Position numbers and translations under genes: made by a program. From Spiractinospora alimapuensis (GTDB taxonomy: Bacteria; Actinomycetota; Actinomycetes; Streptosporangiales; Streptosporangiaceae), in the NCBI RefSeq assembly GCF_018437505.1, contig NZ_CP072467.1, forward strand, positions 5,728,010 to 5,792,009: a DNA stretch of 64,000 bases, in the 5' to 3' direction. The notes under the pieces are model-generated. The model worked only from the letters and a program-made list of their open reading frames with translations, had not been told where the DNA came from and made no database searches. Of the stretch, positions 1 to 64,000 are shown piece after piece; positions within the stretch are counted from its first letter, which is position 1; every line of letters starts with the position of its first letter.

Positions 1-858
1 GAACGCGTTGGCGTACCCCACCTTTCGCGCGATCGCGTCCACCGTCAGGGTGGTATCGCGCAGCAGGTCCGCCGCCAGGGTGATCCTCCAACCGGTGAGG
101 TAGCTCATCGGCGGTTCCCCGATGGACTCCGTGAAGCGCCTCGCGAGCGCCGCGCGGGAGACTCCCACGGCCGCGGCGAGTTCCGCCACCGTCCACGGAT
201 GGGCGGGACGATCATGCATCGCGCGCAACGCGCCACCCGCCACCGGATCGTCCAGTGCTCGGCACCAGGCCGGTGCGTCGGTGCCCGGCCGATCGAACCA
301 CGTGCGCAGGGCGGAGACCAGCATCAGATCCAGGAGCCGGTCCAGGACCAACTGCTGCCCGGGGCGGTCCCGCGCGATCTCCTCGGCAAGGGTTTCCCCC
401 GGTGGCAACGCGGCGTCGGCGGCCGGAACGACTAGTACCGGCGGCAGCGCCCACAGTAGGCGGTCGCTGAGCTGCCCTCGGCGTTCGAAGGCACCGCTCA
501 GCAGCAGAGCGGTCCCGTCCTGTGACGGGACCCGCGTCGGTGGGTGTCCCGCGATGTGCTCCACACCCGGGACGCTGGGGCAGTAGTCGGCGTTGGTCAC
601 CACGACTGAGGGCGGTGTGGTCGGGTCGTCGGCCACCGTGTGCTGCACGTCGCCCCGGATAACCGCGATCTCGTTGGGTTCGATCCGCACGGCCTCGTGA
701 GCGTCGGGCACGATCCACGCGTGGCCGCGCAGCATCCTGGCGAGCGTCAGTGGGGCACCACTGGCCATCCGCATACCCCAGGGCGGCCGCATCAGGGTTT
801 GTCGAAAGACGGCGCCGCGCGCCCGAATATCAACCAACAGTTCCGACACGGCATCCAT
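1..858 (-). CDS. AraC-family transcriptional regulator (3' end cut by window)
   Basis: The reading frame opens at ATG 858 and stays open to the window edge, giving 286 residues; the last few dozen lie outside. The N-terminal ~190 residues look like the cupin domain of AraC regulators that sit beside oxidoreductases (cupin_6 type). The last ~70 visible residues are an AraC helix-turn-helix, with WTVAELAAAVGVSRAALARR as the first HTH and TVDAIARKVGYANAF entering the second. It is divergent from the NmrA-like gene with only 80 bp between them, so it probably controls that gene and itself (inference from context). The effector is unknown. Confidence 0.85.
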   Translation of the reverse strand, partial: MDAVSELLVDIRARGAVFRQTLMRPPWGMRMASGAPLTLARMLRGHAWIVPDAHEAVRIEPNEIAVIRGDVQHTVADDPTTPPSVVVTNADYCPSVPGVEHIAGHPPTRVPSQDGTALLLSGAFERRGQLSDRLLWALPPVLVVPAADAALPPGETLAEEIARDRPGQQLVLDRLLDLMLVSALRTWFDRPGTDAPAWCRALDDPVAGGALRAMHDRPAHPWTVAELAAAVGVSRAALARRFTESIGEPPMSYLTGWRITLAADLLRDTTLTVDAIARKVGYANAF

Positions 859-938
859 GGCCCGAGTGTAGACGCTGAGACATCGGGCAGCGGTTCTCAG
901 CCATGGAGCGTCTCAAGTTCCGCCGATTAACTGGAGTC

Positions 939-1784
939 ATGTCTGAACACTCAATTCTTGTGACCGGCGCGACCGGTAAGTCCGGCCGTCGGGTCACTCG
1001 TCAACTGCGTGACAGGGGACGATCGGTCCGCGCGGCTTCTCGGGGCGGCGAACACCACTTCGACTGGACTGACGACACCACGTGGGACCATGCGCTCCAG
1101 GGCGTGGAATCCGCCTACATCGTCCAGTTGGACGGAACCCCGCTGGTGCGTCCGTTCGTGGAGCGGGCGAAGCGGAACGGAGTGCGTCGACTCGTGCTGG
1201 CCTCCGGGCGAGGTATCGATGATCCCGATTATGTGAACGATCAGACCGGAATGTTGGAGGCGCTCCTCGACAGTGAGGAGGCCGTGCGAAACAGCGGCCT
1301 GGAGTGGACGATCAGTCGGCCTGGCTGGTTCGCGCAGAATTTCAGCGAGGGGTTCTTCGCTGACGCTATCCGTGAGGGGGAGCTGCGGCTGCCCGCCGGC
1401 GCGGGTGCGGCTAGCTTCGTCGATGCCGAGGACATCGCCGCCGTGGTGGTGGCCGTTCTGACGGAGGACGGGCACAACGGGCAAATCTATGAGCTGTCCG
1501 GACCAGAGGCCGTGACCCTGACCGAGGCCGTCGCCACCATCTCCGAAGTCGCGGGGCGGGACATTCGCTATGTCGCGCTGACGGTCGACGAGTACATCGC
1601 CGAGCTCGTGGGCCAGGGACTGCCGCGCGAAGATGCGGCGATTCTCGCCGACATCGCCGAGCCTCTGCGCGACGGGACGGACGCCTACGTGTCCGACGGG
1701 GTTCCACGTGCTCTCGGTCGCCCACCACGCAGCTTCGCCGAGTTCGCCAAGACAACCGCCGCCGCGGGTGGCTGGACGCGGTGA
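939..1784 (+). CDS. NmrA-like NAD(P)-binding oxidoreductase
   Basis: Protein of 281 residues with an N-terminal Rossmann motif GATGKSG (glycines 10, 13, 16), typical of atypical short-chain dehydrogenases of the NmrA/SDR_a5 group. Members either reduce quinones or other small substrates, or act as NADP-sensing regulators; nothing here decides between these. The start was placed at ATG 939 because CTGGAG lies just upstream; an in-frame ATG at 903 would add 12 poorly conserved residues. It is divergent from an AraC regulator, a common pairing for stress-inducible quinone or aldehyde reductases. A hairpin terminator follows at 1814-1866. Confidence 0.85.
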   Translation: MSEHSILVTGATGKSGRRVTRQLRDRGRSVRAASRGGEHHFDWTDDTTWDHALQGVESAYIVQLDGTPLVRPFVERAKRNGVRRLVLASGRGIDDPDYVNDQTGMLEALLDSEEAVRNSGLEWTISRPGWFAQNFSEGFFADAIREGELRLPAGAGAASFVDAEDIAAVVVAVLTEDGHNGQIYELSGPEAVTLTEAVATISEVAGRDIRYVALTVDEYIAELVGQGLPREDAAILADIAEPLRDGTDAYVSDGVPRALGRPPRSFAEFAKTTAAAGGWTR

Positions 1785-1813
1785 GCCACTGACACCAGTC
1801 CTACGAGAGAGGG

Positions 1814-1866
1814 CCCGGCGGGGGTGGGGAGGGGGCTTGGGGTTGCCCGTTGGTTCCCCCGCCGGG
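1814..1866. terminator. Bidirectional hairpin terminator
   Basis: Perfect 11-bp inverted repeat (CCCGGCGGGGG at 1814-1824, CCCCCGCCGGG at 1856-1866) between two convergent genes. No U tract follows on the plus side, as is usual in actinomycetes. Confidence 0.6.
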
Positions 1867-1871
1867 GGTCT

Positions 1872-2195
1872 TTAGTGGGTGGTGGTGAGGAGTGTGTGGA
1901 GGTGGCGTTGGAGGGGGACGGTGGCGTCGAGTGGGAGGTGGAGGGTGGGGTGGTTAGGGGTGGGTTTCCAGCCGTGGGGGGTGGCGGTGAGGTGGATGGT
2001 GGTGTCGCCTCGGGTGACGAGGACGCTGAGGGTGTCTTCGTTGAGGTGGGTGGTGATGCCGTCGCGGTGGAGGAGTGGTGAGTGGAGGGCGAGGTTGCGG
2101 CAGGCGCGCACGGTGGCGCTGGCGGGTGGGGGCTTGGGGCGGAGGTAGCGTTCGCGTTCTTCGGGGGTCAGGGGTGGTACTGGGCGGAAGCTCAT
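1872..2195 (-). CDS. Small hypothetical protein of the whiJ/abaA-like locus
   Basis: Protein of 107 residues that I do not recognise. ATG 2195 overlaps the stop of the upstream ATP-binding gene as ATGA, so the two are translationally coupled; upstream methionines would extend into low-complexity Arg/His/Pro sequence. The N-terminus is proline-rich (PVPPLTPEERERYLRPK), followed by a compact part with alternating hydrophobic residues and several threonines and histidines. No signal peptide or membrane segment. It is the third gene of a minus-strand unit opposite an XRE/DUF397 pair, so a role in that regulatory system is likely but unproven. The DNA is unusually rich in GGTG repeats. Confidence 0.65.
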   Translation of the reverse strand: MSFRPVPPLTPEERERYLRPKPPPASATVRACRNLALHSPLLHRDGITTHLNEDTLSVLVTRGDTTIHLTATPHGWKPTPNHPTLHLPLDATVPLQRHLHTLLTTTH

Positions 2196-2614
2196 GGGGT
2201 GGCCTCGGCGAGGGTGCGGGTGGTGGGGATGTCGGCGGTGACGGTGCATGCGTCGTGGGTGAGGGTGGCCCACCATTCGGTGGCGTGGTGTTCTACCAAG
2301 AGCAGACCGCGCCCGTTCTCCGCGAGCGGGGGAGCACAGGGTGTGTTCGCGCCCGGGTTTCGGGGGCAGCGGCTCCCGTTGTCGGTGACGGTGATGCGCA
2401 CGCGGCGCGCGGAGCAGTGCGCACTCACGGTGTAGGTGCCGCCGGGAAGGCCGCTGCGGGAGTGGACGACGGCGTTGGAGGCCAGCTCGCTGAGCACGAG
2501 GGCGGCATCAGCGATGTCGTTCTTGTCCGCCCCTCGAAGGCTGAGAACGGAGCGCAACCAGGCGCGGGCCTCGCCCACGCTCTCCGGGGTGCCGGCCAGG
2601 GTCGTGGAGATCAT
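2192..2614 (-). CDS. ATP-binding protein, RsbW-like (HATPase_c_2)
   Basis: Protein of 140 residues forming a GHKL ATPase fold like anti-sigma factor serine kinases. Visible motifs are the N-box ELASN (Glu43, Asn47), the G1 box DNG (Asp78-Gly80) and the G2 loop GRGLLLVEHH starting at Gly101. It has no sensor or phosphoacceptor domain. Such stand-alone ATPases usually accompany XRE and DUF397 genes in streptomycetes and Nocardiopsis (abaA/whiJ-type loci). ATG 2614 overlaps the upstream stop as ATGA, and its own stop overlaps the next ATG, giving a tightly coupled three-gene operon. Whether it phosphorylates a protein partner cannot be told from sequence. Confidence 0.88.
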   Translation of the reverse strand: MISTTLAGTPESVGEARAWLRSVLSLRGADKNDIADAALVLSELASNAVVHSRSGLPGGTYTVSAHCSARRVRITVTDNGSRCPRNPGANTPCAPPLAENGRGLLLVEHHATEWWATLTHDACTVTADIPTTRTLAEATP

Positions 2615-2817
2615 CGCCCACCACCCCCAGCAACGACTCGCAACGGTTCGGTGGTCGCACCCAACGGACACGGATGCCCGACCGAACGCACCGCCACAAA
2701 CGAACACGCACGCTCCGGGCACTCCCAGAACCGCCGCACCACATACGGCCGAACCCGCGCCGGACCACCGCGATGACGCCACCCCACACCACGCGCGTTA
2801 AAGTCAAACCTGTCCAT
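2611..2817 (-). CDS. Small Cys-containing protein, first gene of the locus
   Basis: Protein of 68 residues, supported mainly by its very good ribosome binding site (AAGGAG seven bases before ATG 2817) and by the ATGA overlap with the next gene. The middle holds ECPERACSF and GHPCPLG: two cysteines four residues apart and a His-x-Cys, suggesting a small zinc-binding element. The N-terminus is rich in Arg and Trp. I do not know the family. Position suggests function together with the ATP-binding protein that follows. The 179-bp gap to the divergent XRE gene should hold both promoters. Confidence 0.6.
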   Translation of the reverse strand: MDRFDFNARGVGWRHRGGPARVRPYVVRRFWECPERACSFVAVRSVGHPCPLGATTEPLRVVAGGGGR

Positions 2818-2996
2818 CTGGGTCTCCTTCCCGATGGGCCACGCCCCGGGGCTGTCTCCACAGCCGCCGGGGCTTGTTTTCGAACTGGCTTCAGCTTTCC
2901 ATCTCCAACTTCCGACTGGCACGGAGTTCACTAACCAGGTAAATTCTCGGATATGGAGATCTGGATAGAGCTGAATCAGAGCTAGCTGGAGTTGCC

Positions 2997-3809
2997 ATGG
3001 CCCCCGAAACTCCTGCCGCGCGACGCAGATTCGGCGCTCAGCTGCGCAAATACCGAGAACAAGCGGCCGTCTCCCAGTCCGCATTGGCACGAGACATCCC
3101 ATTAGCGCAATCGATGCTCAGCGCTATCGAACTCGGAAAGAAGTCGACAAAAGAGCACATAGTTGCGCGAATCGACGAGGTTCTTAGAACCGGCGGAACC
3201 CTGCACCGCGCATGGCATAGTTACCGCCAGCTCGGAGGCCACGCCGACTGGTTCAAGGGAATCGTCCAACAGGAACAGAAGGCATCCGTCATCCGTGAGT
3301 ACGGTCTTGCACTGGTTCCTGGTGTGCTCCAGACCCGGTCCTATGCCCGCACCGTCATCCGGGACGGGCGCCCGACAGATCTAGAAAAAGAGATCGACGA
3401 GCTGGTCAGCGCACGCATGGAACGTAAGGCACTCCTGGAGGCGGAACGACCTCCGCAACTGTGCACCGTTCTGGACGAGACCGTGCTGACACGCCCCGTA
3501 GGCGGGCATGCAACCATGAGGGAACAGCTGGAACATCTCTTGGACTCGTCCCTTAACGAGCGGATCACCATCCAGGTCGTCCCGTTCGATACACGACGCT
3601 GTCCAGGGCTATCGGGGCCATTTACGCTGATCACTACGCCTGGGGAACCTGAGATCCTTTATGCCGAGACACCCCTACGCGGCGAAGCTGTGGACGATCC
3701 CGAAACGGTATCCCAGTACAACCGACTGTTTGGTGCCCTCCAGGGCGTGGCGTACCCGCCAGACGAATCACGCGACAAGATGCATGAGATAAGGAAGTAC
3801 TTTCAGTGA
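2997..3809 (+). CDS. XRE-family regulator with DUF5753 domain (WhiJ-like)
   Basis: Protein of 270 residues. Residues ~10-70 form a Cro/C1-type helix-turn-helix (VSQSALARDIPLAQSMLSAI, ELGKK). Residues ~85-265 match the DUF5753 domain that follows the HTH in the very abundant actinomycete WhiJ/Scr1-like family (LVPGVLQTRSYAR, near-C-terminal TPLRGEAVDD). These proteins bind DNA and partner with the small DUF397 protein encoded next door, and often affect development or antibiotic production. CTGGAG precedes ATG 2997. Its stop overlaps the DUF397 GTG start. GC is somewhat lower than in neighbouring genes. Confidence 0.93.
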   Translation: MAPETPAARRRFGAQLRKYREQAAVSQSALARDIPLAQSMLSAIELGKKSTKEHIVARIDEVLRTGGTLHRAWHSYRQLGGHADWFKGIVQQEQKASVIREYGLALVPGVLQTRSYARTVIRDGRPTDLEKEIDELVSARMERKALLEAERPPQLCTVLDETVLTRPVGGHATMREQLEHLLDSSLNERITIQVVPFDTRRCPGLSGPFTLITTPGEPEILYAETPLRGEAVDDPETVSQYNRLFGALQGVAYPPDESRDKMHEIRKYFQ

Positions 3810-4000
3810 ACGACACTGTCTACCGGTGGCACACATCGAGCTTCAGCAACGCCTCCGGAGGGAACTGCGTAGAAGTCGCCGAAGGCCCCCGCGCTGTCAA
3901 CATCCGTGACACCCAGCATCGCCACCTCGGCCACCTCGCGGTCCCAGCGACGGAGTGGCGGGCGTTCCTGCATGCCGTGCGCAAGGACGAGCTGGACTAG
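3806..4000 (+). CDS. DUF397 protein, partner of the XRE regulator
   Basis: Protein of 64 residues with the DUF397 pattern: N-terminal WHTSSFSNASGGNCVEVA, a central VNIRDTQ strand and a C-terminal EWRAFLHAVRKDELD. GTG 3806 overlaps the XRE stop (GTGA), and AAGGAA lies upstream inside the XRE gene. In characterised pairs (Scr1/Scr2, WhiJ and its partner) the small protein binds the regulator and modulates it; that role is inferred here. A hairpin 10 bp downstream ends the operon. Confidence 0.93.
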   Translation: MNDTVYRWHTSSFSNASGGNCVEVAEGPRAVNIRDTQHRHLGHLAVPATEWRAFLHAVRKDELD

Positions 4001-4009
4001 CACCCGCCA

Positions 4010-4030
4010 GCGCGCGGTTTCCCCGCGCGC
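4010..4030 (+). terminator. Hairpin terminator after XRE-DUF397
   Basis: Eight-bp GC stem (GCGCGCGG / CCGCGCGC) with a 5-nt loop, ten bases after the DUF397 stop. Confidence 0.55.
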
Positions 4031-4164
4031 CCACCGGGCATCGTGCACAGCAACCCGCCCCTGGCAAGGCCCCTATACACGAACCCCGCCGGCACACAAC
4101 AGCGTGCGGACCTAGCCACCTGAGGGGATGAGGGGATGAGCGGGACCCCTGTTAGTCTGTGCTG

Positions 4165-4596
4165 ATGTCAGCGATCAGACGCTTCCAAGTGACCTTCGAC
4201 TGTGCGGAACCCGTGCGCCTCGCGGCTTTCTGGTGCGAGGTGCTGGGGTACGTCGTCCCACCGGTCCCGGAGGGTTTTGCCACGTGGGAGGAGTACCAAC
4301 ACTCCCTGCCGCCTGAGGATGAGGTCTACTTCGCGTGTACTGATCCCTCCGGCGTGGGTTCACGCCTGCTCTTTCAGCGAGTTCCCGAAGGCAAGGTCGT
4401 CAAGAACCGGGTGCATCTGTGTGTGCGGGCCGGCGACGGGCTCGTGGGTGACGAGCGCCTGGCCACACTCGAGGCCGAATGCGCACGGCTGATGGCCCTC
4501 GGCGCGAAGCACGTGCTCACGCAGCGCGCCGATGACGTCAACGAGTCGTGCATCACGATGCAGGACGTCGAGGGCAACGAGTTCTGCCTCTCCTGA
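4165..4596 (+). CDS. VOC-family (glyoxalase-like) protein
   Basis: Protein of 143 residues with a vicinal-oxygen-chelate fold typical of glyoxalase-like domain proteins in actinomycetes. It begins FQVTFDCAEPVRLAAFWCEVLGY and ends DVEGNEFCLS; the internal RVHLCVRAGD gives the metal-region histidine. This group (Glyoxalase_6) has no known substrate. ATG 4165 was preferred over in-frame GTG 4159. It has no obvious operon partner; the next ~530 bp are non-coding. Confidence 0.82.
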   Translation: MSAIRRFQVTFDCAEPVRLAAFWCEVLGYVVPPVPEGFATWEEYQHSLPPEDEVYFACTDPSGVGSRLLFQRVPEGKVVKNRVHLCVRAGDGLVGDERLATLEAECARLMALGAKHVLTQRADDVNESCITMQDVEGNEFCLS

Positions 4597-5068
4597 ACCC
4601 TCCTCCAAGACCGCGAAATCGAGAGCCTCCTGCCGTGGGATCTCTCAGGTCCCGCACGAGGCAGGACCTGTTCCGTGAGAGCAGGGTTGCGTAGGCGGGC
4701 GATGCCGAGCATGGCGTGGTGGACACCGTCCACAACCCCCACCACCCGGGTTTCCCGAACGCTCACCGAACCACTCGCGGTTCGTCACGTGGTCGCCATG
4801 GTGCTGGACCGATCGGACTCTTGGGTTTCCGCACCTCGCTGGTGAGCTACCGCGCCGTTGACGTGGGTGGCGTGGACCGCGCGGTCGTCGGCGAGGAGGG
4901 CGAGCCTGAACAGGGCGTCCTGGATGTCCTTGTCTTGGGTTTGAGCCTTCGGCACCGGTGTGGCCTCTGGGTCTAGTTGTTGTGTCCCTGGAGGTTGGTG
5001 ACCCGGTCTGTGGGTGGCGAGGCAGCCCCTCGGGTGGCGTGTCGACCCGCTGGCCGACCCGAACGCGA
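4597..5068. other. Gene-free stretch, possible gene remnants
   Basis: About 470 bp without a convincing gene. On the minus strand short open pieces can be read (for example DIQDALFRLALLADDRAVHA near 4870-4930), but they are broken by stops and lack ribosome binding sites. They may be decayed coding sequence; I could not assign a family. Confidence 0.35.
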
Positions 5069-5103
5069 CCGTCTCGCCGTCGTGTCACACGACGGCGAGA
5101 CGG
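5069..5103 (-). terminator. Strong hairpin terminator
   Basis: Perfect 16-bp inverted repeat (left arm 5069-5084, right arm 5088-5103) around a 3-nt loop, about 20 bp beyond the stop of the minus-strand secreted-protein gene. Confidence 0.75.
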
Positions 5104-5123
5104 TGCACGCGTGGACGCGCGCT

Positions 5124-6464
5124 CTACGTTCCGGGGACGTACAGGCGGACGTCGTCGATGCTCGCCGAGCCCTCGTAGAAGTTCATGTGGGGTTGGCCGA
5201 TCAGGAAGTAGTCGGGGTAGGCCGAGCCCTCCGGCCAGACGTCGTCGTCGACGTAGGTGCCGTTGGGGGAGGGGTACTCCCAGTCGGCGTTGTACTGGCC
5301 GTCGTACTCCTCCGACGTCTGGTTGTAGTGCCAGATGGGGTTCTCGCCGTCGTCGAAGGGCTGTTCGTAGCGCAGCGTCTGTTCGCCGACGTGGCGGAAC
5401 TCGCCGCTGACCTCCAGGACGTAGGAGTCGTCGCGGCGTTCGACGGCGAACTGGTAGTCCCGGTCCGGCATGGCCTCCGGCATGAGGTCCACCTGGCTGA
5501 CGATCCCCCCGCCGACCTCCGTGCCGCACTCGCTGGGCATGACGTACTCGGTGCCCGGCTGGTCGGCGTATCGGCGGTCGTCGGTCATGAACAGCATGTT
5601 CACGCCGTTTCCGCTGCCCCACTCGTAGGGCTGGAGCTCCCCGCTGTCGATGTCGCAGTAGCGCAGACCGTTGCCTGTGTACTCGTAGCGGTTGTAGCCG
5701 TCCATGACCACCTTGCGGTGGTTGTGGATGAACACGTTGTTGTGCGGCGCCGGCCGGTCGTAGTCCATGATCGACAGGAAGTAGAACCCGTTGGCGTCCG
5801 TGGTCACGTCGAACCACTCGCACTCGGGCCGTGAGAAGTCACCCGAGGCCGCCCACGGGAAGTTCGTCTTGCAGTCCGACGGTGTGTAGCCGTTCACCAG
5901 ACCGTCGTAGTCCCACTCCCCGTCGCGCTGGCCACCGAAGTCGATGGTTCGCAGCGTCATCTCGACGCGGTACTCCTCGGGCAGCTCGTCGGTGGAGCGC
6001 AACACGACTCCACCGTCGTGCGCGGGACTGTCGAATAATCCGACGGCTTCGGACCCGGGCACGGAGTCCTGGGTGAAGGACGGCTCGGCGCTGCCCTCCC
6101 GCATGGCGAGTTCGGCGGTGAGCCATCCGTCGTCGCCCAGGGAGAACGAACGACGCTGGAGGTCGACGGTGTCGAGCTGGTCCTGGAAGTCCGCCCCGCC
6201 GACCGTCGCGAAGTACTCGCCGTCGTTGTCGTAGCCATCGACGTCGTAAGGACTCCCGGGACCGTCCTTGTCCGGGAACCATCCCGTGTCCCCCGACGGG
6301 TCGAAGGCGGAGAAGTCCTCCTCGTGCACCAGTTGCCAGCCCCCGGGCCGGTCCTCCGGTGGGTCGGCCTCCGGTGTGTCCGCCACCGCGGCGGTCGCCC
6401 CCAGTGGCGTCACCACCCCCACCACAGCGGCGAGGCCCATCCACCGTGCGACTCGAAACCCCAT
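5124..6464 (-). CDS. Secreted protein, possible concanavalin-like (GH16-type) fold
   Basis: Protein of 446 residues from ATG 6464 (GGAGGAG just upstream). Residues 1-~29 are a Sec signal peptide ending near ATAAVADT. The mature part is acidic and rich in Asp, Gly, Tyr and Trp; it starts GWQLVHEEDFSAFD, resembling the opening of family-16 glucanase or laminin-G-like sandwich domains, and ends ASIDDVRLYVPGT, a common final strand of such folds. I see no clear GH16 ExDxxE motif, so activity is uncertain; carbohydrate binding or hydrolysis is a guess. It lies downstream of the betaine transporter operon but is separated by 156 bp and has its own strong terminator. Confidence 0.8.
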   Translation of the reverse strand: MGFRVARWMGLAAVVGVVTPLGATAAVADTPEADPPEDRPGGWQLVHEEDFSAFDPSGDTGWFPDKDGPGSPYDVDGYDNDGEYFATVGGADFQDQLDTVDLQRRSFSLGDDGWLTAELAMREGSAEPSFTQDSVPGSEAVGLFDSPAHDGGVVLRSTDELPEEYRVEMTLRTIDFGGQRDGEWDYDGLVNGYTPSDCKTNFPWAASGDFSRPECEWFDVTTDANGFYFLSIMDYDRPAPHNNVFIHNHRKVVMDGYNRYEYTGNGLRYCDIDSGELQPYEWGSGNGVNMLFMTDDRRYADQPGTEYVMPSECGTEVGGGIVSQVDLMPEAMPDRDYQFAVERRDDSYVLEVSGEFRHVGEQTLRYEQPFDDGENPIWHYNQTSEEYDGQYNADWEYPSPNGTYVDDDVWPEGSAYPDYFLIGQPHMNFYEGSASIDDVRLYVPGT

Positions 6465-6620
6465 CGACTCCTCCGCTCCTTCGGCGTCAATGGCACAAGC
6501 CTGCATGGAAGCACCCCGGAGCGCTATGGGGGACCCACCCGAAATCCCTGTGTCAGAGGCGCCCCAAGGCTGCGTGGGGTGCGGCGGACCAGGCGTCCGC
6601 CGCACCCCACGAGTACCCGC

Positions 6621-7595
6621 TCACCGCCGGACGTCCCCCTCGTCCGGGATCCACGACTCCCACACCTCGGGGTTGTCCTCGACCCACTGCCCCGCGGCCT
6701 CCTCGGGATCCATGCCCTCGTCCGCTATGAGCTGCGCGACCGCGTTCTGGTCGTCGTTGGTCCACTGCCAGTTGTCCAGGAACTCGTACGCGGAGCCTCC
6801 GTCCTCCGTGAACCCGGCGCGGAAGATCTTGTTCAGGTCGTAGGCGGGGTAGCCGCACGGAACCTGGTCGGGATCAGCGTCGCACCCGTCCTCGTAGGGC
6901 GGCAGCTCCACCCGCACCAGGTCGAGCTCATGCAACAGCCACTGTGGGTCGTAGAAGTAGAAGAGCGCCGGCTCCTCGTTCGCGTATCGGTTACGCACCT
7001 CGGTGATCTGCGCGGCTTCGGACCCCGCGTACACGATCTCCAGATCCAGACCGAAGGCGTTGATCATGCCCTGGTCCTGGGTCACGAACGCGGGATCACC
7101 GCCCAGGAACTCGCCGCTCCCGCCCGTCTCGGCGGTCTGGAAGATCTCGATGTTCTCCTCGATCCCTTCCAGGGTGTCGATCCCGGGGTATCGATCGACG
7201 AGGTACCGCGGCACGTACCAGCCGATGTAGCCGTCGTTGCCGTTAGGGCCACCGTCCACGACGGTGCCGTTGCCCTCGGGCCCGTAGAGCTCCATCAGGT
7301 CCTCGTGGCCCCAGTTCTCCACGATCGCGTCGAGCACGCCCTGGTCCAACGCCTGCCACGACGGCTGCTCGTCGATCCGCATGAGTTGGACCTCGTAGCC
7401 CATCTCGTGCCTCAGCAGGTAGGCGAGGACCTCCGCGGACGCCTCGTAGCCGACCCACCCGTTCACCGCGATCCGCACCGTGTTGGGGTCCCGTGGCATG
7501 TCGGAGGTGCGCACCGCGCACGAGGAGACGAGCACCGCTGTCATCAGCACGGCGAGGGTCCTGGTCAGCACCCGTCCGATCGGTGTGTTACGCAT
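6621..7595 (-). CDS. Glycine betaine/choline ABC transporter, substrate-binding lipoprotein
   Basis: Protein of 324 residues of the OpuAC/ProX family. A signal peptide with lipobox VSSC puts the lipid on Cys26. The mature part begins VRIAVNGWVGYEASAEVLAY and has several tryptophans that could form the aromatic cage for a quaternary ammonium group (WVGYEA, ENWGHEDL, YIGWYVPRY). The start overlaps the permease stop by 8 bp, so it is the last transporter gene of the betB-betA-opuA unit. It captures the ligand outside the membrane and delivers it to the fused permease. Betaine versus choline cannot be decided by eye. Confidence 0.92.
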   Translation of the reverse strand: MRNTPIGRVLTRTLAVLMTAVLVSSCAVRTSDMPRDPNTVRIAVNGWVGYEASAEVLAYLLRHEMGYEVQLMRIDEQPSWQALDQGVLDAIVENWGHEDLMELYGPEGNGTVVDGGPNGNDGYIGWYVPRYLVDRYPGIDTLEGIEENIEIFQTAETGGSGEFLGGDPAFVTQDQGMINAFGLDLEIVYAGSEAAQITEVRNRYANEEPALFYFYDPQWLLHELDLVRVELPPYEDGCDADPDQVPCGYPAYDLNKIFRAGFTEDGGSAYEFLDNWQWTNDDQNAVAQLIADEGMDPEEAAGQWVEDNPEVWESWIPDEGDVRR

Positions 7596-9549
7596 CGCTC
7601 CTCCGTCCTTGGGTCACCCGGTCCAGGAACAGGCCCAGGCAGACGATGGCCAGGCCGGAGGCGAGACCGAGTCCGAGATCGTTCTGGGCGAGGCCGAACA
7701 CCACGTCGTAGCCGAGTGACCCGGCGCCGACCAGTGCTCCCATCACCACCATCGCGAGGACCATCATGATCCCCTGGTTCACCGCGAGCAGCAGGGACGG
7801 CCGGGCCAACGGCAGTTGCACCTTGGTCAGAACCTGCCACCGGGTCGACCCCTGGGAGGTCGCGGCCTCCACGGCCGCCACGGACACCCCGCGGAGACCG
7901 TCGTTGACGAGCCGGATCACCGGAGGCAACGCGAAGATGAACGCGGCGGCCAACGCGGGGATCCGGCCGATACCGAACAAGGCCACGGCCGGAATCAGGT
8001 ACACGAACGGCGGCAGTGTCTGCATGGCGTCCAGGATCGGACGCAGGACCGCGGCGAGTCCGTCACTGCGTGCGGCCAGGACGCCCACGACGACTCCGAC
8101 GGCGATGGTGATCGCGGCGGCGACCAACACCTGTGCCAGCGTGTTCATGCTGTTCTCCCACACGCCGAGCAACCCCGTCGTGAGGAGTGCCAGAGCGGAG
8201 GTCAGCGCGACCCGCCGACCGCCGAATATCCACCCGATCGCGGCGGCGACGAGGACCACCACGGGCCACGGCGTGCCGGTGAGCAGTGCGGTCAGCGGGT
8301 TCAGGACCCCGTGCAGGAGAACGTCTCCGCCGATCGACGCGATCCCGCCGATCGAGGCCTGGAGGCCCGCCTCCAGGGAGTTGACCGGTCCGACGATGCT
8401 CACGGTCACGGCGTCGGGCCAGTTGGCGACGCCCGCGAGACGGGCGAGGAGCACGACGACCACAACGGCGAGTGCGCCCGCGCCGAGAACCGGCAGCCGA
8501 AGCCGTCGGGGGATCTCCGGAGCGTGTTCGCCGTGGCCGGCGGCTCCGGTCACCCGGTCCATCGCGATGGCGAGCATGACGATGGCCAGCCCCGCCTCGA
8601 ACGCCTGACCCACGTTGACCTTGGCCAGGGCCTGGTAGATCGCGTCCCCCAGTCCTCCAGCACCGATCACCGAGGCGATGACGACCATGGAGACGGCGAG
8701 CATGATGGTCTGGTTGACGCCCAACAGGATGGTGCGTTTGGCCATCGGGAGGCGCACCTTGGTGAGAAGCTGCCAGGGCGTGGAGCCCAGGGAGGTCGTG
8801 GCCTCGATCGCGCCCTGGTCGACGCCGCGGATGGCCATCGCGGTGATCCGGACCACCGGCGGCATCGCGTACACGGTGGTCACCACGGCCGCCGCCGGGT
8901 TGCTGATACCGAACATCAGCACGAACGGCAGCAGATAGGCGAACGCCGGCATGATCTGCATGAAGTCCAGCACCGGCCGCACCGCCGCGTGGACACGGTC
9001 GCTCTGGCCGGCCCACACTCCCAGCGGGATCCCGATGACCAGAGCGATCAGCACCGACGTGATGATCAGGGACAGCGTGGTCATCGCTTCGTACCACAGC
9101 CCGGTGAGCCCGAACACGGCGAACGCCGCGAGTACGACCAGGGTGACGCGCCAGCCCGCGACCCGCCACGTGGCGAGAGCGCCCAGCAGGACGACGCCCG
9201 GCCAGGTGAGAAGAACCAGCGCCTGGGTGATGACGACGACGGCGGTACCGAGGCCCACCGAGACGTAGTTGAACCCATAGACGAACAACGGGCTGTTGTT
9301 ACGGTTGGTCACCACCCACTCGTAGACGGAGTCCAGGCGGGCCATCAGTGCCTGTCCGAAGGCGTCGGGGAACGGGCCGAGCCACGCGGGCACGTTCAGG
9401 ACCCGGCTGACCAGGAAGCCGACGACGAGCAGGCCGAGGACGGCGCCGAGTCGCGCCCAGTCGCCGCTGAACGGGGACCGCCGTCGGGGCGCCGGGACCG
9501 CGTGGCCCGGTCCGGACCGGATGGAAGGGATGGTCGTGGTGGTCGCCAT
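7588..9549 (-). CDS. Glycine betaine/choline ABC permease, tandem fusion of two permease domains
   Basis: Protein of 653 residues, about twice the length of a usual OpuAB/ProW subunit. It holds two complete binding-protein-dependent transport domains: the first has its EAA loop at ~248-270 (AIEATTSLGSTPWQLLTKVR), the second at ~559-583 (AVEAATSQGSTRWQVLTKVQ). An extra hydrophobic stretch (~355-440) joins them. The two halves are similar, so this is an internal duplication and one chain may supply the whole membrane channel. ATG 9549 follows the ATPase stop after a single base. Upstream in-frame codons read into the ATPase gene and were excluded. Confidence 0.92.
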   Translation of the reverse strand: MATTTTIPSIRSGPGHAVPAPRRRSPFSGDWARLGAVLGLLVVGFLVSRVLNVPAWLGPFPDAFGQALMARLDSVYEWVVTNRNNSPLFVYGFNYVSVGLGTAVVVITQALVLLTWPGVVLLGALATWRVAGWRVTLVVLAAFAVFGLTGLWYEAMTTLSLIITSVLIALVIGIPLGVWAGQSDRVHAAVRPVLDFMQIMPAFAYLLPFVLMFGISNPAAAVVTTVYAMPPVVRITAMAIRGVDQGAIEATTSLGSTPWQLLTKVRLPMAKRTILLGVNQTIMLAVSMVVIASVIGAGGLGDAIYQALAKVNVGQAFEAGLAIVMLAIAMDRVTGAAGHGEHAPEIPRRLRLPVLGAGALAVVVVVLLARLAGVANWPDAVTVSIVGPVNSLEAGLQASIGGIASIGGDVLLHGVLNPLTALLTGTPWPVVVLVAAAIGWIFGGRRVALTSALALLTTGLLGVWENSMNTLAQVLVAAAITIAVGVVVGVLAARSDGLAAVLRPILDAMQTLPPFVYLIPAVALFGIGRIPALAAAFIFALPPVIRLVNDGLRGVSVAAVEAATSQGSTRWQVLTKVQLPLARPSLLLAVNQGIMMVLAMVVMGALVGAGSLGYDVVFGLAQNDLGLGLASGLAIVCLGLFLDRVTQGRRSDA

Positions 9550-9550
9550 G

Positions 9551-10693
9551 TCAGCCCCCCACCGTGGGGCCGGCGCCCCCCGTGTGGGTCCCGCCGGCCT
9601 TGCCGACGTCGTCGGACTGGTCCTCGGCGATCGCCCGAAGGACGTCGTCACGACCCACGTAACCGAGGAGTCGGTCACCGTCCACGACCCGTACCGGCGC
9701 GGTGCTGTCGGCCAGTACCGGCACGATGTCGGACACCAGGGCGTCGGGGGAGGCGACGGGGCCGTCCAGGGCCTCGGACTCGAAGGCGGCGCGCATCAGC
9801 CACCGCACGGTGAGAACGGTGGTGCGCGCCACGTCCGAGGTGAAGTCCCGGACGTAGTCGTCGGCGGGACTGCCCACCACCTGCTCCGGGGTCCCCACCT
9901 GCACGATCTCTCCGTCGCGCATGATGGCGATGCGGTCGCCCAGTTTGAGCGCCTCGGAGAGGTCGTGGGTGATGAAGACGGAGGTCTTGTTCAACTCACG
10001 CTGCAGCCGGCAGACCTCCTGCTGCATGTCCCGGCGGATCAGGGGGTCGAGGGCACTGAACGGTTCGTCGAAGAGCAGCACCTCGGGGTCGACGGCCAGC
10101 GCCCGGGCGAGCCCGACGCGTTGCTGCATCCCACCACTGAGCTGGGACGGTCGGGCGTCCTCATAGCCGCTGAGCCCGACCATCTCGATCATCTCCCGGG
10201 CCCGGCCGTAGCGCCGCTCCCGTTCCTCGCCCCGCACCTCGAGACCGTAGGCCACGTTGTCGAGGATGGTGCGGTGGGGAAGCAGACCGAAGTGCTGGAA
10301 CACCATCGCCATCGTGTGGCGACGCAGCTCCCGCAGCTCCTGGGCGCTCGCGCCCTTCACGTCGGTGCCGTCGAGCAGCACCTGACCACTGGTTGGCTCG
10401 ATGAGTCGGGTCAGGCAGCGCACCAGGGTGGACTTGCCTGAGCCGGACAGGCCCATCACCACGAAGATCTCGCCCGGTCGCACGTCGAAGGAGACGTCAC
10501 GGACGGCCACGGTGCATCCCGTTCGCTCACGGATGCCGTCGCGGTCGAGGGATTCGTACTGACCGCCGATGATGGAGTCCGCGTCGCGGCCGAAGATCTT
10601 CCACAGGCCGCGAACGGAGATCTTCGGATCGGCGTCACCATGGGCGCGGGGGTCTCCCGCTGGTTCGTTCGATTCAGTTGTCATGGAGTTCAT
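9551..10693 (-). CDS. Glycine betaine/choline ABC transporter ATP-binding protein
   Basis: Protein of 380 residues, OpuAA/ProV family. Walker A is GLSGSGKST (81-89), the signature is LSGGMQQR, Walker B is VLLFDEPFSALDP and the switch region is SVFITHDLSEA. The C-terminal ~305-365 is a CBS-type segment (VRVVDGDRLLGYVGRDDVLR); CBS domains in OpuA sense ionic strength and gate transport, so osmotic activation is likely (family knowledge). CGGAGG nine bases before ATG 10693 supports the start. It is transcribed with betA upstream (65 bp) and the permease downstream. Confidence 0.95.
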   Translation of the reverse strand: MNSMTTESNEPAGDPRAHGDADPKISVRGLWKIFGRDADSIIGGQYESLDRDGIRERTGCTVAVRDVSFDVRPGEIFVVMGLSGSGKSTLVRCLTRLIEPTSGQVLLDGTDVKGASAQELRELRRHTMAMVFQHFGLLPHRTILDNVAYGLEVRGEERERRYGRAREMIEMVGLSGYEDARPSQLSGGMQQRVGLARALAVDPEVLLFDEPFSALDPLIRRDMQQEVCRLQRELNKTSVFITHDLSEALKLGDRIAIMRDGEIVQVGTPEQVVGSPADDYVRDFTSDVARTTVLTVRWLMRAAFESEALDGPVASPDALVSDIVPVLADSTAPVRVVDGDRLLGYVGRDDVLRAIAEDQSDDVGKAGGTHTGGAGPTVGG

Positions 10694-10758
10694 GCGGAAT
10701 TTCCTCCGAGTGGTCGCCCGTCCGCACGGGCGACCGGCTGTTGACGTGGTGCGAGTCG

Positions 10759-12309
10759 TCAGCGATCGCCGCGGATGAGATCCGCCGCGCGCTCACCGAT
10801 GGTCAGCACCGTGACCATCGGATTTGGTGACGGCATCGTCGGGAACACCGACGCGTCGGCGACGCGCAGTCCCTGGAGGCCGCGAACCTTCAACGTGGGG
10901 TCGACAACCGCCGTGGGGTCGTCGACCGCCCCCATCCGGCACGTCCCGGCGGGGTGGTAGACCGTGTGCGCCGCGCGTCGCCCGTATTCCGACAGGCCCT
11001 CGTCTGTGGTGACGTCCGGGCCCGGAGCGACCTCGCGTTCGATCCAGGACCGGAACGGCTCGGTGGCCGCGATGTCCCGCGCGATGCGCAGCCCGTCGAC
11101 GATCGTCCGCGCGTCGTAGCCCTCCGGGTCGGAGAAGTAGCGGAAGTCCAGCGCGGGTTTCACGCTGGGGTCGGCGCTCGTCAGCCACAGCTTCCCGCGG
11201 GAGCGGGACCGCGGGATGTTCGGAGTCATGCAGATCGCGTTGCGCGGTCCGGGCGAGTCGTAGCCCAGACGGGCGGTGTTGTCGTCGAACGGCACCTGGT
11301 AGATGTGGAACATCAGGTCCGGTCGAGGGTCACTGTCGTCGCGGCGGACGAAGAGGCCGCCGTCGGAGTCCATCACCGAACGTTCGGGAACCGGTCGGTT
11401 GGTCTCCCACATGATGATCGACTCGGGGTGGTCGAGCAGGTTCTCGCCGACGCCCGGAAGGTCGTGTCGGGGCTCGACGCCTACCCGCCGCAGTTCCTCG
11501 GCGGGGCCGACGCCGGACAGCAGCAGCAGGCGTGGTGTGTCGATCGCGCCCGCGCTGAGGATGACCTCGCGGGTGGCGCGCACCGTCGTCCGCTCTCCGG
11601 ACGGGAGCCGGACCTCGACACCGGTGGCACGGTCGCCGTCGAGGACCAGCCGGTCCGCCCACGTCTCCAGCATCAGCGTCAGGTTCGCGCGCTCACCCAT
11701 GATCGGGTGCAGGTACGCGACCGATGCGGAGGAACGGTTTCCCGTGTGCGGGTCGTAGGCGATCGAAAGGAACCCGACGCCCTCGCTGAAGCCCCCGCCG
11801 TGGGAGGTCAAGGCGTTGAAGTCCTCGACCACGGGAACACCGGTCGCCTTCCTCGACGACTCGATCCAGTCCTTGACGATCTCGTTGCGGTCGTGCGGGG
11901 CCACGGGAACGATGTTGCACTTGACGCGGTCGGCATAGGCCTGCACCGTGGCGTTGTCCCACCCCTCGGCGCCGGCCGCGACCCAGTCGTCGAGGTCCTG
12001 GGGGAAGGGCCGGAAACTGATCAGGGTGTTGTGGGAGGAGCAACCGCCGAGGACACGGGCCCGGGAGTGGCGGATGTGGGAGTTGCCGTGTGGCTGTTCG
12101 ACGGTCGGATAGTCGTAGTCGAGGTCACCGCCGAGCAGGCCGAGCCAGTTCCGGAGCTTGAGGACCCGTTCCTGGCCCACGTCGGAGGGGCCGCCCTCGA
12201 TCACGCACACGCGTGTCGTGGGGTCCTCGGTAAGCCGGTTGGCGATCACCGAGCCGGCGGTGCCCCCACCGACGATCACGTAGTCGAAGGTGGTGTCCGC
12301 TGAGGTCAC
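10759..12309 (-). CDS. betA: Choline dehydrogenase-like GMC oxidoreductase
   Basis: Protein of 516 residues, the usual length for GMC flavoenzymes. FAD is bound by the N-terminal GGGTAG motif (14-19) and the GMC signature ARVLGGCSSHN follows. The C-terminal part has YHPAGTCRMG with the likely catalytic His452 and PSPNPM with Asn496. Its place beside betaine aldehyde dehydrogenase and a betaine-type transporter makes oxidation of choline to betaine aldehyde the best assignment. AAAGGAG precedes GTG 12309. Other alcohol substrates cannot be excluded, because GMC enzymes are broad. Confidence 0.92.
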   Translation of the reverse strand: MTSADTTFDYVIVGGGTAGSVIANRLTEDPTTRVCVIEGGPSDVGQERVLKLRNWLGLLGGDLDYDYPTVEQPHGNSHIRHSRARVLGGCSSHNTLISFRPFPQDLDDWVAAGAEGWDNATVQAYADRVKCNIVPVAPHDRNEIVKDWIESSRKATGVPVVEDFNALTSHGGGFSEGVGFLSIAYDPHTGNRSSASVAYLHPIMGERANLTLMLETWADRLVLDGDRATGVEVRLPSGERTTVRATREVILSAGAIDTPRLLLLSGVGPAEELRRVGVEPRHDLPGVGENLLDHPESIIMWETNRPVPERSVMDSDGGLFVRRDDSDPRPDLMFHIYQVPFDDNTARLGYDSPGPRNAICMTPNIPRSRSRGKLWLTSADPSVKPALDFRYFSDPEGYDARTIVDGLRIARDIAATEPFRSWIEREVAPGPDVTTDEGLSEYGRRAAHTVYHPAGTCRMGAVDDPTAVVDPTLKVRGLQGLRVADASVFPTMPSPNPMVTVLTIGERAADLIRGDR

Positions 12310-12491
12310 GGAGTTCTCCTTTCGGGGCGGGACACCGTGGGGTGTCCACGCCGTGGGGACGTGCGAACAGGGGAGTGGGGCGGCGCGCGTCGGCCGCGCG
12401 TCGCGCGGACCGTCGCCATGAAGGCGGCGCGCCAGGGGGTATGGGCACGGTCACGGACGGCGGTGCGAGGACGAACCCCGCGCGCACGTGG

Positions 12492-14030
12492 TTACCCGAA
12501 CCAGCGCTGTGGTCGCGGGTCCAGGTTGCGGTAGATGTGCTTGGCCTCGCGGTACTCGTCCAGCCCCGCGGGGCCCAGTTCACGGCCGACGCCGGAGCGC
12601 TTGAAGCCGCCCCACTCGGCGCCGGGGAAGTAGGGACCGTAGTCGTTGATCCAGACGGTTCCGTGCCGCAGGCGGGCGGCGACCCGGTCGCCCCGCCCGG
12701 TGTCGTTGGTCCACACCGCTCCGGACAGTCCGTAGTCGGTGTCGTTGCCGAGCTCGACGGCCTCCTCCTCGGTCCGGAACCGTTCCACGGTCACCACGGG
12801 GCCGAACACCTCGGTCCGCACGACGTCCATCGACCGGTCGCAGTCCACGAAGACCGTGGGGCGGAAGAAGTAGCCGTCGGCGAGGTCGGGGTCGTCCGGG
12901 CGGGACCCGCCGGCGATGATCCGCGCCCCTTCCTCCACACCGCGCGCCACGGCGGCCTCCACCTTGGCGCGGTGCTCCGCGGAGACCAGGGGCCCACTGC
13001 GCACGCCCTCGGCCTGACCGCACCCGATGGTGATGGCGTCGGCGCGGCGCGCCAGTTCGTCCACGAACGCGTCGTGGATGTCCTCGTGCACGATGAGCCG
13101 CGCACCGGCCGAGCACACCTGGCCGGAGTGGAAGAACGCGGCGTTGAGCGCGTAGTCGACCGCCGTGTCGAGGTCGACGTCGGGAAAGATGATGTTGGGG
13201 TTCTTGCCACCGAGCTCCAGGGCGACCTTCTTCACGGTCTTCGCCGCGCTCGCCATGATGCGCCGGCCGGTGGCCAAGCCACCGGTGAACGACACCAGGT
13301 CCACGTCCGGGCTCTCGACCATCGCCAAGCCCACGTCGGCCCCCGCGCCGAGCACGAGGTTCACGACCCCGGACGGGACACCCGCCTCGACGGCGAGCTC
13401 CACCAACTTGCAGGTCGTGACCGGGGTGATCTCACTGGGTTTGATGACCATCGTGGCGCCGGCGGCGATCGCGGGGGCCATCTTCCACGACAGTTGCAGC
13501 AGCGGGTAGTTCCACGGCGTGATCATCGCGCAGACGCCGACCGGTTCGTAGACGACGCGACTGTGGACGCCCTCGGGAGCGGACACGACCCGCCCCGCGT
13601 CCTTGTCGGCGAGGCCCGCGTAGTAGCGGAACACCGCGGTGACGTCGTCGACGTCGATTCGTCCCTCCTCGACGGTCTTCCCGGTGTCGAGGGACTCCAT
13701 GACCGCGATCTCCTCACGGTCGCGCTGGAGCGTGTCGGCGATGTGGTGGAGGATCCGCCCGCGTTCGCTCGTGGGACGCCGTGCCCAGTCGCCGTCGTCG
13801 AAGGCGCTCCTGGCCGCCGCCACCGCGGACGCGACGTCGACGGCGCTCGCCTCGCTCACGACCGCGAGGTCGGAGCCGTCGTAGGGGTTGACGACGGTGC
13901 GGACCGCGCCGTCGACGGCGTCACGCCAGGTGCCGTCGACGAAGAGGCTCGTCGCCCTCGTGGCCCCCGGAGCGGCGAGATACCGCTTCGCGGGCAGAGT
14001 CGTGTGTGACAGTTCAGTTTTGGGTTGCAT
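12492..14030 (-). CDS. betB: Betaine aldehyde dehydrogenase
   Basis: Protein of 512 residues of the aldehyde dehydrogenase superfamily. The catalytic Cys306 is in SGQVCSAGAR, the general base Glu272 in LELGGKNPN, and the cofactor site is TPWNYPLLQL. It is the first gene of the minus-strand osmolyte operon and would oxidise betaine aldehyde to glycine betaine with NAD(P)+. ATG 14030 was taken; a GTG directly before it is possible and neither has a clear Shine-Dalgarno. The 182-bp gap before betA is larger than elsewhere in the operon, but no terminator is evident. Confidence 0.93.
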   Translation of the reverse strand: MQPKTELSHTTLPAKRYLAAPGATRATSLFVDGTWRDAVDGAVRTVVNPYDGSDLAVVSEASAVDVASAVAAARSAFDDGDWARRPTSERGRILHHIADTLQRDREEIAVMESLDTGKTVEEGRIDVDDVTAVFRYYAGLADKDAGRVVSAPEGVHSRVVYEPVGVCAMITPWNYPLLQLSWKMAPAIAAGATMVIKPSEITPVTTCKLVELAVEAGVPSGVVNLVLGAGADVGLAMVESPDVDLVSFTGGLATGRRIMASAAKTVKKVALELGGKNPNIIFPDVDLDTAVDYALNAAFFHSGQVCSAGARLIVHEDIHDAFVDELARRADAITIGCGQAEGVRSGPLVSAEHRAKVEAAVARGVEEGARIIAGGSRPDDPDLADGYFFRPTVFVDCDRSMDVVRTEVFGPVVTVERFRTEEEAVELGNDTDYGLSGAVWTNDTGRGDRVAARLRHGTVWINDYGPYFPGAEWGGFKRSGVGRELGPAGLDEYREAKHIYRNLDPRPQRWFG

Positions 14031-14696
14031 CACCGATAATCCTGCCCCAGTCGTAGGTAACAGTCCGCACGTGACGCCCGCCGTTCTACCGACCGTAGCA
14101 GAGGTCCGTTCCTTTGCTGTGAATCCACTTCTGCGTCAGATGTGTGGCCGGCCGCGGATCGACGCGCGCATAGGCGCTTGCCGGATGGCGGTGAGACGGG
14201 TCACGTCCCGCTCGTGCTGCGGAATTCTTCCGTCTTATCATGCCGGGCGGCGGGGGAGACGGGCGTGGAGGCGCGGTTTGGCGGGGCCCGTAGCATACGA
14301 ACGACGGTGCGGGCGTACGGGGCTCTCTGTGCTGCTCACAATGCTTGGAGGTCGCTGTTCTCGCGTGGTTGGCGGCGAGTGTGAAGCGGTCGGGAGTTGG
14401 GTTCGGTGTTTCGCTATTCGGCACTGGTTGCGATTCTCGTGCGGTATAGAATCTTTCTATGTGAACCAGTGGATATCAATATGGCTCGTGTTATCGCCGA
14501 TGTTGATTTCAAGATCATTCGCTGTGATGATCGGCCACTGTGAATGGTGCGGCGTGCCTGGATTTCTTGGGTGGTCGCGTGTGTTTCATCTCTCGAGATG
14601 AGGTGGAAATGGAAACTCTGGTCGTGTCAGGCCTGGGGGTGGGTTCCGAGTTATCGGCGCCCCCGAATTGTTCCCGAACGGATGGGATATCTGAAT
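14031..14696. promoter_or_regulatory. Long divergent regulatory region of the betaine/sulfatase genes
   Basis: About 670 bp between betB (minus) and the ChoX-like gene (plus), with visibly more A+T than the flanks, especially 14400-14640. It contains a perfect inverted repeat ATAGAA-TCT-TTCTAT at 14446-14460, a candidate operator. No convincing gene was found. It probably holds promoters for both operons; no regulator gene of the BetI type is present nearby. Confidence 0.5.
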
Positions 14697-15653
14697 ATGG
14701 ATTCGATGCGGCGCCGGACGCTCACCGGTTCCTCCGCTGTGCTCTGCCTGGTGATGGCCGCGGGATGTGGCGCCCAGTCTGAGGACGGTTTGGCGTCCGA
14801 GGAGGAGTCGACGGAGAGTCAGGTCATCACCCTGGTCGAGCAGCCGTGGGAAGACCTCATGGTGGAGAACCAGATCGTCAGTCAGATCCTCGGCGCGGCG
14901 GGCTACACGGTGGAGGTCGAGGAGCTCACCGTTCCGATCGGCGCGCAGTCCCTCGCCCAGGGAGACGCCGACGCCTACCTCGGCAACTGGTGGCCCAGCC
15001 AGGAGGACACCTTCGGCGCCTTCATCGACGACGGCGATGTCGAGGTCCTCTCCACGCTCGTGGACGGAGTGGCCTACGAACCCGCCGTGCCGGCCTATGT
15101 GGCCGAGGAGTACGACATCTCCTCGCTCGCCGACCTCGCGCGACACGCTGAGGAGTTCGAGGGCGAGTTCCTGGGGATCGAGGCCGGGACGCCCGGCAAC
15201 GACTCCATTCTGGACATGATCGACGAAGACGCCTATGGACTGGGCGACTGGGAGCTGGTCGAGTCCGGAACACCGGCGATGCTGGCTGAGGTCGAGCGGC
15301 GGGCGAGTGAGGATCTGCCGGTCGTCTTCCTCGCCTGGGAGCCGCACTGGATGAACATCGAGTGGGACCTCGTCTACTTGGAGGACCCCGAAGAGGCGTG
15401 GCCGGGCGCGGGCGAGATCCGCGTCGCCACCCGCGCGGGGTTCGAGGAGGACAGTCCCAACGTGGCGCGTCTGCTCTCGCGGATGGAGATCGACGGTGAC
15501 ACCGCGTCGGACTGGATCTTCCGGGTGAGCCAGGACGGCGAGGACCCCGGTGACATCGCCGCCGAGTGGATCGCCGAGAACCCCGACGAGGTCAGCGCGT
15601 GGCTGGACGGCGTCGAGACGGTGGACGGCGACCCCGCCGAGTTGCCGGAGTGA
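14697..15653 (+). CDS. ChoX-like choline/betaine-binding lipoprotein
   Basis: Protein of 318 residues, a second OpuAC-type binding protein clearly different from the one at 6621-7595. Signal peptide with MAAGC, lipid on Cys24. The stretch LTVPIGAQSLAQGDADAYLG followed by NWWPSQED closely resembles the choline-binding protein ChoX of rhizobia (from memory of the family), so choline is the favoured ligand. It starts a plus-strand unit with the sulfatase and FGE, divergent from the transporter operon whose permease it may share. ATG 14697 has GGGA nine bases upstream; ATG 14682 and 14706 are alternatives. Confidence 0.86.
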   Translation: MDSMRRRTLTGSSAVLCLVMAAGCGAQSEDGLASEEESTESQVITLVEQPWEDLMVENQIVSQILGAAGYTVEVEELTVPIGAQSLAQGDADAYLGNWWPSQEDTFGAFIDDGDVEVLSTLVDGVAYEPAVPAYVAEEYDISSLADLARHAEEFEGEFLGIEAGTPGNDSILDMIDEDAYGLGDWELVESGTPAMLAEVERRASEDLPVVFLAWEPHWMNIEWDLVYLEDPEEAWPGAGEIRVATRAGFEEDSPNVARLLSRMEIDGDTASDWIFRVSQDGEDPGDIAAEWIAENPDEVSAWLDGVETVDGDPAELPE

Positions 15654-15777
15654 TCGAGGTCCGGCGGGGGAGCGTCACCACGCTCCTCCGCCGGCCACCC
15701 CGCGACCGGACGGCCGACACCGAGCGAGCCGCCCTCGGCCGCCGACCGGCGGCCGGAGACGAACGAGGAGAGACGCG

Positions 15778-18138
15778 ATGAGCGACACGCACCGCGACCG
15801 GCGCACACTGCCGATCGCCGACGAGCGGCAGCCGGCCGCCACGTCGATCGACGTGCACGAGCAGGACCCTCCGCACGAACCGGTACGGCCGTTGCGGCCC
15901 CCGAACGGCGCGCCCAACGTGGTCCTCGTCCTCCTCGACGACATGGGCTTCGGGGCGCCGAGCGCGTTCGGCGGGCCATGTCAGACGCCCGCCGCCGACC
16001 GGCTCGCCGCCGGGGGACTGCGTTACACCCGATTCCACGTCACCGCGATCTGTTCTCCCACCCGCCAGTCGCTGCTCACCGGGCGGAACCACCACTCGGT
16101 GGGCATGGGCGTGACGACGGAGATGGCGAGCGCGGCGCCGGGTTACTCGGGGATTCGTCCCCGCAGCGCGGCCACCCTGGCCCAGACGCTCCGAGGCAAC
16201 GGCTACAACACGGCCGCCTTCGGCAAGTGGCACCAGACGCCCGCACGTGACGTGAGTCCCGCCGGCCCCTTCGACCGTTGGCCGACGGGGGAGGGGTTCG
16301 AGAAGTTCTACGGATTCCTCTGCGCGGAGATGAACCACTGGTACCCCGTCCTGTTCGATGGGACCGCGCCGTTCGAGCCGGAGCGCCGCCCCGAGGACGG
16401 CTACCACCTGTCCGAGGACCTGGTGGACCAGGCGATCGAGTGGGTCGACACCCAACGCACCCTCAAACCCGACGTCCCGTTCTTGGTCTACCTGCCGTTC
16501 GGCGCCACCCACGCGCCTTACCACGTGCCGCGCGAGTACCGGGACAAGTATCGGGGCGCGTTCGACCACGGCTGGGACCAGCAGCGGGAGATCACCCTCC
16601 GCAAGCAGAAGGACCTCGGTGTCATCCCGCCCGACGCCGAACTCGCGCCGTGGGCGGAGGGCGTCCCGCACTGGGACGAGCTCTCCGACGCCGAACGCCG
16701 GTCCTCGGCGGCGCTGATGGAGCTCTACGCCGGATTCGCCGAACACACCGACGTCCAGGTCGGGCGCCTCGTCGACGCCCTGGAGGCGAACGGCTCACTG
16801 GACGACACCCTGTTCATCTACATCCTCGGCGACAACGGGGCCTCGGGGGAGGGTGGCCTGGGCGGCACGCTCAACGAGCACCGATTCGCCAGCGGGATCC
16901 CCGACTCCGCGGAGTTCATCAATGCCCACGCCGAGGCGCTCGGCGACGAGACCACCCACGCGCACTATCCGGTCGGGTGGGCGCTGGCGATGAACACGCC
17001 CTACCAGTGGACCAAACAGGTCGCCTCCCACTTCGGTGGGACGCGCGACGGGATGATCGTGCACTGGCCGAACGGGATCTCGGAGCGTGGCGGGCTGCGC
17101 CACCAGTTCCACCACGTGATCGACGTGGTGCCCACGATCCTGGAAGCCGCCGGTATCCCGGAGCCGACCAGCGTGGACGGCGTCGCACAGCAGCCCATCG
17201 AGGGCACCAGCATGCTCTACAGCTTCGACGCCCCTGAGGCCCCCGACCGTCACCGCCTCCAGTACTTCGAGATGGTCGGTAACCGTGGCATCTACCACGA
17301 CGGCTGGATGGCGGTCACCCGACACGGCACTCCGTGGGAGATGGTGAGCACCGGACGCCGGTACTTCGACGACGACGTGTGGGAGCTGTACGACACCAAC
17401 GTCGACTGGACCCAGGCCCGCGACATCTCCGCCGAACACCCCGGCAAGCTCCACCAGCTCCAACAGCTCTTCCTCACCGAGGCCGCGCGCTACAACGTCT
17501 TCCCGCTGGACGACCGGATGACCGAACGCGAGAACCCGCGGGAGGCCGGTCGACTGGACCTGTTCGGGGACCGTCGTACGGTGACGTTCCACGGGCCGGG
17601 TCTGCGGCTCACCGAGGAGACGGCGCCGAACGTGAAGAACCGCTCACACACGCTCACCGCCCACGTCGAGGTCCCACGCGGAGGCGGCGAAGGGGTGCTG
17701 GTGGCCCAGGGGGGACGGTTCGGCGGCTGGTCACTGTACGTGCACGAGGGGTGCCCCCGGTACGCCTACAACTACTTCGGGCTGCACGTACACACCGTGG
17801 CGAGCGGGGAACGCCTGTCGCCCGGTGAACACGAGATCCAGATGGCCTTCGCCTACGACGGTGGCGGAGTGGGCCAGGGGGGAACCGCCACCCTGCTGGT
17901 CGACGGGGAGAAGGTCGCGGAGGGGCGCGTGGACGCCACGATCCCCTACTACTTCGCCTTCGACGAGACCTTCGACCTGGGCGTCGACCGAGCGTCTCCG
18001 GTCACCGACGACTACCGCACCGCCGACAACGAGTTCACCGGCACGCTGCGCTGGCTTCGGGTCGACCTCGGCGACGACCTGTGCAGCTCCAGCCAGAACG
18101 AGGACGAACGTGCACGATTCCGCGCCGCGCATGACTGA
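15778..18138 (+). CDS. Type I (formylglycine) sulfatase, large AtsA/AtsD-like
   Basis: Protein of 786 residues, much longer than a typical choline sulfatase (~500) and close to mycobacterial AtsA-type sulfatases. Metal-binding Asp54-Asp55 lie in VLLDDMGFG, and the sulfatase signature CSPTR begins at Cys92, which must be converted to formylglycine; ATLAQTLRGNGYNTAAFGKW follows. The last ~170 residues form an extra beta-rich domain. No signal peptide, so it is cytoplasmic and acts on an imported sulfate ester. GAGGAG precedes ATG 15778. It overlaps the FGE gene, its maturase, and follows a ChoX-like protein; choline-O-sulfate or another sulfated quaternary amine is a plausible substrate (inference). 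Confidence 0.92.
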   Translation: MSDTHRDRRTLPIADERQPAATSIDVHEQDPPHEPVRPLRPPNGAPNVVLVLLDDMGFGAPSAFGGPCQTPAADRLAAGGLRYTRFHVTAICSPTRQSLLTGRNHHSVGMGVTTEMASAAPGYSGIRPRSAATLAQTLRGNGYNTAAFGKWHQTPARDVSPAGPFDRWPTGEGFEKFYGFLCAEMNHWYPVLFDGTAPFEPERRPEDGYHLSEDLVDQAIEWVDTQRTLKPDVPFLVYLPFGATHAPYHVPREYRDKYRGAFDHGWDQQREITLRKQKDLGVIPPDAELAPWAEGVPHWDELSDAERRSSAALMELYAGFAEHTDVQVGRLVDALEANGSLDDTLFIYILGDNGASGEGGLGGTLNEHRFASGIPDSAEFINAHAEALGDETTHAHYPVGWALAMNTPYQWTKQVASHFGGTRDGMIVHWPNGISERGGLRHQFHHVIDVVPTILEAAGIPEPTSVDGVAQQPIEGTSMLYSFDAPEAPDRHRLQYFEMVGNRGIYHDGWMAVTRHGTPWEMVSTGRRYFDDDVWELYDTNVDWTQARDISAEHPGKLHQLQQLFLTEAARYNVFPLDDRMTERENPREAGRLDLFGDRRTVTFHGPGLRLTEETAPNVKNRSHTLTAHVEVPRGGGEGVLVAQGGRFGGWSLYVHEGCPRYAYNYFGLHVHTVASGERLSPGEHEIQMAFAYDGGGVGQGGTATLLVDGEKVAEGRVDATIPYYFAFDETFDLGVDRASPVTDDYRTADNEFTGTLRWLRVDLGDDLCSSSQNEDERARFRAAHD

Positions 18139-19066
18139 GGCCCGCCCCGGATGCTGCGCCCCGTCGGCGGGACGCGAGTCGACGTCGACGCCCGACCCGC
18201 CCGATCTCACTCCCGCCGGGGACGCGGCCAGGTCCAGTGTCGACCTGCCCACGATGGTGTCCCTCGCCGGAGGGGAGTTCCTCATGGGCAGTGAGGACGA
18301 GCGCGCCTATCCCGACGACGGAGAGGGGCCGGTTCGTCGTGAGGTCCTCGAACCGTTCCGGATCAGCGCCACGGCCGTCACCAACGCCCAGTTCGCCGCG
18401 TTCGTCACCGCCACCGGCCACCGGACCGACGCCGAGCGCTACGGCTGGTCCTTCGTGTTCGGCGGACTTCTTCCCGACGACTTCCCACCCACCCGAGGCG
18501 TGGTGAACGCCCCCTGGTGGCGCCAGGTCGAGGGCGCGGACTGGCGCCACCCAGCCGGGCCCTTCTCCGACGTGGACCGCGACGGCCTCGGCGACCATCC
18601 GGTGGTTCACGTCTCCTGGTCCGACGCGGCCGCGTACTGCGTCTGGGCGGGACTGCGGCTACCGACCGAGCGGGAGTGGGAGTTCGCGGCGCGCGGAGGT
18701 CTGGAAGGCCAGGCCTTTCCCTGGGGTGACGAGCTCGAACCCGGGGGAGAGCACCGGATGAACGTGTGGCAGGGGGTGTTCCCCCAGCAGAACACCGAGT
18801 CCGACGGCTGGTACGGCACCTGCCCCGCGCACGAGTACCCACCCAACGGTTTCGGGCTGTACAACATGACCGGCAACGTGTGGGAGTGGTGTCAGGACCG
18901 CTTCGAGGCGGGCCCACCCACGGCGGGCACCCGCCGCAGCGCCCGTGGCGGTTCCTACCTCTGCCATGACTCCTACTGTCGCCGATACCGTGTCAGCGCC
19001 CGCCAGGGGATCACCCCCGACTCCTCCATGGGCAACACCGGGTTCCGCTGCGCGGGGGACACCTGA
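18110..19066 (+). CDS. Formylglycine-generating enzyme (sulfatase maturase)
   Basis: Protein of ~318 residues of the SUMF1/FGE family (FGE-sulfatase domain, VSLAGGEFLMGS). The copper-binding active-site pair is visible as CHDSYC (Cys285, Cys290), preceded by ARGGSYL and followed by RYRVSARQG. It oxidises the CxPxR cysteine of the neighbouring sulfatase to formylglycine using oxygen. The start could be GTG 18110, which has GAGGA at good distance and overlaps the sulfatase gene by 29 bp, or ATG 18131 overlapping by 8 bp. The tight overlap ties the two products together. Confidence 0.94.
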   Translation: MHDSAPRMTEARPGCCAPSAGRESTSTPDPPDLTPAGDAARSSVDLPTMVSLAGGEFLMGSEDERAYPDDGEGPVRREVLEPFRISATAVTNAQFAAFVTATGHRTDAERYGWSFVFGGLLPDDFPPTRGVVNAPWWRQVEGADWRHPAGPFSDVDRDGLGDHPVVHVSWSDAAAYCVWAGLRLPTEREWEFAARGGLEGQAFPWGDELEPGGEHRMNVWQGVFPQQNTESDGWYGTCPAHEYPPNGFGLYNMTGNVWEWCQDRFEAGPPTAGTRRSARGGSYLCHDSYCRRYRVSARQGITPDSSMGNTGFRCAGDT

Positions 19067-19077
19067 ACATGGTCACG

Positions 19078-19109
19078 GGGTGGTGGGTGGCGTCGGGCGC
19101 CCACCACCC
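19078..19109 (+). terminator. Hairpin terminator after FGE gene
   Basis: Ten-bp stem GGGTGGTGGG / CCCACCACCC twelve bases after the FGE stop, with extra inner GGCG/CGCC pairing. Confidence 0.6.
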
Positions 19110-19664
19110 GTGACGGAGGCGCTTCGCCCACCGTCCGCCTGGCACCCCATGGGTGGTCGGGCGCCAGCCCGGACGGGGAGCGCCCCTACTCGGCGGGTCC
19201 GTCGGCCCGTGACCGACGGACCCGGCACTGGGGAGCCCGCCTCCCGTGCTTGGCCGCCCGCCCGCGCCGTACTCCAAGGCATCCTCCGCCGACTGTGATG
19301 AAGCCCGACCCACCAGCCACGCGCACCTCCCGTCGGGGCGGGCGGGATTCGAAGCGGAGGCGTACCCGCGCCGCTGACGATCTGTGGGGACGCCGACCGG
19401 CCGCGGGTTCGAGCGGCTAGTGGCGCCACGCCCCAGGGGATCGGGGGGCCACACTTATCCACCCGGGGAGGGGTGGTTTGACGGTGTCGCCGTGCAGGGG
19501 TGCGTCGAGAAGTCGTCGCCTGTCCCGCACCGTCCGCGCGATCGACCTCCTCGGCACACGGTTCCCGGGCACTGTCCGGCTGCCCGTCACCGCCCATGCC
19601 GTGCTCGCCTCGCCGATGGTCCGCCGGGCCCGGTCGCGTATGAGAGGCGTGAGCGTCGGACGGA
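19110..19664. other. Gene-free region between convergent genes
   Basis: About 555 GC-rich bases between the FGE terminator and the end of the LysR gene. Open frames here are low-complexity shadows without ribosome binding sites. Two TTCGA-containing stem-loops (around 19349 and 19405) recall T-arms but no tRNA can be folded. Confidence 0.4.
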
Positions 19665-20573
19665 TCAGGCCGGGTGGGCGCTGTCGTCGGTGTCGTCCGC
19701 CGGTGGCCAGGCCGACACGAGGTCGACGAAGGCCTGGGCCGCGGGTGACAACGGGCCCGGCGGCCAGACGAGCACACCGCGCCGGGCGAGGGGCGGGTCG
19801 AGGCGGACGACGACGGCGCCGAGTTCCGCCGCCTCCATCGCGAGGCGGCGGGGCAGCAGAGTCGCGCCGGCGCCGGCGATCACCAAGGGGATGATCGCGG
19901 CGCGGTGCGTGGTCTCCACCGCGATTCGCGGCGAGGTGCCGGTGAGCGCGAGCGCCCTGTCCAGCGCACTGCGGGTGGTGGTGCCGTGCGGGGTCGTGAC
20001 CAGGTCGAGCTCGGCGAGCGTGCTGAGTGGTAGCGGGTCCTCCGGTGGGGCGGCGGAGGGTGGGAGGACGGCGAGGACCTCCTGCCGCGGAAGGTCGAGC
20101 ACCCGCATACCGGCGGTGGGGATGCCGTGTTCGGTGAACCCGACCTCGCACTGCCCACGGCGGACCAGGTCGACGGTCGCCGCCGCGCTCTCCGCGTCGA
20201 GGATGCGGAACTCCACTCCGGGATGTTGGTTCCGGAACGCGCCCACGTAGGAGGCGAGCGGGTCGACCGCCAGGGTCGTGACGGCGGAGATGTCGAGCCG
20301 CCCGGAGACCAGGCCCGCCACCCGCTGCGCGGCCGTCTGCACCCGCATGAAGTCGTGCAACACCTGACGGGCCGGCCCCAGCAGAGCCTCGCCCACGGGG
20401 GTCAGCACCACCCCGCGGCCGATGCGGCGGAACAGGGGGGATCCCACCTCCCGCTCCAGGACCCCGATCGCGTAGGACAGTGAGGGCTGGGCGACGTGCA
20501 GGGAGTTGGCGGCACTGGTGATGCTGCCGTGGCTCGCGACCGCGAGGAAGTACTCCAGATGCTTACGTTCCAC
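19665..20573 (-). CDS. LysR-family transcriptional regulator
   Basis: Protein of 302 residues. Residues 1-60 are the winged HTH (LEYFLAVASHGSITSAANSL, then VAQPSLSYAIGVLEREVG); residues ~90-295 form the effector-binding domain (GRLDISAVTTLAVDPLASYV). The start is GTG 20573, supported by GAGGAAGG upstream; earlier in-frame starts would add a long basic tail with no family match. It is divergent from the TetR-P450 unit (228 bp gap). The target is unknown: it could act on that region or on the sulfatase genes, but LysR proteins most often regulate a divergent neighbour. Confidence 0.92.
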   Translation of the reverse strand: MERKHLEYFLAVASHGSITSAANSLHVAQPSLSYAIGVLEREVGSPLFRRIGRGVVLTPVGEALLGPARQVLHDFMRVQTAAQRVAGLVSGRLDISAVTTLAVDPLASYVGAFRNQHPGVEFRILDAESAAATVDLVRRGQCEVGFTEHGIPTAGMRVLDLPRQEVLAVLPPSAAPPEDPLPLSTLAELDLVTTPHGTTTRSALDRALALTGTSPRIAVETTHRAAIIPLVIAGAGATLLPRRLAMEAAELGAVVVRLDPPLARRGVLVWPPGPLSPAAQAFVDLVSAWPPADDTDDSAHPA

Positions 20574-20771
20574 GCGGCCTTCCTCACGATCGGGATGCGG
20601 GCGAACCGCATCGCACGCGCCGTCCGTTCTCCGCACCGCCCACGCTCGATCACGAGCACGCCCAGGTCCGGGCGCTGTCGTGTCCGGACACGGCGAAACA
20701 TACCTGATGGTCGGGCCGCTGAGGGACGCTGCCGCGTGGTGTCGACTCCGCGGAGGAGGACCCGGTTGATA

Positions 20772-20794
20772 AATTACAGTACTGTATTGTAATT
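20772..20794. promoter_or_regulatory. Nested palindrome, likely TetR operator
   Basis: AATTACA (20772-20778) and TGTAATT (20788-20794) are a perfect inverted repeat, and inside lies the 12-bp palindrome TACAGTACTGTA (20775-20786). It ends 7 bp before the TetR ATG, in an AT-rich patch unlike the GC-rich surroundings. Autoregulation by the TetR protein is the simplest reading. Confidence 0.7.
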
Positions 20795-20801
20795 TTTCTG
20801 T

Positions 20802-21425
20802 ATGACGCAGAAGGAACACCACCCTCCGCCCCACGCCGGCCGACCCCGTAGTACCGAGGCGGACGCGGCCATCCTCGAGGCCGCCGCCGACCTGTTGCTG
20901 GAGGAGGGGCTCGACGGCGTCAGTGTGGACCGGGTCGCCAGGCGGGCCGGCGTGAGCCGCCCGACCATCTACCGCCGTTACCCCGGGAAGACCGAGCTGC
21001 TCATCGCGGCGATTCACTGGGTGTACCGCTACCAGCCGGAGCAGGAACTGCCCGCGCCACGGGACTTGGAGGAGCTGCTCCGGTGGTGGGCGCTGGCGCT
21101 CGAGGGGCCGGAAAACGCCGGGATCCGCACGCTGACACTGCGGCTGTTGGGGGTGGGTCACGACCACCCCGAGTTCGCGGCCGCGTTCCGCGCCGTCAGT
21201 GTCGAGCCGCGCAACGCCATGGTCCGCGAGGTTCTCCTCCGCGAGCGGGACCGCGGTCGGTTTCCCGAGGACACCGACCTCGAGGTCGTCCGCAAACTAC
21301 TCGCCGGCGCCGTCCTGATGCATCTGACCACCAACCCCCACGGCAGCACGGTGGAGGAGGCCGAACGGTTCTTCCTCGCGGTGCTGCGGGAGACGCGTTT
21401 CCAGCCGCTCGGTGTCGACCACTGA
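20802..21425 (+). CDS. TetR-family regulator of the P450 operon
   Basis: Protein of 207 residues. The N-terminal HTH spans ~20-66 (LDGVSVDRVARRAGVSRPTI, YRRYPGK), followed by an all-helical ligand-binding domain of TetR_C type. No Shine-Dalgarno precedes ATG 20802 and the palindrome sits immediately upstream, so the transcript may be leaderless. The P450 and ferredoxin genes follow on the same strand 39 bp later, with a good GAAGGAG site, so it probably represses this operon and senses the P450 substrate or a related compound. Confidence 0.92.
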   Translation: MTQKEHHPPPHAGRPRSTEADAAILEAAADLLLEEGLDGVSVDRVARRAGVSRPTIYRRYPGKTELLIAAIHWVYRYQPEQELPAPRDLEELLRWWALALEGPENAGIRTLTLRLLGVGHDHPEFAAAFRAVSVEPRNAMVREVLLRERDRGRFPEDTDLEVVRKLLAGAVLMHLTTNPHGSTVEEAERFFLAVLRETRFQPLGVDH

Positions 21426-21464
21426 GCCACCGTCCGAAACCGCGAGCATCGAAGGAGCGTCACG

Positions 21465-22671
21465 ATGACCGAGACCACACCTGGGACGGCGCCACTGCCG
21501 ACGATCCGCCCCAATCCGTTCGACCCCCCGGAGGAACTCGCCCGCCTGCGCGACGAGAAGCCGATCAGCCGCCTGTCCTACTCCGACGGCCACGTCGGCT
21601 GGTTGGTGACGAGTCACACGTTGGTCCGCGAGGTCCTGGCGGACCAACGTTTCAGCGTCCGGGCCGACATACGGCACGATCCGTCTCCCGGCGCCGACCC
21701 CACTCCGGCGCGACCCGCCCCACGGGGGGTGTTCGTGGCGCACGACCCGCCGGAGCACACCCACTATCGCCGTCTGCTGACCGGCGAGTTCACCGTGCGC
21801 CGGATGCGACGGCTCACCGAACGCGTGGAGGAGATCACCAGCCACTACCTCGACGAGATGGAGCGACACGGGCCTCCGATCGATCTCGTGCGGGCGTTCG
21901 CGGCGCCGATCCCCGCCCTGGTGATCGGGGAACTCCTCGGCGTACCCGGCGACGCCGTGGACCGCTTCGAACGCGCCGTCGCGGCGGTGTTCCGGGTCGA
22001 CGCCACACGCGACGAAAAGATGCGGGCCTACACCGAGATGCACGGTCTCCTCGCCGGCCTCGTGGAGAACAAGCGCGCCGAGCCAACGGACGACCTGCTC
22101 AGCGGCCTGGTCGCCGGGGGTGAACTCGAGGACGACGAACTCGTCAACATCGCGTTCATGTTGCTGGGCGCGGGCCTGGACACCACCGCCAACATGCTCG
22201 GGCTCGGAACGATGCTGTTGCTGCGCCACCCCGACCAGGTCGCCCGGCTGCGACGATCCCGAACAGGCCCCCGCCGTCGTCGAGGAGCTACTCCGCTACC
22301 TGAGTGTCGTCCCCTACACCGTCCGCACCGCCCTGGAGGACCTGGACCTGGGAGGGGAGCGGGTCCGGGCGGGGGAGACGGTGACCGTGTCGATCGCGGC
22401 GGCCAACCGTGACCCCGAGCGGTTCGACGCGGCGGACACCCCGGACACCCAGCGCTCCACCAGCGGTCACCTCGCCTTCGGCCACGGCATCCACCAGTGC
22501 CTGGGCCAGCAGCTCGCCCGCGTGGAGATGCACGTCGCGTTCTCCGCCCTCTTCGCCCGATTCCCGACCCTGCGACTCGCCGTCCCCGAAGAGGAGGTGC
22601 CCACCCGGGACGAGATGGCGATCTACGGTGTGCACCGGCTGCCCGTCACGTGGGAGAGCGAGGCGCCATGA
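21465..22671 (+). pseudogene. Cytochrome P450, frameshifted near 22250
   Basis: The first ~262 codons (from ATG 21465) match a bacterial class I P450, including the I-helix [13 protein letters not shown]. At about 22246-22252 the reading continues only in the +1 frame ([17 protein letters not shown], and the haem motif [10 protein letters not shown]) up to stop 22669-22671. The expected junction RLR-DDPE needs two more bases, as if one CG of a CGCG run were lost. Without them the product loses the haem-binding cysteine. Either this is a real inactivating lesion or a sequencing/assembly error. The redox partner ferredoxin overlaps the stop as ATGA, as in intact P450 operons. Confidence 0.85.
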
Positions 22672-22865
22672 GGCTGCGGACCGACCGGGAGGTGTGCGTC
22701 GGGGCGGGGATGTGCGCGCTCACCGCCCCCGAGGTGTTCGACCAGGACACTGAGCACGGCCGCGTCGTCCTGCGCACCGAGGAGCCCCCGACGGACAGTC
22801 AGCTCGCCGCCCGCCGGGCCGCCGACCTCTGCCCGGCGGGAGCGATCACCGTCGCCCCCTCCTAG
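22668..22865 (+). CDS. [3Fe-4S] ferredoxin, P450 redox partner
   Basis: Protein of 65 residues of the small actinomycete ferredoxins linked to P450s. Cluster ligands are Cys10 and Cys16 (CVGAGMC) and Cys55 (LCPAGAI); the missing fourth cysteine, replaced by Ala13, indicates a [3Fe-4S] cluster. ATG 22668 overlaps the P450 stop. It would pass electrons from a ferredoxin reductase, not present here, to the P450. It remains intact although the P450 gene appears frameshifted. Confidence 0.92.
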
Positions 22866-22928
22866 TCCGGCGGCGCGGGGCGAGTTCGGTCATGACCGTC
22901 ACATTCGTCTCCCGGCTGGTGTCCAACC

Positions 22929-22958
22929 GGTGACGCCCCCAATCACGGGGGTGTCACC
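22929..22958 (+). terminator. Hairpin terminator after P450-ferredoxin
   Basis: Inverted repeat GGTGACGCCCCC / GGGGGTGTCACC with one mismatch and a short loop, ~65 bp after the ferredoxin stop. Confidence 0.6.
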
Positions 22959-22990
22959 GATTTGTTCACTGGCCGAAGGAGCGCGCGATC

Positions 22991-23338
22991 ATGTCCGCCT
23001 ATGTCATCCTCACCCTCGTCGCCGCCGCGATGGTCGGGTTCTCCGCCGGGGCGCTGTACCTGAACGCCAGCGTGGTCACCGCGGGTCTGGTGCGGTACGG
23101 GGTTCCCCGCTCCTGGTGGCCCTGGCTCGCCACGGCGAAGGCGCTGGGCGCGGTCGGGTTGTTGGTCGGTCTCGCCGTTCCCGCCGTGGGAGTCGCGGCC
23201 GGGATCGGCCTGGTGCTCTACTTCACCGGCGCCGTGGCCACGATCGTGCGGGCCCGTGTGTTCACCCACGTTCCCGTGCCGCTTTTCTACGCGGCCCCGG
23301 TCGTCGCGGCACTCGCCCTGGGAGTGACCGCCACCTGA
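22991..23338 (+). CDS. DoxX-like small membrane protein
   Basis: Protein of 115 residues with four predicted transmembrane helices and the DoxX_2 pattern (ALYLNASVVTAGLVRYGVPR, WLATAKALGAVGLLVG). Members are integral membrane proteins of uncertain role, sometimes linked to redox or stress responses. GAAGGAG precedes ATG 22991. It stands alone; a weak hairpin follows its stop (~23337-23355). Confidence 0.82.
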   Translation: MSAYVILTLVAAAMVGFSAGALYLNASVVTAGLVRYGVPRSWWPWLATAKALGAVGLLVGLAVPAVGVAAGIGLVLYFTGAVATIVRARVFTHVPVPLFYAAPVVAALALGVTAT

Positions 23339-23396
23339 GTGCCGTTTCGGCGCTCTTCCCCGGACGTTCGCCCCTGCGGGGGTGCGGGAGCGCGCT

Positions 23397-23600
23397 ATGG
23401 TGACGCCTATGGACGACGACCCTGTGGTCCTCCCGCGCCCCCGGGGGTCGCTGGCGGACTGTGTGCGCCGAGGCCACGCCTACCGGCACCTGGAACTCGG
23501 GAACCCCCAAAGCTTCCGCCGGTGCGACCGCTGCGGCGCCCTCTCCCAAGCCAACCCCTGCGCCTGCGACGAGTGCGCCGAGTCCGACCGGACGGGATAA
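23397..23600 (+). CDS. Small zinc-ribbon-like hypothetical protein
   Basis: Protein of 67 residues from ATG 23397. The C-terminal half has FRRCDRCGALSQANPCACDE, with two CxxC/CxC knuckles, suggesting one zinc site. No family is recognised; many actinomycetes encode similar short proteins. It is alone and convergent with the PEBP gene. An in-frame ATG at 23409 is an alternative start. Coding status rests on the cysteine pattern and codon bias, so confidence is moderate. Confidence 0.5.
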   Translation: MVTPMDDDPVVLPRPRGSLADCVRRGHAYRHLELGNPQSFRRCDRCGALSQANPCACDECAESDRTG

Positions 23601-23638
23601 CCGCATCCGTTGAGAGGTCCGGGTCCCACAGGCCGCGC

Positions 23639-24097
23639 TCAGCGTTCGTACACGCCGACGACGCGGTTCTGTTCGATGACCGCGTCACCGTAGTCGTCGA
23701 GGAAGTCCCGCAGGGACGGGGTTCCCTCGACTGGGCGGCTCAGGGCGTACACCCAGAAGTAGTAGTGGTGGGGACCGTGTCCGGCCGGGGGGCGGGGTCC
23801 GCCGTACCCCTGGTCGCCGAATCCGTTGTCGCCGGGGCGGAAACGCGCGTCCGCGTCGGGGCCGATCTCGGTGGTGTCGGCGGGCACCCCGTACAACGTC
23901 CAGTGCGTGAATCCCCACGGGCGCGGGGCGTCGGGGTCGTGACACACGATCGCGAGTTCGGCGGTTCCCTCGGGGACGCCGGTGACACGGAGGCGGGGAG
24001 CGAGATTCTCCCGGTCGCGGGCGTGCCGGTCCGCCATCCGGCCGTCCGCGGGGACGTCCGGGCTGGTGATCGTCAGGTCCTTGATATTCAGAGCCAT
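23639..24097 (-). CDS. YbhB/YbcL-type Raf kinase inhibitor-like (PEBP) protein
   Basis: Protein of 152 residues with the phosphatidylethanolamine-binding protein fold: LAIVCHDPDAPRPWGFTHW with the conserved Asp-Pro-Asp-Ala-Pro, then GPRPPAGHGPHHYYFWVYAL with the conserved Gly-His region. Bacterial members are cytoplasmic and of unknown function. AAGGAGG precedes ATG 24097, an excellent site that excludes the longer frame. No operon partners. Confidence 0.93.
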   Translation of the reverse strand: MALNIKDLTITSPDVPADGRMADRHARDRENLAPRLRVTGVPEGTAELAIVCHDPDAPRPWGFTHWTLYGVPADTTEIGPDADARFRPGDNGFGDQGYGGPRPPAGHGPHHYYFWVYALSRPVEGTPSLRDFLDDYGDAVIEQNRVVGVYER

Positions 24098-24184
24098 GGG
24101 GGCCAACCTCCTTCGCCGCCCCAACCTAGCCCAGGGATCCCTTGGCCGTGGGCGGCGGCCCGGGGACGCCCAGGGCACTCCTGT

Positions 24185-24571
24185 TCAGCGGGCTGACTGG
24201 TGGGGCACCAGTCGGGTCGTGGTCGCGCGCGCCTGCGGAGTGACGACGGAGCCGACGATGTCCGGGGGATAGCGGTGATACTTCGCACGGTACGCCGCGT
24301 CGATCTCGTCGTCGATCGCGTGGTCGGCGTCGACGAGCGAGACGTCCTTCTCCAGACCGCCGACGTCGATGTGGGCCTCGTGGCGGTCCCGCGTGCCCTG
24401 GAACCAGCGCGCGGTCGGACCGTTGACGGCGCGCACGTACAGGTCGTCGCCGTGGCGCACCACCCACATGGTGGTCGGCCGACGCAGGGTGTCGTCGACC
24501 CGGAGCGACGCCAGGCGCAGCTCGTCGGTGTCGGCGATCCGGTCGATCTCGTCGCTGGTCCACGTGGCCAT
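24185..24571 (-). CDS. DUF2255 family protein
   Basis: Protein of 128 residues starting MATWTSDEIDRIADTDELRL and containing TMWVVRHGDDLYVRAVNG and WFQGTRDRHEAHI, the pattern of DUF2255, a small beta-barrel family distantly like flavin-binding split barrels. The function is unknown. CGGAGGAG precedes ATG 24571. It is followed by the PEBP gene on the same strand (87 bp gap) and preceded by the metal ATPase, but no functional link is apparent. Confidence 0.85.
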   Translation of the reverse strand: MATWTSDEIDRIADTDELRLASLRVDDTLRRPTTMWVVRHGDDLYVRAVNGPTARWFQGTRDRHEAHIDVGGLEKDVSLVDADHAIDDEIDAAYRAKYHRYPPDIVGSVVTPQARATTTRLVPHQSAR

Positions 24572-24690
24572 GGCGTCTCCTCCGCGTGTGGGGTCCCAGT
24601 GGGGCGGGACGGGTTCTCTCTTCCCCATGCCCGCTGACGGCCGGTCGCGCGTGATGGCCGTCTCCGTTCTCGGTAAAACCAGCCCCCGGG

Positions 24691-26676
24691 TCACCGGCCC
24701 GCGCTCGCCGGGACGGGTGTCGCCTGGGGGCCGGTCTCCAGCCCCAGTCGCGGGTTGCGTCCAGCGCGGATGCCGTTACCGATGACGAGCACTTCCGCGA
24801 CCTCGTGCACGAGGACCACGGCGGCGAGGCCCAGTACGCCCAACAGTGCCAAGGGCATCAGGCCGACGATGATGGCGAGGGACAGCCCCACGCTCTGCCA
24901 CATGATCGACCGAGAGCGTCGGGCGTGGGCGAGTACCCGGGGGAGATGTCGCAGGTCCTCACCCATCAGGGCGACGTCCGCCGTCTCGATGGCGACGTCG
25001 GTGCCCGCCGCGCCCATCGCGACGCCGAGGTCGGCGGTCGCCAGGGCAGGGGCGTCGTTGACACCGTCACCGACCATGGCGACCGGCCCGCCTCGCCGCA
25101 GGTCCTCGACGGCGCGCGCCTTGTCCTCGGGGCGCAGCGCGGCGTGCACCGCGTCGGCGTCGATACCGGCCCGTGTCGCCAGCGCCGCGGCGGTGGCGGC
25201 GTTGTCCCCGGTGAGCATCACCACGCGGTAGCCGGACCCGCGCAGGGACGCCACGACGTCCGGTGCCTCGGGGCGCAGCTCGTCGCGGACCGCGATGGCT
25301 CCCAGCAGAGTGGTGTCGCGCTCGACCAGGACGACGGTCGCGCCGGATCGCTGCATCCGCGCCACCTCCGCCGCCAGCGTGCCGGGGTCGAGCCAGCCGG
25401 GCCGGCCCAGGCGGACAGCACGCCCCCGCAGCGATCCGGTGAGCCCGGAGCCGACGACCGACTCGACGTCGGTGGCCCGCTCCGGTCCGTGTGGTGGGGA
25501 GTCCGCGGAGTTCGCGGCGGCGGCCACGATCGCGGAGGCGAGGGGGTGCTCGCTGCGCGCCTCCAAGGCGGAGGCGACGACGAGAACCTCCTCGCGCGTG
25601 TGACCCGGGGCGGCCACGGTCTCGATCACGGTGGGCCGATTGCGGGTCAGGGTTCCGGTCTTGTCCAACGCCACGGTCCGCACGCGGCCCATCGCCTCGA
25701 GCGCGGCGCCGCCCTTGACCAGGGTGCCGTGCTTGGTGGCGGCGCCGATCGCGGCGACCACGGTGACCGGAACGGAGATGGCCAGAGCACACGGTGAGGC
25801 CGCGACCAACACGACCAGCGCGCGTTCGATCCAGGTCACCGGATCACCGAGGAAAGAACCCACCGCAGCGATCAGTGCGGCGGCGATCATCACCCCGGGG
25901 ACGAGTGGCCGGGCGACCCGGTCGGCCAGCCGCTGCCCCGTACCCCGGCGGGACTGCTCCGCCTCGACGATGGACACGATGCGGGCGAGGGAGTTGTCGG
26001 CGGCCGTGGCGGTCACGGCCACCTCCAGCGCGCCGGCGCCGTTGATGGATCCGGCGAGGGCCTCGTCGTCGGGACCGACCGCCACTGGGACCGACTCGCC
26101 GGTGATGGCGGAGGTGTCCAGAGCGCTCCGACCCGAGGTGACGGTCCCGTCGGTGGCCAGCCGTTCGCCCGGGCGAACCACCAAGGTGTCGCCGACGACG
26201 ATCGCGGCGGGATCGACGTCCCTCTGGACGCCGGCCCGCAGTACGGTGGCCTTGGCCGGAACCAGGTCCAACAGCGCGCGCAGCCCCCTGCGGGCCCGCG
26301 CCACCGAGTACTCCTCCAGTCCCTCCGCGATGGTGTAGAGCACGGCCAGCATCGCGGCCTCGCCGACCTCGCCCAGCGCCACGGCTCCGACGGCGGCGAC
26401 CGTCATCAACGTGCCCACACCGATGCGGCCCCGCGCCAGACGGCGCAGCGTGCCCGGGACGAACGTCCACCCGGCGACCGCGAGCGCGGCGGTGGTCAGG
26501 ACCAGGCCCAGCGCGTCGGGAGCCCCCGCCCATCCGGCTCCGTATCCGGCCCCCAGCAGTGCCGCCGCGACGCCGGCGAACCGGATCTCTCGGACCTCCC
26601 ACAGCCGGGCGGGGGCCGGCTCGCCCGTCGCGTCCGCGGACTCCTCGGCGTCGCAACCGCAGGCGTCACTCACCAC
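24691..26676 (-). CDS. Heavy-metal P1B-type ATPase
   Basis: Protein of 661 residues. Motifs: TGES (192-195), metal-site SPC (294-296), phosphorylated Asp338 in DKTGT, and MVGDGVNDAPAL. There is no N-terminal HMA domain, only a short CGC (Cys6, Cys8). The last helix carries HEVAEVLVIGN (His624-Glu625) instead of the Asp of Zn/Cd pumps, which recalls P1B-4 (Co/Fe/Zn) pumps with their HEG motif; the ion is therefore uncertain. Its GTG start overlaps the ArsR-type repressor gene upstream, so it is almost certainly metal-induced through that repressor and exports the metal. Confidence 0.92.
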   Translation of the reverse strand: MVSDACGCDAEESADATGEPAPARLWEVREIRFAGVAAALLGAGYGAGWAGAPDALGLVLTTAALAVAGWTFVPGTLRRLARGRIGVGTLMTVAAVGAVALGEVGEAAMLAVLYTIAEGLEEYSVARARRGLRALLDLVPAKATVLRAGVQRDVDPAAIVVGDTLVVRPGERLATDGTVTSGRSALDTSAITGESVPVAVGPDDEALAGSINGAGALEVAVTATAADNSLARIVSIVEAEQSRRGTGQRLADRVARPLVPGVMIAAALIAAVGSFLGDPVTWIERALVVLVAASPCALAISVPVTVVAAIGAATKHGTLVKGGAALEAMGRVRTVALDKTGTLTRNRPTVIETVAAPGHTREEVLVVASALEARSEHPLASAIVAAAANSADSPPHGPERATDVESVVGSGLTGSLRGRAVRLGRPGWLDPGTLAAEVARMQRSGATVVLVERDTTLLGAIAVRDELRPEAPDVVASLRGSGYRVVMLTGDNAATAAALATRAGIDADAVHAALRPEDKARAVEDLRRGGPVAMVGDGVNDAPALATADLGVAMGAAGTDVAIETADVALMGEDLRHLPRVLAHARRSRSIMWQSVGLSLAIIVGLMPLALLGVLGLAAVVLVHEVAEVLVIGNGIRAGRNPRLGLETGPQATPVPASAGR

Positions 26677-27049
26677 CCGCTCCCGAGGCTCGGCTGTCGG
26701 TCCCGTAGTTGGGGCACAGCGCGACCGCGTTCCCCGTCGCCACCAGCACGACCTCGGCGGCGGCCAACAGCTCCAACAGTTCCGGTCTGGTCAGGGAGTA
26801 GAACACCTGGCGCCCCTCGGGGCGACCGTCGACCAGCCCGCAGTCCCGTAGACAGGCCACGTGCTTGGACACGGTGGACTGCGCGAGTCCCAACTGGTCC
26901 ACCAGGTCGGCCACGCGCGCCTCGTCCTGGGCCAACCGTCGGACGATCGCGAGCCGGGTGCCGTCGGAGAGACTGTGGAACAGAGCCTCCGCGGCACCCA
27001 GGTCGTCGTCGTTTTCTTCGGGACACACCCCCGAATTTCTCATCGCCAT
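26666..27049 (-). CDS. ArsR/SmtB-family metal-responsive repressor
   Basis: Protein of 127 residues with a winged HTH (LVDQLGLAQSTVSKHVACLR) preceded by LFHSLSDGTRLAIVRRLA. Potential metal ligands are Cys9 near the N-terminus, a Cys at the recognition-helix end (CLRDCGL) and Cys in the tail (ALCPNYG), similar to CmtR/CzrA-type sensors. It overlaps the P-type ATPase gene and would release the promoter on metal binding. An inverted repeat ATCGCC-ATAC-GGCGAT lies at the start codon (27042-27057) and may be its operator. ATG 27049 and 27043 are both possible starts. Confidence 0.9.
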   Translation of the reverse strand: MAMRNSGVCPEENDDDLGAAEALFHSLSDGTRLAIVRRLAQDEARVADLVDQLGLAQSTVSKHVACLRDCGLVDGRPEGRQVFYSLTRPELLELLAAAEVVLVATGNAVALCPNYGTDSRASGAGGE

Positions 27050-27135
27050 ACGGCGATCATATTCCGAACGGGCGATTGATTGCCACAGGTGCGTGGACAC
27101 CGACCGCCGGACGGTTCCCCGCCCGGCCGGTCGAC

Positions 27136-27324
27136 TCAGATCCGCTCGTCGTGGCGTACCACGCGGAGGAACGCGCGCCACTCCCGGTGGGAGACGCTGA
27201 GCTGGCCACGGTCGGGGTGCTGGGAGTCGCGGACCAGGACCCGGCGCGCCGCCGTGCGGCACTCGACGCAGTTCGCGTCCCCGCCGGTACTGAAACTGGA
27301 TTTGGCCCACGTGTCGTCAAGCAT
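27136..27324 (-). CDS. Orphan DUF397 protein
   Basis: Protein of 62 residues with the full DUF397 pattern: WAKSSFSTGGDANCVECRTA, VLVRDSQHP and EWRAFLRVVRHDERI. AAGGAG seven bases before ATG 27324 supports the start. Unlike the DUF397 gene at 3806, there is no XRE gene beside it, so it must act with a regulator elsewhere or be a solitary copy. Confidence 0.9.
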   Translation of the reverse strand: MLDDTWAKSSFSTGGDANCVECRTAARRVLVRDSQHPDRGQLSVSHREWRAFLRVVRHDERI

Positions 27325-27736
27325 CCTGCGTCTCCTTGAATCTGTCGTGATGAGGACAGGAGAGGAGCGCGCCGCACGGTTCGGGGGCCGCTGATACCCC
27401 TCACCCACACGAACCGGGACGATCAGGACCGTCGACCGCGAGCGGAAAGCTGGTGTCCCCGCCGGGGTTCGCGGGTGCCCACTCCCGACACCACGAACCC
27501 CCGACGTCACTCGCCACAACAGCCCCACGGCAGCGCTGACTCCACCACCACCTCATCCGCGCCAACGAGCGAACGGCTCCAGGGGGATACCGGAGATGCC
27601 TCCGCCGGAGCGTCGCGGTGCGGGACCACCCCCGCCACGGCGGAGGGTGAGTCCACCGACACAATGAAAGCACCACAAACCCGATGAGTGAAGAGAAACT
27701 CCGACGAGTGTGGAGAAACCGGAGGAATCGCCTCGG
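27325..27736. other. Gene-free region
   Basis: About 410 bp between the orphan DUF397 gene and the end of the siderophore ATPase gene. It holds the DUF397 promoter region; no gene, repeat or clear terminator is visible. Confidence 0.4.
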
Positions 27737-28549
27737 TCAGCGCGTGCCGATCGGAACGACCAGAGGGCCGGCCGTCACCGGGTCGGGAATGACGGTGCAG
27801 TCGAGGCCGAAGATCTCGGCCACCAGGCCGGGCGTGAGGACTTCGGCCGGCGGGCCGCTCGCCCGGATCTCACCCCCGCGCATCGCGACAAGGAGGTCCG
27901 CGTAGCGCGCGGCCATGTTCAGGTCGTGCAGCACCATCACCACGGTGCGCCCATGGTCGCGGTTGAGCGTGGCCACGAGGTCCAGCACCTCGATCTGGTG
28001 GGACAGATCCAGATAGGTGGTCGGCTCGTCGAGCAGGAGAAGATCGGTCCCCTGGGCCAGGGCCATGGAGATCCACGCGCGTTGGCGTTGGCCACCGGAC
28101 AGTTGGTCCAGGGGGCGGGTCGCGAACTCCAACATGCCCGTCATCCCCAGCGCGTCGGCCACGACGTCGGCGTCCGTCGATGACCACTGGCGATACCACG
28201 CCTGGTGCGGATGGCGTCCGCGGGAGACGAGGTCGCCGACGGTGAGTCCCGGCGGGGCCTGCGGACTCTGCGGGAGAACGGCGATCGTGCGCGCCACTTC
28301 CCGCGGGGGAATGGAGGACAGGGGGCGCCCGTCCAGCGCCACCTGCCCGGACGTGGGACGCAGCAGCCGGCCCAACGCACGGAGCAGTGTCGACTTCCCA
28401 CACCCATTGGGGCCGATGATCGCGGTCACCGCGCCGTCCGCGACCCCGAAGTCGAGGCGATCCACGACGACGTGGTCGCCGTAGCCGAGCGTGGTGGCCT
28501 CCGCGCGCAGACGTGGTCCGGCGGTGGCGAGAGTCGGTTCGGGTGTCAC
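27737..28549 (-). CDS. Iron-siderophore ABC transporter ATP-binding protein
   Basis: Protein of 270 residues, FecE/FepC family. Walker A is GPNGCGKST, the signature is LSGGQRQRAW, Walker B is LLLLDEPTTYLDL and the switch is MVLHDLNMAARY. GTG 28549 overlaps the permease stop (GTGA), so three genes are coupled. It powers import of ferric siderophore through the two permeases encoded upstream. Confidence 0.95.
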   Translation of the reverse strand: MTPEPTLATAGPRLRAEATTLGYGDHVVVDRLDFGVADGAVTAIIGPNGCGKSTLLRALGRLLRPTSGQVALDGRPLSSIPPREVARTIAVLPQSPQAPPGLTVGDLVSRGRHPHQAWYRQWSSTDADVVADALGMTGMLEFATRPLDQLSGGQRQRAWISMALAQGTDLLLLDEPTTYLDLSHQIEVLDLVATLNRDHGRTVVMVLHDLNMAARYADLLVAMRGGEIRASGPPAEVLTPGLVAEIFGLDCTVIPDPVTAGPLVVPIGTR

Positions 28550-29676
28550 AGGCGGCCCTCCCGGTGCCGGGCGACGATCAGGTACATGAGGAACGGGGCG
28601 CCCAGGATCGCGGTGAAGATGCCCACCGGGAGCTGTGTGGGGGCGAACAGACCGGCCGCCACCTGGTCCGCCGCCAGGGTGAGGACACCCCCGAGCAGGG
28701 TCGCCGCCAGCAGCGGCGGCTGCGGGGTACGGCAGAGTCGCAACGCGATCTGGGGTGCCGCCAACGCCACGAAGGTGATGGGACCGGCGGCCGCCGTCGC
28801 CGCACAGGTGAGCAGGGCCGCGCCCACCAGCAGCCCGAGCCGCGCTCCGTTCACCCGCACGCCCAGGCCGCGCGCGGTGTCGTCCCCGAGACCGAGCGCG
28901 AACACGACACGTGCCGCCCCCAGGGACAGGGGAAGCAGTACGGCGAGCGCCACCGTGGCGGTCGCGACGCGGTCCCAGTCCGCCGCGTGCAGACTGCCGG
29001 TGAGCCATGTCTGCGCGCGGGCCGCGTCCTGCAGGTCGGTCCAGGTCAGAGCCCAGTAGACAAGGTTGCTGCAGACCAATGACGTGGCGACGCCGACCAG
29101 GAGCAGCCGGTTGCTCTGGACTCCGGACCGCCAGGACAGACCGAAGACGACCACCGCCGCCGCGAGCCCCCCGACGGCCGCCCCCATCGGTACCCCGACC
29201 TGGGCGACCGCGCCACTGATCCCGCCCGCGCTCCCGCCCAGCACGATCACGGCGACCGCACCCACCGACGCGCCCCAACCGATGCCCAGCGTGTCCGGGC
29301 TGGCCAACGGGTTGCGCGCGAGGCTCTGCAGGATCGCCCCGGCGAGCCCGAGCGCCGCGCCAACCAGCGCACCGGTCAACGCGCGGGGCATACGCAGCTC
29401 GAACACGACGAACCGTTGGCCACCGTCCCCGCCCCCCAGGAGGACCGCGAGGACGTCGGAGGTGCCCATCGGATAGTCGTCGAAGGACAACAACGCCCGC
29501 ACGAACACCACCGCCAGGACCCCGACCAGCGCCGCGCACACCAGCGCGCCGCGCGGGTGCCACGCCCACGAGACACGGCCAACCCGCAGGACCCGCCGAC
29601 CGGGCGGACGGTAGTCGCCGGTGGCCGGGGACGTCGACGCGGCGAGGTCGCCCGTGGGCTCGCTGGTGGCGGTCAC
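28546..29676 (-). CDS. Iron-siderophore ABC transporter permease (FecD-like)
   Basis: Protein of 376 residues of the FecCD family with about nine or ten transmembrane helices; typical segments are MPRALTGALVGAALGLAGAI and NPLASPDTLGI near the first third, and TAAAGPITFVALAAPQIA before the last helices. GTG 29676 overlaps the stop of the other permease by GTGA. The hydrophilic N-terminal ~40 residues are longer than usual. It forms a heterodimeric channel with its neighbour. Confidence 0.93.
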   Translation of the reverse strand: MTATSEPTGDLAASTSPATGDYRPPGRRVLRVGRVSWAWHPRGALVCAALVGVLAVVFVRALLSFDDYPMGTSDVLAVLLGGGDGGQRFVVFELRMPRALTGALVGAALGLAGAILQSLARNPLASPDTLGIGWGASVGAVAVIVLGGSAGGISGAVAQVGVPMGAAVGGLAAAVVVFGLSWRSGVQSNRLLLVGVATSLVCSNLVYWALTWTDLQDAARAQTWLTGSLHAADWDRVATATVALAVLLPLSLGAARVVFALGLGDDTARGLGVRVNGARLGLLVGAALLTCAATAAAGPITFVALAAPQIALRLCRTPQPPLLAATLLGGVLTLAADQVAAGLFAPTQLPVGIFTAILGAPFLMYLIVARHREGRL

Positions 29677-30731
29677 GACGCGATCACCCGGCTCCTGCGG
29701 ATCAGCACGATGAAGAACGGCCCGCCGAGGACCGCGAGCACGATCCCGACCTCGACCTCGCCGTTGCCCCGGATGACGCGTCCGATCACGTCGGCCACCA
29801 GGATGAGACAGGCACCCAGGAGCGTCGCGAACGGCAACAACCACCGGTGGTCCAGGCCCGTCACGGCGCGGGCGATGTGGGGAGCGGCGAGCCCGAGGAA
29901 GGCGATCGGTCCGGCGGCGGCCACTGCCGCGCCCGTCAGCAGCGCGACCCCGAGGACCCCGACCGCGCGGGTCAGTCGCACCCGCTGCCCCAGCGAGGTG
30001 GCGACGTCGTCGCCGAGGGCGAGCGCGTTCAGGCCGGGCGCGTTGGCCACGGCGAGGGCGAGCCCGGCCGCGACGAACGGCAGTACCTGCCACAGCACCT
30101 CCACCGGGCGTCCCGCGAGCGAGCCGACACGCCAGAACCGGTACACCTCGAGGCTGGCCTGGTCCAGGAGCACGATCGCCGAGGTGCAGCCGGTCAGAAG
30201 CGCCGTCATCGCCGCACCGGCCAGGACCAGCGTCACGGGGGTGGGGCCCCGGCTGCCAGCGGAGGCGACGGCGAACACCACGGCGGCCGTGAGCCCGGCG
30301 GCGCCGATGGCCAGCCAGATGTATCCGGTCAGTTCCGTGATGCCGAACAGGTACACGCCCAGCACTACGCCCAACGCCGCTCCGGAGCTCACCCCGAGGA
30401 GACCCGGTTCGGCGATGGGGTTGCGGGTGTGGCTCTGCATCAGGACGCCGGCCGCGCCCAGGGCGGCCCCGACCACGATCCCCAGCGCGGTGCGGGGAAC
30501 GCGCAGCGACCACACGACGGTGGATGCCTCCCCGCCGTCCGGCGCCGTCAGCGCCGCCCACACCTCGGCCGGCGCGAGCGTCCTACTGCCGAACAGGACG
30601 CCCGCGGCGACGCATAGCGCCAACAGGACGACCAGCGCGGCCAGGCCAAGGGGACGCCGCACGCGCGGTGACCCGAACGAACGCGCCATCCCCGGCGCCG
30701 CGGGGGACGCGGCGGGATCGGCCAGTGTCAC
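29673..30731 (-). CDS. Iron-siderophore ABC transporter permease (FecC-like)
   Basis: Protein of 352 residues, FecCD family, with VPRTALGIVVGAALGAAGVL, NPIAEPGLLGVSSGAALG and AAAGPIAFLGLAAPHIARA. GTG 30731 begins the minus-strand transporter operon; the 179 bp to the divergent binding-protein gene contain the iron box. Together with the second permease and the ATPase it makes a complete importer. Confidence 0.94.
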   Translation of the reverse strand: MTLADPAASPAAPGMARSFGSPRVRRPLGLAALVVLLALCVAAGVLFGSRTLAPAEVWAALTAPDGGEASTVVWSLRVPRTALGIVVGAALGAAGVLMQSHTRNPIAEPGLLGVSSGAALGVVLGVYLFGITELTGYIWLAIGAAGLTAAVVFAVASAGSRGPTPVTLVLAGAAMTALLTGCTSAIVLLDQASLEVYRFWRVGSLAGRPVEVLWQVLPFVAAGLALAVANAPGLNALALGDDVATSLGQRVRLTRAVGVLGVALLTGAAVAAAGPIAFLGLAAPHIARAVTGLDHRWLLPFATLLGACLILVADVIGRVIRGNGEVEVGIVLAVLGGPFFIVLIRRSRVIAS

Positions 30732-30851
30732 GGTCGGTGGCTCCTTGTCCAGGCCACGGGAGGGCGGAGAGCGACCCTCGTCTCATTTGCGGGCCACGTG
30801 TGGACATATGCGGTCACAGGCCCACATACTTCCTGATCGCGGATGATTATC

Positions 30852-30870
30852 TTAGGCAAGACAAACCTAA
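30852..30870. promoter_or_regulatory. IdeR/DtxR iron box
   Basis: The 19-bp sequence TTAGGCAAGACAAACCTAA matches 15 of 19 positions of the IdeR/DtxR consensus as I know it, with intact TTAGG and CCTAA ends. It sits 40 bp before the siderophore-binding-protein start, in the divergent promoter region, and should make the locus iron-repressed. Confidence 0.8.
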
Positions 30871-30910
30871 CTCATTGCCGTGTCATTCCTCGACTCAGGA
30901 AAGGGTCACC

Positions 30911-31891
30911 ATGCCCTCAGCTCGTCACCACCTGCCGGTCGCCGGCGGCGTGATCGCCCTCCTCCTCACCGCGGCGTGCGGGACGGACGCCGAAGGCGAC
31001 GAAACCCCCGCGGGCGACGGGGACTACCCGCTCACGGTCGAACACGCGATGGGGGAGACGGAGATCCCCGAGGTCCCGGAGACGGTGGTCGCACTCGACA
31101 CTACCTATCTCGACTCCGCCATCGCGCTGGAGGCCGAGGTCATCGGCCGCACCGACTACGCCGACAGCGGCGATATCCGGGACTACCTCGGCGAGGACGG
31201 ACAGACCTACGCCGGCGACGCCGAGGTGGTGGGCACGCTCGAGGCGCCCGACCTCGCCGCCATCGCCGCGTTGGAGCCGGACCTGATCCTCTCGGCGAAG
31301 GTGCGGCACGAGGACGTCTACGACCAGCTCGACGCCATCGCCCCCACCGTGTTCTCCGAGACCACCGGGGCCACGTGGAAGGAGAACCACCTGCTGGCGG
31401 GCGAGGCCCTGGGCCGCTCGGACCTCGCACGGGAGCAGGTCGACGACTACGAGGAACGCGCCGCCGCCCTCGGCGAGGAGATCGCCGCGGCCAACGGTGG
31501 CGACATGCCGACGATGACCCTCGCCCGCTTCGCCGGCGAGCCCACCGTGCGGCTCTACGCCCCCGAGTCCTACCCCGGGATCATCCAGGCCGACGTGGGA
31601 CTGGGGATTCCGGAGGAAGCTCCCGATGCCGCCGAGGGTGAGATCGCGGTGAACCTGAGCCAGGAGGAGATCCTGGACCTCGACGCCGACCACATCATGG
31701 TCTCCACCTGGGACGACGGCGCCGGGGAGTCGGAGGAGAAGGCGCAGGACTTCACCGGGAACCCGCTGTGGTCCCAGTTGGAGGGGGAGCAGCACGAGGT
31801 GAACGACGAGGTGTGGGTCAGCTCCGTGAGTCTCCCCGGGGCCAACAGCGTCCTCGACGAGATCGCCGACCTGTTCGACGTCCAGGCCTGA
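30911..31891 (+). CDS. Ferric-siderophore-binding lipoprotein
   Basis: Protein of 326 residues, periplasmic-binding-protein type 2 (FecB/FhuD-like). Signal peptide with lipobox TAAC, lipid on Cys23. The mature part has IPEVPETVVALDTTYLDSAI, DLAAIAALEPDLILSAKVR and a C-terminal helix, typical of class III binding proteins. GGAAAGG precedes ATG 30911. It is divergent from its permease/ATPase operon and shares the iron box with it. The siderophore type is not deducible; no biosynthetic genes are in the window. Confidence 0.93.
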   Translation: MPSARHHLPVAGGVIALLLTAACGTDAEGDETPAGDGDYPLTVEHAMGETEIPEVPETVVALDTTYLDSAIALEAEVIGRTDYADSGDIRDYLGEDGQTYAGDAEVVGTLEAPDLAAIAALEPDLILSAKVRHEDVYDQLDAIAPTVFSETTGATWKENHLLAGEALGRSDLAREQVDDYEERAAALGEEIAAANGGDMPTMTLARFAGEPTVRLYAPESYPGIIQADVGLGIPEEAPDAAEGEIAVNLSQEEILDLDADHIMVSTWDDGAGESEEKAQDFTGNPLWSQLEGEQHEVNDEVWVSSVSLPGANSVLDEIADLFDVQA

Positions 31892-31927
31892 CCGCCCGGG
31901 GCTCGTCACCCCACCACCGCACCACCA

Positions 31928-31960
31928 CGTGGGCGCGACCCGTCTCGGGTCGCGCCCACG
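31928..31960 (+). terminator. Strong hairpin terminator
   Basis: Perfect 15-bp stem (31928-31942 with 31946-31960) and a TCT loop, 37 bp after the siderophore-binding-protein stop. Confidence 0.75.
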
Positions 31961-32054
31961 GTCATGTCCGCCGAACCCCGCGCAGCCGCTCCGGTACGGC
32001 CCGCAGGAGTGGCGCGGGGTACGCCCGGGTCGTCCTCTCCCGCGAACTCATTGG

Positions 32055-32085
32055 TTGACAGATATCTGATATCTGAACTAATAAT
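32055..32085 (+). promoter_or_regulatory. Sialidase operon promoter with operator in the spacer
   Basis: A consensus -35 TTGACA (32055-32060) and a -10-like TAATAA (32079-32084) are separated by 18 bp. A 15-bp palindrome AGATATC-T-GATATCT (32060-32074) starts at the last base of the -35 box and fills most of the spacer. A repressor bound there would block RNA polymerase; the FadR-type regulator two genes downstream is the obvious candidate. Confidence 0.75.
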
Positions 32086-32111
32086 CTCCTAACGCGAGAG
32101 GAAGGTCACAC

Positions 32112-33320
32112 ATGACGGTCCCCCCACGGCGTCTCGCAGTCGCGTCCGCCTTCGTTGTCGGTCTCTCCCTCATCCACACGCCCGCCGCACACGCCGACTC
32201 GGCAGGCCCGGACCCGGTGGTCGTCTTCGAGTCCGGCACCGAGGGCTACGACACGTTCCGAATCCCCGCCATCACCCAAACCGACGACGGCACCCTGCTG
32301 GCGTTCGCCGAAGGACGGACGGACAGCGGCAGCGACCACGGAGACATCGACCTCGTCCTTCGCCGCTCCCACGACGACGGACGCACCTGGGGGGCACTCC
32401 AGGTCGTCGGCGACAACGGTCCCAACACGTTCGGTAACCCCGCTCCCGTCGTGGATCCCGCCTCTGGCGACATCGTGCTCCTCACGACGCACAACGCCGG
32501 TGAGGCCACCGAGGCCGAGATCATGCGCGGTGAAGTCACCGACGCCCAGACCCGACGCGTCCACCTGCAACGCAGCACCGACGACGGGGAGACCTGGTCG
32601 GAGCCGGAGGACATCACCGACGACGCGAAGCTGCCCGAGTGGCGGTGGTACGCCACCGGTCCGGGGCACGGCATCGCCCTGGAGGCGGAGCCGCACACGG
32701 GACGCCTCGTCATCCCCGCCAACCACTCGACCAGCCCCGACCCCGACACCGACGACACCGGCGCCGAGGACCACCACTACGGCTCCCACTCCCTCTACAG
32801 CGACGACGGCGGACGCACCTGGGACATCGGGGGTGTCGACACACCGATGGAGGGCGTCGTCAACCCCAACGAGAACACCGCGGTGGAACTCGCCAACGGT
32901 GACGTGTACTTCAACGTCCGGGACCAGAACGGTTCCAGCGACGGTGCCCGCGCCGCCACGATCAGCACCGACGGGGGCGCGTCGTTCGCCTCCCCCTTCG
33001 CGACCGTTCCCGACCTGGTGGCACCCCCGGTCCAGGGATCGGTCCTGCGCCTCAACGTCAACGCCAACGACCTGGTCGTCTTCTCCGCCCCCGGGGAGCC
33101 CGACGCGCGGCGCCGGCTGGCCCTGCGCGTCAGCTCCGACGACGCCCAGAGCTGGGAGGAGCGGGTGACCGTGTTCGACGGGCCCGTCGCCTACTCCGAC
33201 CTCACCACAACCGGCGGTCAGCACCTCGGTGTGCTCTTCGAGAACGGCGACGAACGGTCCTACGAACGCATCACCTACACGGCCGTCCCGTTCGGGCAAC
33301 TGAGGGCACCCGCGAACTGA
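32112..33320 (+). CDS. Secreted exo-alpha-sialidase
   Basis: Protein of 402 residues. Signal peptide with likely cleavage after AHA28. The catalytic arginine is in FRIP (Arg50), and SDHGDIDL (Asp75/78) probably gives the acid/base Asp. Asp-box repeats SHDDGRTW, STDDGETW, SDDGGRTW and a weaker SSDDAQSW mark the six-bladed propeller of GH33. It would release terminal sialic acids from glycoconjugates outside the cell for import by the transporter encoded downstream. AGGAAGG precedes ATG 32112. First gene of the operon. Confidence 0.93.
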   Translation: MTVPPRRLAVASAFVVGLSLIHTPAAHADSAGPDPVVVFESGTEGYDTFRIPAITQTDDGTLLAFAEGRTDSGSDHGDIDLVLRRSHDDGRTWGALQVVGDNGPNTFGNPAPVVDPASGDIVLLTTHNAGEATEAEIMRGEVTDAQTRRVHLQRSTDDGETWSEPEDITDDAKLPEWRWYATGPGHGIALEAEPHTGRLVIPANHSTSPDPDTDDTGAEDHHYGSHSLYSDDGGRTWDIGGVDTPMEGVVNPNENTAVELANGDVYFNVRDQNGSSDGARAATISTDGGASFASPFATVPDLVAPPVQGSVLRLNVNANDLVVFSAPGEPDARRRLALRVSSDDAQSWEERVTVFDGPVAYSDLTTTGGQHLGVLFENGDERSYERITYTAVPFGQLRAPAN

Positions 33321-33382
33321 CCCAGACGAGACAACCAGGCACACCGCGTGCCTGAGCGACAGCGATCGGAGCTGAGCCCACT

Positions 33383-34090
33383 GTGAGAGTCCCCCTGTTC
33401 CGCCAGGCCCAGGAGAGGCTGCGCCAACACATCCTCGACCACGGGCTCAGCCCCGGCGACCCTCTGCCCTCAGAGGGTGAGCTGGCGGAACAGTTCGAGG
33501 TGAGCCGCGCCTCGATGCGCGAGGCGACCCGAAGCCTCGAGTCGCTCGGAGTGATCGAGTCCCGTCACGGCAAGGGGCTCTACGTCGGGCAGTTCTCCTT
33601 CGCGCCGATCCTGGAACAACTGCCCTACGGGCTGCTCCTCAACGACGTGTCCTTCCGTGAGGTCCTGGAAGTGCGCCACGCCCTCGAGGAGCAGCTCATC
33701 CTCAAGGCGAGCAAACTCCTCACCGAGAAGGACCTGCGCGATCTCGGGGAGATCGTGCAGCGCATGCGCGACGAACAGGTGGACGGACGCCCACCGCCCG
33801 AGGTCGACTGGGAGTTCCACCAGCGCCTGTTCACGCCCCTGGGCAACCAGCTCGTCCTCGACATGATCGACATCTTCTGGCGGCTGTACAACCGCATCGG
33901 GGAACAACTACCGGGCCAACACCCCCACGCTGTCGAGGTACACGCCGACATCGTCGACGCCCTGGCGACCGGCGACCCCACGGCCATCACCACAGCGGTC
34001 ACCCGCCACTTCGTCGCCATCGAGCAGGCCGTCGAAGTCCACGAAGCCCGTTCCACCGCGACCGACGACAAGGAGCACCCCCACTCGTGA
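33383..34090 (+). CDS. GntR/FadR-family regulator (NanR-like)
   Basis: Protein of 235 residues. N-terminal GntR winged HTH (GDPLPSEGELAEQFEVSRAS, then MREATRSLESLG) and a C-terminal FCD-type helical domain (~80-225) with histidines that could hold a metal (DWEFHQRLF, VEVHADIVDAL, VTRHFVAIE). NanR of other bacteria belongs to this class and senses sialic acid. It lies inside the operon, 62 bp after the sialidase, and its stop overlaps the NanA-like start. The palindrome at 32060-32074 is its likely target. Confidence 0.9.
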   Translation: MRVPLFRQAQERLRQHILDHGLSPGDPLPSEGELAEQFEVSRASMREATRSLESLGVIESRHGKGLYVGQFSFAPILEQLPYGLLLNDVSFREVLEVRHALEEQLILKASKLLTEKDLRDLGEIVQRMRDEQVDGRPPPEVDWEFHQRLFTPLGNQLVLDMIDIFWRLYNRIGEQLPGQHPHAVEVHADIVDALATGDPTAITTAVTRHFVAIEQAVEVHEARSTATDDKEHPHS

Positions 34091-35025
34091 GAGGGATCCT
34101 CCCGGCCCTGATGACCGGCTACGACGCCGACGGCGAGGTCGACACCCGCGCCACCCAAGCGCTGGTGGACCATCTCCTCCACGCCGGCGTGCACGGGCTG
34201 TTCGTCGGCGGCACCTCCGCCGAGGGCGTCGCCCAGTCGGTTGCGGAGCGCGAACACCTGCTCTCCGCCTCCATCGGCCACGTCGCCGGCGCGGTTCCGG
34301 TCGTCGCCCACGTCGGCACGCTCGCCACCCGCACCACCGTGGAACTCGCCCGGCACGCCCAGCGGTCCGGCGCGGCCGCGGTCGCCGCGGTCACCCCGTT
34401 CTACTTCGAGCTGAACGACGCCGCGCTGGCAGACCACTACCGGGCGCTCCACGCGGCGGTGGACGTGCCGGTGTACCTCTACCACATCCCCTCCCTGACC
34501 GGCCGATCCCTCGAAAGCGCGTGGATCCTCGACCTCGCGCACGAGGGAGTCATCGCCGGCATGAAGTACAGCGCCGACGACCTCGAGTTCCTGCGTCAGG
34601 TGACCACGCACGCCCCCGAGGGGTTCGTGGTACACAACGGCGCCGACGACGTGCTCATGGACGGGCTGTTGAGCGGCGCCGTCGGTGGCGTGGGGTCGTC
34701 CTACAACGTGATGCCGGAACTCTACGTCGCCCTCTTCGAGGCCGTAAGGGAGGGCCGCACCGACGACGCCCGCGCGGCGCAGAACGCCGCGAATGCCGTC
34801 CTCGCCACCTTGCGCAACTACAACTTCCTGGCCTTCCTGCGCGAGGTCCTGCACCTCCAAGGGATCGACCTGGGCGTGAGCCGCAGACCCCTGCCCGCGC
34901 TCACCGAGGCGGAACGAGCCGACATCACCGCCTGGCTCGACACCGCCCCCGCCGCGGTCGTGGCGCGAGCGACGCCCGACCGTGCCGCAGCCGTGCGACA
35001 GACACGGCGCCTCCCGGACCAGTAA
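34087..35025 (+). CDS. N-acetylneuraminate lyase-like protein (DapA family)
   Basis: Protein of 312 residues, class I aldolase TIM barrel. The Schiff-base Lys160 is in AGMKYSADD, the proton-relay Tyr132 in LYHIPSLTG, and the carboxylate-binding loop is GGTSAEG (41-47). Context (sialidase, sugar importer) argues for cleavage of sialic acid to ManNAc and pyruvate rather than lysine biosynthesis. GTG 34087 overlaps the regulator stop. Genes for the later steps (nanE, nanK, nagA, nagB) are not in the window. Confidence 0.87.
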   Translation: MRGILPALMTGYDADGEVDTRATQALVDHLLHAGVHGLFVGGTSAEGVAQSVAEREHLLSASIGHVAGAVPVVAHVGTLATRTTVELARHAQRSGAAAVAAVTPFYFELNDAALADHYRALHAAVDVPVYLYHIPSLTGRSLESAWILDLAHEGVIAGMKYSADDLEFLRQVTTHAPEGFVVHNGADDVLMDGLLSGAVGGVGSSYNVMPELYVALFEAVREGRTDDARAAQNAANAVLATLRNYNFLAFLREVLHLQGIDLGVSRRPLPALTEAERADITAWLDTAPAAVVARATPDRAAAVRQTRRLPDQ

Positions 35026-35045
35026 CGGAAGCTGGTGAAAGCCAC

Positions 35046-36401
35046 ATGATCACCCCCCACCCCTCGGCTCCTCGCACCGAAACCCCGCGGCGGGGGCCGC
35101 ACCGTACGCCGCGCGGCGGCGCCCTCCTCGCGGCGGGAGCCCTGCTCCTCACCGCGTGCTCCAACGGTGGCGCCCAGGAGGACGCCGACCTCGAGGAGGC
35201 GTCGGCCGACCTCCAGGTGGTCTGGCCGGGGACCTCCGACGTCGAGATGGCCGTGGCCGAGGACTTCCAGGCCGACATCGCCGAGATCAACGAGGACGTG
35301 CGCCTGGAGTACGACTACATGTCCTGGGACGACATGCAGGACCAGCTGGCCATCCAGATCCAGGCGGGCAACCCGCCCGACGTCACCATGACCCAGGACG
35401 TCACCGACCTGGTGCGCCTCGGCGGTCTCATGGAGCTCGACGACAACCTCGCGGAGAGCTCCCTGGACGCCGAGGAGTTCCGGCCCGGGACGTTGGAGTA
35501 CACCACCAGGGACGACAGCCTCTACGCGCTGCCCTACCTCGCCCAGGCCTTCACGTTGATCGTCAACGAGGACCTGCTGGCCGACGCGGGTCTGGAAGTC
35601 GAGGACCTACAGACCTGGGAGGAGCTCGAAGAAGCCGCCGAGGCGATGACGACCGACGATACCTACGGCTTCGCGTTCCCCATGGGGGAGGCCCGCTTCG
35701 CGTTCCGCGGGATGATGACCGCCGCCTACAGCAACGACCTCCTCATGGACGACACCGGGCCCGAGTTCGAGGAGCGCTGGGTCGAGCTGCTGGACCACCT
35801 GGACACGCTGCGGGAGTACCGACCCAACGCCGACGCCACATGGGATTACTCCGACATGTTCCGGGCCTACGCCAACGGTGAGGTCGGGATGATTCCCGCG
35901 GGGACCTTCTTCACCGCCAACGTCTACGAGCTCAATCCGGACATCGTCGGGGCGTCCCGCCAGCTCGCCTACCCCCGTGGGCCCTCCGCGGAGGAGACAC
36001 GTGCCCCCGTCTCCACGGTCGGCTACGGCGTCTTCGCCGACAGCGACACCCCCAACCTGTCCTGGCAGATCGTGCAGCGACTCGTCGACGACGAGTGGGT
36101 CGCCCGGCAGGCGGCGGTGGTACACGTGCCCGCGCGCGACACCGTGACGATGGACGACATCCGCCCCCAGATCGAGGAGGTCTACCCGGACGCGGTCGAG
36201 GGGCAGGAACAGCAGATCACCGACGCGATGGAGCTCATCGACTCAGACGGCGTCCCGCTGGAGCCGGTCGTCGGCCAGTCCGCGATGGAGCCGGAGGTCC
36301 AGGAGGTGCTGCGAGACCTCAGCGACGGCGACATCGCCAGCGACGAGGCCTACGCACTGCTGATGGAGCGCATCACCGAGGTTCAGGAGAACCAGGATTG
36401 A
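35046..36401 (+). CDS. Sugar (sialic acid?) ABC substrate-binding lipoprotein
   Basis: Protein of 451 residues, extracellular solute-binding protein family 1. Signal peptide with lipobox LTAC, lipid on Cys38. The mature part shows QLAIQIQAGNPPDVTMTQDV, LYALPYLAQAF and NGEVGMIPAGTFF, typical of oligosaccharide or carboxylated-sugar binders. It is 20 bp after the NanA-like gene and followed by two permeases. The ligand is inferred from context as sialic acid released by the sialidase. Confidence 0.9.
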   Translation: MITPHPSAPRTETPRRGPHRTPRGGALLAAGALLLTACSNGGAQEDADLEEASADLQVVWPGTSDVEMAVAEDFQADIAEINEDVRLEYDYMSWDDMQDQLAIQIQAGNPPDVTMTQDVTDLVRLGGLMELDDNLAESSLDAEEFRPGTLEYTTRDDSLYALPYLAQAFTLIVNEDLLADAGLEVEDLQTWEELEEAAEAMTTDDTYGFAFPMGEARFAFRGMMTAAYSNDLLMDDTGPEFEERWVELLDHLDTLREYRPNADATWDYSDMFRAYANGEVGMIPAGTFFTANVYELNPDIVGASRQLAYPRGPSAEETRAPVSTVGYGVFADSDTPNLSWQIVQRLVDDEWVARQAAVVHVPARDTVTMDDIRPQIEEVYPDAVEGQEQQITDAMELIDSDGVPLEPVVGQSAMEPEVQEVLRDLSDGDIASDEAYALLMERITEVQENQD

Positions 36402-36412
36402 GCGGCGTCGCG

Positions 36413-37369
36413 ATGGCTGACGCGCCCCCCGACCGGGGAAGCCAGCACACCCGGCGCGTCCGGCGCGGCGGAGCCGGTGTCCGGTTCCGCCGCTGGTTCC
36501 ACCAGCGTGGCTTCTGGCTCATGCTCATGGCGCCCGTCCTACTGTACCTCCTCCTCGCCCAGTACTACCCGCTGAGCGAGACGGTGCGGCTGAGCTTCTT
36601 CGACCATAGGCTGACCAGCCCGGAGCCACAGCGCTTCACCGGTTTGGACAACTACCGCCAACTGTTCTTCGAGGACCGTGTCTTCTGGTCCATCGTCGGC
36701 AACAGTCTCATCTGGGTTCTGGGGTCGACCGGGCTTCAGCTCGCTACCGGCACCCTGTTCGCGGTCGTCCTGAACCAGTCGGTGCGGCTCCGCGGACTGT
36801 GGCGGGGCCTGCTCATGGTCCCCTGGGTCATGCCCGTGGTCGTCGTCGCCATCGTGTGGCGGTGGATCTTCGACGGCGAGTTCGGGCTCGCCAACCACTA
36901 TCTACTCCAGGCCGGAATCCTCTCCGAACCGGTCGTGTGGCTGGGCTCCGAGACCTGGGTGTGGGTCGTGTTGTTGCTCGCCGGCGTCTGGATGGGCACC
37001 CCGTTCGTGACGCTCCTCGTCCTCGCCGCGCTCCAAGGCATCCCGGACGCGGTCCTGGAGGCGGCCGACGTCGACGGTGCCTCCAGGTGGCAGCGCTTCT
37101 GGTTCGTCATCCTGCCGATGTTGCGCCCGACCCTCTTCATCGCCGGCATGATCGCGCTGGTGGTGACGTGGTTCAAGTTCGAACTCATCTGGGCGTTGAC
37201 CAACGGCGGACCGGGGTTCGCCACCAGCATCCTGCCCACCTACGTGTACTCGCGGGCGTTCCAGGACTTCGACTTCGGACTCGCCGGAGCGGTCGCGACG
37301 ACCGCGATGGTGATCGTCGTGCTGGTGGCCGGACTGGTCGCGGGCCTGTTCGCGAGGAGGCGAGGCTGA
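36413..37369 (+). CDS. ABC sugar permease, MalF-type
   Basis: Protein of 318 residues with about six transmembrane helices and the EAA loop AADVDGASRWQRFWFVILP. It pairs with the next gene, which overlaps it by TGATG. ATG 36413 was taken; an in-frame TTG at 36398, overlapping the binding-protein stop and with AGGAGA upstream, may be the true start. Part of the putative sialic acid importer. No ATPase gene is in the operon, so a shared MsiK-like ATPase is expected. Confidence 0.9.
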   Translation: MADAPPDRGSQHTRRVRRGGAGVRFRRWFHQRGFWLMLMAPVLLYLLLAQYYPLSETVRLSFFDHRLTSPEPQRFTGLDNYRQLFFEDRVFWSIVGNSLIWVLGSTGLQLATGTLFAVVLNQSVRLRGLWRGLLMVPWVMPVVVVAIVWRWIFDGEFGLANHYLLQAGILSEPVVWLGSETWVWVVLLLAGVWMGTPFVTLLVLAALQGIPDAVLEAADVDGASRWQRFWFVILPMLRPTLFIAGMIALVVTWFKFELIWALTNGGPGFATSILPTYVYSRAFQDFDFGLAGAVATTAMVIVVLVAGLVAGLFARRRG

Positions 37370-38208
37370 TGACCCACCAGCAGGGAAACGTGGTCGTCCG
37401 GTACGGATCGCTGGCCCTGGTCATGGGCTTCATCCTGTTGCCGGGACTGTGGCTGCTCGTCTCCTCCTTCGAGTCCAACCGGACCCTCTTCGCCTCCGAA
37501 CCCACGTGGTGGCTGGAGGACGGCACCCTGGAGAACTACGCGTGGGCGATCGGTGGCCGGGGCCTCGACATCGGCGGGCTGATGGTCAACTCACTGATCG
37601 TGTGCGCCCTCACCGCGCTCATCACCGCGATCTTCGCCTGCCTCGCCGGCTACGGCCTCGCCCGCTACCAGGGGTGGGGCGCCCGGATCGCGATCGTCGT
37701 CCTGCTCGTCGCCCAGATGGTGCAGGGCCCGATGATCACGCTGCCGTGGTACCAGATCGCGATGAACCTGGACCTCCTGGACACCCGAACCATCCTCGTC
37801 CTCGTGTACCAGACCATCACCCTGCCGGCGGCGGTCTGGCTGATGAGCGGCTTCTTCCGCAGCATCCCCCGCGACCTCGAGGACGCCGCCTACGTCGACG
37901 GCGCCTCCCGCCTGCGAACCCTCATCACCGTGGTCCTCCCCCTGGCGAAACCGGGAATCACCGCGATCGCCCTCTACGCCTTCATCCTCGCCTGGAACGA
38001 CTACCAGTACGCCCTCATATTCACCAGCACCCCCGGCACCCGCACCGTCCAGATCGGCATCGCCCAAGTCATGGCCAGCCTCGGCGCCACCAACTGGGGA
38101 GGCATCCTCGCCGCCGGAGTCCTCGCCGTCATCCCCGTCATCGTCCTGTTCGCCCTCGCCCAACGCACCCTCATCCAGGGCCTGACCAGCGGAGCGGTGA
38201 AGCACTGA
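37369..38208 (+). CDS. ABC sugar permease, MalG-type
   Basis: Protein of 279 residues with about six transmembrane helices and the EAA loop EDAAYVDGASRLRTLITVVL, followed by PLAKPG and the typical FILAWNDYQYAL. Start codon overlaps the preceding stop. It forms the transmembrane heterodimer with the MalF-type subunit and is the last gene of the operon before a bidirectional hairpin. Confidence 0.93.
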   Translation: MTHQQGNVVVRYGSLALVMGFILLPGLWLLVSSFESNRTLFASEPTWWLEDGTLENYAWAIGGRGLDIGGLMVNSLIVCALTALITAIFACLAGYGLARYQGWGARIAIVVLLVAQMVQGPMITLPWYQIAMNLDLLDTRTILVLVYQTITLPAAVWLMSGFFRSIPRDLEDAAYVDGASRLRTLITVVLPLAKPGITAIALYAFILAWNDYQYALIFTSTPGTRTVQIGIAQVMASLGATNWGGILAAGVLAVIPVIVLFALAQRTLIQGLTSGAVKH

Positions 38209-38253
38209 GCCAGGGAGAAGGACGCCGGTACGATCGATACCCGCAGGTTCGCC

Positions 38254-38288
38254 CCCCTGGCCCCCGAGAAGATGCGTCGGGCCAGGGG
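38254..38288. terminator. Bidirectional hairpin terminator
   Basis: CCCCTGGCCC (38254-38263) and GGGCCAGGGG (38279-38288) form a 10-bp stem between two convergent genes. Confidence 0.6.
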
Positions 38289-38302
38289 ACGATCGGGGGG
38301 TG

Positions 38303-39571
38303 TTACGTCGACGGGGTGGGGCTGGCCGTGGAGTCGTCGGCTACCTGGATCACGCCGCGGGCGGCGAGGTCGGCGATGGTGGTGTCGTCGAGGCCCAGCT
38401 CCTCGCGGAGGATTTGTTGGGCGTGGGCGTTGGGGGCCGCGCCGGGGTGGCGGATGGAGCCGGGGGTGGCGCTCAGGCGGGCGATGAGGCCCTGCATCCG
38501 GACGGGGCCCAGGGTCGGGTGGTCGACCGAGGTCACGCTTCCGCGCTCGTTGAAGTGCGGGTCGTCGCTGATGTCGGCGATGGAGTAGACCGGGCCGACG
38601 GTGGCGCCGACCTCGTCGAAGGTCGCGAGCACCTCGTCGTTGTCGCGCTCGGCGATCCACGAGGCGATGGCCTCGTCCAATTCGTCGCGATGGGCGATCT
38701 TGCCGGCCATGTCGTCGAACCACGGGGCGTCGGCGAGGTCGTCGCGTCCGACGGCGCGCATGATGCGCTTGCCGGTGACCGTCGTGGCGCCCGACAGCGC
38801 GACCCACCGGCCGTCACGGGTCTGGTAGCAGCCCCGGGGGACGGTGAAGGCGGTCCGGTTGCCCTGGCGCTCGGGGACCAGACCAAGTTGGTCGTAGGCG
38901 GTGGTCTGGGCACCGAGAATCCAGAACAGGGGCTCGTAGATGGACATGTCCACGACCTGTCCCTCGCCGGTGCGCTCCGCGTGCCGCAACGCGGTCATCG
39001 TCGCGAAGGCTCCCGCCACCGCGGTCACACCGTCCGCGAGCGGCCACTGCGGCAGCAGCGGTGACCCCTCGGGCGTGCCGTTGGTGTCGGCGAACCCGGA
39101 GATCGCCTCGGCCAGGGTGCCGAAGCCGGGCCGGGAGCGATAGGGCCCGGTCTGACCGAAGCCCGAGACCCGCACCACCACCAGGCGGGGGTTGATCTCC
39201 CACAGGCTCTCCGGGGAGAGACCCCACTTCTCCAGGGTGCCCGGGCGGAAGTTCTCGACGAACACGTCCGCGTCCGCCAGGAGCCGACGCACCAGGTCGG
39301 CGCCTCGCGGCTCGGACAGCGAGAGGGAGATGGTCCGCTTGTTGCGGTTGGCCACCGCCCACCACAGCGACTCGCCGTCCTTGTGCCACGCCCAGTTCCG
39401 CAACCCGTCGCCCCGTGGGTGCTCGACCTTGATCACGTCGGCGCCGTAGTCACCGAGCAACGTCGCGAGCATGGGGCCGGCGTAGATGGTGGCGGCGTCC
39501 ACCACCCGCACTCCGTCGAGGGGCCCGTGGTGGGCGTTCCGGGGCACCGATTCCTGGTGCGTTTCAGACAT
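38303..39571 (-). CDS. CaiB/BaiF family III CoA-transferase
   Basis: Protein of 422 residues. N-terminal GVRVVDAATIYAGPMLATLL, GADVIKVEHPRGD and NKRTISLSLSEPRG are standard; the catalytic Asp is in GEGQVVDMSIYE. It moves CoA between carboxylic acids. With the 2HCT transporter behind it and a CitE-like lyase nearby, the acceptor may be malate, citramalate or a related hydroxy-diacid (inference). It follows the transporter gene on the same strand with 24 bp between them, so the two are co-transcribed. Confidence 0.92.
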   Translation of the reverse strand: MSETHQESVPRNAHHGPLDGVRVVDAATIYAGPMLATLLGDYGADVIKVEHPRGDGLRNWAWHKDGESLWWAVANRNKRTISLSLSEPRGADLVRRLLADADVFVENFRPGTLEKWGLSPESLWEINPRLVVVRVSGFGQTGPYRSRPGFGTLAEAISGFADTNGTPEGSPLLPQWPLADGVTAVAGAFATMTALRHAERTGEGQVVDMSIYEPLFWILGAQTTAYDQLGLVPERQGNRTAFTVPRGCYQTRDGRWVALSGATTVTGKRIMRAVGRDDLADAPWFDDMAGKIAHRDELDEAIASWIAERDNDEVLATFDEVGATVGPVYSIADISDDPHFNERGSVTSVDHPTLGPVRMQGLIARLSATPGSIRHPGAAPNAHAQQILREELGLDDTTIADLAARGVIQVADDSTASPTPST

Positions 39572-39595
39572 CCGGTCGAGGAACCTTTCTTCGCG

Positions 39596-40942
39596 TCAGG
39601 TGAGGAAGGGGAGAAGGAAGGACAGGAGGAGCAATACGAGGGCCCCACCGATTCGGCTTGAGACCTGCATGAACGGCATCAGTTCGAGACGGTTCGAGGC
39701 GCTCACGACGGCGACGTCGCCGGTACCGCCCATGTCGGTGGTGCCCAGACCCACGGCGACCGAGGTCTCGACGAAGTACATGCGCACGAGCCACCCGGCG
39801 ATGCCGGCGATCAGTGTCGCGGTGAGGACGCCGACCGCGGTGAGTGCGAGGTGGGCGGGGTTGGAGAGCAAGGAACCGAGCATGCTGAGGTCAAGCAACG
39901 AGACCCCGATACCGACCAGGAGGGCGGGGGTGAGCCGGCCGGCGACGAAGCCGTACCAACCGCCAACGGCCTCGGTCATGAACTCGGGCAGGATGTTGAA
40001 GATCTTGAGTAGTGCGGCGGCGAGGATCGTCCAGGCGTAGCCGTGCACCTCGGGCACGAAATGGTTGATGATCTGGCCGAAGATGAACAGCGCTCCGGTG
40101 AGGGCGAGCCCGACGGCCATCGGACCGAAGAACGCCCCGGTCGGACGTGGCGGTACCCGGAAGTCGTCGGAGGATTTGCTGCCACCACGGACCAGCACTC
40201 CCTGCCCGTCGAAACCGGGAAAATACTGTCGATGCTTCTTCGTGAGGCCACCCCAGACTCCGGCGATGAGAATCGCCAGTGTGTTGGCGACCACGACGGC
40301 CGGGACAAGGCGTGACATGTGATCGGCGGAGGACCCGTCCAGCGCGGCGGCGTACATCTCCGACATCGGAACGGCGCCGGCCCCGATGCCGCCTCCGACA
40401 ACCGGGGCCGCGACGAACAGGATCGCGTCACGGAAGCCGAACCCGAAGAGGGCGCCGAGACCGCCGACGACCGCGAACACCGACAGGATGACCGTGACCA
40501 GAGGGAAGGCGTAGCGTGCGCCCGCCTTGATGAGCAGTGCGCGCGGCATGGTGAGGATGCTGCCGGCGATCAGCGATCCGACGTAGAAGTCGAGGAACCC
40601 GCTCTCGGTCGTGAAGTCCTCAATCACAACCGCCAGATTCGAAGGGAACGCGTTGACCAGCATCAATACTGGCGGAAGGAGGATACACAGCAATGTTGGA
40701 AGACCGAAGTCGCGCAGGACGGGAACGCGTTCACCGATCCAGTACAGCAGGTTTCCGATCAGTACCACCGCGGTGAAGCCGACGATCATGGTCGACTCGA
40801 GGGCCCCGATGGCGACAGCGACCGCGAGAACGGCGAACAACGCCACGAACCACGGCCAGGGGAGTCCCATGATGCGACGAGCGTCGTCCGGTGACTCTAT
40901 GGGGGAGTCCGGCACGCTCTTGGGGGGCGCATCCTGTTTCAT
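39596..40942 (-). CDS. 2-hydroxycarboxylate transporter (CitS/2HCT family)
   Basis: Protein of 448 residues with about eleven transmembrane helices. The two re-entrant loop signatures are visible: GGGIGAGAVPMSEMY in the first half and GGTGDVAVVSASNR in the second, with the binding-site Arg in the last helices (VSSRIGG). The family carries citrate, malate, lactate or citramalate with Na+ or H+. CAGGAG precedes ATG 40942. First gene of the unit with the CoA-transferase; the 519-bp divergent region upstream is shared with the dehydrogenase gene. Confidence 0.93.
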   Translation of the reverse strand: MKQDAPPKSVPDSPIESPDDARRIMGLPWPWFVALFAVLAVAVAIGALESTMIVGFTAVVLIGNLLYWIGERVPVLRDFGLPTLLCILLPPVLMLVNAFPSNLAVVIEDFTTESGFLDFYVGSLIAGSILTMPRALLIKAGARYAFPLVTVILSVFAVVGGLGALFGFGFRDAILFVAAPVVGGGIGAGAVPMSEMYAAALDGSSADHMSRLVPAVVVANTLAILIAGVWGGLTKKHRQYFPGFDGQGVLVRGGSKSSDDFRVPPRPTGAFFGPMAVGLALTGALFIFGQIINHFVPEVHGYAWTILAAALLKIFNILPEFMTEAVGGWYGFVAGRLTPALLVGIGVSLLDLSMLGSLLSNPAHLALTAVGVLTATLIAGIAGWLVRMYFVETSVAVGLGTTDMGGTGDVAVVSASNRLELMPFMQVSSRIGGALVLLLLSFLLPFLT

Positions 40943-41461
40943 CGTCTACTCCTGGAAGAACATCAGCGTTCTACTGACCTCTCGCGGTCATCGCTCCCAC
41001 GGGGCGCGGAGAGGGTGAGGGCGTATCGGGCGAGGTCATGAACCGGAACGGTCGGTCGGAGCATGTGTATCACAAGTTTGATCAAATGAGAATGCATCGC
41101 GTTCGTGGCCGAACGAGAAGGGTGAGGGGGGTCGGCGGTCAGCCGATCCGCGGGGGAGGCGAGTCCGGGGTCCTCCTCCCCGTCGTCCTGTTGGGGGCTC
41201 GGAGACGGGTTCTCCCCCCGTTGACACTTGTCCCTGGTCGATGCGTCAATACGAGGACAGCGGGCGCCAAGGCCACATCGCGACCCGGAGCGCGGGCGAG
41301 CTCGTCGACGGCGCCAAGGAGGGGCCCGAACGTGGGGATGGAGGGCGTGCGGCCGAGCCATCGTTCCACGGCAACGCTGCGTCAATTTAATATAATCTCC
41401 GCTCCTGAACGTGGCGAAGCACCGCGTGGGAGCCGTGACGGGACTGGGCCGAGGAGGCCGA
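40943..41461. promoter_or_regulatory. Divergent control region with GntR-type palindrome
   Basis: No gene. Contains the perfect palindrome TTTGATCAAA (41077-41086) some 135 bp before the transporter start, and an AT-rich patch with TATAAT (41391-41396) before the dehydrogenase gene. These are candidate operator and promoter elements for the two divergent units; the GntR regulator at 43722 may bind the palindrome. Confidence 0.5.
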
Positions 41462-42580
41462 TTGAGCGAGAACGCCCCCTATGACATCGCTGTTCTCCGT
41501 GGGGACGGAGTGGGGCCCGAGGTGGTCGACGAGGCGTGCAAAGCACTGGACGCCGCCGTCGCGACCGTGCCCGGGCTCGCCCTCACCGTCACCGAGTGGG
41601 AGGCCGGCGTCGGCCTCTACGCGCGGACCGGAGAGGCGCTACCGACGGAGACCTACGACGCCGTCCGCGCGGCCGACGCCACGCTGCTCGGCGCGATGGG
41701 ACTGCCCGACGTCCGCGCCGAGGACGGGACGGAGATCCAGGGGCGGGTGACCATCGGGCTGCGCACGTCCCTCGGCCTGTACGGCGGGATCCGGCCCATC
41801 AAGCTGTACCCGGGCATCACCCCCAGGATCGACGCGCTGGGACCGGTCGACCTCGTCGTGGTCCGGGAGAACACCGAGGGGCTCTTCGCGTCCTTCGACG
41901 GCGGTGCCGGGATCGCCGACCACGTCGTGGGCGACACCGCGCTGATCAGTCGGGCGGGCACCGAGCGCGTGACCCGGCGCGCCTTCGAGCTCGCGGCGGC
42001 GCGACCGGGGCGCCCCTCGGACGGGACACCTCTCGTCACCTGTGTGGACAAGGCGAACATCTTCCGCTCCCAGGCGTTCTTCCGTCGGGTGTTCACCGAG
42101 GTCGCCACCGGCGAATACCCGTCCGTCCCCCACGAGTTCGCCCTGGTGGACGCGCTCTCGCTGTCGGTCCTGCAGCGACCGGAGACCTACGACGTGCTCG
42201 TCACCGAGAACATGTTCGGCGACATCATCTCCGACCTGGCGACCGTCCTGATCGGCGGTCTGGGGATGGCCCCCTCCGGTGACGTCGGGGACCGCCACGC
42301 CCTGTTCCAGCCTTCGCACGGCTCGGCACCCGACCTCGTCGGTCGGGGTGTCGCCAACCCGCTCGCCACCGTGCTGTCCGCCGCCATGATGTTGGACTGG
42401 CTCGCCGACCGACACGACGACCCCGCCGCCCGCGCCGCCGCGCGGATGGTCGACGACGCCGTCGCCACCGTCACCGCGCACGGCACGGTGACCCCCGACC
42501 TGGGGGGACGCGCCTCCACAGTGGAGGTCGGCGACGCGGTGGCCGCGGTCATCCGGGAGTCGCCGGTCCCCAACGTCTGA
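41462..42580 (+). CDS. Isocitrate/isopropylmalate/tartrate dehydrogenase family enzyme
   Basis: Protein of 372 residues from TTG 41462, chosen for the strong GAGGAGG upstream (GTG 41411 would add 17 residues). Family motifs: LRGDGVGPEVVDEACKAL, RENTEGLF, the Lys in VDKANIFR, NMFGDIISDLA and QPSHGSAPDL. It oxidatively decarboxylates 2-hydroxy-3-substituted diacids with NAD(P)+ and a divalent metal. Context outside leucine biosynthesis (2HCT transporter, CoA-transferase, CitE-like lyase) points to D-malate, tartrate or a related diacid. It is 104 bp before the lyase gene. Confidence 0.9.
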   Translation: MSENAPYDIAVLRGDGVGPEVVDEACKALDAAVATVPGLALTVTEWEAGVGLYARTGEALPTETYDAVRAADATLLGAMGLPDVRAEDGTEIQGRVTIGLRTSLGLYGGIRPIKLYPGITPRIDALGPVDLVVVRENTEGLFASFDGGAGIADHVVGDTALISRAGTERVTRRAFELAAARPGRPSDGTPLVTCVDKANIFRSQAFFRRVFTEVATGEYPSVPHEFALVDALSLSVLQRPETYDVLVTENMFGDIISDLATVLIGGLGMAPSGDVGDRHALFQPSHGSAPDLVGRGVANPLATVLSAAMMLDWLADRHDDPAARAAARMVDDAVATVTAHGTVTPDLGGRASTVEVGDAVAAVIRESPVPNV

Positions 42581-42683
42581 GCCCGGCCGCCCCTCGATCC
42601 ACCCACCCGCAGGAGAAGTGCGGTGGCCCGCCGGGACGCCGTCGCCGCGCCGCCTCACTCGTACTCACGCACTGGAGAGAACG

Positions 42684-43586
42684 ATGCCCCCGACCACCCC
42701 CAGCACCGCCGAACTCACCCGCCGGTTGCGCACGGTGCTGTTCGTCCCCGGAGACCGCCCGGACCGCATCCCCAAGGCCGCGGCCAGCGGGTCCACCGCC
42801 ATCGCCATCGACCTCGAGGACGCCGTCGCGGAGTCCCGCAAGGAGGAGGCCCGCCAGCACACGGTGGACGCCATCACGGCCCTGCCCACCGACGGACCAC
42901 TCGTCGCGGTCCGGGTCAACGCGCCCGACACCGGCCTCGCCGACGGCGACGTCGCCGCCCTTGCCGACGTGCTCCACCGCGTCGACGCGGTCATCGTGCC
43001 GATGAGCAGCGCCCCAGAGCAGGTTCGCCACGTCTCGGGCCTACTGGCCGACGCCGAGGAACGGGCCGGCGTCGCCCCGGGACGCGTCCGGCTGATCCCC
43101 CTGGTCGAGACGGCGCGCGGGATCCTCGACGCCCGCGAAGTCGCCGCCGCCGACCCGCGCGTCCTGACGATGTCCTTCGGCCCGGCGGACCTCTCCCACG
43201 AGCTCGGCGTGGTCCCCACCGCCGAGGGGGGCGAACTCGCCGTGGCCCGGTCCCTCCTGGTCCTGGCAGCCGCGGCCGCGAACCTGCCCCGGCCGATCGA
43301 CGGCCCCCACCTGGACCTCGACGACGAGGCCGGACTCCGTGTGTCGGCACGCCGGGCCCGCGCCCTGGGCTTCGCCGGCAAACAGGTCATCCACCCCCGC
43401 CAGATCCCGGTGGTCGCCGACGTCTTCGCGCCGACGGCCGACGAGGTGGCGTGGGCCCGTCGGGTGGACGAGGCGTTCGGCGCGGCCGAGCGAACGGGGG
43501 TGTCGTCCATCCGCCTGGAGGACGGGACCTTCGTCGACTATCCGATCGCGGCCCGGGCGCGCGCCATCCTCGCCGAAGCGCGATAA
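42684..43586 (+). CDS. CitE-like (HpcH/HpaI aldolase) acyl-CoA lyase
   Basis: Protein of 300 residues. Motifs of the CitE/malyl-CoA lyase group: LFVPGDRPDRIPKA, AIDLEDAV, LIPLVETARGI and KQVIHPRQIP. Such enzymes split malyl-CoA or citramalyl-CoA into acetyl-CoA plus glyoxylate or pyruvate. The CaiB-type CoA-transferase on the other side of the locus could supply the thioester. GAGAGA precedes ATG 42684. It ends 15 bp before a hairpin. Confidence 0.9.
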   Translation: MPPTTPSTAELTRRLRTVLFVPGDRPDRIPKAAASGSTAIAIDLEDAVAESRKEEARQHTVDAITALPTDGPLVAVRVNAPDTGLADGDVAALADVLHRVDAVIVPMSSAPEQVRHVSGLLADAEERAGVAPGRVRLIPLVETARGILDAREVAAADPRVLTMSFGPADLSHELGVVPTAEGGELAVARSLLVLAAAAANLPRPIDGPHLDLDDEAGLRVSARRARALGFAGKQVIHPRQIPVVADVFAPTADEVAWARRVDEAFGAAERTGVSSIRLEDGTFVDYPIAARARAILAEAR

Positions 43587-43600
43587 TCACTTCCCATCGA

Positions 43601-43634
43601 CGCTCGGTGTCCCACCCACGCGGGGCACCGAGCG
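43601..43634 (+). terminator. Hairpin terminator after CitE-like gene
   Basis: CGCTCGGTGTCCC (43601-43613) pairs with GGGGCACCGAGCG (43622-43634), one G-U pair, 8-nt loop. Confidence 0.6.
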
Positions 43635-43721
43635 AGCCCGACCCACCAGCGGGCGGACGTCATCAGGCGCCGGCCGGCCTCGTCGATTACGCGCCCTGGA
43701 CTAAGGTCGAAGGTCATAACC

Positions 43722-44426
43722 GTGGTGCGTCCGACGAGGGGGGAATCGAAGTTGGCCCAGCGGCGTGCGTCGACCTCGCCCACCAAGGCCGAGGAAGCCT
43801 TCACCACCATCCGGCAGCGGATCGCGCGCGGGGAGCTTCCCGGCGGCGCGAAACTCACCCTGCAGGCCCTGTCCACGGACCTGCGGATGAGTCTGACGCC
43901 GGTCCGTGAGGCGCTGCGTGTCCTGCAGGCGCACGGGTTGGTCGAGTACCGGCCACACCATGGGCACGTGGTGACGCGCTACTCGCTGCGCCGCGCGGAA
44001 GAGGTGTACCTCCTGCGCACCACCCTGGAGCCCATCGCGGTGGAACTCGCGGCGGAACGGATGACCGACGACAGACTCGCCGAGATCCGGTCCCTGCACG
44101 AGGAGTTCTGCGCCGTCGCCAACCGCGAGGGCGTCGGTCATGGCGCGGTCGTGGACCTGAACGCGTTGTGGCACCGGAAGATCTACGAGGCCGCCGACAC
44201 CGTCTACCTGGAGGACTTCGTCGACCGGCTCTGGACGGGAATGCCGTACCAGGCCATCTGGTCGGTGGAGCGCCGCCACGAGTCGGTCACTGACCACGAG
44301 GCCGTCATGGCCGCCCTCGGCGACCGCCACGGAGAACTCGCCGCCGCCGCGATGCGCACGCACATCCTGCGCAGCCAACGCGCGACGATCAGCCATCTCC
44401 GCGACATCGGGGCCCCCGAGCGGTAG
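43722..44426 (+). CDS. GntR-family regulator with FCD domain
   Basis: Protein of 234 residues. HTH in residues ~20-85 (GGAKLTLQALSTDLRMSLTP, then VREALRVLQAHGLV), FCD domain after (RTTLEPIAVELAAERM, DLNALWHRKIY, HESVTDHEAVMAAL). FCD regulators sense organic acids. It is next to the hydroxy-diacid cluster and is its likely regulator; the palindrome at 41077 is a candidate site. GTG 43722 or TTG 43752 may be the start. Confidence 0.9.
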   Translation: MVRPTRGESKLAQRRASTSPTKAEEAFTTIRQRIARGELPGGAKLTLQALSTDLRMSLTPVREALRVLQAHGLVEYRPHHGHVVTRYSLRRAEEVYLLRTTLEPIAVELAAERMTDDRLAEIRSLHEEFCAVANREGVGHGAVVDLNALWHRKIYEAADTVYLEDFVDRLWTGMPYQAIWSVERRHESVTDHEAVMAALGDRHGELAAAAMRTHILRSQRATISHLRDIGAPER

Positions 44427-44471
44427 GGCGTTGGCTCGCGCCGTGGCCTCCACGATCGATCGTCGGGAGTG

Positions 44472-45401
44472 TCAGCGATCCGCGCCGAGGAATTCGGGAA
44501 GCTCAGCGCCCAGGGCGGCGCGAACCCGCTTCGTGTCGCCTTCCAAGGCGCCCTGGTAGGGCCAGCGCAGGCGGGTGGGCAGCGGTGTCCAGCCACCCGC
44601 GGCCGCGAGCAGTTTGTCCAGGGCGGCGTTGCAGAGGCCGCGCTCACGGGCCAGTGGGGTGATGTGACGTGTCAGGAAGGATCGCAGCCGGCGTTCGGTG
44701 TCGATCGCGGTGGGATCGGCCCGACCGATGCGGTGCCCCCACTCCACGGCCGCGGTCGGACTGAGGCAGGCGACGTTGGAGTAGGAGCCCGCGGCGCCGC
44801 GTACGGTCCCGGACGCCAGCTCGTGTCCTGGGACGAAGACGGCGACCCGACCGCACAGGCCCGGGGTGCCCAGGACGCCGGTGTCCCCGACCTTCACGCC
44901 GACGACCTCCGTGACCCGCGCGCAGACCTCCTCCAGTTGTGCGCCGGTCAGGGCCCGCTTGGCGTGCGGGGGGTTGTAGAGCACCAGGGGTACCGGGGCC
45001 GTCGCGGCGGCCACGACCCGCAGGTAGTCGAGCGCTTCGGTGGGCGAGACCGGGAACCAGTCCGGCAGGATGACCTGGATGGCTCCCGGCGCCAGCTCCT
45101 TGGCGCGGCGCGCCCGGTCCAGGGCGACTTGCGGACTGGCGTGGGTCGCGCCGATCTGGAAACGGACCCCGGCGGCGGAACACCGTTCGGCAACGAGGAG
45201 GGACAGCCGGTCGAACTCCTCCTCGGTCTGCGCCCAGAACTCGCCCGCCGACCCGTTGGTGTACACACCGTCGACCCCGGCGGCGAGCAGACGGTCGACC
45301 TGGGTGGCGAGCGCGTCCCAGTCCACCCGGTCCCGGTTGTCGAGGGGGAGCAGCGCGGTGGCCCAGGTGCCGGTGAGATCGTCGGTGTGTAGGGGGGTCA
45401 T
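44472..45401 (-). CDS. Dihydrodipicolinate synthase/N-acetylneuraminate lyase family protein
   Basis: Protein of 309 residues, a second class I aldolase distinct from the one at 34087. Schiff-base Lys170 in VGVKVGDTG, Tyr142 in LYNPPHA, and TNGSAGEFW (48-56) as the carboxylate loop. Members include keto-deoxy sugar dehydratases and lyases as well as DapA; context gives no lysine genes. It is convergent with the GntR gene and may process a 2-keto acid of the same catabolic region (inference). Confidence 0.88.
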   Translation of the reverse strand: MTPLHTDDLTGTWATALLPLDNRDRVDWDALATQVDRLLAAGVDGVYTNGSAGEFWAQTEEEFDRLSLLVAERCSAAGVRFQIGATHASPQVALDRARRAKELAPGAIQVILPDWFPVSPTEALDYLRVVAAATAPVPLVLYNPPHAKRALTGAQLEEVCARVTEVVGVKVGDTGVLGTPGLCGRVAVFVPGHELASGTVRGAAGSYSNVACLSPTAAVEWGHRIGRADPTAIDTERRLRSFLTRHITPLARERGLCNAALDKLLAAAGGWTPLPTRLRWPYQGALEGDTKRVRAALGAELPEFLGADR

Positions 45402-45558
45402 GCGGTCAGCGTCGCATCGTCGCTTCGTCCCACGCCAGGGCCCTGTCGGGCGTAGGGGAGCGTGACGGGGAAGTGTGTGGCGACCGAGAAGTGGAGAGAC
45501 TTACCACGGGTGATCCGGCCGCCCGTTTTGTCCGGTCCGAGAGAAACGGGATCCCCCC

Positions 45559-46677
45559 ATGTCCTCACACCCCTCCCAACGCCAACGTGTCCGCCGGCAG
45601 CAGAGCCGTGTCGACACCCGTAGCCTGCGCCAGGACCTCAGGCACCTGCTCCTGGACGCCAGCGTCGCCTTCGCCGTCACCCTGGCGATCTTCGTGCTCC
45701 TCTACTGGCGCGTCGAGGCGGGCACCTCGCAGACCCTGATGGTGATGCCCAATCTCGACGACGCCCGCCGCTACTGGCTCTATTGGGCGTGCCAGGCGTT
45801 CGGTTGGTCCGGGCTGTTGTGGGCGTGGATCACCGTGCTTCTGGGCCTCCTGCGGTCCACCGCTCCCGGACGCTGGAGCGTCGTCTCCCACGCGCGCGTC
45901 GAACGCTGGCACCGGGTGACCAGCCTGACCACCATCGGCCTCATGTTCGCCCACGCCTTCGCCTTCTTCCTCGAGCGGATACGCGACACCGGGGAGGGGG
46001 ACGGTCTGGGTGACCGGATGGCGTCGGCGTTCGTCGAGGTGTTCGTGCCCGGCGGGTACGACTCCGGTACGGGGCAGGTCGCCATCCTCGTCGGGCTGAT
46101 CGCCTTCTACCTCGCGATCCCGCTCGGGCTGTCGTTCTACGTCCGGTGGTGGATGGGCGCACGGCTGTGGCGCGTACTCCACCGCTTCGTCATCGTGGTC
46201 TACGTGCTCAGCGTCTGGCACACCTTGCTCTACGGCACCAACGTGTGGTTCGACGGGTGGTTCCGCACCGTTGTGTGGGCGCTCCAACTGCCGATCGCCC
46301 TGGTGTTCCTCGTGCGTCTGCTGACACCCCTTCGGGCCGAGGAAAGGCTCCCGCGCCGCCGGCGGGAGTCGGGGGGCGCTACCGGGATTCCGGTCGCCGT
46401 GCTGCTTCGCCTCGGAGGACGTCTCGTCGTGGGCGCGGCGGTCGTGGTCGTCCTGCTGGTCACGGTCACCGGGCGCGACGGGGGACGAACCCCGGGGCAG
46501 GAGACCGGGGACATGCTGGTCACCCAGCCGATGGTGTGGGGCGGGCTGGCCGTCTTCCTCACCGTGCTCTGCGCGGTGGGTTTGGCGGTCGCTCTCGCCC
46601 GTGACGACCGGGCGTCGCGGACGGAACGGACGCGGAGCACGGAGCGCCCCGAGCGGACACGGACCGCCGGGAGCTAG
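45559..46677 (+). CDS. Ferric-reductase-like haem membrane protein
   Basis: Protein of 372 residues with about seven to eight transmembrane helices. Histidines at membrane depth come in the pattern of the ferric reductase-like domain: RWHRVTSLTTIGLMFAHAF and LHRFVIVVYVLSVWHTLLYG, probably ligating two haems. No FAD/NAD domain follows, so an external electron donor is needed. Hydrophilic basic N-terminus and an Arg/Thr-rich C-terminal tail. Stands alone; a hairpin follows. Confidence 0.82.
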   Translation: MSSHPSQRQRVRRQQSRVDTRSLRQDLRHLLLDASVAFAVTLAIFVLLYWRVEAGTSQTLMVMPNLDDARRYWLYWACQAFGWSGLLWAWITVLLGLLRSTAPGRWSVVSHARVERWHRVTSLTTIGLMFAHAFAFFLERIRDTGEGDGLGDRMASAFVEVFVPGGYDSGTGQVAILVGLIAFYLAIPLGLSFYVRWWMGARLWRVLHRFVIVVYVLSVWHTLLYGTNVWFDGWFRTVVWALQLPIALVFLVRLLTPLRAEERLPRRRRESGGATGIPVAVLLRLGGRLVVGAAVVVVLLVTVTGRDGGRTPGQETGDMLVTQPMVWGGLAVFLTVLCAVGLAVALARDDRASRTERTRSTERPERTRTAGS

Positions 46678-46688
46678 GGAGACACCGG

Positions 46689-46729
46689 CGGGGCGGTCCG
46701 GGGAGGACTTCCCTGGACCGCGCCCCGCG
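46689..46729. terminator. Hairpin terminator
   Basis: Imperfect stem (GCGGGGCGGTCC with GGACCGCGCCCCGC) between convergent genes. Confidence 0.5.
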
Positions 46730-46746
46730 TATCGGCGCCCGTCCGC

Positions 46747-48372
46747 TCAGCGCACCTCCTCCACGGCGAGCGTGCCTTCACGGTGTTGAGCGCGGATGCG
46801 CTTCTTGTCGAACTTGCCCACACTGGTCTTCGGCACCGCGTCGACGAAGGCCCAGTACTCGGGAAGCTGCCACCGCGCGACCCGGTCGGCGAGGAAGGCA
46901 CGCAGCTCCGCCGCGTCCACCGACGCCTCCGGGCGAACCACAACGGTGACCAGCGGACGCTCGTGCCACCTGGCGTCGGGGACGGCGATCACCGCGGCCT
47001 CGGCCACATCCGGGTGCGCCATGACCAGGTTCTCCAGCTCCACGGAGGAGATCCACTCGCCGCCCGACTTGACAAGGTCCTTGGAGCGGTCGGTCAGGGT
47101 CAGGAAGCCGTCCTCGGTGATCCGGCCGACGTCCCCGGTCCGCAGCCACCCGTCGTCGAACCGGTCGGGAGCCTCGACACCGAAGTAGGATCCGGCGATC
47201 CACGGCCCCCGGACCTCCAACTCCCCGACGCTCACCCCGTCCCACGGGACGACGTCCCCCGCGTCGTCGACCAGTCGTGCCTGGACCGACGCCGCCAACC
47301 GGCCCTGGCTCACCCGGTAGTCCCACGCCTCCTCGGCCGACACGCCCCCGGGCGCCCGGGCGACGCTTCCCAGCGGAGAGGTCTCCGTCATCCCCCAGGC
47401 GTGCACGATCGGCACGCCGTGGCGCCGCTCGGAGGCCTCCATCAGGGCGGGCGGGCACGCCGATCCCCCCACGATCACCTGCCGCAGCGAGGAGACGTCT
47501 CGGGGGTTCGTCTCCAGCTCCGCGAGGACCCCCTGCCAGATGCTGGGGATCGCGGCGGTCGCCGTCGGGCGTTCGGTCGCGATCATCTCCACCAGCGGCG
47601 CCGGCTGCAGGAACCGATCCGGGAGCAGTAGGGAGGCGCCCACCATCAGGGCCGCGTAGGGCAGGCCCCAGGACAGGACGTGGAACATCGGCACGATCGC
47701 GAGGACGTTGTCGCTCTGGCGGATGGCCAGGCCGTCGGTCATACACACCTGCATCGAGTGCATCCAGATGGACCGGTGGCTGTACGCCACACCCTTGGGG
47801 TCACCGGTCGTGCCGGAGGTGTAGCACAGGGCGGCGGCGTCGTGCTCGTCGCCACGAACCCAGTCGAACTCCTCGGGTCGACCCGCGATGAGGTCCTCGT
47901 AGCGATGCACGGCGACCCCCGGGACCTCCGACGCCTCACCCGGGTCACCGCCGCACACGATCAGGTGACGAACGGTGCGGAGCTTGCCCAGGATCGGCAC
48001 CACCAAGGGAAGCAGCGTGGCGTCGACGATCAGGACCTGGTCCTCCGCGTGGTTGGCGATGAAGACGATCTGGTCGGCGGGAAGGCGGATGTTGATCGTG
48101 TGCAGCACCGCGCCCATGGCCGGCACCGCGAGGTAGGCCTCGAAGTGTTCCTGGTTGTTCCACTGCAGGGTGGCCACGCGCTGGTCACCGGTCACACCGA
48201 GCTCGCGGAGCGCGTGGGCCAACTGGGCCGCGCGCGCACCCGCCCGCGCGAAGGTGAACCGGCGGGGTTCGTCTCCGGTCCAGGTCACCAGTTGGGCGCC
48301 GCCGTGCACCGTAGTGCCGTAGCGGACGAGGTCGCTGAGGGAGAGGGGGGCGTCCTGCATCGTGCCGCGCAT
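46747..48372 (-). CDS. Acyl-CoA synthetase (AMP-binding, fatty acid-CoA ligase type)
   Basis: Protein of 541 residues of the ANL superfamily. P-loop CYTSGTTGDPKGVAYSHRS, A5 motif WGMTETSP, GWLRTGDVGRI, and the C-terminal lysine motif SVGKFDKKRIR. It resembles medium/long-chain acyl-CoA ligases of the alkK type. AAGGAG precedes ATG 48372. Monocistronic in this window, so the physiological acid is unknown. Confidence 0.93.
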   Translation of the reverse strand: MRGTMQDAPLSLSDLVRYGTTVHGGAQLVTWTGDEPRRFTFARAGARAAQLAHALRELGVTGDQRVATLQWNNQEHFEAYLAVPAMGAVLHTINIRLPADQIVFIANHAEDQVLIVDATLLPLVVPILGKLRTVRHLIVCGGDPGEASEVPGVAVHRYEDLIAGRPEEFDWVRGDEHDAAALCYTSGTTGDPKGVAYSHRSIWMHSMQVCMTDGLAIRQSDNVLAIVPMFHVLSWGLPYAALMVGASLLLPDRFLQPAPLVEMIATERPTATAAIPSIWQGVLAELETNPRDVSSLRQVIVGGSACPPALMEASERRHGVPIVHAWGMTETSPLGSVARAPGGVSAEEAWDYRVSQGRLAASVQARLVDDAGDVVPWDGVSVGELEVRGPWIAGSYFGVEAPDRFDDGWLRTGDVGRITEDGFLTLTDRSKDLVKSGGEWISSVELENLVMAHPDVAEAAVIAVPDARWHERPLVTVVVRPEASVDAAELRAFLADRVARWQLPEYWAFVDAVPKTSVGKFDKKRIRAQHREGTLAVEEVR

Positions 48373-48499
48373 GGTGATCGGCTCCTTCCCGTCATGAGGT
48401 GCCGATCGTAGAGCAGGGACTACTGCCTGGTAATGATCCTGAAGGTAATGCCGGGCTTACTGACGGGACGCAACGCCGTCCACGACGGGGATGCGGCGC

Positions 48500-50305
48500 C
48501 TATGAGGTCAGCACCCGGCGTGTCGACTCCCTGACCTGGGGAGACTTGGCGGATCCGTCGGTTGGTACCTCGGCGTTTTCCCACACCACGCTCGCCCGGC
48601 GTCCGTCCAGCTCCAGAGTGGCGAGGCTGTTGCGGTAGTCGGGGCCGTCGTCCAACCGCCACCGTAGAGCGGGGGAGGGGACGCGGGCCAGGGCGGTCAG
48701 CACTCGGGTGCCGGCCGCCGCCAGGCCACTCGCGGCGATCCGGGTCATGATCCGCAGGGGGCGGGGAAGCCGATTGCGGATGGGGGAGCACACCAGTTGG
48801 GCCACCGTGGTGTCCCCGCCGGGCGTGTCAGTCCCGGTGCGCGCCCGCGCGAGGTAGGAGAAGTGCACGTCCCCGCCGAGGAACAGGACGCTGGCCGGGG
48901 CGGCACCCCGGCGGCCGCTCCCCGTCTCCAGGACGGCGTTGGTCACGTGCGTGAACGACTGTTGGAACGCCGCCCAGTGCTCCAGGTCCACCGCCTGGCG
49001 CAGTCGTTCCCCGATCCCGCGCATGGCTGCCCCCCACCGGCCCGCGCACACGGCCTCACTCCACGCCTCGAGGTTGTGCACCCCACGGGGGAGGAGGAAC
49101 GGCAGCGAGCAGGCGACGACGACGTGGTCGACGTCGCCGGTGAGGTTCTCGTCGATCCAGGCCGAGCCCCGCGTCCCCAGCATGTCGCGGTCGGAGTCGT
49201 CCGCCACCCGTCGTGAGCAGCGGGTGTCGACCATCAGTACCCGCGTGCCGCCGAGGTCCAGGCGGAAACTCCAGAGGTAGCTCTCCGGCGACTGGTCCGC
49301 CCGCCACGCGAACTCGTCCAGGGCCGGCCCGGCGTCCGCCGGGGTGGCCTCGTCGGGCGTGGCGGTGTCTGACGCCGGGTCGGTGGGCCCGGGGGAGTCG
49401 CTGGCGGCGACGTCGAGGGTCACGTCGTTTGAGGGGCCGAGGACCGCCGCCACCGCGGGGTCCGCGGCGCGGTCCCGTGCGGTCAGGTTGCCCAGGTGCT
49501 GGTACACCCAGTAGGCCCCGATCCCCGAGGTGATCCGATCCCGCCACCATGGAGAGGCCGCGATCTTCCGACGCCAGGCGCCGGAGGTGTTCCAGTCGTC
49601 GCGGATGTCGTGGTCGTCGAACATCATCAGCGTGGGCACGGTGGACAACAGCCACCGCACGTCCGGCGCGGTCCACGCACGGCGGTACAGCTCGGCGTAC
49701 TCGTCGAAGGACACGACCTCGTCCGCGGGCGCGTGTATGGCGCTGGAACGCCCGGAGGCGGCCTCGATGCGTCGGGCCCGCAGTTCGGCCGCCATGTCCG
49801 CCTGGAGTTCGTCGGCATAGACCTGGTCGCCGAGAAGGAGCATCACCGACGGCTCGTCGGGCACGGCCCCACCGTGGTCCCGTCGACGCCGCGCCAGACG
49901 CCGGGCGTAGGCGAGGAGCATGTCCGGGCCGTGCACGGCGTCCGCCTCCACCGTGTGGGCCGCTGTCGTCAGGCAGGACCCGAACAGGACGCGCGTCGGC
50001 GTCGCCGGGTCCAGAGTGCGCAGAAGGCTGGGCGGTGCGTCGCCGCCGGGCAGGGGCCAGACACTCACACCGTCCACGGAAACGCGGTAGGGCAGCGCGC
50101 TCCCCGGCGACAACCCCTCCACATCGACGAGCGCGAAGTGATGCCCGTGCACGGTGAACGTCCGAGCGTCCGCCCGGACCTCAGGTCCGCCCTCGTGTCC
50201 CGCGGCGACGGTGACAGTGCCCGGCGAGCTGGTCTCGACCCACACCGTCGCGGTGGACGCGCTGACACGGCGCAGCACCGGGCCGGCGCGCAACTCGACA
50301 CTCAC
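48500..50305 (-). CDS. PhoD-like metallophosphatase
   Basis: Protein of 601 residues. Metal-ligand motifs of the PhoD fold: GSCLT, LLLGDQVYADE, MMFDDHDIRDDW and FLGGDVHFSYL. The N-terminal ~85 residues form the PhoD N-terminal beta domain. No twin-arginine signal is visible at the start, so it is probably cytoplasmic, unlike classic secreted PhoD. An Ala/Asp/Pro-rich linker (~290-330) interrupts the catalytic domain. Phosphodiesterase or monoesterase activity is expected; the substrate is unknown. Confidence 0.9.
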   Translation of the reverse strand: MSVELRAGPVLRRVSASTATVWVETSSPGTVTVAAGHEGGPEVRADARTFTVHGHHFALVDVEGLSPGSALPYRVSVDGVSVWPLPGGDAPPSLLRTLDPATPTRVLFGSCLTTAAHTVEADAVHGPDMLLAYARRLARRRRDHGGAVPDEPSVMLLLGDQVYADELQADMAAELRARRIEAASGRSSAIHAPADEVVSFDEYAELYRRAWTAPDVRWLLSTVPTLMMFDDHDIRDDWNTSGAWRRKIAASPWWRDRITSGIGAYWVYQHLGNLTARDRAADPAVAAVLGPSNDVTLDVAASDSPGPTDPASDTATPDEATPADAGPALDEFAWRADQSPESYLWSFRLDLGGTRVLMVDTRCSRRVADDSDRDMLGTRGSAWIDENLTGDVDHVVVACSLPFLLPRGVHNLEAWSEAVCAGRWGAAMRGIGERLRQAVDLEHWAAFQQSFTHVTNAVLETGSGRRGAAPASVLFLGGDVHFSYLARARTGTDTPGGDTTVAQLVCSPIRNRLPRPLRIMTRIAASGLAAAGTRVLTALARVPSPALRWRLDDGPDYRNSLATLELDGRRASVVWENAEVPTDGSAKSPQVRESTRRVLTS

Positions 50306-50423
50306 GGATTCTCACTCCTCGTTCCGGCCTGCGGGTGCCGTCCTCCGCCCACGAATACCGTACGGAGTTCCGACGCACCAGCGGGGGGTTGCGGCCGGAG
50401 CCGGCCGGGGTAACGGTAGCCGT

Positions 50424-50837
50424 ATGCGCACGACACTGTTGGACATATCCACCGGAGGCGACGACACGGTCGTCGACATCACCCACCTCTGTGCCCAGTT
50501 CGCCGCGGAGGCGGGTGGGGACGGACTGCTCCACGTCTTCGTCCCCCACGCCACCGCCGGTATCGCCATCATCGAGATCGGCGCCGGATCCGACGACGAC
50601 CTGCTCGCCGCCCTGGGCGACCTTCTTCCAGCCGACGACCGATGGCGACACCGCCACGGATCACCGGGCCACGGACGAAGCCACGTGCTGCCCGCGCTCG
50701 TCCCGCCATATGCCACGATTCCGGTGATCGCGGGACAGTTGGCCCTGGGCACATGGCAAAGTGTTTCCATCGTCGACATCAATGTCGACAACCCGCACCG
50801 AAACGTGCGTCTGTCGTTCTTGACCAGCGCCGGTTAA
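50424..50837 (+). CDS. UPF0047 (YjbQ-type) protein
   Basis: Protein of 137 residues with the family signature DGLLHVFVPHATAGIAIIE and the histidines of HGRSHVLPAL near the putative metal site. Some members have weak thiamine phosphate synthase activity; the true role is unknown. ATG 50424 was chosen by family length. It is divergent from the PhoD-like gene. Confidence 0.9.
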   Translation: MRTTLLDISTGGDDTVVDITHLCAQFAAEAGGDGLLHVFVPHATAGIAIIEIGAGSDDDLLAALGDLLPADDRWRHRHGSPGHGRSHVLPALVPPYATIPVIAGQLALGTWQSVSIVDINVDNPHRNVRLSFLTSAG

Positions 50838-51007
50838 GGAGTAGGAGTGGTACTCACACACGCGGCCCCCAGCGCGTTGACGAACGTGCCCGGAGCATGT
50901 GAACTTAACCGACAACGGCGGGTGGTCGTCGATACGGTCACCACAAGGATGCCGTCGGTGGTCCCGCACCCGTGCGGGCCAGTTCTGGGCTATGGAGGAG
51001 GACTTTC

Positions 51008-51439
51008 GTGAGCTCGACCGCGGGTCAGGCGCGCAGTGAGAACAGCCTGGCCGATCAGCTCGGTTTCAAACCGGGTCAGGTGGTGCAGGAGATCGCGTTC
51101 GACGATGACGTGGACGAGGAGCTTCGCGCGTCGATCGTGAAGAGCACCGGGAATGAGCTCGTCGACGAGGACTATGGGGACGTCGTCGACGTCGTGTTGC
51201 TCTGGTGGCGTAGCGATGAGGAGGATGACCTCGCCGACGCACTGATGGACGCGTTGACCATGGTCGAGGGCGGGGGAGCGATCTGGGTCCTGACGCCCAA
51301 ACCGGGGCGGGAGGGCCACGTCGCGCCGAGCGACGTCACCGAGGCGGCGGGAACCGCCGGCCTGTCCCAGACCTCCGCGGTGAACGCCGGTCAGGACTGG
51401 TCAGGGACCCGGCTCATCGTGCCCAAGTCCAAGCGTTAG
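51008..51439 (+). CDS. DUF3052 family protein
   Basis: Protein of 143 residues, actinobacteria-specific DUF3052: SLADQLGFKPGQVVQEIAFD, the very acidic middle DVVDVVLLWWRSDEEDD, and WVLTPKPGREGHVAPSDVTE. Function unknown; it is a conserved single-copy gene often near AhpE, as here. GGAGGAG precedes GTG 51008. An 11-bp hairpin follows. Confidence 0.93.
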   Translation: MSSTAGQARSENSLADQLGFKPGQVVQEIAFDDDVDEELRASIVKSTGNELVDEDYGDVVDVVLLWWRSDEEDDLADALMDALTMVEGGGAIWVLTPKPGREGHVAPSDVTEAAGTAGLSQTSAVNAGQDWSGTRLIVPKSKR

Positions 51440-51456
51440 TCTTCCCACGAGCTCCC

Positions 51457-51482
51457 GGATGCCCCGCCCGCGCGGGGCATCC
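51457..51482 (+). terminator. Hairpin terminator after DUF3052 gene
   Basis: Perfect 11-bp stem GGATGCCCCGC / GCGGGGCATCC with a 4-nt loop. Confidence 0.7.
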
Positions 51483-51521
51483 GAGGGCTGCCCGAATCCC
51501 GAATGAGAGGCCTGTGCACTG

Positions 51522-51992
51522 ATGAGCAGCGGGACGCCGATCGAGATCGGCCAGAAGGCCCCCGACTTCGAGCTGGCCAACCAACACGGCGAGAAGGTGC
51601 GCCTGTCCGACTTCCAGGGCAAGCACAACGTCGTCGTGGTCTTCTACCCCCTCGCGTTCTCCGGCGTCTGCGGTAACGAGCTGTGCGAACTCCGTGACGG
51701 CATCGCGGAGTTCGAGAACGACAAGGTGCGGCTGCTGACCATCTCCGTCGACTCCGTACACGCCCACCGCGCCTGGGCCGACCAGGAGAAGCTGGAGTAC
51801 CCCCTCCTCAGCGACTTCTGGCCCCACGGCGCGGTGGCGCAGTCCTACGGAGTCTTCGACGAAGAACGAGGCGTCGCCGTGCGCGGCACCTTCCTCATCG
51901 ACACCACCGGCGTCGTCCAGTGGAAGGTCGTCAACCCCCTCTCCGAGGCCCGCAGCCTCGAGGACTACCGCAAGGCGATCGAAGCCCTGTAA
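51522..51992 (+). CDS. ahpE: AhpE-type peroxiredoxin
   Basis: Protein of 156 residues. The peroxidatic Cys50 is in YPLAFSGVCGNELCEL, with Cys55 nearby as a possible resolving residue, matching AhpE/BCP-like peroxiredoxins of mycobacteria. It reduces hydroperoxides and peroxynitrite using mycothiol/mycoredoxin or thioredoxin in actinobacteria. It lies downstream of DUF3052 and upstream of the tRNA, with hairpins on both sides, so it is transcribed alone. Confidence 0.93.
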   Translation: MSSGTPIEIGQKAPDFELANQHGEKVRLSDFQGKHNVVVVFYPLAFSGVCGNELCELRDGIAEFENDKVRLLTISVDSVHAHRAWADQEKLEYPLLSDFWPHGAVAQSYGVFDEERGVAVRGTFLIDTTGVVQWKVVNPLSEARSLEDYRKAIEAL

Positions 51993-51999
51993 CCCCAAC

Positions 52000-52023
52000 G
52001 GCTCGGGGCAAACGCCCCGAGCC
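52000..52023 (+). terminator. Hairpin terminator after peroxiredoxin gene
   Basis: GGCTCGGGGC-AAAC-GCCCCGAGCC, a 10-bp stem eight bases after the stop. Confidence 0.75.
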
Positions 52024-52046
52024 ACACGGTAGTATCCACAAAGTCA

Positions 52047-52120
52047 GGGCGCATAGCTCAGTTGGTCAGAGCATCCGGCTTACAACCGGAAGGTCACAGG
52101 TTCGAGTCCTGTTGCGCCCA
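52047..52120 (+). tRNA. tRNA-Val (anticodon TAC)
   Basis: A 74-nt cloverleaf: acceptor GGGCGCA/TGCGCCC with discriminator A, D-arm GCTC/GAGC, anticodon stem TCCGG/CCGGA with loop CTTACAA (anticodon TAC at 52081-52083), variable loop AGGTC, and T-arm ACAGG-TTCGAGT-CCTGT. CCA is not encoded. A possible integration site for the accessory genes downstream. Confidence 0.97.
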
Positions 52121-52453
52121 CAATGCCCTGTGCGCTGGGCTTCGCAGATGGGCATGTAACTGATGCGAACCTCAGTGCAGAGCGCACCGCGAGCTACAGT
52201 AACCCGGACGCCTCGTGATCACCGAGTGTGCGCATGCCCGGGCAGTGCGAGGGTAGCCGATCGGACCGATGACCCCGTCTCCGGCTTCAGAGTCACCATG
52301 TACGAGCCCTACGGAGTGCCGGAGGCTCGTCTGCGATGTGGTGGGCTCCCGAAGGGGGCAAGACCATACGTCTCTTTGCGCGTCTCCTGAGGTACGTGGA
52401 CTCCGGCCCGGCGACAGCTCGCTCTGCCGCCTGATGTGGGGCGCTGGCCGTTT
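52121..52453. other. Gene-free region after tRNA-Val
   Basis: About 330 bp between the tRNA and the end of arsC. No gene, integrase remnant or repeat of the tRNA 3' end was found. It may be the junction of an island. Confidence 0.4.
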
Positions 52454-52870
52454 TCAGTGGGGGTTCGGGAGAAGTTCTCCCAGGAGTTGTGTGACGCGGT
52501 CGCGGATCTCGTCGCGGATGGGGCGGATGGCTTCGATGTGGTGTCCGGCGGGGTCGGGGAGGTCCCAGTCGAGGTAGCGCTTGCCGGGGAAGACGGGGCA
52601 GGTGTCGCCGCATCCCATGGTGACGCAGACGTCGGAGGCACGGACCGCGTCCGTTGTCAGGATCTTGGGGTGCTGGTCGGTGAGGTCGATGCCGACCTCG
52701 GCCATGGCGGCCACGACGGCCGGGTTGAGTTCCTCGGCGGGTGTCGAGCCGGCGGAGCGGACCTCGACCTGTCCCTCGGACAGGTGGTGTAACCACGCGG
52801 CGGCCATTTGGGAGCGTCCGGCGTTGTGGACGCAGACGAATAGGACGGATGGTGTGGCGGTGTAGGTCAC
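52454..52870 (-). CDS. arsC: Arsenate reductase, low-molecular-weight phosphatase type
   Basis: Protein of 138 residues. The nucleophilic Cys13 begins the P-loop CVHNAGR (CX5R), catalytic Asp106 is in DLPDPAG, and Cys82, Cys87 and Cys91 (VCVTMGCGDTC) supply the disulfide relay of thioredoxin- or mycoredoxin-coupled ArsC. It reduces arsenate to arsenite for export by Acr3. GTG 52870 is the apparent start. It is divergent from arsR-acr3 with 79 bp between. Confidence 0.95.
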   Translation of the reverse strand: MTYTATPSVLFVCVHNAGRSQMAAAWLHHLSEGQVEVRSAGSTPAEELNPAVVAAMAEVGIDLTDQHPKILTTDAVRASDVCVTMGCGDTCPVFPGKRYLDWDLPDPAGHHIEAIRPIRDEIRDRVTQLLGELLPNPH

Positions 52871-52921
52871 TGTGGCGTCCCGAGGGTTGATCGTGGAGCG
52901 GCGTACAGGTCTGACGTATCA

Positions 52922-52935
52922 GCATCCGATGATGC
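52922..52935. promoter_or_regulatory. Candidate ArsR operator
   Basis: Inverted repeat GCATC-CGAT-GATGC in the arsC/arsR divergent gap, followed by the AT-rich GATAATATC, which may be the arsR -10 region. Related ATCAGCAT and ATGCTGAT half-sites flank it. Confidence 0.5.
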
Positions 52936-52949
52936 GATAATATCAGCGC

Positions 52950-53261
52950 ATGTTGATGTCAGTGAATGCTGATTTGTTGAAGGTGTTGTCCGACCCCTTG
53001 CGCCTGCGGATCGTGGGTTTGCTCGCGCGCGAGACGTTGTGTACTACGCATCTGGTGGCGGAGACGGGTGCGAGTCAGACGAACCTGTCCAACCACCTGC
53101 GCATGCTGCGGGACGCGGGTGTGGTGGAGACCGAGCCGTGTGGGCGGTTCACGTACTACCGCCTGTGTCCCGAGGTTCTGGACGGGGTGTCGCGGCAGTT
53201 GGCGGCGTTGGCTGAGACTGCGCGCACCGTGGGTGCCGGGGAGAACAGGCGGGCGTGCTGA
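52950..53261 (+). CDS. arsR: ArsR-family arsenic-responsive repressor
   Basis: Protein of 103 residues: LLKVLSDPLRLRIVGLLARE, then LVAETGASQTNLSNHLRMLR as the HTH. Thiols that could bind As(III) are the Cys in ETLCTTHLV at the start of the DNA-binding helix region and EPCGR. The acr3 gene overlaps its stop (TGATG). Either ATG 52950 or 52956 may be used; no Shine-Dalgarno is seen, so it may be leaderless. Confidence 0.93.
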   Translation: MLMSVNADLLKVLSDPLRLRIVGLLARETLCTTHLVAETGASQTNLSNHLRMLRDAGVVETEPCGRFTYYRLCPEVLDGVSRQLAALAETARTVGAGENRRAC

Positions 53262-54343
53262 TGGTGCGCTCGCAGGAGGCGTCCCCCGCTGGTGCCGGGT
53301 CGGTCGCCGCGAAGATGTCGGTGCTCGACCGATTCCTGGCGGTGTGGATCCTGCTCGCCATGGCGGTCGGTCTGGGACTGGGTCGGGTGGTCCCGGGTTT
53401 GGACGAGTTTCTGGCCTCGTTGGAGGTCGGTGGTATCTCGCTGCCCATCGCCGTTGGCCTGTTGGTGATGATGTACCCGGTCCTGGCCAAGGTCCGCTAC
53501 GACCGTTTGGACACCGTCACCCGCGACCGCCGGCTGCTGGTTTCCTCTCTGGTCATCAACTGGCTCGTGGGGCCCGCCGTCATGTTCGCGCTGGCGTGGA
53601 TCTTCCTCGCCGATCTCCCCGAGTACCGAACCGGCCTGATCATCGTTGGCCTGGCGCGGTGCATCGCCATGGTCATCATCTGGAACGACCTCGCGTGCGG
53701 GAACCGCGAGGCGGCCGCGGTGCTGGTCGCGCTGAACTCGGTCTTCCAGGTGCTCGTGTTCGGACTCCTCGGGTGGTTCTATCTGGACCTGTTGCCCGGC
53801 TGGTTGGGCCTGGACACCGGGGGGCTGGAGGTGTCGCCCTGGCTGATTGCGGTCAACGTGGTGGTGTTCCTCGGCATCCCGCTGGTCGCCGGCTTCCTGA
53901 CCCGCCACGTCGGCGAGCGCAGGCTGGGGCGCGAGCGCTACGAGTCCGGATTCCTGCCACGGATCGGCCCGTGGGCCCTGTACGGGCTGTTGTTCACCAT
54001 TGTCCTGCTGTTCGCCCTGCAGGGCGAGACGATCACGAGCCAGCCCCTGGACGTGGTCCGCATCGCCGTCCCGTTGCTGGCCTACTTCGTGATCATGTGG
54101 TTCGGTACATTCGCCTTCGGTAAGGCCGCCAGGATGAGCTACGACCGGACGACCACGCTGGCCTTCACCGCGGCGGGCAACAACTTCGAGTTGGCCATCG
54201 CGGTGGCGATCGCGACCTTCGGTGTCACCTCGGGGCAGGCGCTGGCCGGCGTGGTCGGCCCGCTGATCGAGGTTCCCGTGCTGGTCGCCCTCGTCTACGT
54301 CTCGTTGGCCTGGCGCAAGCGATTCGCGCCCGCACGGCGCTGA
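53261..54343 (+). CDS. acr3: Arsenite efflux transporter ACR3
   Basis: Protein of 360 residues with about ten transmembrane helices, bile acid/arsenite transporter superfamily. The conserved cysteine lies in VGLARCIAMVIIWNDLACGN, and AFTAAGNNFELAIAVAIATF is the second signature. It exports arsenite using the proton gradient. ATG 53261 overlaps the arsR stop; no arsA gene is present. Confidence 0.95.
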   Translation: MVRSQEASPAGAGSVAAKMSVLDRFLAVWILLAMAVGLGLGRVVPGLDEFLASLEVGGISLPIAVGLLVMMYPVLAKVRYDRLDTVTRDRRLLVSSLVINWLVGPAVMFALAWIFLADLPEYRTGLIIVGLARCIAMVIIWNDLACGNREAAAVLVALNSVFQVLVFGLLGWFYLDLLPGWLGLDTGGLEVSPWLIAVNVVVFLGIPLVAGFLTRHVGERRLGRERYESGFLPRIGPWALYGLLFTIVLLFALQGETITSQPLDVVRIAVPLLAYFVIMWFGTFAFGKAARMSYDRTTTLAFTAAGNNFELAIAVAIATFGVTSGQALAGVVGPLIEVPVLVALVYVSLAWRKRFAPARR

Positions 54344-54406
54344 GGGGGGAGACGCCAGCTACGGCGGGGAGTCGGGTCCGGCGTCCTGTGCTGCGGGAGT
54401 GGTGGG

Positions 54407-55450
54407 TCAGCGCCGCCGTTGGAGTCGGCGCAGGACGTGGCGGGCGTCCCGTCCGACGCCGCGCAGTGTGGCTGAGGAGAAACTGCGTTGGAACTCCAGG
54501 CCCACATACCCCAGTCCGGGCACCGTGGTGGATAGTCCCCCGTGGTGGAGCGGTTGGCCTTGGTCGTCGAGGGCGCCGGTCGTGGCGAGGTAGTCCAGGG
54601 CGGGTCGGTAACCGGTGGCGAGGAGAAGGGTGTCGATCGTCTCGACGGCGCCGTCGGACCAGGTGACCTTGTCGCCGTCGAGGTGGGTGAACATGTCGCG
54701 CCGGTCAGGGTTGCCGGTGGCGAACGCGGCGCGGTATCGGCCGTCGTCGTTGACCAGCGTGGGCCCGTTCTGCCAGATCCGGCGGAGGGGGGCGGAGTCC
54801 AGGCCGCTGCGTACGAACCACCAGTGGATGTCGCGGCCCAACGGGCGTTGGTTGGCCCACGCCACGGGCTTACGGGTGGCGAGGCTGACCTGGGCCACCT
54901 CGGCCAGTTCCGCGGCGATCTGAACCCCGGAGTTTCCCCCGCCGACGACGATCACGCGCTGGCCGGAGAAGGAGTCGGGGGAGCGGTAGGCGGCGGTGTG
55001 GAGCACCTGCCCGGAGAAAGTATCCAGGCCAAGGAGGCTGGGTGTGTGTGGCCGTGTGAATCCCCCGGTCGCGGCCACTACGGTGCGCGCCCGTACCGCG
55101 ACGCCGTCGCCCGTGGTGAGGACGAATCCCTTGGGGGTGTGCTCCACGCGTTCCACGCGGTGCCCGCAGCGGATGTCGGCGTCCAGGTGGGAGGCGTAGT
55201 CACGTAGGTAGTCGAGGACCTCGTCACGGAGCGGGTATCGATCGGGGTCGCCGGGCATGGCCCGTCCGGGCAGGCCGGAGAAGCGGGCGGGGGAGAACAG
55301 GGTCAGGCTGTCGTAGTAGTCCGGCCAGGAACCCCCGGGGTGCTCGGCGGCCTCCAGCACCACGGGGTGTACTCCGTTGTGGTTGGCGGCGTGGGCCGTG
55401 GCGAGTCCTGCCTGTCCGGCGCCGATGATGGCGAGCGGTACGTGTTCCAT
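54407..55450 (-). CDS. ArsO-like flavoprotein monooxygenase
   Basis: Protein of 347 residues with an FAD motif GAGQAG (10-15) and an NADPH motif GGGNSG (~170), plus FSGLPGRAMPGDPDRYP and the C-terminal ATGYRP. This is the CzcO/ArsO group of class B-type monooxygenases often found in arsenic islands. ArsO has been proposed to act on arsenicals but its reaction is not firmly known. It faces acr3 convergently and lies downstream of the MFS and second flavoprotein genes (60-bp gap), so it probably belongs to that unit. Confidence 0.85.
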   Translation of the reverse strand: MEHVPLAIIGAGQAGLATAHAANHNGVHPVVLEAAEHPGGSWPDYYDSLTLFSPARFSGLPGRAMPGDPDRYPLRDEVLDYLRDYASHLDADIRCGHRVERVEHTPKGFVLTTGDGVAVRARTVVAATGGFTRPHTPSLLGLDTFSGQVLHTAAYRSPDSFSGQRVIVVGGGNSGVQIAAELAEVAQVSLATRKPVAWANQRPLGRDIHWWFVRSGLDSAPLRRIWQNGPTLVNDDGRYRAAFATGNPDRRDMFTHLDGDKVTWSDGAVETIDTLLLATGYRPALDYLATTGALDDQGQPLHHGGLSTTVPGLGYVGLEFQRSFSSATLRGVGRDARHVLRRLQRRR

Positions 55451-55510
55451 TTCTTCCTCTTCGGCTGTGCTGGGGGCGGTGTCTTCGACACGTCGCCCCC
55501 AGCAGGTGTT

Positions 55511-56746
55511 CTAGGACGATTGCGACGGGGTGGGGCGGCTGGCCAGCGAGATCAGGGCGGCCAATGCACCAAGAGCCCCCAGAGCCGTGAACGCGGCCGG
55601 GTAGCCGCCCAGGGGACCGGCCAGCGCGGCGCCGGCCCAGGGTGCGAGGGCGATCGCGACCATGATCGGGGTGTGCATCACTCCGTTGAGCGTGGCGTAG
55701 CTCTGGGTTCCCCAACGATCGGTCACGGCGGTGGCCTGCAACAGGGTCAGTACTCCGCGCGCCATGCCAGCGAGGACGGAGATCACCACGAGCAGTGTCC
55801 ATGGACCAGGGACGAGCCCCAGGACGATCGTCGTCACGGCACAGGCCGCCAGGACGCCCACCATGCGGGTGACCGGAGTGGTGCGTCGTTCCAGCGGGGG
55901 GTAGATCAGCCGACCGAGTACCTGACCCACGCCGCCCAGGCCGAGAATCCAGGCCGCCGTGGTGGTGTCGAATCCCCGTTCGTCCAACAACGGCACCAGG
56001 TTTACGATCACCGCGAAGACGGTCAACGAGCCGGCGGCGAGCGCGACGGTCAGGGCCCAGAAGGCCCGACTGCGTACCGCCGTACGCGCCGAAGCGGCAG
56101 CGCCCGCGGAGGCACGGCCACCGCCCCCGCTCTTCTCCCAGCCACGCGGGAGCGCGAACGCGTGTAAGGGGACGACCACGAACGCGAGCACCCCGGCCAG
56201 CGCCAGGTACGCGCCGCGCCAACCCCACATCGCCTCGAACGCCGCGGTCAACGGAGCGAAGATCGTGCTCGCCAGGCCCGCGACCAACGTGAGCACCATC
56301 AGAGCCCGAACCCGGTGGGTGGAGAACCATCCGGTCACCGCGGCGAACGCGGGTGGGTAGAACAGTCCCGCCATCGCCACGCCGGCCACCAGCCACGCCA
56401 GCGCGAACACTTCGACGCGGGGGGAGTACGCCAGAGCCACGGTGGCGGGAACCGCGAGGACTCCCGCCACCGTCATCACGGCGCGCGGCCCGTACCCCTG
56501 GAGCCAGCGGCCCACCAGGATGCCACCGAGCCCGGCCACCACCTGTGCGCCGGAGAACCACGCGGTCACCGTGGTCAACGACCATCCCGTGTCGGTGCTG
56601 ATCGCTGGCGCCAACACGGGGAAGGCGTAGAAGAGCACGCCGTAACTGGTGGTGACGGTGACGCACAGCGCCACCAGTCCCCTCCACGCGCCTCGGGAAT
56701 CGTGGGGGTCGTCCGTTCGTGGCACCGCTGCCGTCGTCGAGGTCAC
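55511..56746 (-). CDS. MFS transporter in the arsenic cluster
   Basis: Protein of 411 residues with twelve predicted transmembrane helices and the MFS loop GILVGRWLQGYGPRAVM. GTG 56746 overlaps the stop of the upstream flavoprotein gene (GTGA), so both are coupled. It resembles oxalate/formate- or monocarboxylate-type MFS proteins. In this context it may export a product of the flavoproteins or of the ArsN-like acetyltransferase, for instance an organoarsenical; the substrate is not known. Confidence 0.88.
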   Translation of the reverse strand: MTSTTAAVPRTDDPHDSRGAWRGLVALCVTVTTSYGVLFYAFPVLAPAISTDTGWSLTTVTAWFSGAQVVAGLGGILVGRWLQGYGPRAVMTVAGVLAVPATVALAYSPRVEVFALAWLVAGVAMAGLFYPPAFAAVTGWFSTHRVRALMVLTLVAGLASTIFAPLTAAFEAMWGWRGAYLALAGVLAFVVVPLHAFALPRGWEKSGGGGRASAGAAASARTAVRSRAFWALTVALAAGSLTVFAVIVNLVPLLDERGFDTTTAAWILGLGGVGQVLGRLIYPPLERRTTPVTRMVGVLAACAVTTIVLGLVPGPWTLLVVISVLAGMARGVLTLLQATAVTDRWGTQSYATLNGVMHTPIMVAIALAPWAGAALAGPLGGYPAAFTALGALGALAALISLASRPTPSQSS

Positions 56747-58164
56747 GGGGTGGCGATCCGGTCGTCGATGACCAGTGCCGGCTGTCTCGCGCCACAATCC
56801 CCTTGTTCGGCGACCGCGTCCTGCGCAGCCGCGGAACCGCAACACCCACCCGTTTCGTCCGCGACGTCGGTGGCGTCCGCCGGTCCACACGCCCCGCCGG
56901 CGTCGGCCGCCATGTCGGTGACTCCGCCCGATCCGTTGCACACTCCGGTTTCGGGCAGCGTCAGCTCGACGCGCGCCGCGCTCTCGTGGTCCCCGGCCAG
57001 TGCGGCGGCGACGCTGCGCACCTGCTCATAGCCCGTCAACGCCAGGAAAGTCGGAGCGCGGCCATAGGACTTCATGCCCACCAGGTAGAAGTCGGCGTCG
57101 GGGTGGGAGAGTTCGGCGGCACCGTGAGGATAGACGGTCCCACACGAGTGAACGTTCGGATCGATCAGCGGCGCGAGGTCCACCGGCGCCTGCAATGACG
57201 TGTCCAAGGCCAGTCGAACCTCGGACAGGAACGACAGGTCGGGACGGAACCCGGTGACCGCCACGACCTCGTCGACCGATGTCAACTCCCGAGCATCCTC
57301 ACTCACCAACACCAAGCGCTCGTCCGACCCCGCGCGCACCTCGGCCGTGTGGAAACCGGTGACGACCTCGATCTCCCCAGCTTCCACGGCCCTCTGTGCG
57401 GTGGTCCCGAGCGCGCCACGGGCAGCGAGCTGATCGTCAGCCCCACCCCCGAACGCATCGCCCACATCGCGCCGCAACACCCACAGAACTCGGGTTTCCG
57501 GAACGTCCTTCGCTAGCTCCGCCAACGCGACCAAGACGGTGAGCGCCGAGTGGCCACGCCCGACCACAGCCGTCGTGCGCCCCGCATGGCGAGCCCTCAC
57601 GGCCGGATCCGTCAGGTCGGGGATCCGGTAGGCGATTCGGTCGGCGGCCCTGGACTCGCCGAGCGCCACCAGTCCATTTCCTCCAATCGGATTCGGTGAG
57701 GTCCACGTCCCCGACGCGTCGATCACCGCCCGGGCCAGCAGCCGCTCCTCACCGGCATCGGTGCGCAGCGCGACGACGAACGGCTGTTCGTCTCGACCCG
57801 CGTCCACCACCCGGTCCCGCCCACGCCGACTCACACCGGTGACCTCCACACCGAAACGAACCCGGTCACCCAACGCCTCCGCCAGATGGACCAGGTAGGA
57901 GTCTCGCCACTGTGCCCCCGTCGGATACCCGTCATCGCTGGGGCGCTGCCACCCCCGGGGGACCAGCAGCTTCTCGGCGGCCGGATCCACCAGGTCCCGC
58001 CACATCGAGAACAACCGAACATGCCCCCACTCGGCCACGGCCGCTCCGGCTTCCACGCCCCGCTCAAGCACCACGAACGGCAATCCCTGAGCGTTGAGTT
58101 CGGCCGCCGCGGCAAGCCCCACCGGGCCGGCCCCGACCACAACGATCGGATGTCCCTGGACCAT
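56743..58164 (-). CDS. FAD-dependent oxidoreductase with Cys-rich C-terminal tail
   Basis: Protein of 473 residues. FAD motif GAGPVG (11-16), second nucleotide motif VVGRGHSAL (~200) and VAVTGFRPD near 310. It is of the same broad flavoprotein class as ArsO but carries an extra ~65-residue Ala/Gly/Asp-rich tail with Cys409, Cys426, Cys441-Cys442 (GGCCGS) and Cys457, suited to binding a soft metal or As(III). AGGTGGGAG precedes ATG 58164. Divergent from the ArsR-GNAT gene; first of a three-gene unit. Specific reaction unknown. Confidence 0.82.
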   Translation of the reverse strand: MVQGHPIVVVGAGPVGLAAAAELNAQGLPFVVLERGVEAGAAVAEWGHVRLFSMWRDLVDPAAEKLLVPRGWQRPSDDGYPTGAQWRDSYLVHLAEALGDRVRFGVEVTGVSRRGRDRVVDAGRDEQPFVVALRTDAGEERLLARAVIDASGTWTSPNPIGGNGLVALGESRAADRIAYRIPDLTDPAVRARHAGRTTAVVGRGHSALTVLVALAELAKDVPETRVLWVLRRDVGDAFGGGADDQLAARGALGTTAQRAVEAGEIEVVTGFHTAEVRAGSDERLVLVSEDARELTSVDEVVAVTGFRPDLSFLSEVRLALDTSLQAPVDLAPLIDPNVHSCGTVYPHGAAELSHPDADFYLVGMKSYGRAPTFLALTGYEQVRSVAAALAGDHESAARVELTLPETGVCNGSGGVTDMAADAGGACGPADATDVADETGGCCGSAAAQDAVAEQGDCGARQPALVIDDRIATP

Positions 58165-58177
58165 GACTCCCACCTTT

Positions 58178-58225
58178 CATCGAGCGGCGTCTATGAATCC
58201 AGGACTCTATCGATCGCGCTCGATG
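58178..58225. promoter_or_regulatory. Candidate operator of the ArsR-GNAT fusion
   Basis: CATCGAGCG (58178-58186) and CGCTCGATG (58217-58225) are a perfect inverted repeat in the 87-bp divergent gap; further TCGAT-type half-sites (58209-58213, 58246-58250) lie nearby. Binding here could shut both promoters. Confidence 0.5.
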
Positions 58226-58251
58226 GACGCAACCATAGATCTTCATCGATA

Positions 58252-59127
58252 ATGGAGGGCATGACCGCCACAACGCCCCAACCAACCACCGTGACCACGG
58301 CACTCGCCCCACACGACGCCGAGACCTACGCCGCGTGGTTCGCCTGCCTCGCCGAACCCATGCGCGTGCGACTCCTCCACGTCGTCGCCACCACACCCGG
58401 ATCGATCAGCGTCGGCGAACTCGCCGAAGTCGTCGACGTACGCCAGCCCACGGTCTCCCACCACCTACGCAAACTCGCCGACGTCGGCTTCGTGACCCTT
58501 ACCAAGGTCGGAACATCCACCCACGTGTCCATCAACCCCGACTGCTGCACCGGCCTGCCCCACGCCGCCGACGCCGTCATGGGCATGATCAACGCCCGCC
58601 CCTGCTGCCCCACCGACCTGCCCACCAACGTCACCACCCGACCCATGTCCGAGACGGACCTTGGTGCGGCACGCGGTATCTACGAGCACGCCATCGCCGC
58701 CGGCCACACCCCCACCGAGATGGCCACGCCCCAGTTCGCCACTCTGGAGGAGATCGGAATCCCCGAACACCGCTGGGTCGCCGAAATCGACGACCACATC
58801 GTCGGATGGGCCACCGCCGCGCCCATCTCCACGAGCGACACCTACGCCGGAGCCGCCGAAACTTCCGTATACGTCGCCGAACCCCACCGCGGACACGGAG
58901 TCGGCAAGACACTCCTCTACCGCCAAGTCACCGAGGCCGACACCGCCGGGCTGTGGACACTGCAAGCCACCATCGCCCCAGAGAACCGCGCCGCCCTCGC
59001 CCTGCACCACAAAGCCGGATTCCGCACCGTCGGCATCCGCGAACGCATCGCCCACCACCACGGCACCCTCCACGACACCGTCCTCCTCGAACGACGCCCG
59101 CCCGAGGGCGCCGACAGGCCCCAATAG
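58252..59127 (+). CDS. ArsR repressor fused to GNAT acetyltransferase (ArsN-like)
   Basis: Protein of 291 residues. Residues ~20-95 are an ArsR winged HTH (ISVGELAEVVDVRQPTVSHH); vicinal cysteine pairs follow at 98-99 (PDCCTG) and 118-119 (RPCCPTD), good As(III) ligands. Residues ~128-285 are a GNAT domain of the phosphinothricin-acetyltransferase group with ARGIYEHAIAAGHTPTEMAT, VAEPHRGHGVGKTLL and NRAALALHHKAGF. ArsN1 of this group acetylates the antibiotic arsinothricin, so sensor and resistance enzyme may be one chain. ATG 58252 may be leaderless; ATG 58261 is an alternative. Divergent from the flavoprotein operon. Confidence 0.92.
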   Translation: MEGMTATTPQPTTVTTALAPHDAETYAAWFACLAEPMRVRLLHVVATTPGSISVGELAEVVDVRQPTVSHHLRKLADVGFVTLTKVGTSTHVSINPDCCTGLPHAADAVMGMINARPCCPTDLPTNVTTRPMSETDLGAARGIYEHAIAAGHTPTEMATPQFATLEEIGIPEHRWVAEIDDHIVGWATAAPISTSDTYAGAAETSVYVAEPHRGHGVGKTLLYRQVTEADTAGLWTLQATIAPENRAALALHHKAGFRTVGIRERIAHHHGTLHDTVLLERRPPEGADRPQ

Positions 59128-59138
59128 GGCAGGAACCT

Positions 59139-59405
59139 TCACGTCACCCTCGACCTGTCGCGATCGACACGCACCCACGCCGCGCCGCGGAACCGGCGCA
59201 TCAAGAGCTCATACGACCCGATCAACGCGACCGACGGCCACGCGTGAGTGTTCCGTGACCACATCGTCGGATCGGCCATCACGATATCGGTGCCATCGAG
59301 GCCAGGCTGCCCAGGATCAGCGGGCTCCATGGCAGAAACCCTCGCCGGTTCCCTTGGCGGGTGTCGGACAGCAGCGCCATGGACGTCGCGACGCCGCTGA
59401 AGAGC
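59139..59405 (-). pseudogene. Remnant of a DUF2637 membrane protein
   Basis: Two minus-strand frames carry consecutive pieces of the DUF2637 family seen in actinomycete integrative elements: VATSMALLSD and FLPWSPLILGSLASM in one frame, then AWPSVALIGSYELLMRR in another. The first frame hits TGA and the N-terminal helices are missing, so it is both truncated and frameshifted. It suggests that mobile-element DNA was once here. Confidence 0.6.
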
Positions 59406-59598
59406 CGGCTCTGTGCGCCTGTGCCCTGAGTTGTCGGCATGTTCGACGCCGGAGCGGAGCGGGGGCATCGGCATGCGTGGACATTGCTAGGTCAGGCTGG
59501 TCTCTCTTCAGCCGCACTACAGCGTCACTCCTGCGCGAGTTCATTCCCTTCTGGGGAGCGTCTTCCATGGAAGGAAACCGCCGCACGGAGGTTCCGCG

Positions 59599-60720
59599 AT
59601 GCCGTTTGGTTCCGCTGCTGAACAGTCCATTGCCGACCGGCTGCTGCTGGACCGTGTCCTCCAACAACGCAGCGCTCACTGGAAACCCCACGACGCTGCT
59701 ATCGACCCCGAACGGAGCGGCGTGATCATGACAGGGCCGCGCGCCGGAACGCGGGTCGCCGACCTTCGTGGCCGCGGATGCGTCGCCCCCTTACTCATCG
59801 ACCCTGCCGCCTACATCCGCCACAAGGCGACCGCCGAGACTCCGTTCATCGTCCCGACGGATCGCTTAGGCGGCGTCGAGTGGGAGATCTGTGCGCAGCG
59901 GAACGCGGGCGCCGACGCTGCCATCACCCCTACCGGGCACATCGCCGCAGACGACACCGCCGCGTTGCGGGCCGTCGTCCGCAAGGCCGTAACTCTTGAC
60001 CGCGACGGGGTGATCGTCGCGCTGCCAATCCACACCGACTGGCTGCGGCCCGCCTCGTTCGATGTCCTATTCGAAGCGTGTCGCGCCATTCCCCACGTCA
60101 AGGCGGTCATCCCCTCAGGTCAATTCGACCCGATCGCACTGACCTCGAGGATTCAGAATCTGCGGCGGCTGGTGGGCACGCTTGACGATGTCGCGGTGAT
60201 ACGTACCGACCTGGCCGCGTTCGACGCCGTCGCCCACGGAGCGGTGTTCGCCGCCATTGGCGACTCGAGCTTTCTGCGCCACGCTGTGCCGCCGGATCAA
60301 CGCGCGTGGCGCTCCAGTCTGGACGACGGCACACCCGACATCCTCGTCCCCCTGCTGATGCGCTACAACAGCGGTCTTGAGGTCGCCGAGCGGTATGCCG
60401 CTGTTGAGCCACCGCGCTGCGCGTGCTCGACCTGCCTGGGACGCGATCTGGCGCGGTTCACCACGGACTCCAAGGATTGCAAGGCTGAGGCACGGGCGCA
60501 CAATGTCGCCGCGGTGGCGCCATGGCACGCAGAGCTCCTCGCGGAACCCGCCGGTCACTCGCGCCGTCGCTGGTGGCGACACCACTGCGCGCTGGCGCTC
60601 GCCCGCTATGACGACGTCAGCCGGAACATCAACTCACTCGACGGATTCAGGATCCCGGGGGCTTTGAGGGTGTGGGCGACGGTTCCGTTGGATGCCGGAT
60701 CCTCATTTGGTCTGGGGTGA
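59599..60720 (+). CDS. TGT-like protein with CxCxxC...H zinc motif
   Basis: Protein of 373 residues that I cannot place firmly. Residues 274-301 have CACSTC followed 21 residues later by His301-Asn, the zinc site pattern of tRNA-guanine transglycosylases (C-x-C-x2-C-x(20-25)-H-N). The part before it (ICAQRNAGADAAITPTGHIA, VIVALPIHTDWL, AIPHVKAVIPSGQF) could be a TIM barrel like that of TGT. Relatives such as DpdA modify DNA. CGGAGG seven bases before ATG 59599 fixes the start. GC is lower than in the flanks, suggesting transfer. Its last 18 bp overlap a convergent gene. Confidence 0.7.
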   Translation: MPFGSAAEQSIADRLLLDRVLQQRSAHWKPHDAAIDPERSGVIMTGPRAGTRVADLRGRGCVAPLLIDPAAYIRHKATAETPFIVPTDRLGGVEWEICAQRNAGADAAITPTGHIAADDTAALRAVVRKAVTLDRDGVIVALPIHTDWLRPASFDVLFEACRAIPHVKAVIPSGQFDPIALTSRIQNLRRLVGTLDDVAVIRTDLAAFDAVAHGAVFAAIGDSSFLRHAVPPDQRAWRSSLDDGTPDILVPLLMRYNSGLEVAERYAAVEPPRCACSTCLGRDLARFTTDSKDCKAEARAHNVAAVAPWHAELLAEPAGHSRRRWWRHHCALALARYDDVSRNINSLDGFRIPGALRVWATVPLDAGSSFGLG

Positions 60721-61386
60721 GTTGGTGTGAATTTGGTGGGTGATTTGTTCGGCGAAGCGCCATCGGGCTGGGGTGAATCGGTTTGGGACATAGGGCTGGG
60801 GGTGTACCAGTGGCTCCAGATCGCCGTGGGTGCCGGAGAGTAGGCCGACTCCCCAGAAGTCCAGTTCCATCGTGGCCTCGGCGATCCGCCGGAGGGGCTG
60901 TTCGATGACGAGGGCGCGGGCGCAGAAGGGGGCGAAGAGCCCCGCGGCGCGTATTCCTTGTTTCCAGCCTCGGGACCACACTAGCGCGAGCTCGGGATAC
61001 AGGGGCACTTGGGCGAGACGGCGGACCATGTCTCCGTGGCGACGCAGTGCCCCACGCGGGGCCTTGCCCATTGCACGGCGCTCCCAGGGGGCCAGCGAGG
61101 GGACGGGAATATCTTGGCCCAGCGGTAGACCCATGAGGAGATCGAGGATCTCCATGCGGGTGATCGGCTCGGCACCACAGGCCTCGCGTCGTCGCCACTC
61201 CTCAGAGTCCACGCGGTAGAACAGCATCGCGGGGCGGTTCCACATCTTGACCACTGCGGGGCGGTCCTGGCTGGCGACGAGCCCGGCACGGTGCACGGCC
61301 TCGGCGATCATGGCGGTGGGGGCGTCGACAGCGGCGGACATGAGGCCCATGGTGCCACCCATCATCGGGAACTCGTGCTCAGACAT
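60703..61386 (-). CDS. Hypothetical protein
   Basis: Protein of 227 residues, not recognised. It opens MSEHEFPMMGGTMGLMSAAV and contains KMWNRPAMLFYRVDSEEWRR and the rather basic APWERRAMGKAPRGALRR. There is no signal peptide or clear membrane segment, and it is rich in Arg and Trp. No Shine-Dalgarno before ATG 61386, so a leaderless transcript or a later ATG is possible. It converges on the TGT-like gene with an 18-bp overlap and shares its lower GC, so the two may belong to one acquired segment. Confidence 0.6.
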   Translation of the reverse strand: MSEHEFPMMGGTMGLMSAAVDAPTAMIAEAVHRAGLVASQDRPAVVKMWNRPAMLFYRVDSEEWRRREACGAEPITRMEILDLLMGLPLGQDIPVPSLAPWERRAMGKAPRGALRRHGDMVRRLAQVPLYPELALVWSRGWKQGIRAAGLFAPFCARALVIEQPLRRIAEATMELDFWGVGLLSGTHGDLEPLVHPQPYVPNRFTPARWRFAEQITHQIHTNSPQTK

Positions 61387-61538
61387 AACGGATCGGGTTC
61401 CGAGCAGCGGTCATCGGCACTAGATTGAGCACGCAAATTCCTGAGCGGCGCTGAGAAGTCCGTGCTCTCGACGGAGTCGGGGCGAAGGCCCCTCCCCTCT
61501 TCGGGCGCCACCGAACGTACTTGGTGGTCGATCGTGAT

Positions 61539-61571
61539 CCCGGGTCCACGCACGTCGTGAGTAGACCCGGG
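61539..61571 (-). terminator. Hairpin terminator after oxidoreductase genes
   Basis: CCCGGGTC (61539-61546) and GACCCGGG (61564-61571), ~40 bp past the stop of the FAD-subunit gene. Confidence 0.5.
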
Positions 61572-61609
61572 CGGAGTCGCCGCGGACCGCGCCCGGCTGA
61601 CCTCCCGCC

Positions 61610-62572
61610 TCAGGAGGCGTCCAGGGCCAGCTCCAGTGCGTCGGACACGGTCGCGCGCAACACGTCGACCTTGGCGGCGTTTCCCGGGAGCGGGGTGCAC
61701 GATTCGGTGACCCGGTCCAGTGCCTCCGGCGGTGGGCCGCCGGGGGTCGGGGCGCCGGGGGTCGGGGCGCCGATGAGGGCCCGCTCCACTTCGGTGAGGC
61801 GCAGCGGGGTGCGGGCGACCGCGCCCACCGCGACCACGGCCTCGGTGACGCGGCCGTCGGAACACGCGATCCGCGCCACCACCTCGGCCATCGGCCACTC
61901 GGCGCGGGATCGGCTGGTCGCGCGCTGGTGCGCGGCCGTCTCGCCCGGGGTCGGCGCGGGAAGCTCGACGCCCGTGACGAGCTGACCGGGGTCGAGTTGG
62001 TGGTCACGGGTCGGGTCGGCGCCGTCATACAGGTCCGACACCGGGATCGTGTCACCGCCGGCGAGGTGGACCCGCGCCCCGTAGGCGAGCAGCGCGACGG
62101 CGAGCGACGACGGATGGGGCGCGACGCAGCGGCCCTGGTCGATCACCGAGGCGAACACGTGGTCGCCCGCGCGGGCGGGGCAGGAGTCGCCGTCCGTCTG
62201 GAAGCAGGAGAACGCCGGGTTACGGAAGTAGGGACACCGGTTGCGCTGCAGCAGGTTCCCGCCCACCGTCGCGACCGCCCGGACCTGCGGTGTGGCCAAC
62301 GCGTTCGCGGCGGCCGACAGAGCGGGGAACCTCGCGCGCAGCGTCGGGTCGGCGGCGACCGCCGCGATGGTGGTCGTGGCGCCCAGCATCGCCGTGCCAT
62401 CCGCGTGTGGTGTCACGCCGCTCAGCTCGGACAGGCGGCGCAGCTCGACGTAGGGGCCTTCGGCCCGGTGGATCTGGGCCAGGGCAACGACATCAGTGCC
62501 TCCGGCGCGCGGCCGTCCGCCGTGGGAGGCGAGCGCTTCCCGCGCGGCGTCGATTGTGGTCGGTGTGGTCAT
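61610..62572 (-). CDS. FAD-binding subunit of a PaoABC/xanthine-dehydrogenase-type oxidoreductase
   Basis: Protein of 320 residues. FAD loops AGGTDV (23-28) and TVGGNLLQR (102-110). Cys113, Cys123, Cys131 and Cys149 in the inserted loop match the extra [4Fe-4S] site of PaoB/HcrB-type subunits. Two 15-bp direct repeats (~61741-61772) encode GAPTPGAPTPG. ACGGAGG precedes ATG 62572. It follows the molybdopterin subunit gene; the [2Fe-2S] subunit is expected outside the window. The complex would oxidise an aldehyde or N-heterocycle. Confidence 0.92.
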   Translation of the reverse strand: MTTPTTIDAAREALASHGGRPRAGGTDVVALAQIHRAEGPYVELRRLSELSGVTPHADGTAMLGATTTIAAVAADPTLRARFPALSAAANALATPQVRAVATVGGNLLQRNRCPYFRNPAFSCFQTDGDSCPARAGDHVFASVIDQGRCVAPHPSSLAVALLAYGARVHLAGGDTIPVSDLYDGADPTRDHQLDPGQLVTGVELPAPTPGETAAHQRATSRSRAEWPMAEVVARIACSDGRVTEAVVAVGAVARTPLRLTEVERALIGAPTPGAPTPGGPPPEALDRVTESCTPLPGNAAKVDVLRATVSDALELALDAS

Positions 62573-62599
62573 CGGTGGGCCTCCGTGGGTCTCTGGTCG

Positions 62600-64000
62600 T
62601 CAGGTGGCAGGAACGGGCTCGCGCGGCCGGACGGCGACAGTCGTCCGGCCGCGCCGAGCCTCAGGAACCGAGGCCCCGGAGGACCCGATCGGGGCGGATG
62701 GGCAGGTCGCGCGGGCGCCAACCGGTCGCGTTGTAGACGGCGTTACGATCGACGCCGCGACGCCGACCGTGGACACCTCACCGAGGCCCACACCGCCACC
62801 CGTGACGTGGTCCCACCCGTCCTCGTGGAAGTGGATGACGGTCTCCGGGGTGTCACCGATTCCCGGGATCCGGTATTCCTCCAGGTCGTCGCTGAGGAGG
62901 ACGCCGGAGCCCGGGTCGACGCGGCGCTCCTCGTAGAGCGCGTAGCCGATTCCCTGGACGATCCCGCCCTCGCACTGGTTGCGGGCCAGCCGTGGGGAGT
63001 AGATCCGCCCGGCGGAGATCCCCATCCAGGCCCGGGTGGGCCGCACCTGGCCCAGCCGGGTGTCGACCTCGACCTCGGTGACCGTGACGGCGCCGGCGAA
63101 ACCACGGCCGACGGACATGCCGGGCCCGATCGCGAAGGGCGTGACATAGCCCCGGTGGTCACGCTGGCGCACGCCGACCACCTCCACCCCCTCCGCGTGG
63201 TCGAGCGACTCGGGCCGGATGGCGCCGGACGGGGGGTTCTCCGGGGCACGTTCGCGCAGGACGGCGCGCAGCTTGTCGGCGGCGTCGCGCGCGGCGGGTC
63301 CCACCGAGGTCGTGGTCTGGCTGCCGACGGAGGGCGGTCCGTGCACCGTCCGGCTATGGCCCAGGTCGACCCGCACTCGTCCCGCTGGCAGGCCCAGCTC
63401 GTCCCGGAGGATGTCGGTGACCACCGACCTGATCCCGGTTCCGATGTCCTGGGTGGCCGTACGCGCGACGACCGTGCCCCGCTCGACCGTCACCTTGACC
63501 TCGGTGCCCGCGTTCACCATGTACTGCCAATTTGCCGTCGATACGCCGATCCCTCGCCGATAGCGTCCGGTGTCCGATCCAGGGGCCGAGCGTTCCTGCC
63601 AGGCGGGAAGCGCCGCCACCCAGTCGTAGAGCGCGTGCCGCTTCGGGTTCCCGTCCCAGCGACGGCGCAGCTCGACGGGGTCCTCCTTGAGGCGGTCCGC
63701 GACCTCGTCCACGCCCTGCTCCAGTGCCCACAACATCGGGGCCGCGCCGGGGCCACGGAACGGCGTCCCCGGCGGGAGGTTGGTGGTCACGTCGAAGTCC
63801 CGGATCCTCCGCGGCGCGTTGCCGTAGATCAGCCGGGCCATGATCGCCACGGTGGAGGAGACGGACACGCCGCCGTCGCCGAGTACGTCCATGCCGAGCG
63901 CGGCGAGGCGCCCTGACGGGCGGGCGAGCAGGGCGAGTCGGGTGCGGGTGCCAGGCCGGTTACCGGTGTCGGTCAGCTCCTCCGAACGGCTGAGGACCAC
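62600..64000 (-). CDS. Molybdopterin-binding subunit, 5' partial and frameshifted near the C-terminus
   Basis: The frame enters from beyond the window end and gives 466 visible residues of an XdhA/PaoC-type large subunit: NLPPGTPFRGPG, GVDEVADRLKEDPVELRRR, TATQDIGTGIRSVVTDIL, GGIVQGIGYALYEE and the catalytic GGGVGLGEV region. At ~62743-62748 one base seems missing: the conserved end NAVYNATGWRPRDLPIRPDR continues in another frame to a stop at 62661-62663, while the literal frame runs to 62600 with unrelated sequence. All active-site residues precede the lesion, so function may be kept, or this may be a sequencing error. Confidence 0.85.
   Translation of the reverse strand: MVLSRSEELTDTGNRPGTRTRLALLARPSGRLAALGMDVLGDGGVSVSSTVAIMARLIYGNAPRRIRDFDVTTNLPPGTPFRGPGAAPMLWALEQGVDEVADRLKEDPVELRRRWDGNPKRHALYDWVAALPAWQERSAPGSDTGRYRRGIGVSTANWQYMVNAGTEVKVTVERGTVVARTATQDIGTGIRSVVTDILRDELGLPAGRVRVDLGHSRTVHGPPSVGSQTTTSVGPAARDAADKLRAVLRERAPENPPSGAIRPESLDHAEGVEVVGVRQRDHRGYVTPFAIGPGMSVGRGFAGAVTVTEVEVDTRLGQVRPTRAWMGISAGRIYSPRLARNQCEGGIVQGIGYALYEERRVDPGSGVLLSDDLEEYRIPGIGDTPETVIHFHEDGWDHVTGGGVGLGEVSTVGVAASIVTPSTTRPVGARATCPSAPIGSSGASVPEARRGRTTVAVRPREPVPAT

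Follow-up and report, generated by a model that had tools for sequence, protein, structure and literature searches.

The window, by which the whole analysed stretch of 64,000 nucleotides is meant, carries six genes on the plus strand between 32112 and 38208, at the places and on the strand given in the first-pass annotation. They encode a GH33 sialidase of the Arg type, predicted to be secreted (32112–33320; assigned by Pfam, alignment and motifs), a GntR/FCD regulator (33383–34090; Pfam and NCBIfam), a NanA-like lyase of the aldolase kind (34087–35025; Pfam, NCBIfam and a PDB match), a lipoprotein substrate-binding protein of the SBP_bac_1 family (35046–36401; Pfam) and two ABC permeases (36413–37369 and 37369–38208; Pfam). 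The Pfam families of all six products bear out the gene set proposed earlier. Permease 1 may start at TTG 36398 or at ATG 36413. The overlaps that had been said to join several of the genes are real (GTGA at 34087–34090 and TGATG at 37367–37371), and gaps of 62 bp and 20 bp lie between sialidase and regulator and between lyase and binding protein, respectively. Neither an ATPase gene nor nanK was found within the operon; the three-part ABC importer described earlier holds if the parts are taken to be the binding protein and the two permeases, but its ATPase is missing from the operon. The locus is very probably an operon for nonulosonate scavenging.

Upstream of the operon, an inverted repeat with 15-bp arms and a 3-nt loop (31928–31960) lies behind the preceding siderophore-type binding protein gene. 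It was not called by a terminator scan and has no T run, and is possibly a terminator that sets the operon apart from that gene. A candidate promoter on the plus strand (32055–32085) was read by inspection; the single promoter proposed earlier is plausible, with TTGACA (32055–32060) and TAATAAT (32079–32085) both present, but a strict promoter scan of 31850–38350 called none. The spacer of this promoter contains a perfect 17-bp palindrome, CAGATATCTGATATCTG (32059–32075), as a candidate operator for the GntR/FCD regulator. It is suggestive only, because such palindromes recur in shuffles of the 220-nt gap (134 of 20,000 for the 8+1+8 form and 142 of 5,000 with any spacer of 0–4). A search of 11 relative loci turned up neither the motif nor a shared operator. 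The GntR/FCD protein is probably a repressor that binds this palindrome between the promoter elements and would be released by the sugar or a product.

The sialidase matches Pfam BNR_2 (8e-41), and its N-terminus reads by eye as a Sec signal. The FRIP motif (residues 49–52) and the Asp boxes (beginning at 86, 155, 230 and 285) noted earlier were confirmed, and further motifs were located at 253 (NENTAVE), 268 (NVRDQ) and 360 (AYSDL), the contexts of which we take to be the catalytic Arg, Glu and Tyr sites; with its RIP motif, Asp boxes and Arg/Glu/Tyr context the protein belongs to GH33. With the N-terminal half as query, the top six chains were fungal-type (7p1b, 7p1q, 2xcy, 7p1v, 4m4n and 4m4v), named sialidases by their depositors and presumably Kdnases. 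Residue R148 aligns with position 151 of the 2xcy chain, which we take to be Arg171 of the A. fumigatus Kdnase, and the alignment to 4m4v, presumably a mutant at that Arg position, begins just past it. This Arg of the fungal Kdnase serves to exclude the N-acetyl group, and Arg at the corresponding place gives the window sialidase the sequence signature of a putative Kdnase. The residue is Leu in NEDA and Ala in Bacteroides-type enzymes. A structure of the sialidase predicted from the single sequence had a mean pLDDT of 33.6. According to the available part of PMC11727334, NEDA, of the Leu type, cleaves Kdn glycosides, and Arg is therefore not required for Kdn.

The lyase belongs to the DHDPS family of Pfam (4e-64) and keeps Y132 and K160, the Tyr and Schiff-base Lys expected of NanA. 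It reads N184-G185-A186-D187-D188 against N-G-Y-D-E in the best PDB match (8u8w, an N-acetylneuraminate lyase), lies below the NCBIfam equivalog cut-offs for NanA (217.6 versus 281 and 178.7 versus 382 bits) and is 32–40% identical to the lyases of the 19 related clusters compared. The regulator, previously described as FadR-type, matches GntR (1.5e-19) and FCD (2.2e-21) as that description implies; its nearest NCBIfam model is the NanR subfamily, at 88.8 bits and below the cut-off of 260. The binding protein matches SBP_bac_1 (8e-26) and contains LLLTAC, which reads by eye as a lipobox; the permeases match BPD_transp_1 (1.2e-20 and 8.7e-16). SBP_bac_1 importers in nan clusters are described in the part of PMC8754123 available as ST7, specialised for 2,7-anhydro-Neu5Ac, and in the window such an importer stands beside a nanA-like gene. 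An ST7-type (family-1) route of entry for 2,7-anhydro-Neu5Ac is nonetheless hardly credible here: the sialidase is far nearer to hydrolytic enzymes (∼1e-34) than to anhydrosialidases (1e-11), NanOx and IT-sialidase are absent from the operon, and NanE would still be required.

The first-pass annotation had called for a search for nanE elsewhere in the genome. A genome-wide profile search with PF04131 found no NanE in the whole 5.86 Mb; in a control the same search gave a match in eight of 14 known genomes (above cut-off in six), the genome is 96.9% complete and a divergent epimerase would escape the search. The single protein of the GlcNAc-2-epimerase family (PF07221) in the genome is encoded ∼1.9 Mb from the operon and scores 401.6 bits with the D-mannose isomerase model (cut-off 600) against 25.2 with that of AGE; one solved relative, 2afa, bears the name NAG isomerase. 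Neither a complete canonical nan system (clustered nanA, nanK and nanE, of which there is a nanA-like gene only) nor a Bacteroidetes-type pathway (nanE-II/AGE clustered with nanA, plus rokA) was found, the sole PF07221 protein being distant and D-mannose-isomerase-like. The self-contained unit that had been claimed is not supported, as the operon is without nanK and an ATPase and NanE is absent genome-wide. Of the reading as sialic-acid import, the gene families lend good support to the scavenging of a sugar like sialic acid, but Neu5Ac itself is unsupported, since NanE is absent. Because the genome is without a recognised ManNAc-to-GlcNAc route, the substrate most likely carries no N-acetyl group, Kdn being the foremost candidate.

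A group at ∼4.46 Mb in the same genome encodes NeuB, a cytidylyltransferase fused to a HAD domain, a polysialyltransferase-family protein and a GT2 enzyme, and the species may therefore make such a Kdn-like sugar itself. This group would suit an operon that turns over its own Kdn-type wall polymer and not that of others, but regulation and the presence of an importer are equally in keeping with scavenging, and self-recycling is judged improbable.

Lyase genes fetched from related actinomycetes were sorted by their neighbours: 12 lay in NanE-type clusters that hold NanK and NanE beside the lyase, 45 (including that of the window) lay with a sialidase in a NanE-free stretch and others had neither. 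The 45 cassettes comprise 13 (the window, G175, G165, G060, G007, G151, G114, G088, G089, G121, G090, G472 and G526) and 32 of the 40 places fetched in the genus of G472; these places were the best-scoring of those listed and thus not a random sample, with G472 and G526 left out as already fetched. NanE and NanK were found in none of the 40 stretches of this genus (9.7–18 kb, some ending at contig ends). Among the 45 cassettes the genome-wide presence of NanE was tested for 13, and it was absent in ten, part of these absences being read from a complete list of 42 matches. PF07221 gave a strong match in one of the 12 other cassette genomes (G007), a weak partial match in two and none in nine.

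Arg occupies the Kdnase place in all 16 cassette sialidases of the first comparison, in L116, L119 and L133 and in 40 of 40 in the genus of G472. A sialidase lies near three of the 12 NanE-type clusters, and these three are not of the Arg type (Thr, Leu and Leu). Sialidase-linked and NanE-linked lyases are without overlap only for Arg-type sialidases; the Fisher values for this association ignore kinship. A reading from coordinates only (200 genomes in two scans and 345 in a third, with only the best matches listed in the first and third) gave ten sialidase-linked and 13 NanE-linked lyases. In a tree the sialidases of the Arg type form a single clade apart from the three others, and few evolutionary events therefore lie behind the split. 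The lyase tree requires three label changes, against a mean of 11.2 and a least value of eight in 200 shuffles, so that the lyase says little about the substrate. The lyase was also tried as a discriminator of the two kinds of cluster and rejected, as no active-site stretch inspected separates them cleanly.

G590 has NanE plus two Arg-type sialidases away from it, a ROK-family protein (346 bits with the NanK model) lies near the G151 cassette and the G090 stretch stops at a contig end inside the lyase. An Arg-type sialidase had no lyase nearby at eight of ten places in G472, G526, G590, G678 and G696, and no lyase above 250 bits at eight of 40 places in the genus of G472 (that of L157 scored 115 bits). 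The two-kinds count leaves out six of the 16 stretches of one set, which have a lyase and lack both sialidase and NanE (L065–L068, L071 and L072), those with a sialidase and no lyase (L117, L118 and L120–L125, the Arg place of L125 being ambiguous, and L131, L132, L134 and L135, some at contig ends) and three of five NanE stretches in which the model found no lyase (L127, L129 and L130). A wider contig scan with the lyase returned 27 loci (23–38% identity), among which the profile models recognised NanE in L037 alone and a sialidase at full strength in L038 alone; L033 had a weak 32-bit sialidase-like match. The sialidase adjoining the lyase in L038, from a Chloroflexi bin, lacks Arg at the Kdnase place as read from its sequence.

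Of the 12 other cassettes, 11 have a GntR-family regulator, as do 18 of the 32 from the genus of G472, and the window sialidase is 58.5% identical to that of G060. Six of the 13 cassettes (G175, G165, G151, G088, G089 and G090) contain a GH42-family gene, one of them Pfam-confirmed. The arrangement had been called uncommon; sialidase–lyase–importer cassettes proved frequent in the related actinomycetes examined, and the unusual feature here is that an SBP_bac_1 importer is paired with a lyase closer to the E. coli NanA type.

GH33 and NanA families act mostly on Neu5Ac, and together with a nearest regulator model of NanR and the catalytic Tyr and Lys kept in the lyase this lends some weight to ordinary Neu5Ac scavenging, in which the sialidase would free Neu5Ac and the lyase would release pyruvate and ManNAc, the latter leaving the cell or passing to an enzyme not yet recognised. 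We consider it rather unlikely, as NanE is missing in ten of 13 cassette genomes, no AGE-like protein was recognised in the genome of the window, PF07221 is absent in nine of the 12 others, and in the 12 related NanE-type clusters fetched the lyase has NanK and NanE as neighbours. Still less likely is a 3-deoxy-ulosonic acid such as Kdo, which plant pectin, for instance, could supply and which the lyase would cleave to pyruvate and arabinose. NanE would likewise be unneeded and GH33 includes Kdo hydrolases, but the Arg-type sialidases resemble fungal enzymes that we take to be Kdnases, the presence of GH42 in six cassettes is consistent with a polymer that contains galactose, and no pectin gene was recognised among the annotated neighbours. 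NanA and human NPL do cleave Kdo, as stated in the part of PMC13220900 available.

The best explanation is the scavenging of a nonulosonic acid without an N-acetyl group, most likely Kdn, and its splitting to pyruvate and mannose; Kdn itself is given an even chance of being the substrate. Beside the computed gene content, families, catalytic signatures, NanE absence and recurring NanE-free sialidase–lyase cassettes, we infer substrate, import, products and regulation alike. The secreted exo-sialidase would free the nonulosonic acid, the lipoprotein-dependent ABC importer, driven by an ATPase from another locus, would bring it into the cell, and the NanA-like lyase would split it to pyruvate and a six-carbon sugar; from Kdn this would be D-mannose, which would enter central metabolism directly. 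In the available text of PMC13220900, E. coli NanA cleaves Kdn, with mannose as a product, about as efficiently as Neu5Ac. The main polymer in Streptomyces walls is teichulosonic acid, built of galactose and Kdn (PMC11481543 and PMC7831098, both seen as excerpts), with which the GH42 partner would be in keeping. In bacteria, ∼88% of the Kdn occupies internal positions of its polymers (excerpt of PMC7845648), out of the unaided reach of an exo-enzyme. Also against Kdn, the window cassette is without a beta-galactosidase, its importer family is unlinked to Kdn and NanE is present in three of 13 cassette genomes.

More tentatively, and at somewhat less than even probability, a widespread second kind of actinomycete sialidase operon may serve to feed on Kdn taken from the walls of other actinomycetes, where it is part of teichulosonic acid. 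Its components would be a GH33 Kdnase of the Arg type, in some cases a beta-galactosidase, an importer of one of three unrelated types and a lyase yielding pyruvate and mannose, and the window would hold the family-1-importer version. Such a kind would have escaped recognition because nanE is the marker by which surveys define the pathway; in the accessible part of PMC8754123 a complete nan system is defined as clustered nanA/K/E, sialidase is reported in 613 of 1,969 actinobacterial species and nanA/K/E in 418, of which 158 are without sialidase, leaving by arithmetic ∼353 species with sialidase but without the trio. If the cassettes feed on Kdn, part of this gap would be explained, a recycling pathway for a major actinomycete wall polymer would become visible and calls of sialic acid catabolism from sialidase plus nanA alone would need revising.

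The window sialidase has the Arg and a GNP-PVVD motif in common with fungal GH33 enzymes (2xcy, 7p1b and 7p1q); we know of no such operon in fungi. The lyase shares its family and catalytic Tyr and Lys with E. coli-type NanA, whereas the Glu of the NGYDE motif is Asp. The NanE-free cassettes of relatives resemble the operon in their Arg-type sialidase, lyase and NanE-free stretch, but use a SatABCD-like (SBP_bac_5) or MFS importer; in some of them GH42 and a second sialidase are also present. Nan clusters in free-living actinobacteria have already been described (PMC8754123, in part), as have sialic-acid transporters of family 1 (ST7). In the canonical actinobacterial cluster (ST3/SatABCD type), as outlined in the same part of that paper, a FadR/GntR-FCD regulator, lyase and importer are clustered as in the window, sometimes with a sialidase, whereas the window operon is without NanK and NanE and pairs an SBP_bac_1 protein with two permeases and no ATPase.

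Six genes in a row were located on the + strand at 32112–38208 of the window, which spans 5,728,010–5,792,009 of a single-contig genome of 5.86 Mb, the only representative of its genus in the comparison set. By Pfam, the first gene encodes a GH33 sialidase, which has an apparent signal peptide and is the genome's sole match to BNR_2 (PF13088); it is followed by genes for a GntR/FCD regulator, a NanA-like lyase, a lipoprotein of the SBP_bac_1 family and, as genes 5 and 6, two permeases. The anatomy in the first-pass annotation, a sialic acid scavenging operon with an ABC importer under one promoter, was reproduced in all points except two: the ATPase is missing from the importer here, and the single promoter is a reading rather than a result. 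Directly upstream, a siderophore-type ABC system (27737–31891; binding protein PF01497 by Pfam, two permeases and an ATPase by eye) stops before the operon. The adjoining stretch 38303–43586 encodes a class III CoA-transferase and a 2-hydroxycarboxylate transporter, plus an isopropylmalate/isocitrate-type dehydrogenase and a CitE-like lyase recognized by eye, and is perhaps an organic acid catabolic group. A second, weak DHDPS-family match (51 bits) lies at 44472–45401 (− strand); its homologue from the same protein cluster (c12) was found in a fetched stretch (L108:6185–7063, − strand), where it is the immediate neighbour of the lyase in the cassette without NanE from genome G088.

The pathway does not close for Neu5Ac by recognized enzymes. 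A genome-wide search for the ManNAc epimerase NanE (PF04131) gave no match in the genome of the window, with a control in which NanE was detected in eight of 14 known genomes and above the cut-off in six. The only GlcNAc-2-epimerase-family protein, at ∼3.86 Mb, scored 401.6 bits with a D-mannose isomerase model (below the cut-off of 600) and 25.2 with the AGE model; its best solved relatives were YihS-type isomerases, one of which (2afa) was deposited as an NAG isomerase. Since NanE is absent and this sole epimerase-family protein is D-mannose-isomerase-like, ManNAc, the lyase product of Neu5Ac, has no recognized way on.

Stretches around genes for the lyase, the sialidase and NanE were fetched and labelled by homology; NanE was above the cut-off in 28 of 200 genomes of the family. 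In the 12 canonical clusters the lyase was accompanied by both NanK and NanE, and in most of them also by a GntR regulator and an importer resembling SatABCD. Clusters of the second kind, the cassettes, contained a lyase and at least one sialidase without NanE in the stretch; the importer in the window is of the SBP_bac_1 type, those of the others SatABCD-like or MFS. NanK was likewise not found in these stretches except in G151, where a ROK-family protein on the other strand scored 346 bits with our own NanK model. Genome-wide, NanE was missing from ten of the 13 cassette genomes (exceptions G175, G007 and G151), and six of the 13 cassettes (G175, G165, G151, G088, G089 and G090) contained a GH42-family gene, with Pfam confirmation for G175. 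Within the genus of cassette genome G472, sialidase matches with an E-value of 1e-12 or lower were found in at least 180 of 295 genomes; at the 40 best-scoring places, which were fetched, a lyase lay near the sialidase in 32 and NanE or NanK within the stretch in none. The two kinds are not exhaustive, because neither sialidase nor NanE lay beside the lyase in six of the 16 stretches of one fetched set. In these six (L065–L068, L071 and L072, stretches from family f1 genomes) the lyase relatives adjoin a GntR gene, with SatABCD-like transporter pieces in most and MFS in L068; sialidase, NanK and NanE were not found within these stretches.

Residue R148 of the window sialidase aligned with chain position 151 of 2xcy, which corresponds to Arg171 of the A. 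fumigatus Kdnase; this arginine reportedly contacts the C5 hydroxyl of Kdn. Arg occupied this place in all 16 cassette sialidases of the main alignment, in three further stretches (L116, L119 and L133) and in 40 of 40 sialidases from the genus of G472. The three sialidases near NanE clusters carried Thr, Leu and Leu, with GDPS replacing GNP-PVVD as in NEDA. With the N-terminal half as query against solved chains, fungal chains, presumably Kdnases, ranked on top; with the whole sialidase, a Sialidase-1 chain (8du5) and NEDA (1eur) came first and a fungal chain of the presumed Kdnase kind third. A tree built from 62 sialidases separated (support 0.83) the three near NanE from the other 59, which come from sialidase–lyase or sialidase-only stretches, and a tree of 57 lyases required three changes of cluster label. 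From the two trees, one sialidase type pairs with at least two lineages of lyase and with three importer types; the change in the sialidase itself may have happened once. In a Chloroflexi bin (L038:276–3084) the gene immediately after a lyase encodes a sialidase that is extended at its N-terminus and has, read by eye, a residue other than Arg at the Arg148 place.

The constant feature of the cassettes is a lyase whose product seems to need no NanE. Kdn would fit as the substrate of the operon enzymes, because NanA enzymes are described as splitting Kdn into pyruvate and mannose (PMC13220900) and Kdn is found in Streptomyces walls, the main polymer of which is reported to be a teichulosonic acid of Kdn with galactose (PMC11481543, PMC7831098). 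A Kdn-preferring sialidase has been reported in A. fumigatus (PMC5778107). Against Kdn, it is described as mostly internal in bacterial polymers (PMC7845648) and its glycosides as also cleaved by NEDA (PMC11727334); NanE is, moreover, present in three of the 13 cassette genomes, and many Arg-type sialidases have no lyase nearby. The same sugar class may also be home-made, since the genome of the window contains a nonulosonic acid biosynthesis group (4,454,000–4,473,500; L141:6326–10677, − strand) comprising NeuB, a cytidylyltransferase fused to a HAD domain, an alpha-2,8-polysialyltransferase family protein and a GT2 protein. This group may make Kdn or a relative; no NeuC-like gene was recognized by eye among its neighbours.

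Among the open-access papers listed by literature searches, none was seen to describe an actinomycete cassette that lacks NanE and is directed at Kdn. The nan clusters of free-living actinobacteria have already been published, as have importers of the ST3, MFS and ST7 types and regulators of the FadR type (PMC8754123). The pathway is defined there as nanA/K/E or as nanA with nanE-II and rokA; Kdn does not occur in that paper, which remarks that other nonulosonic acids may be served by some clusters.
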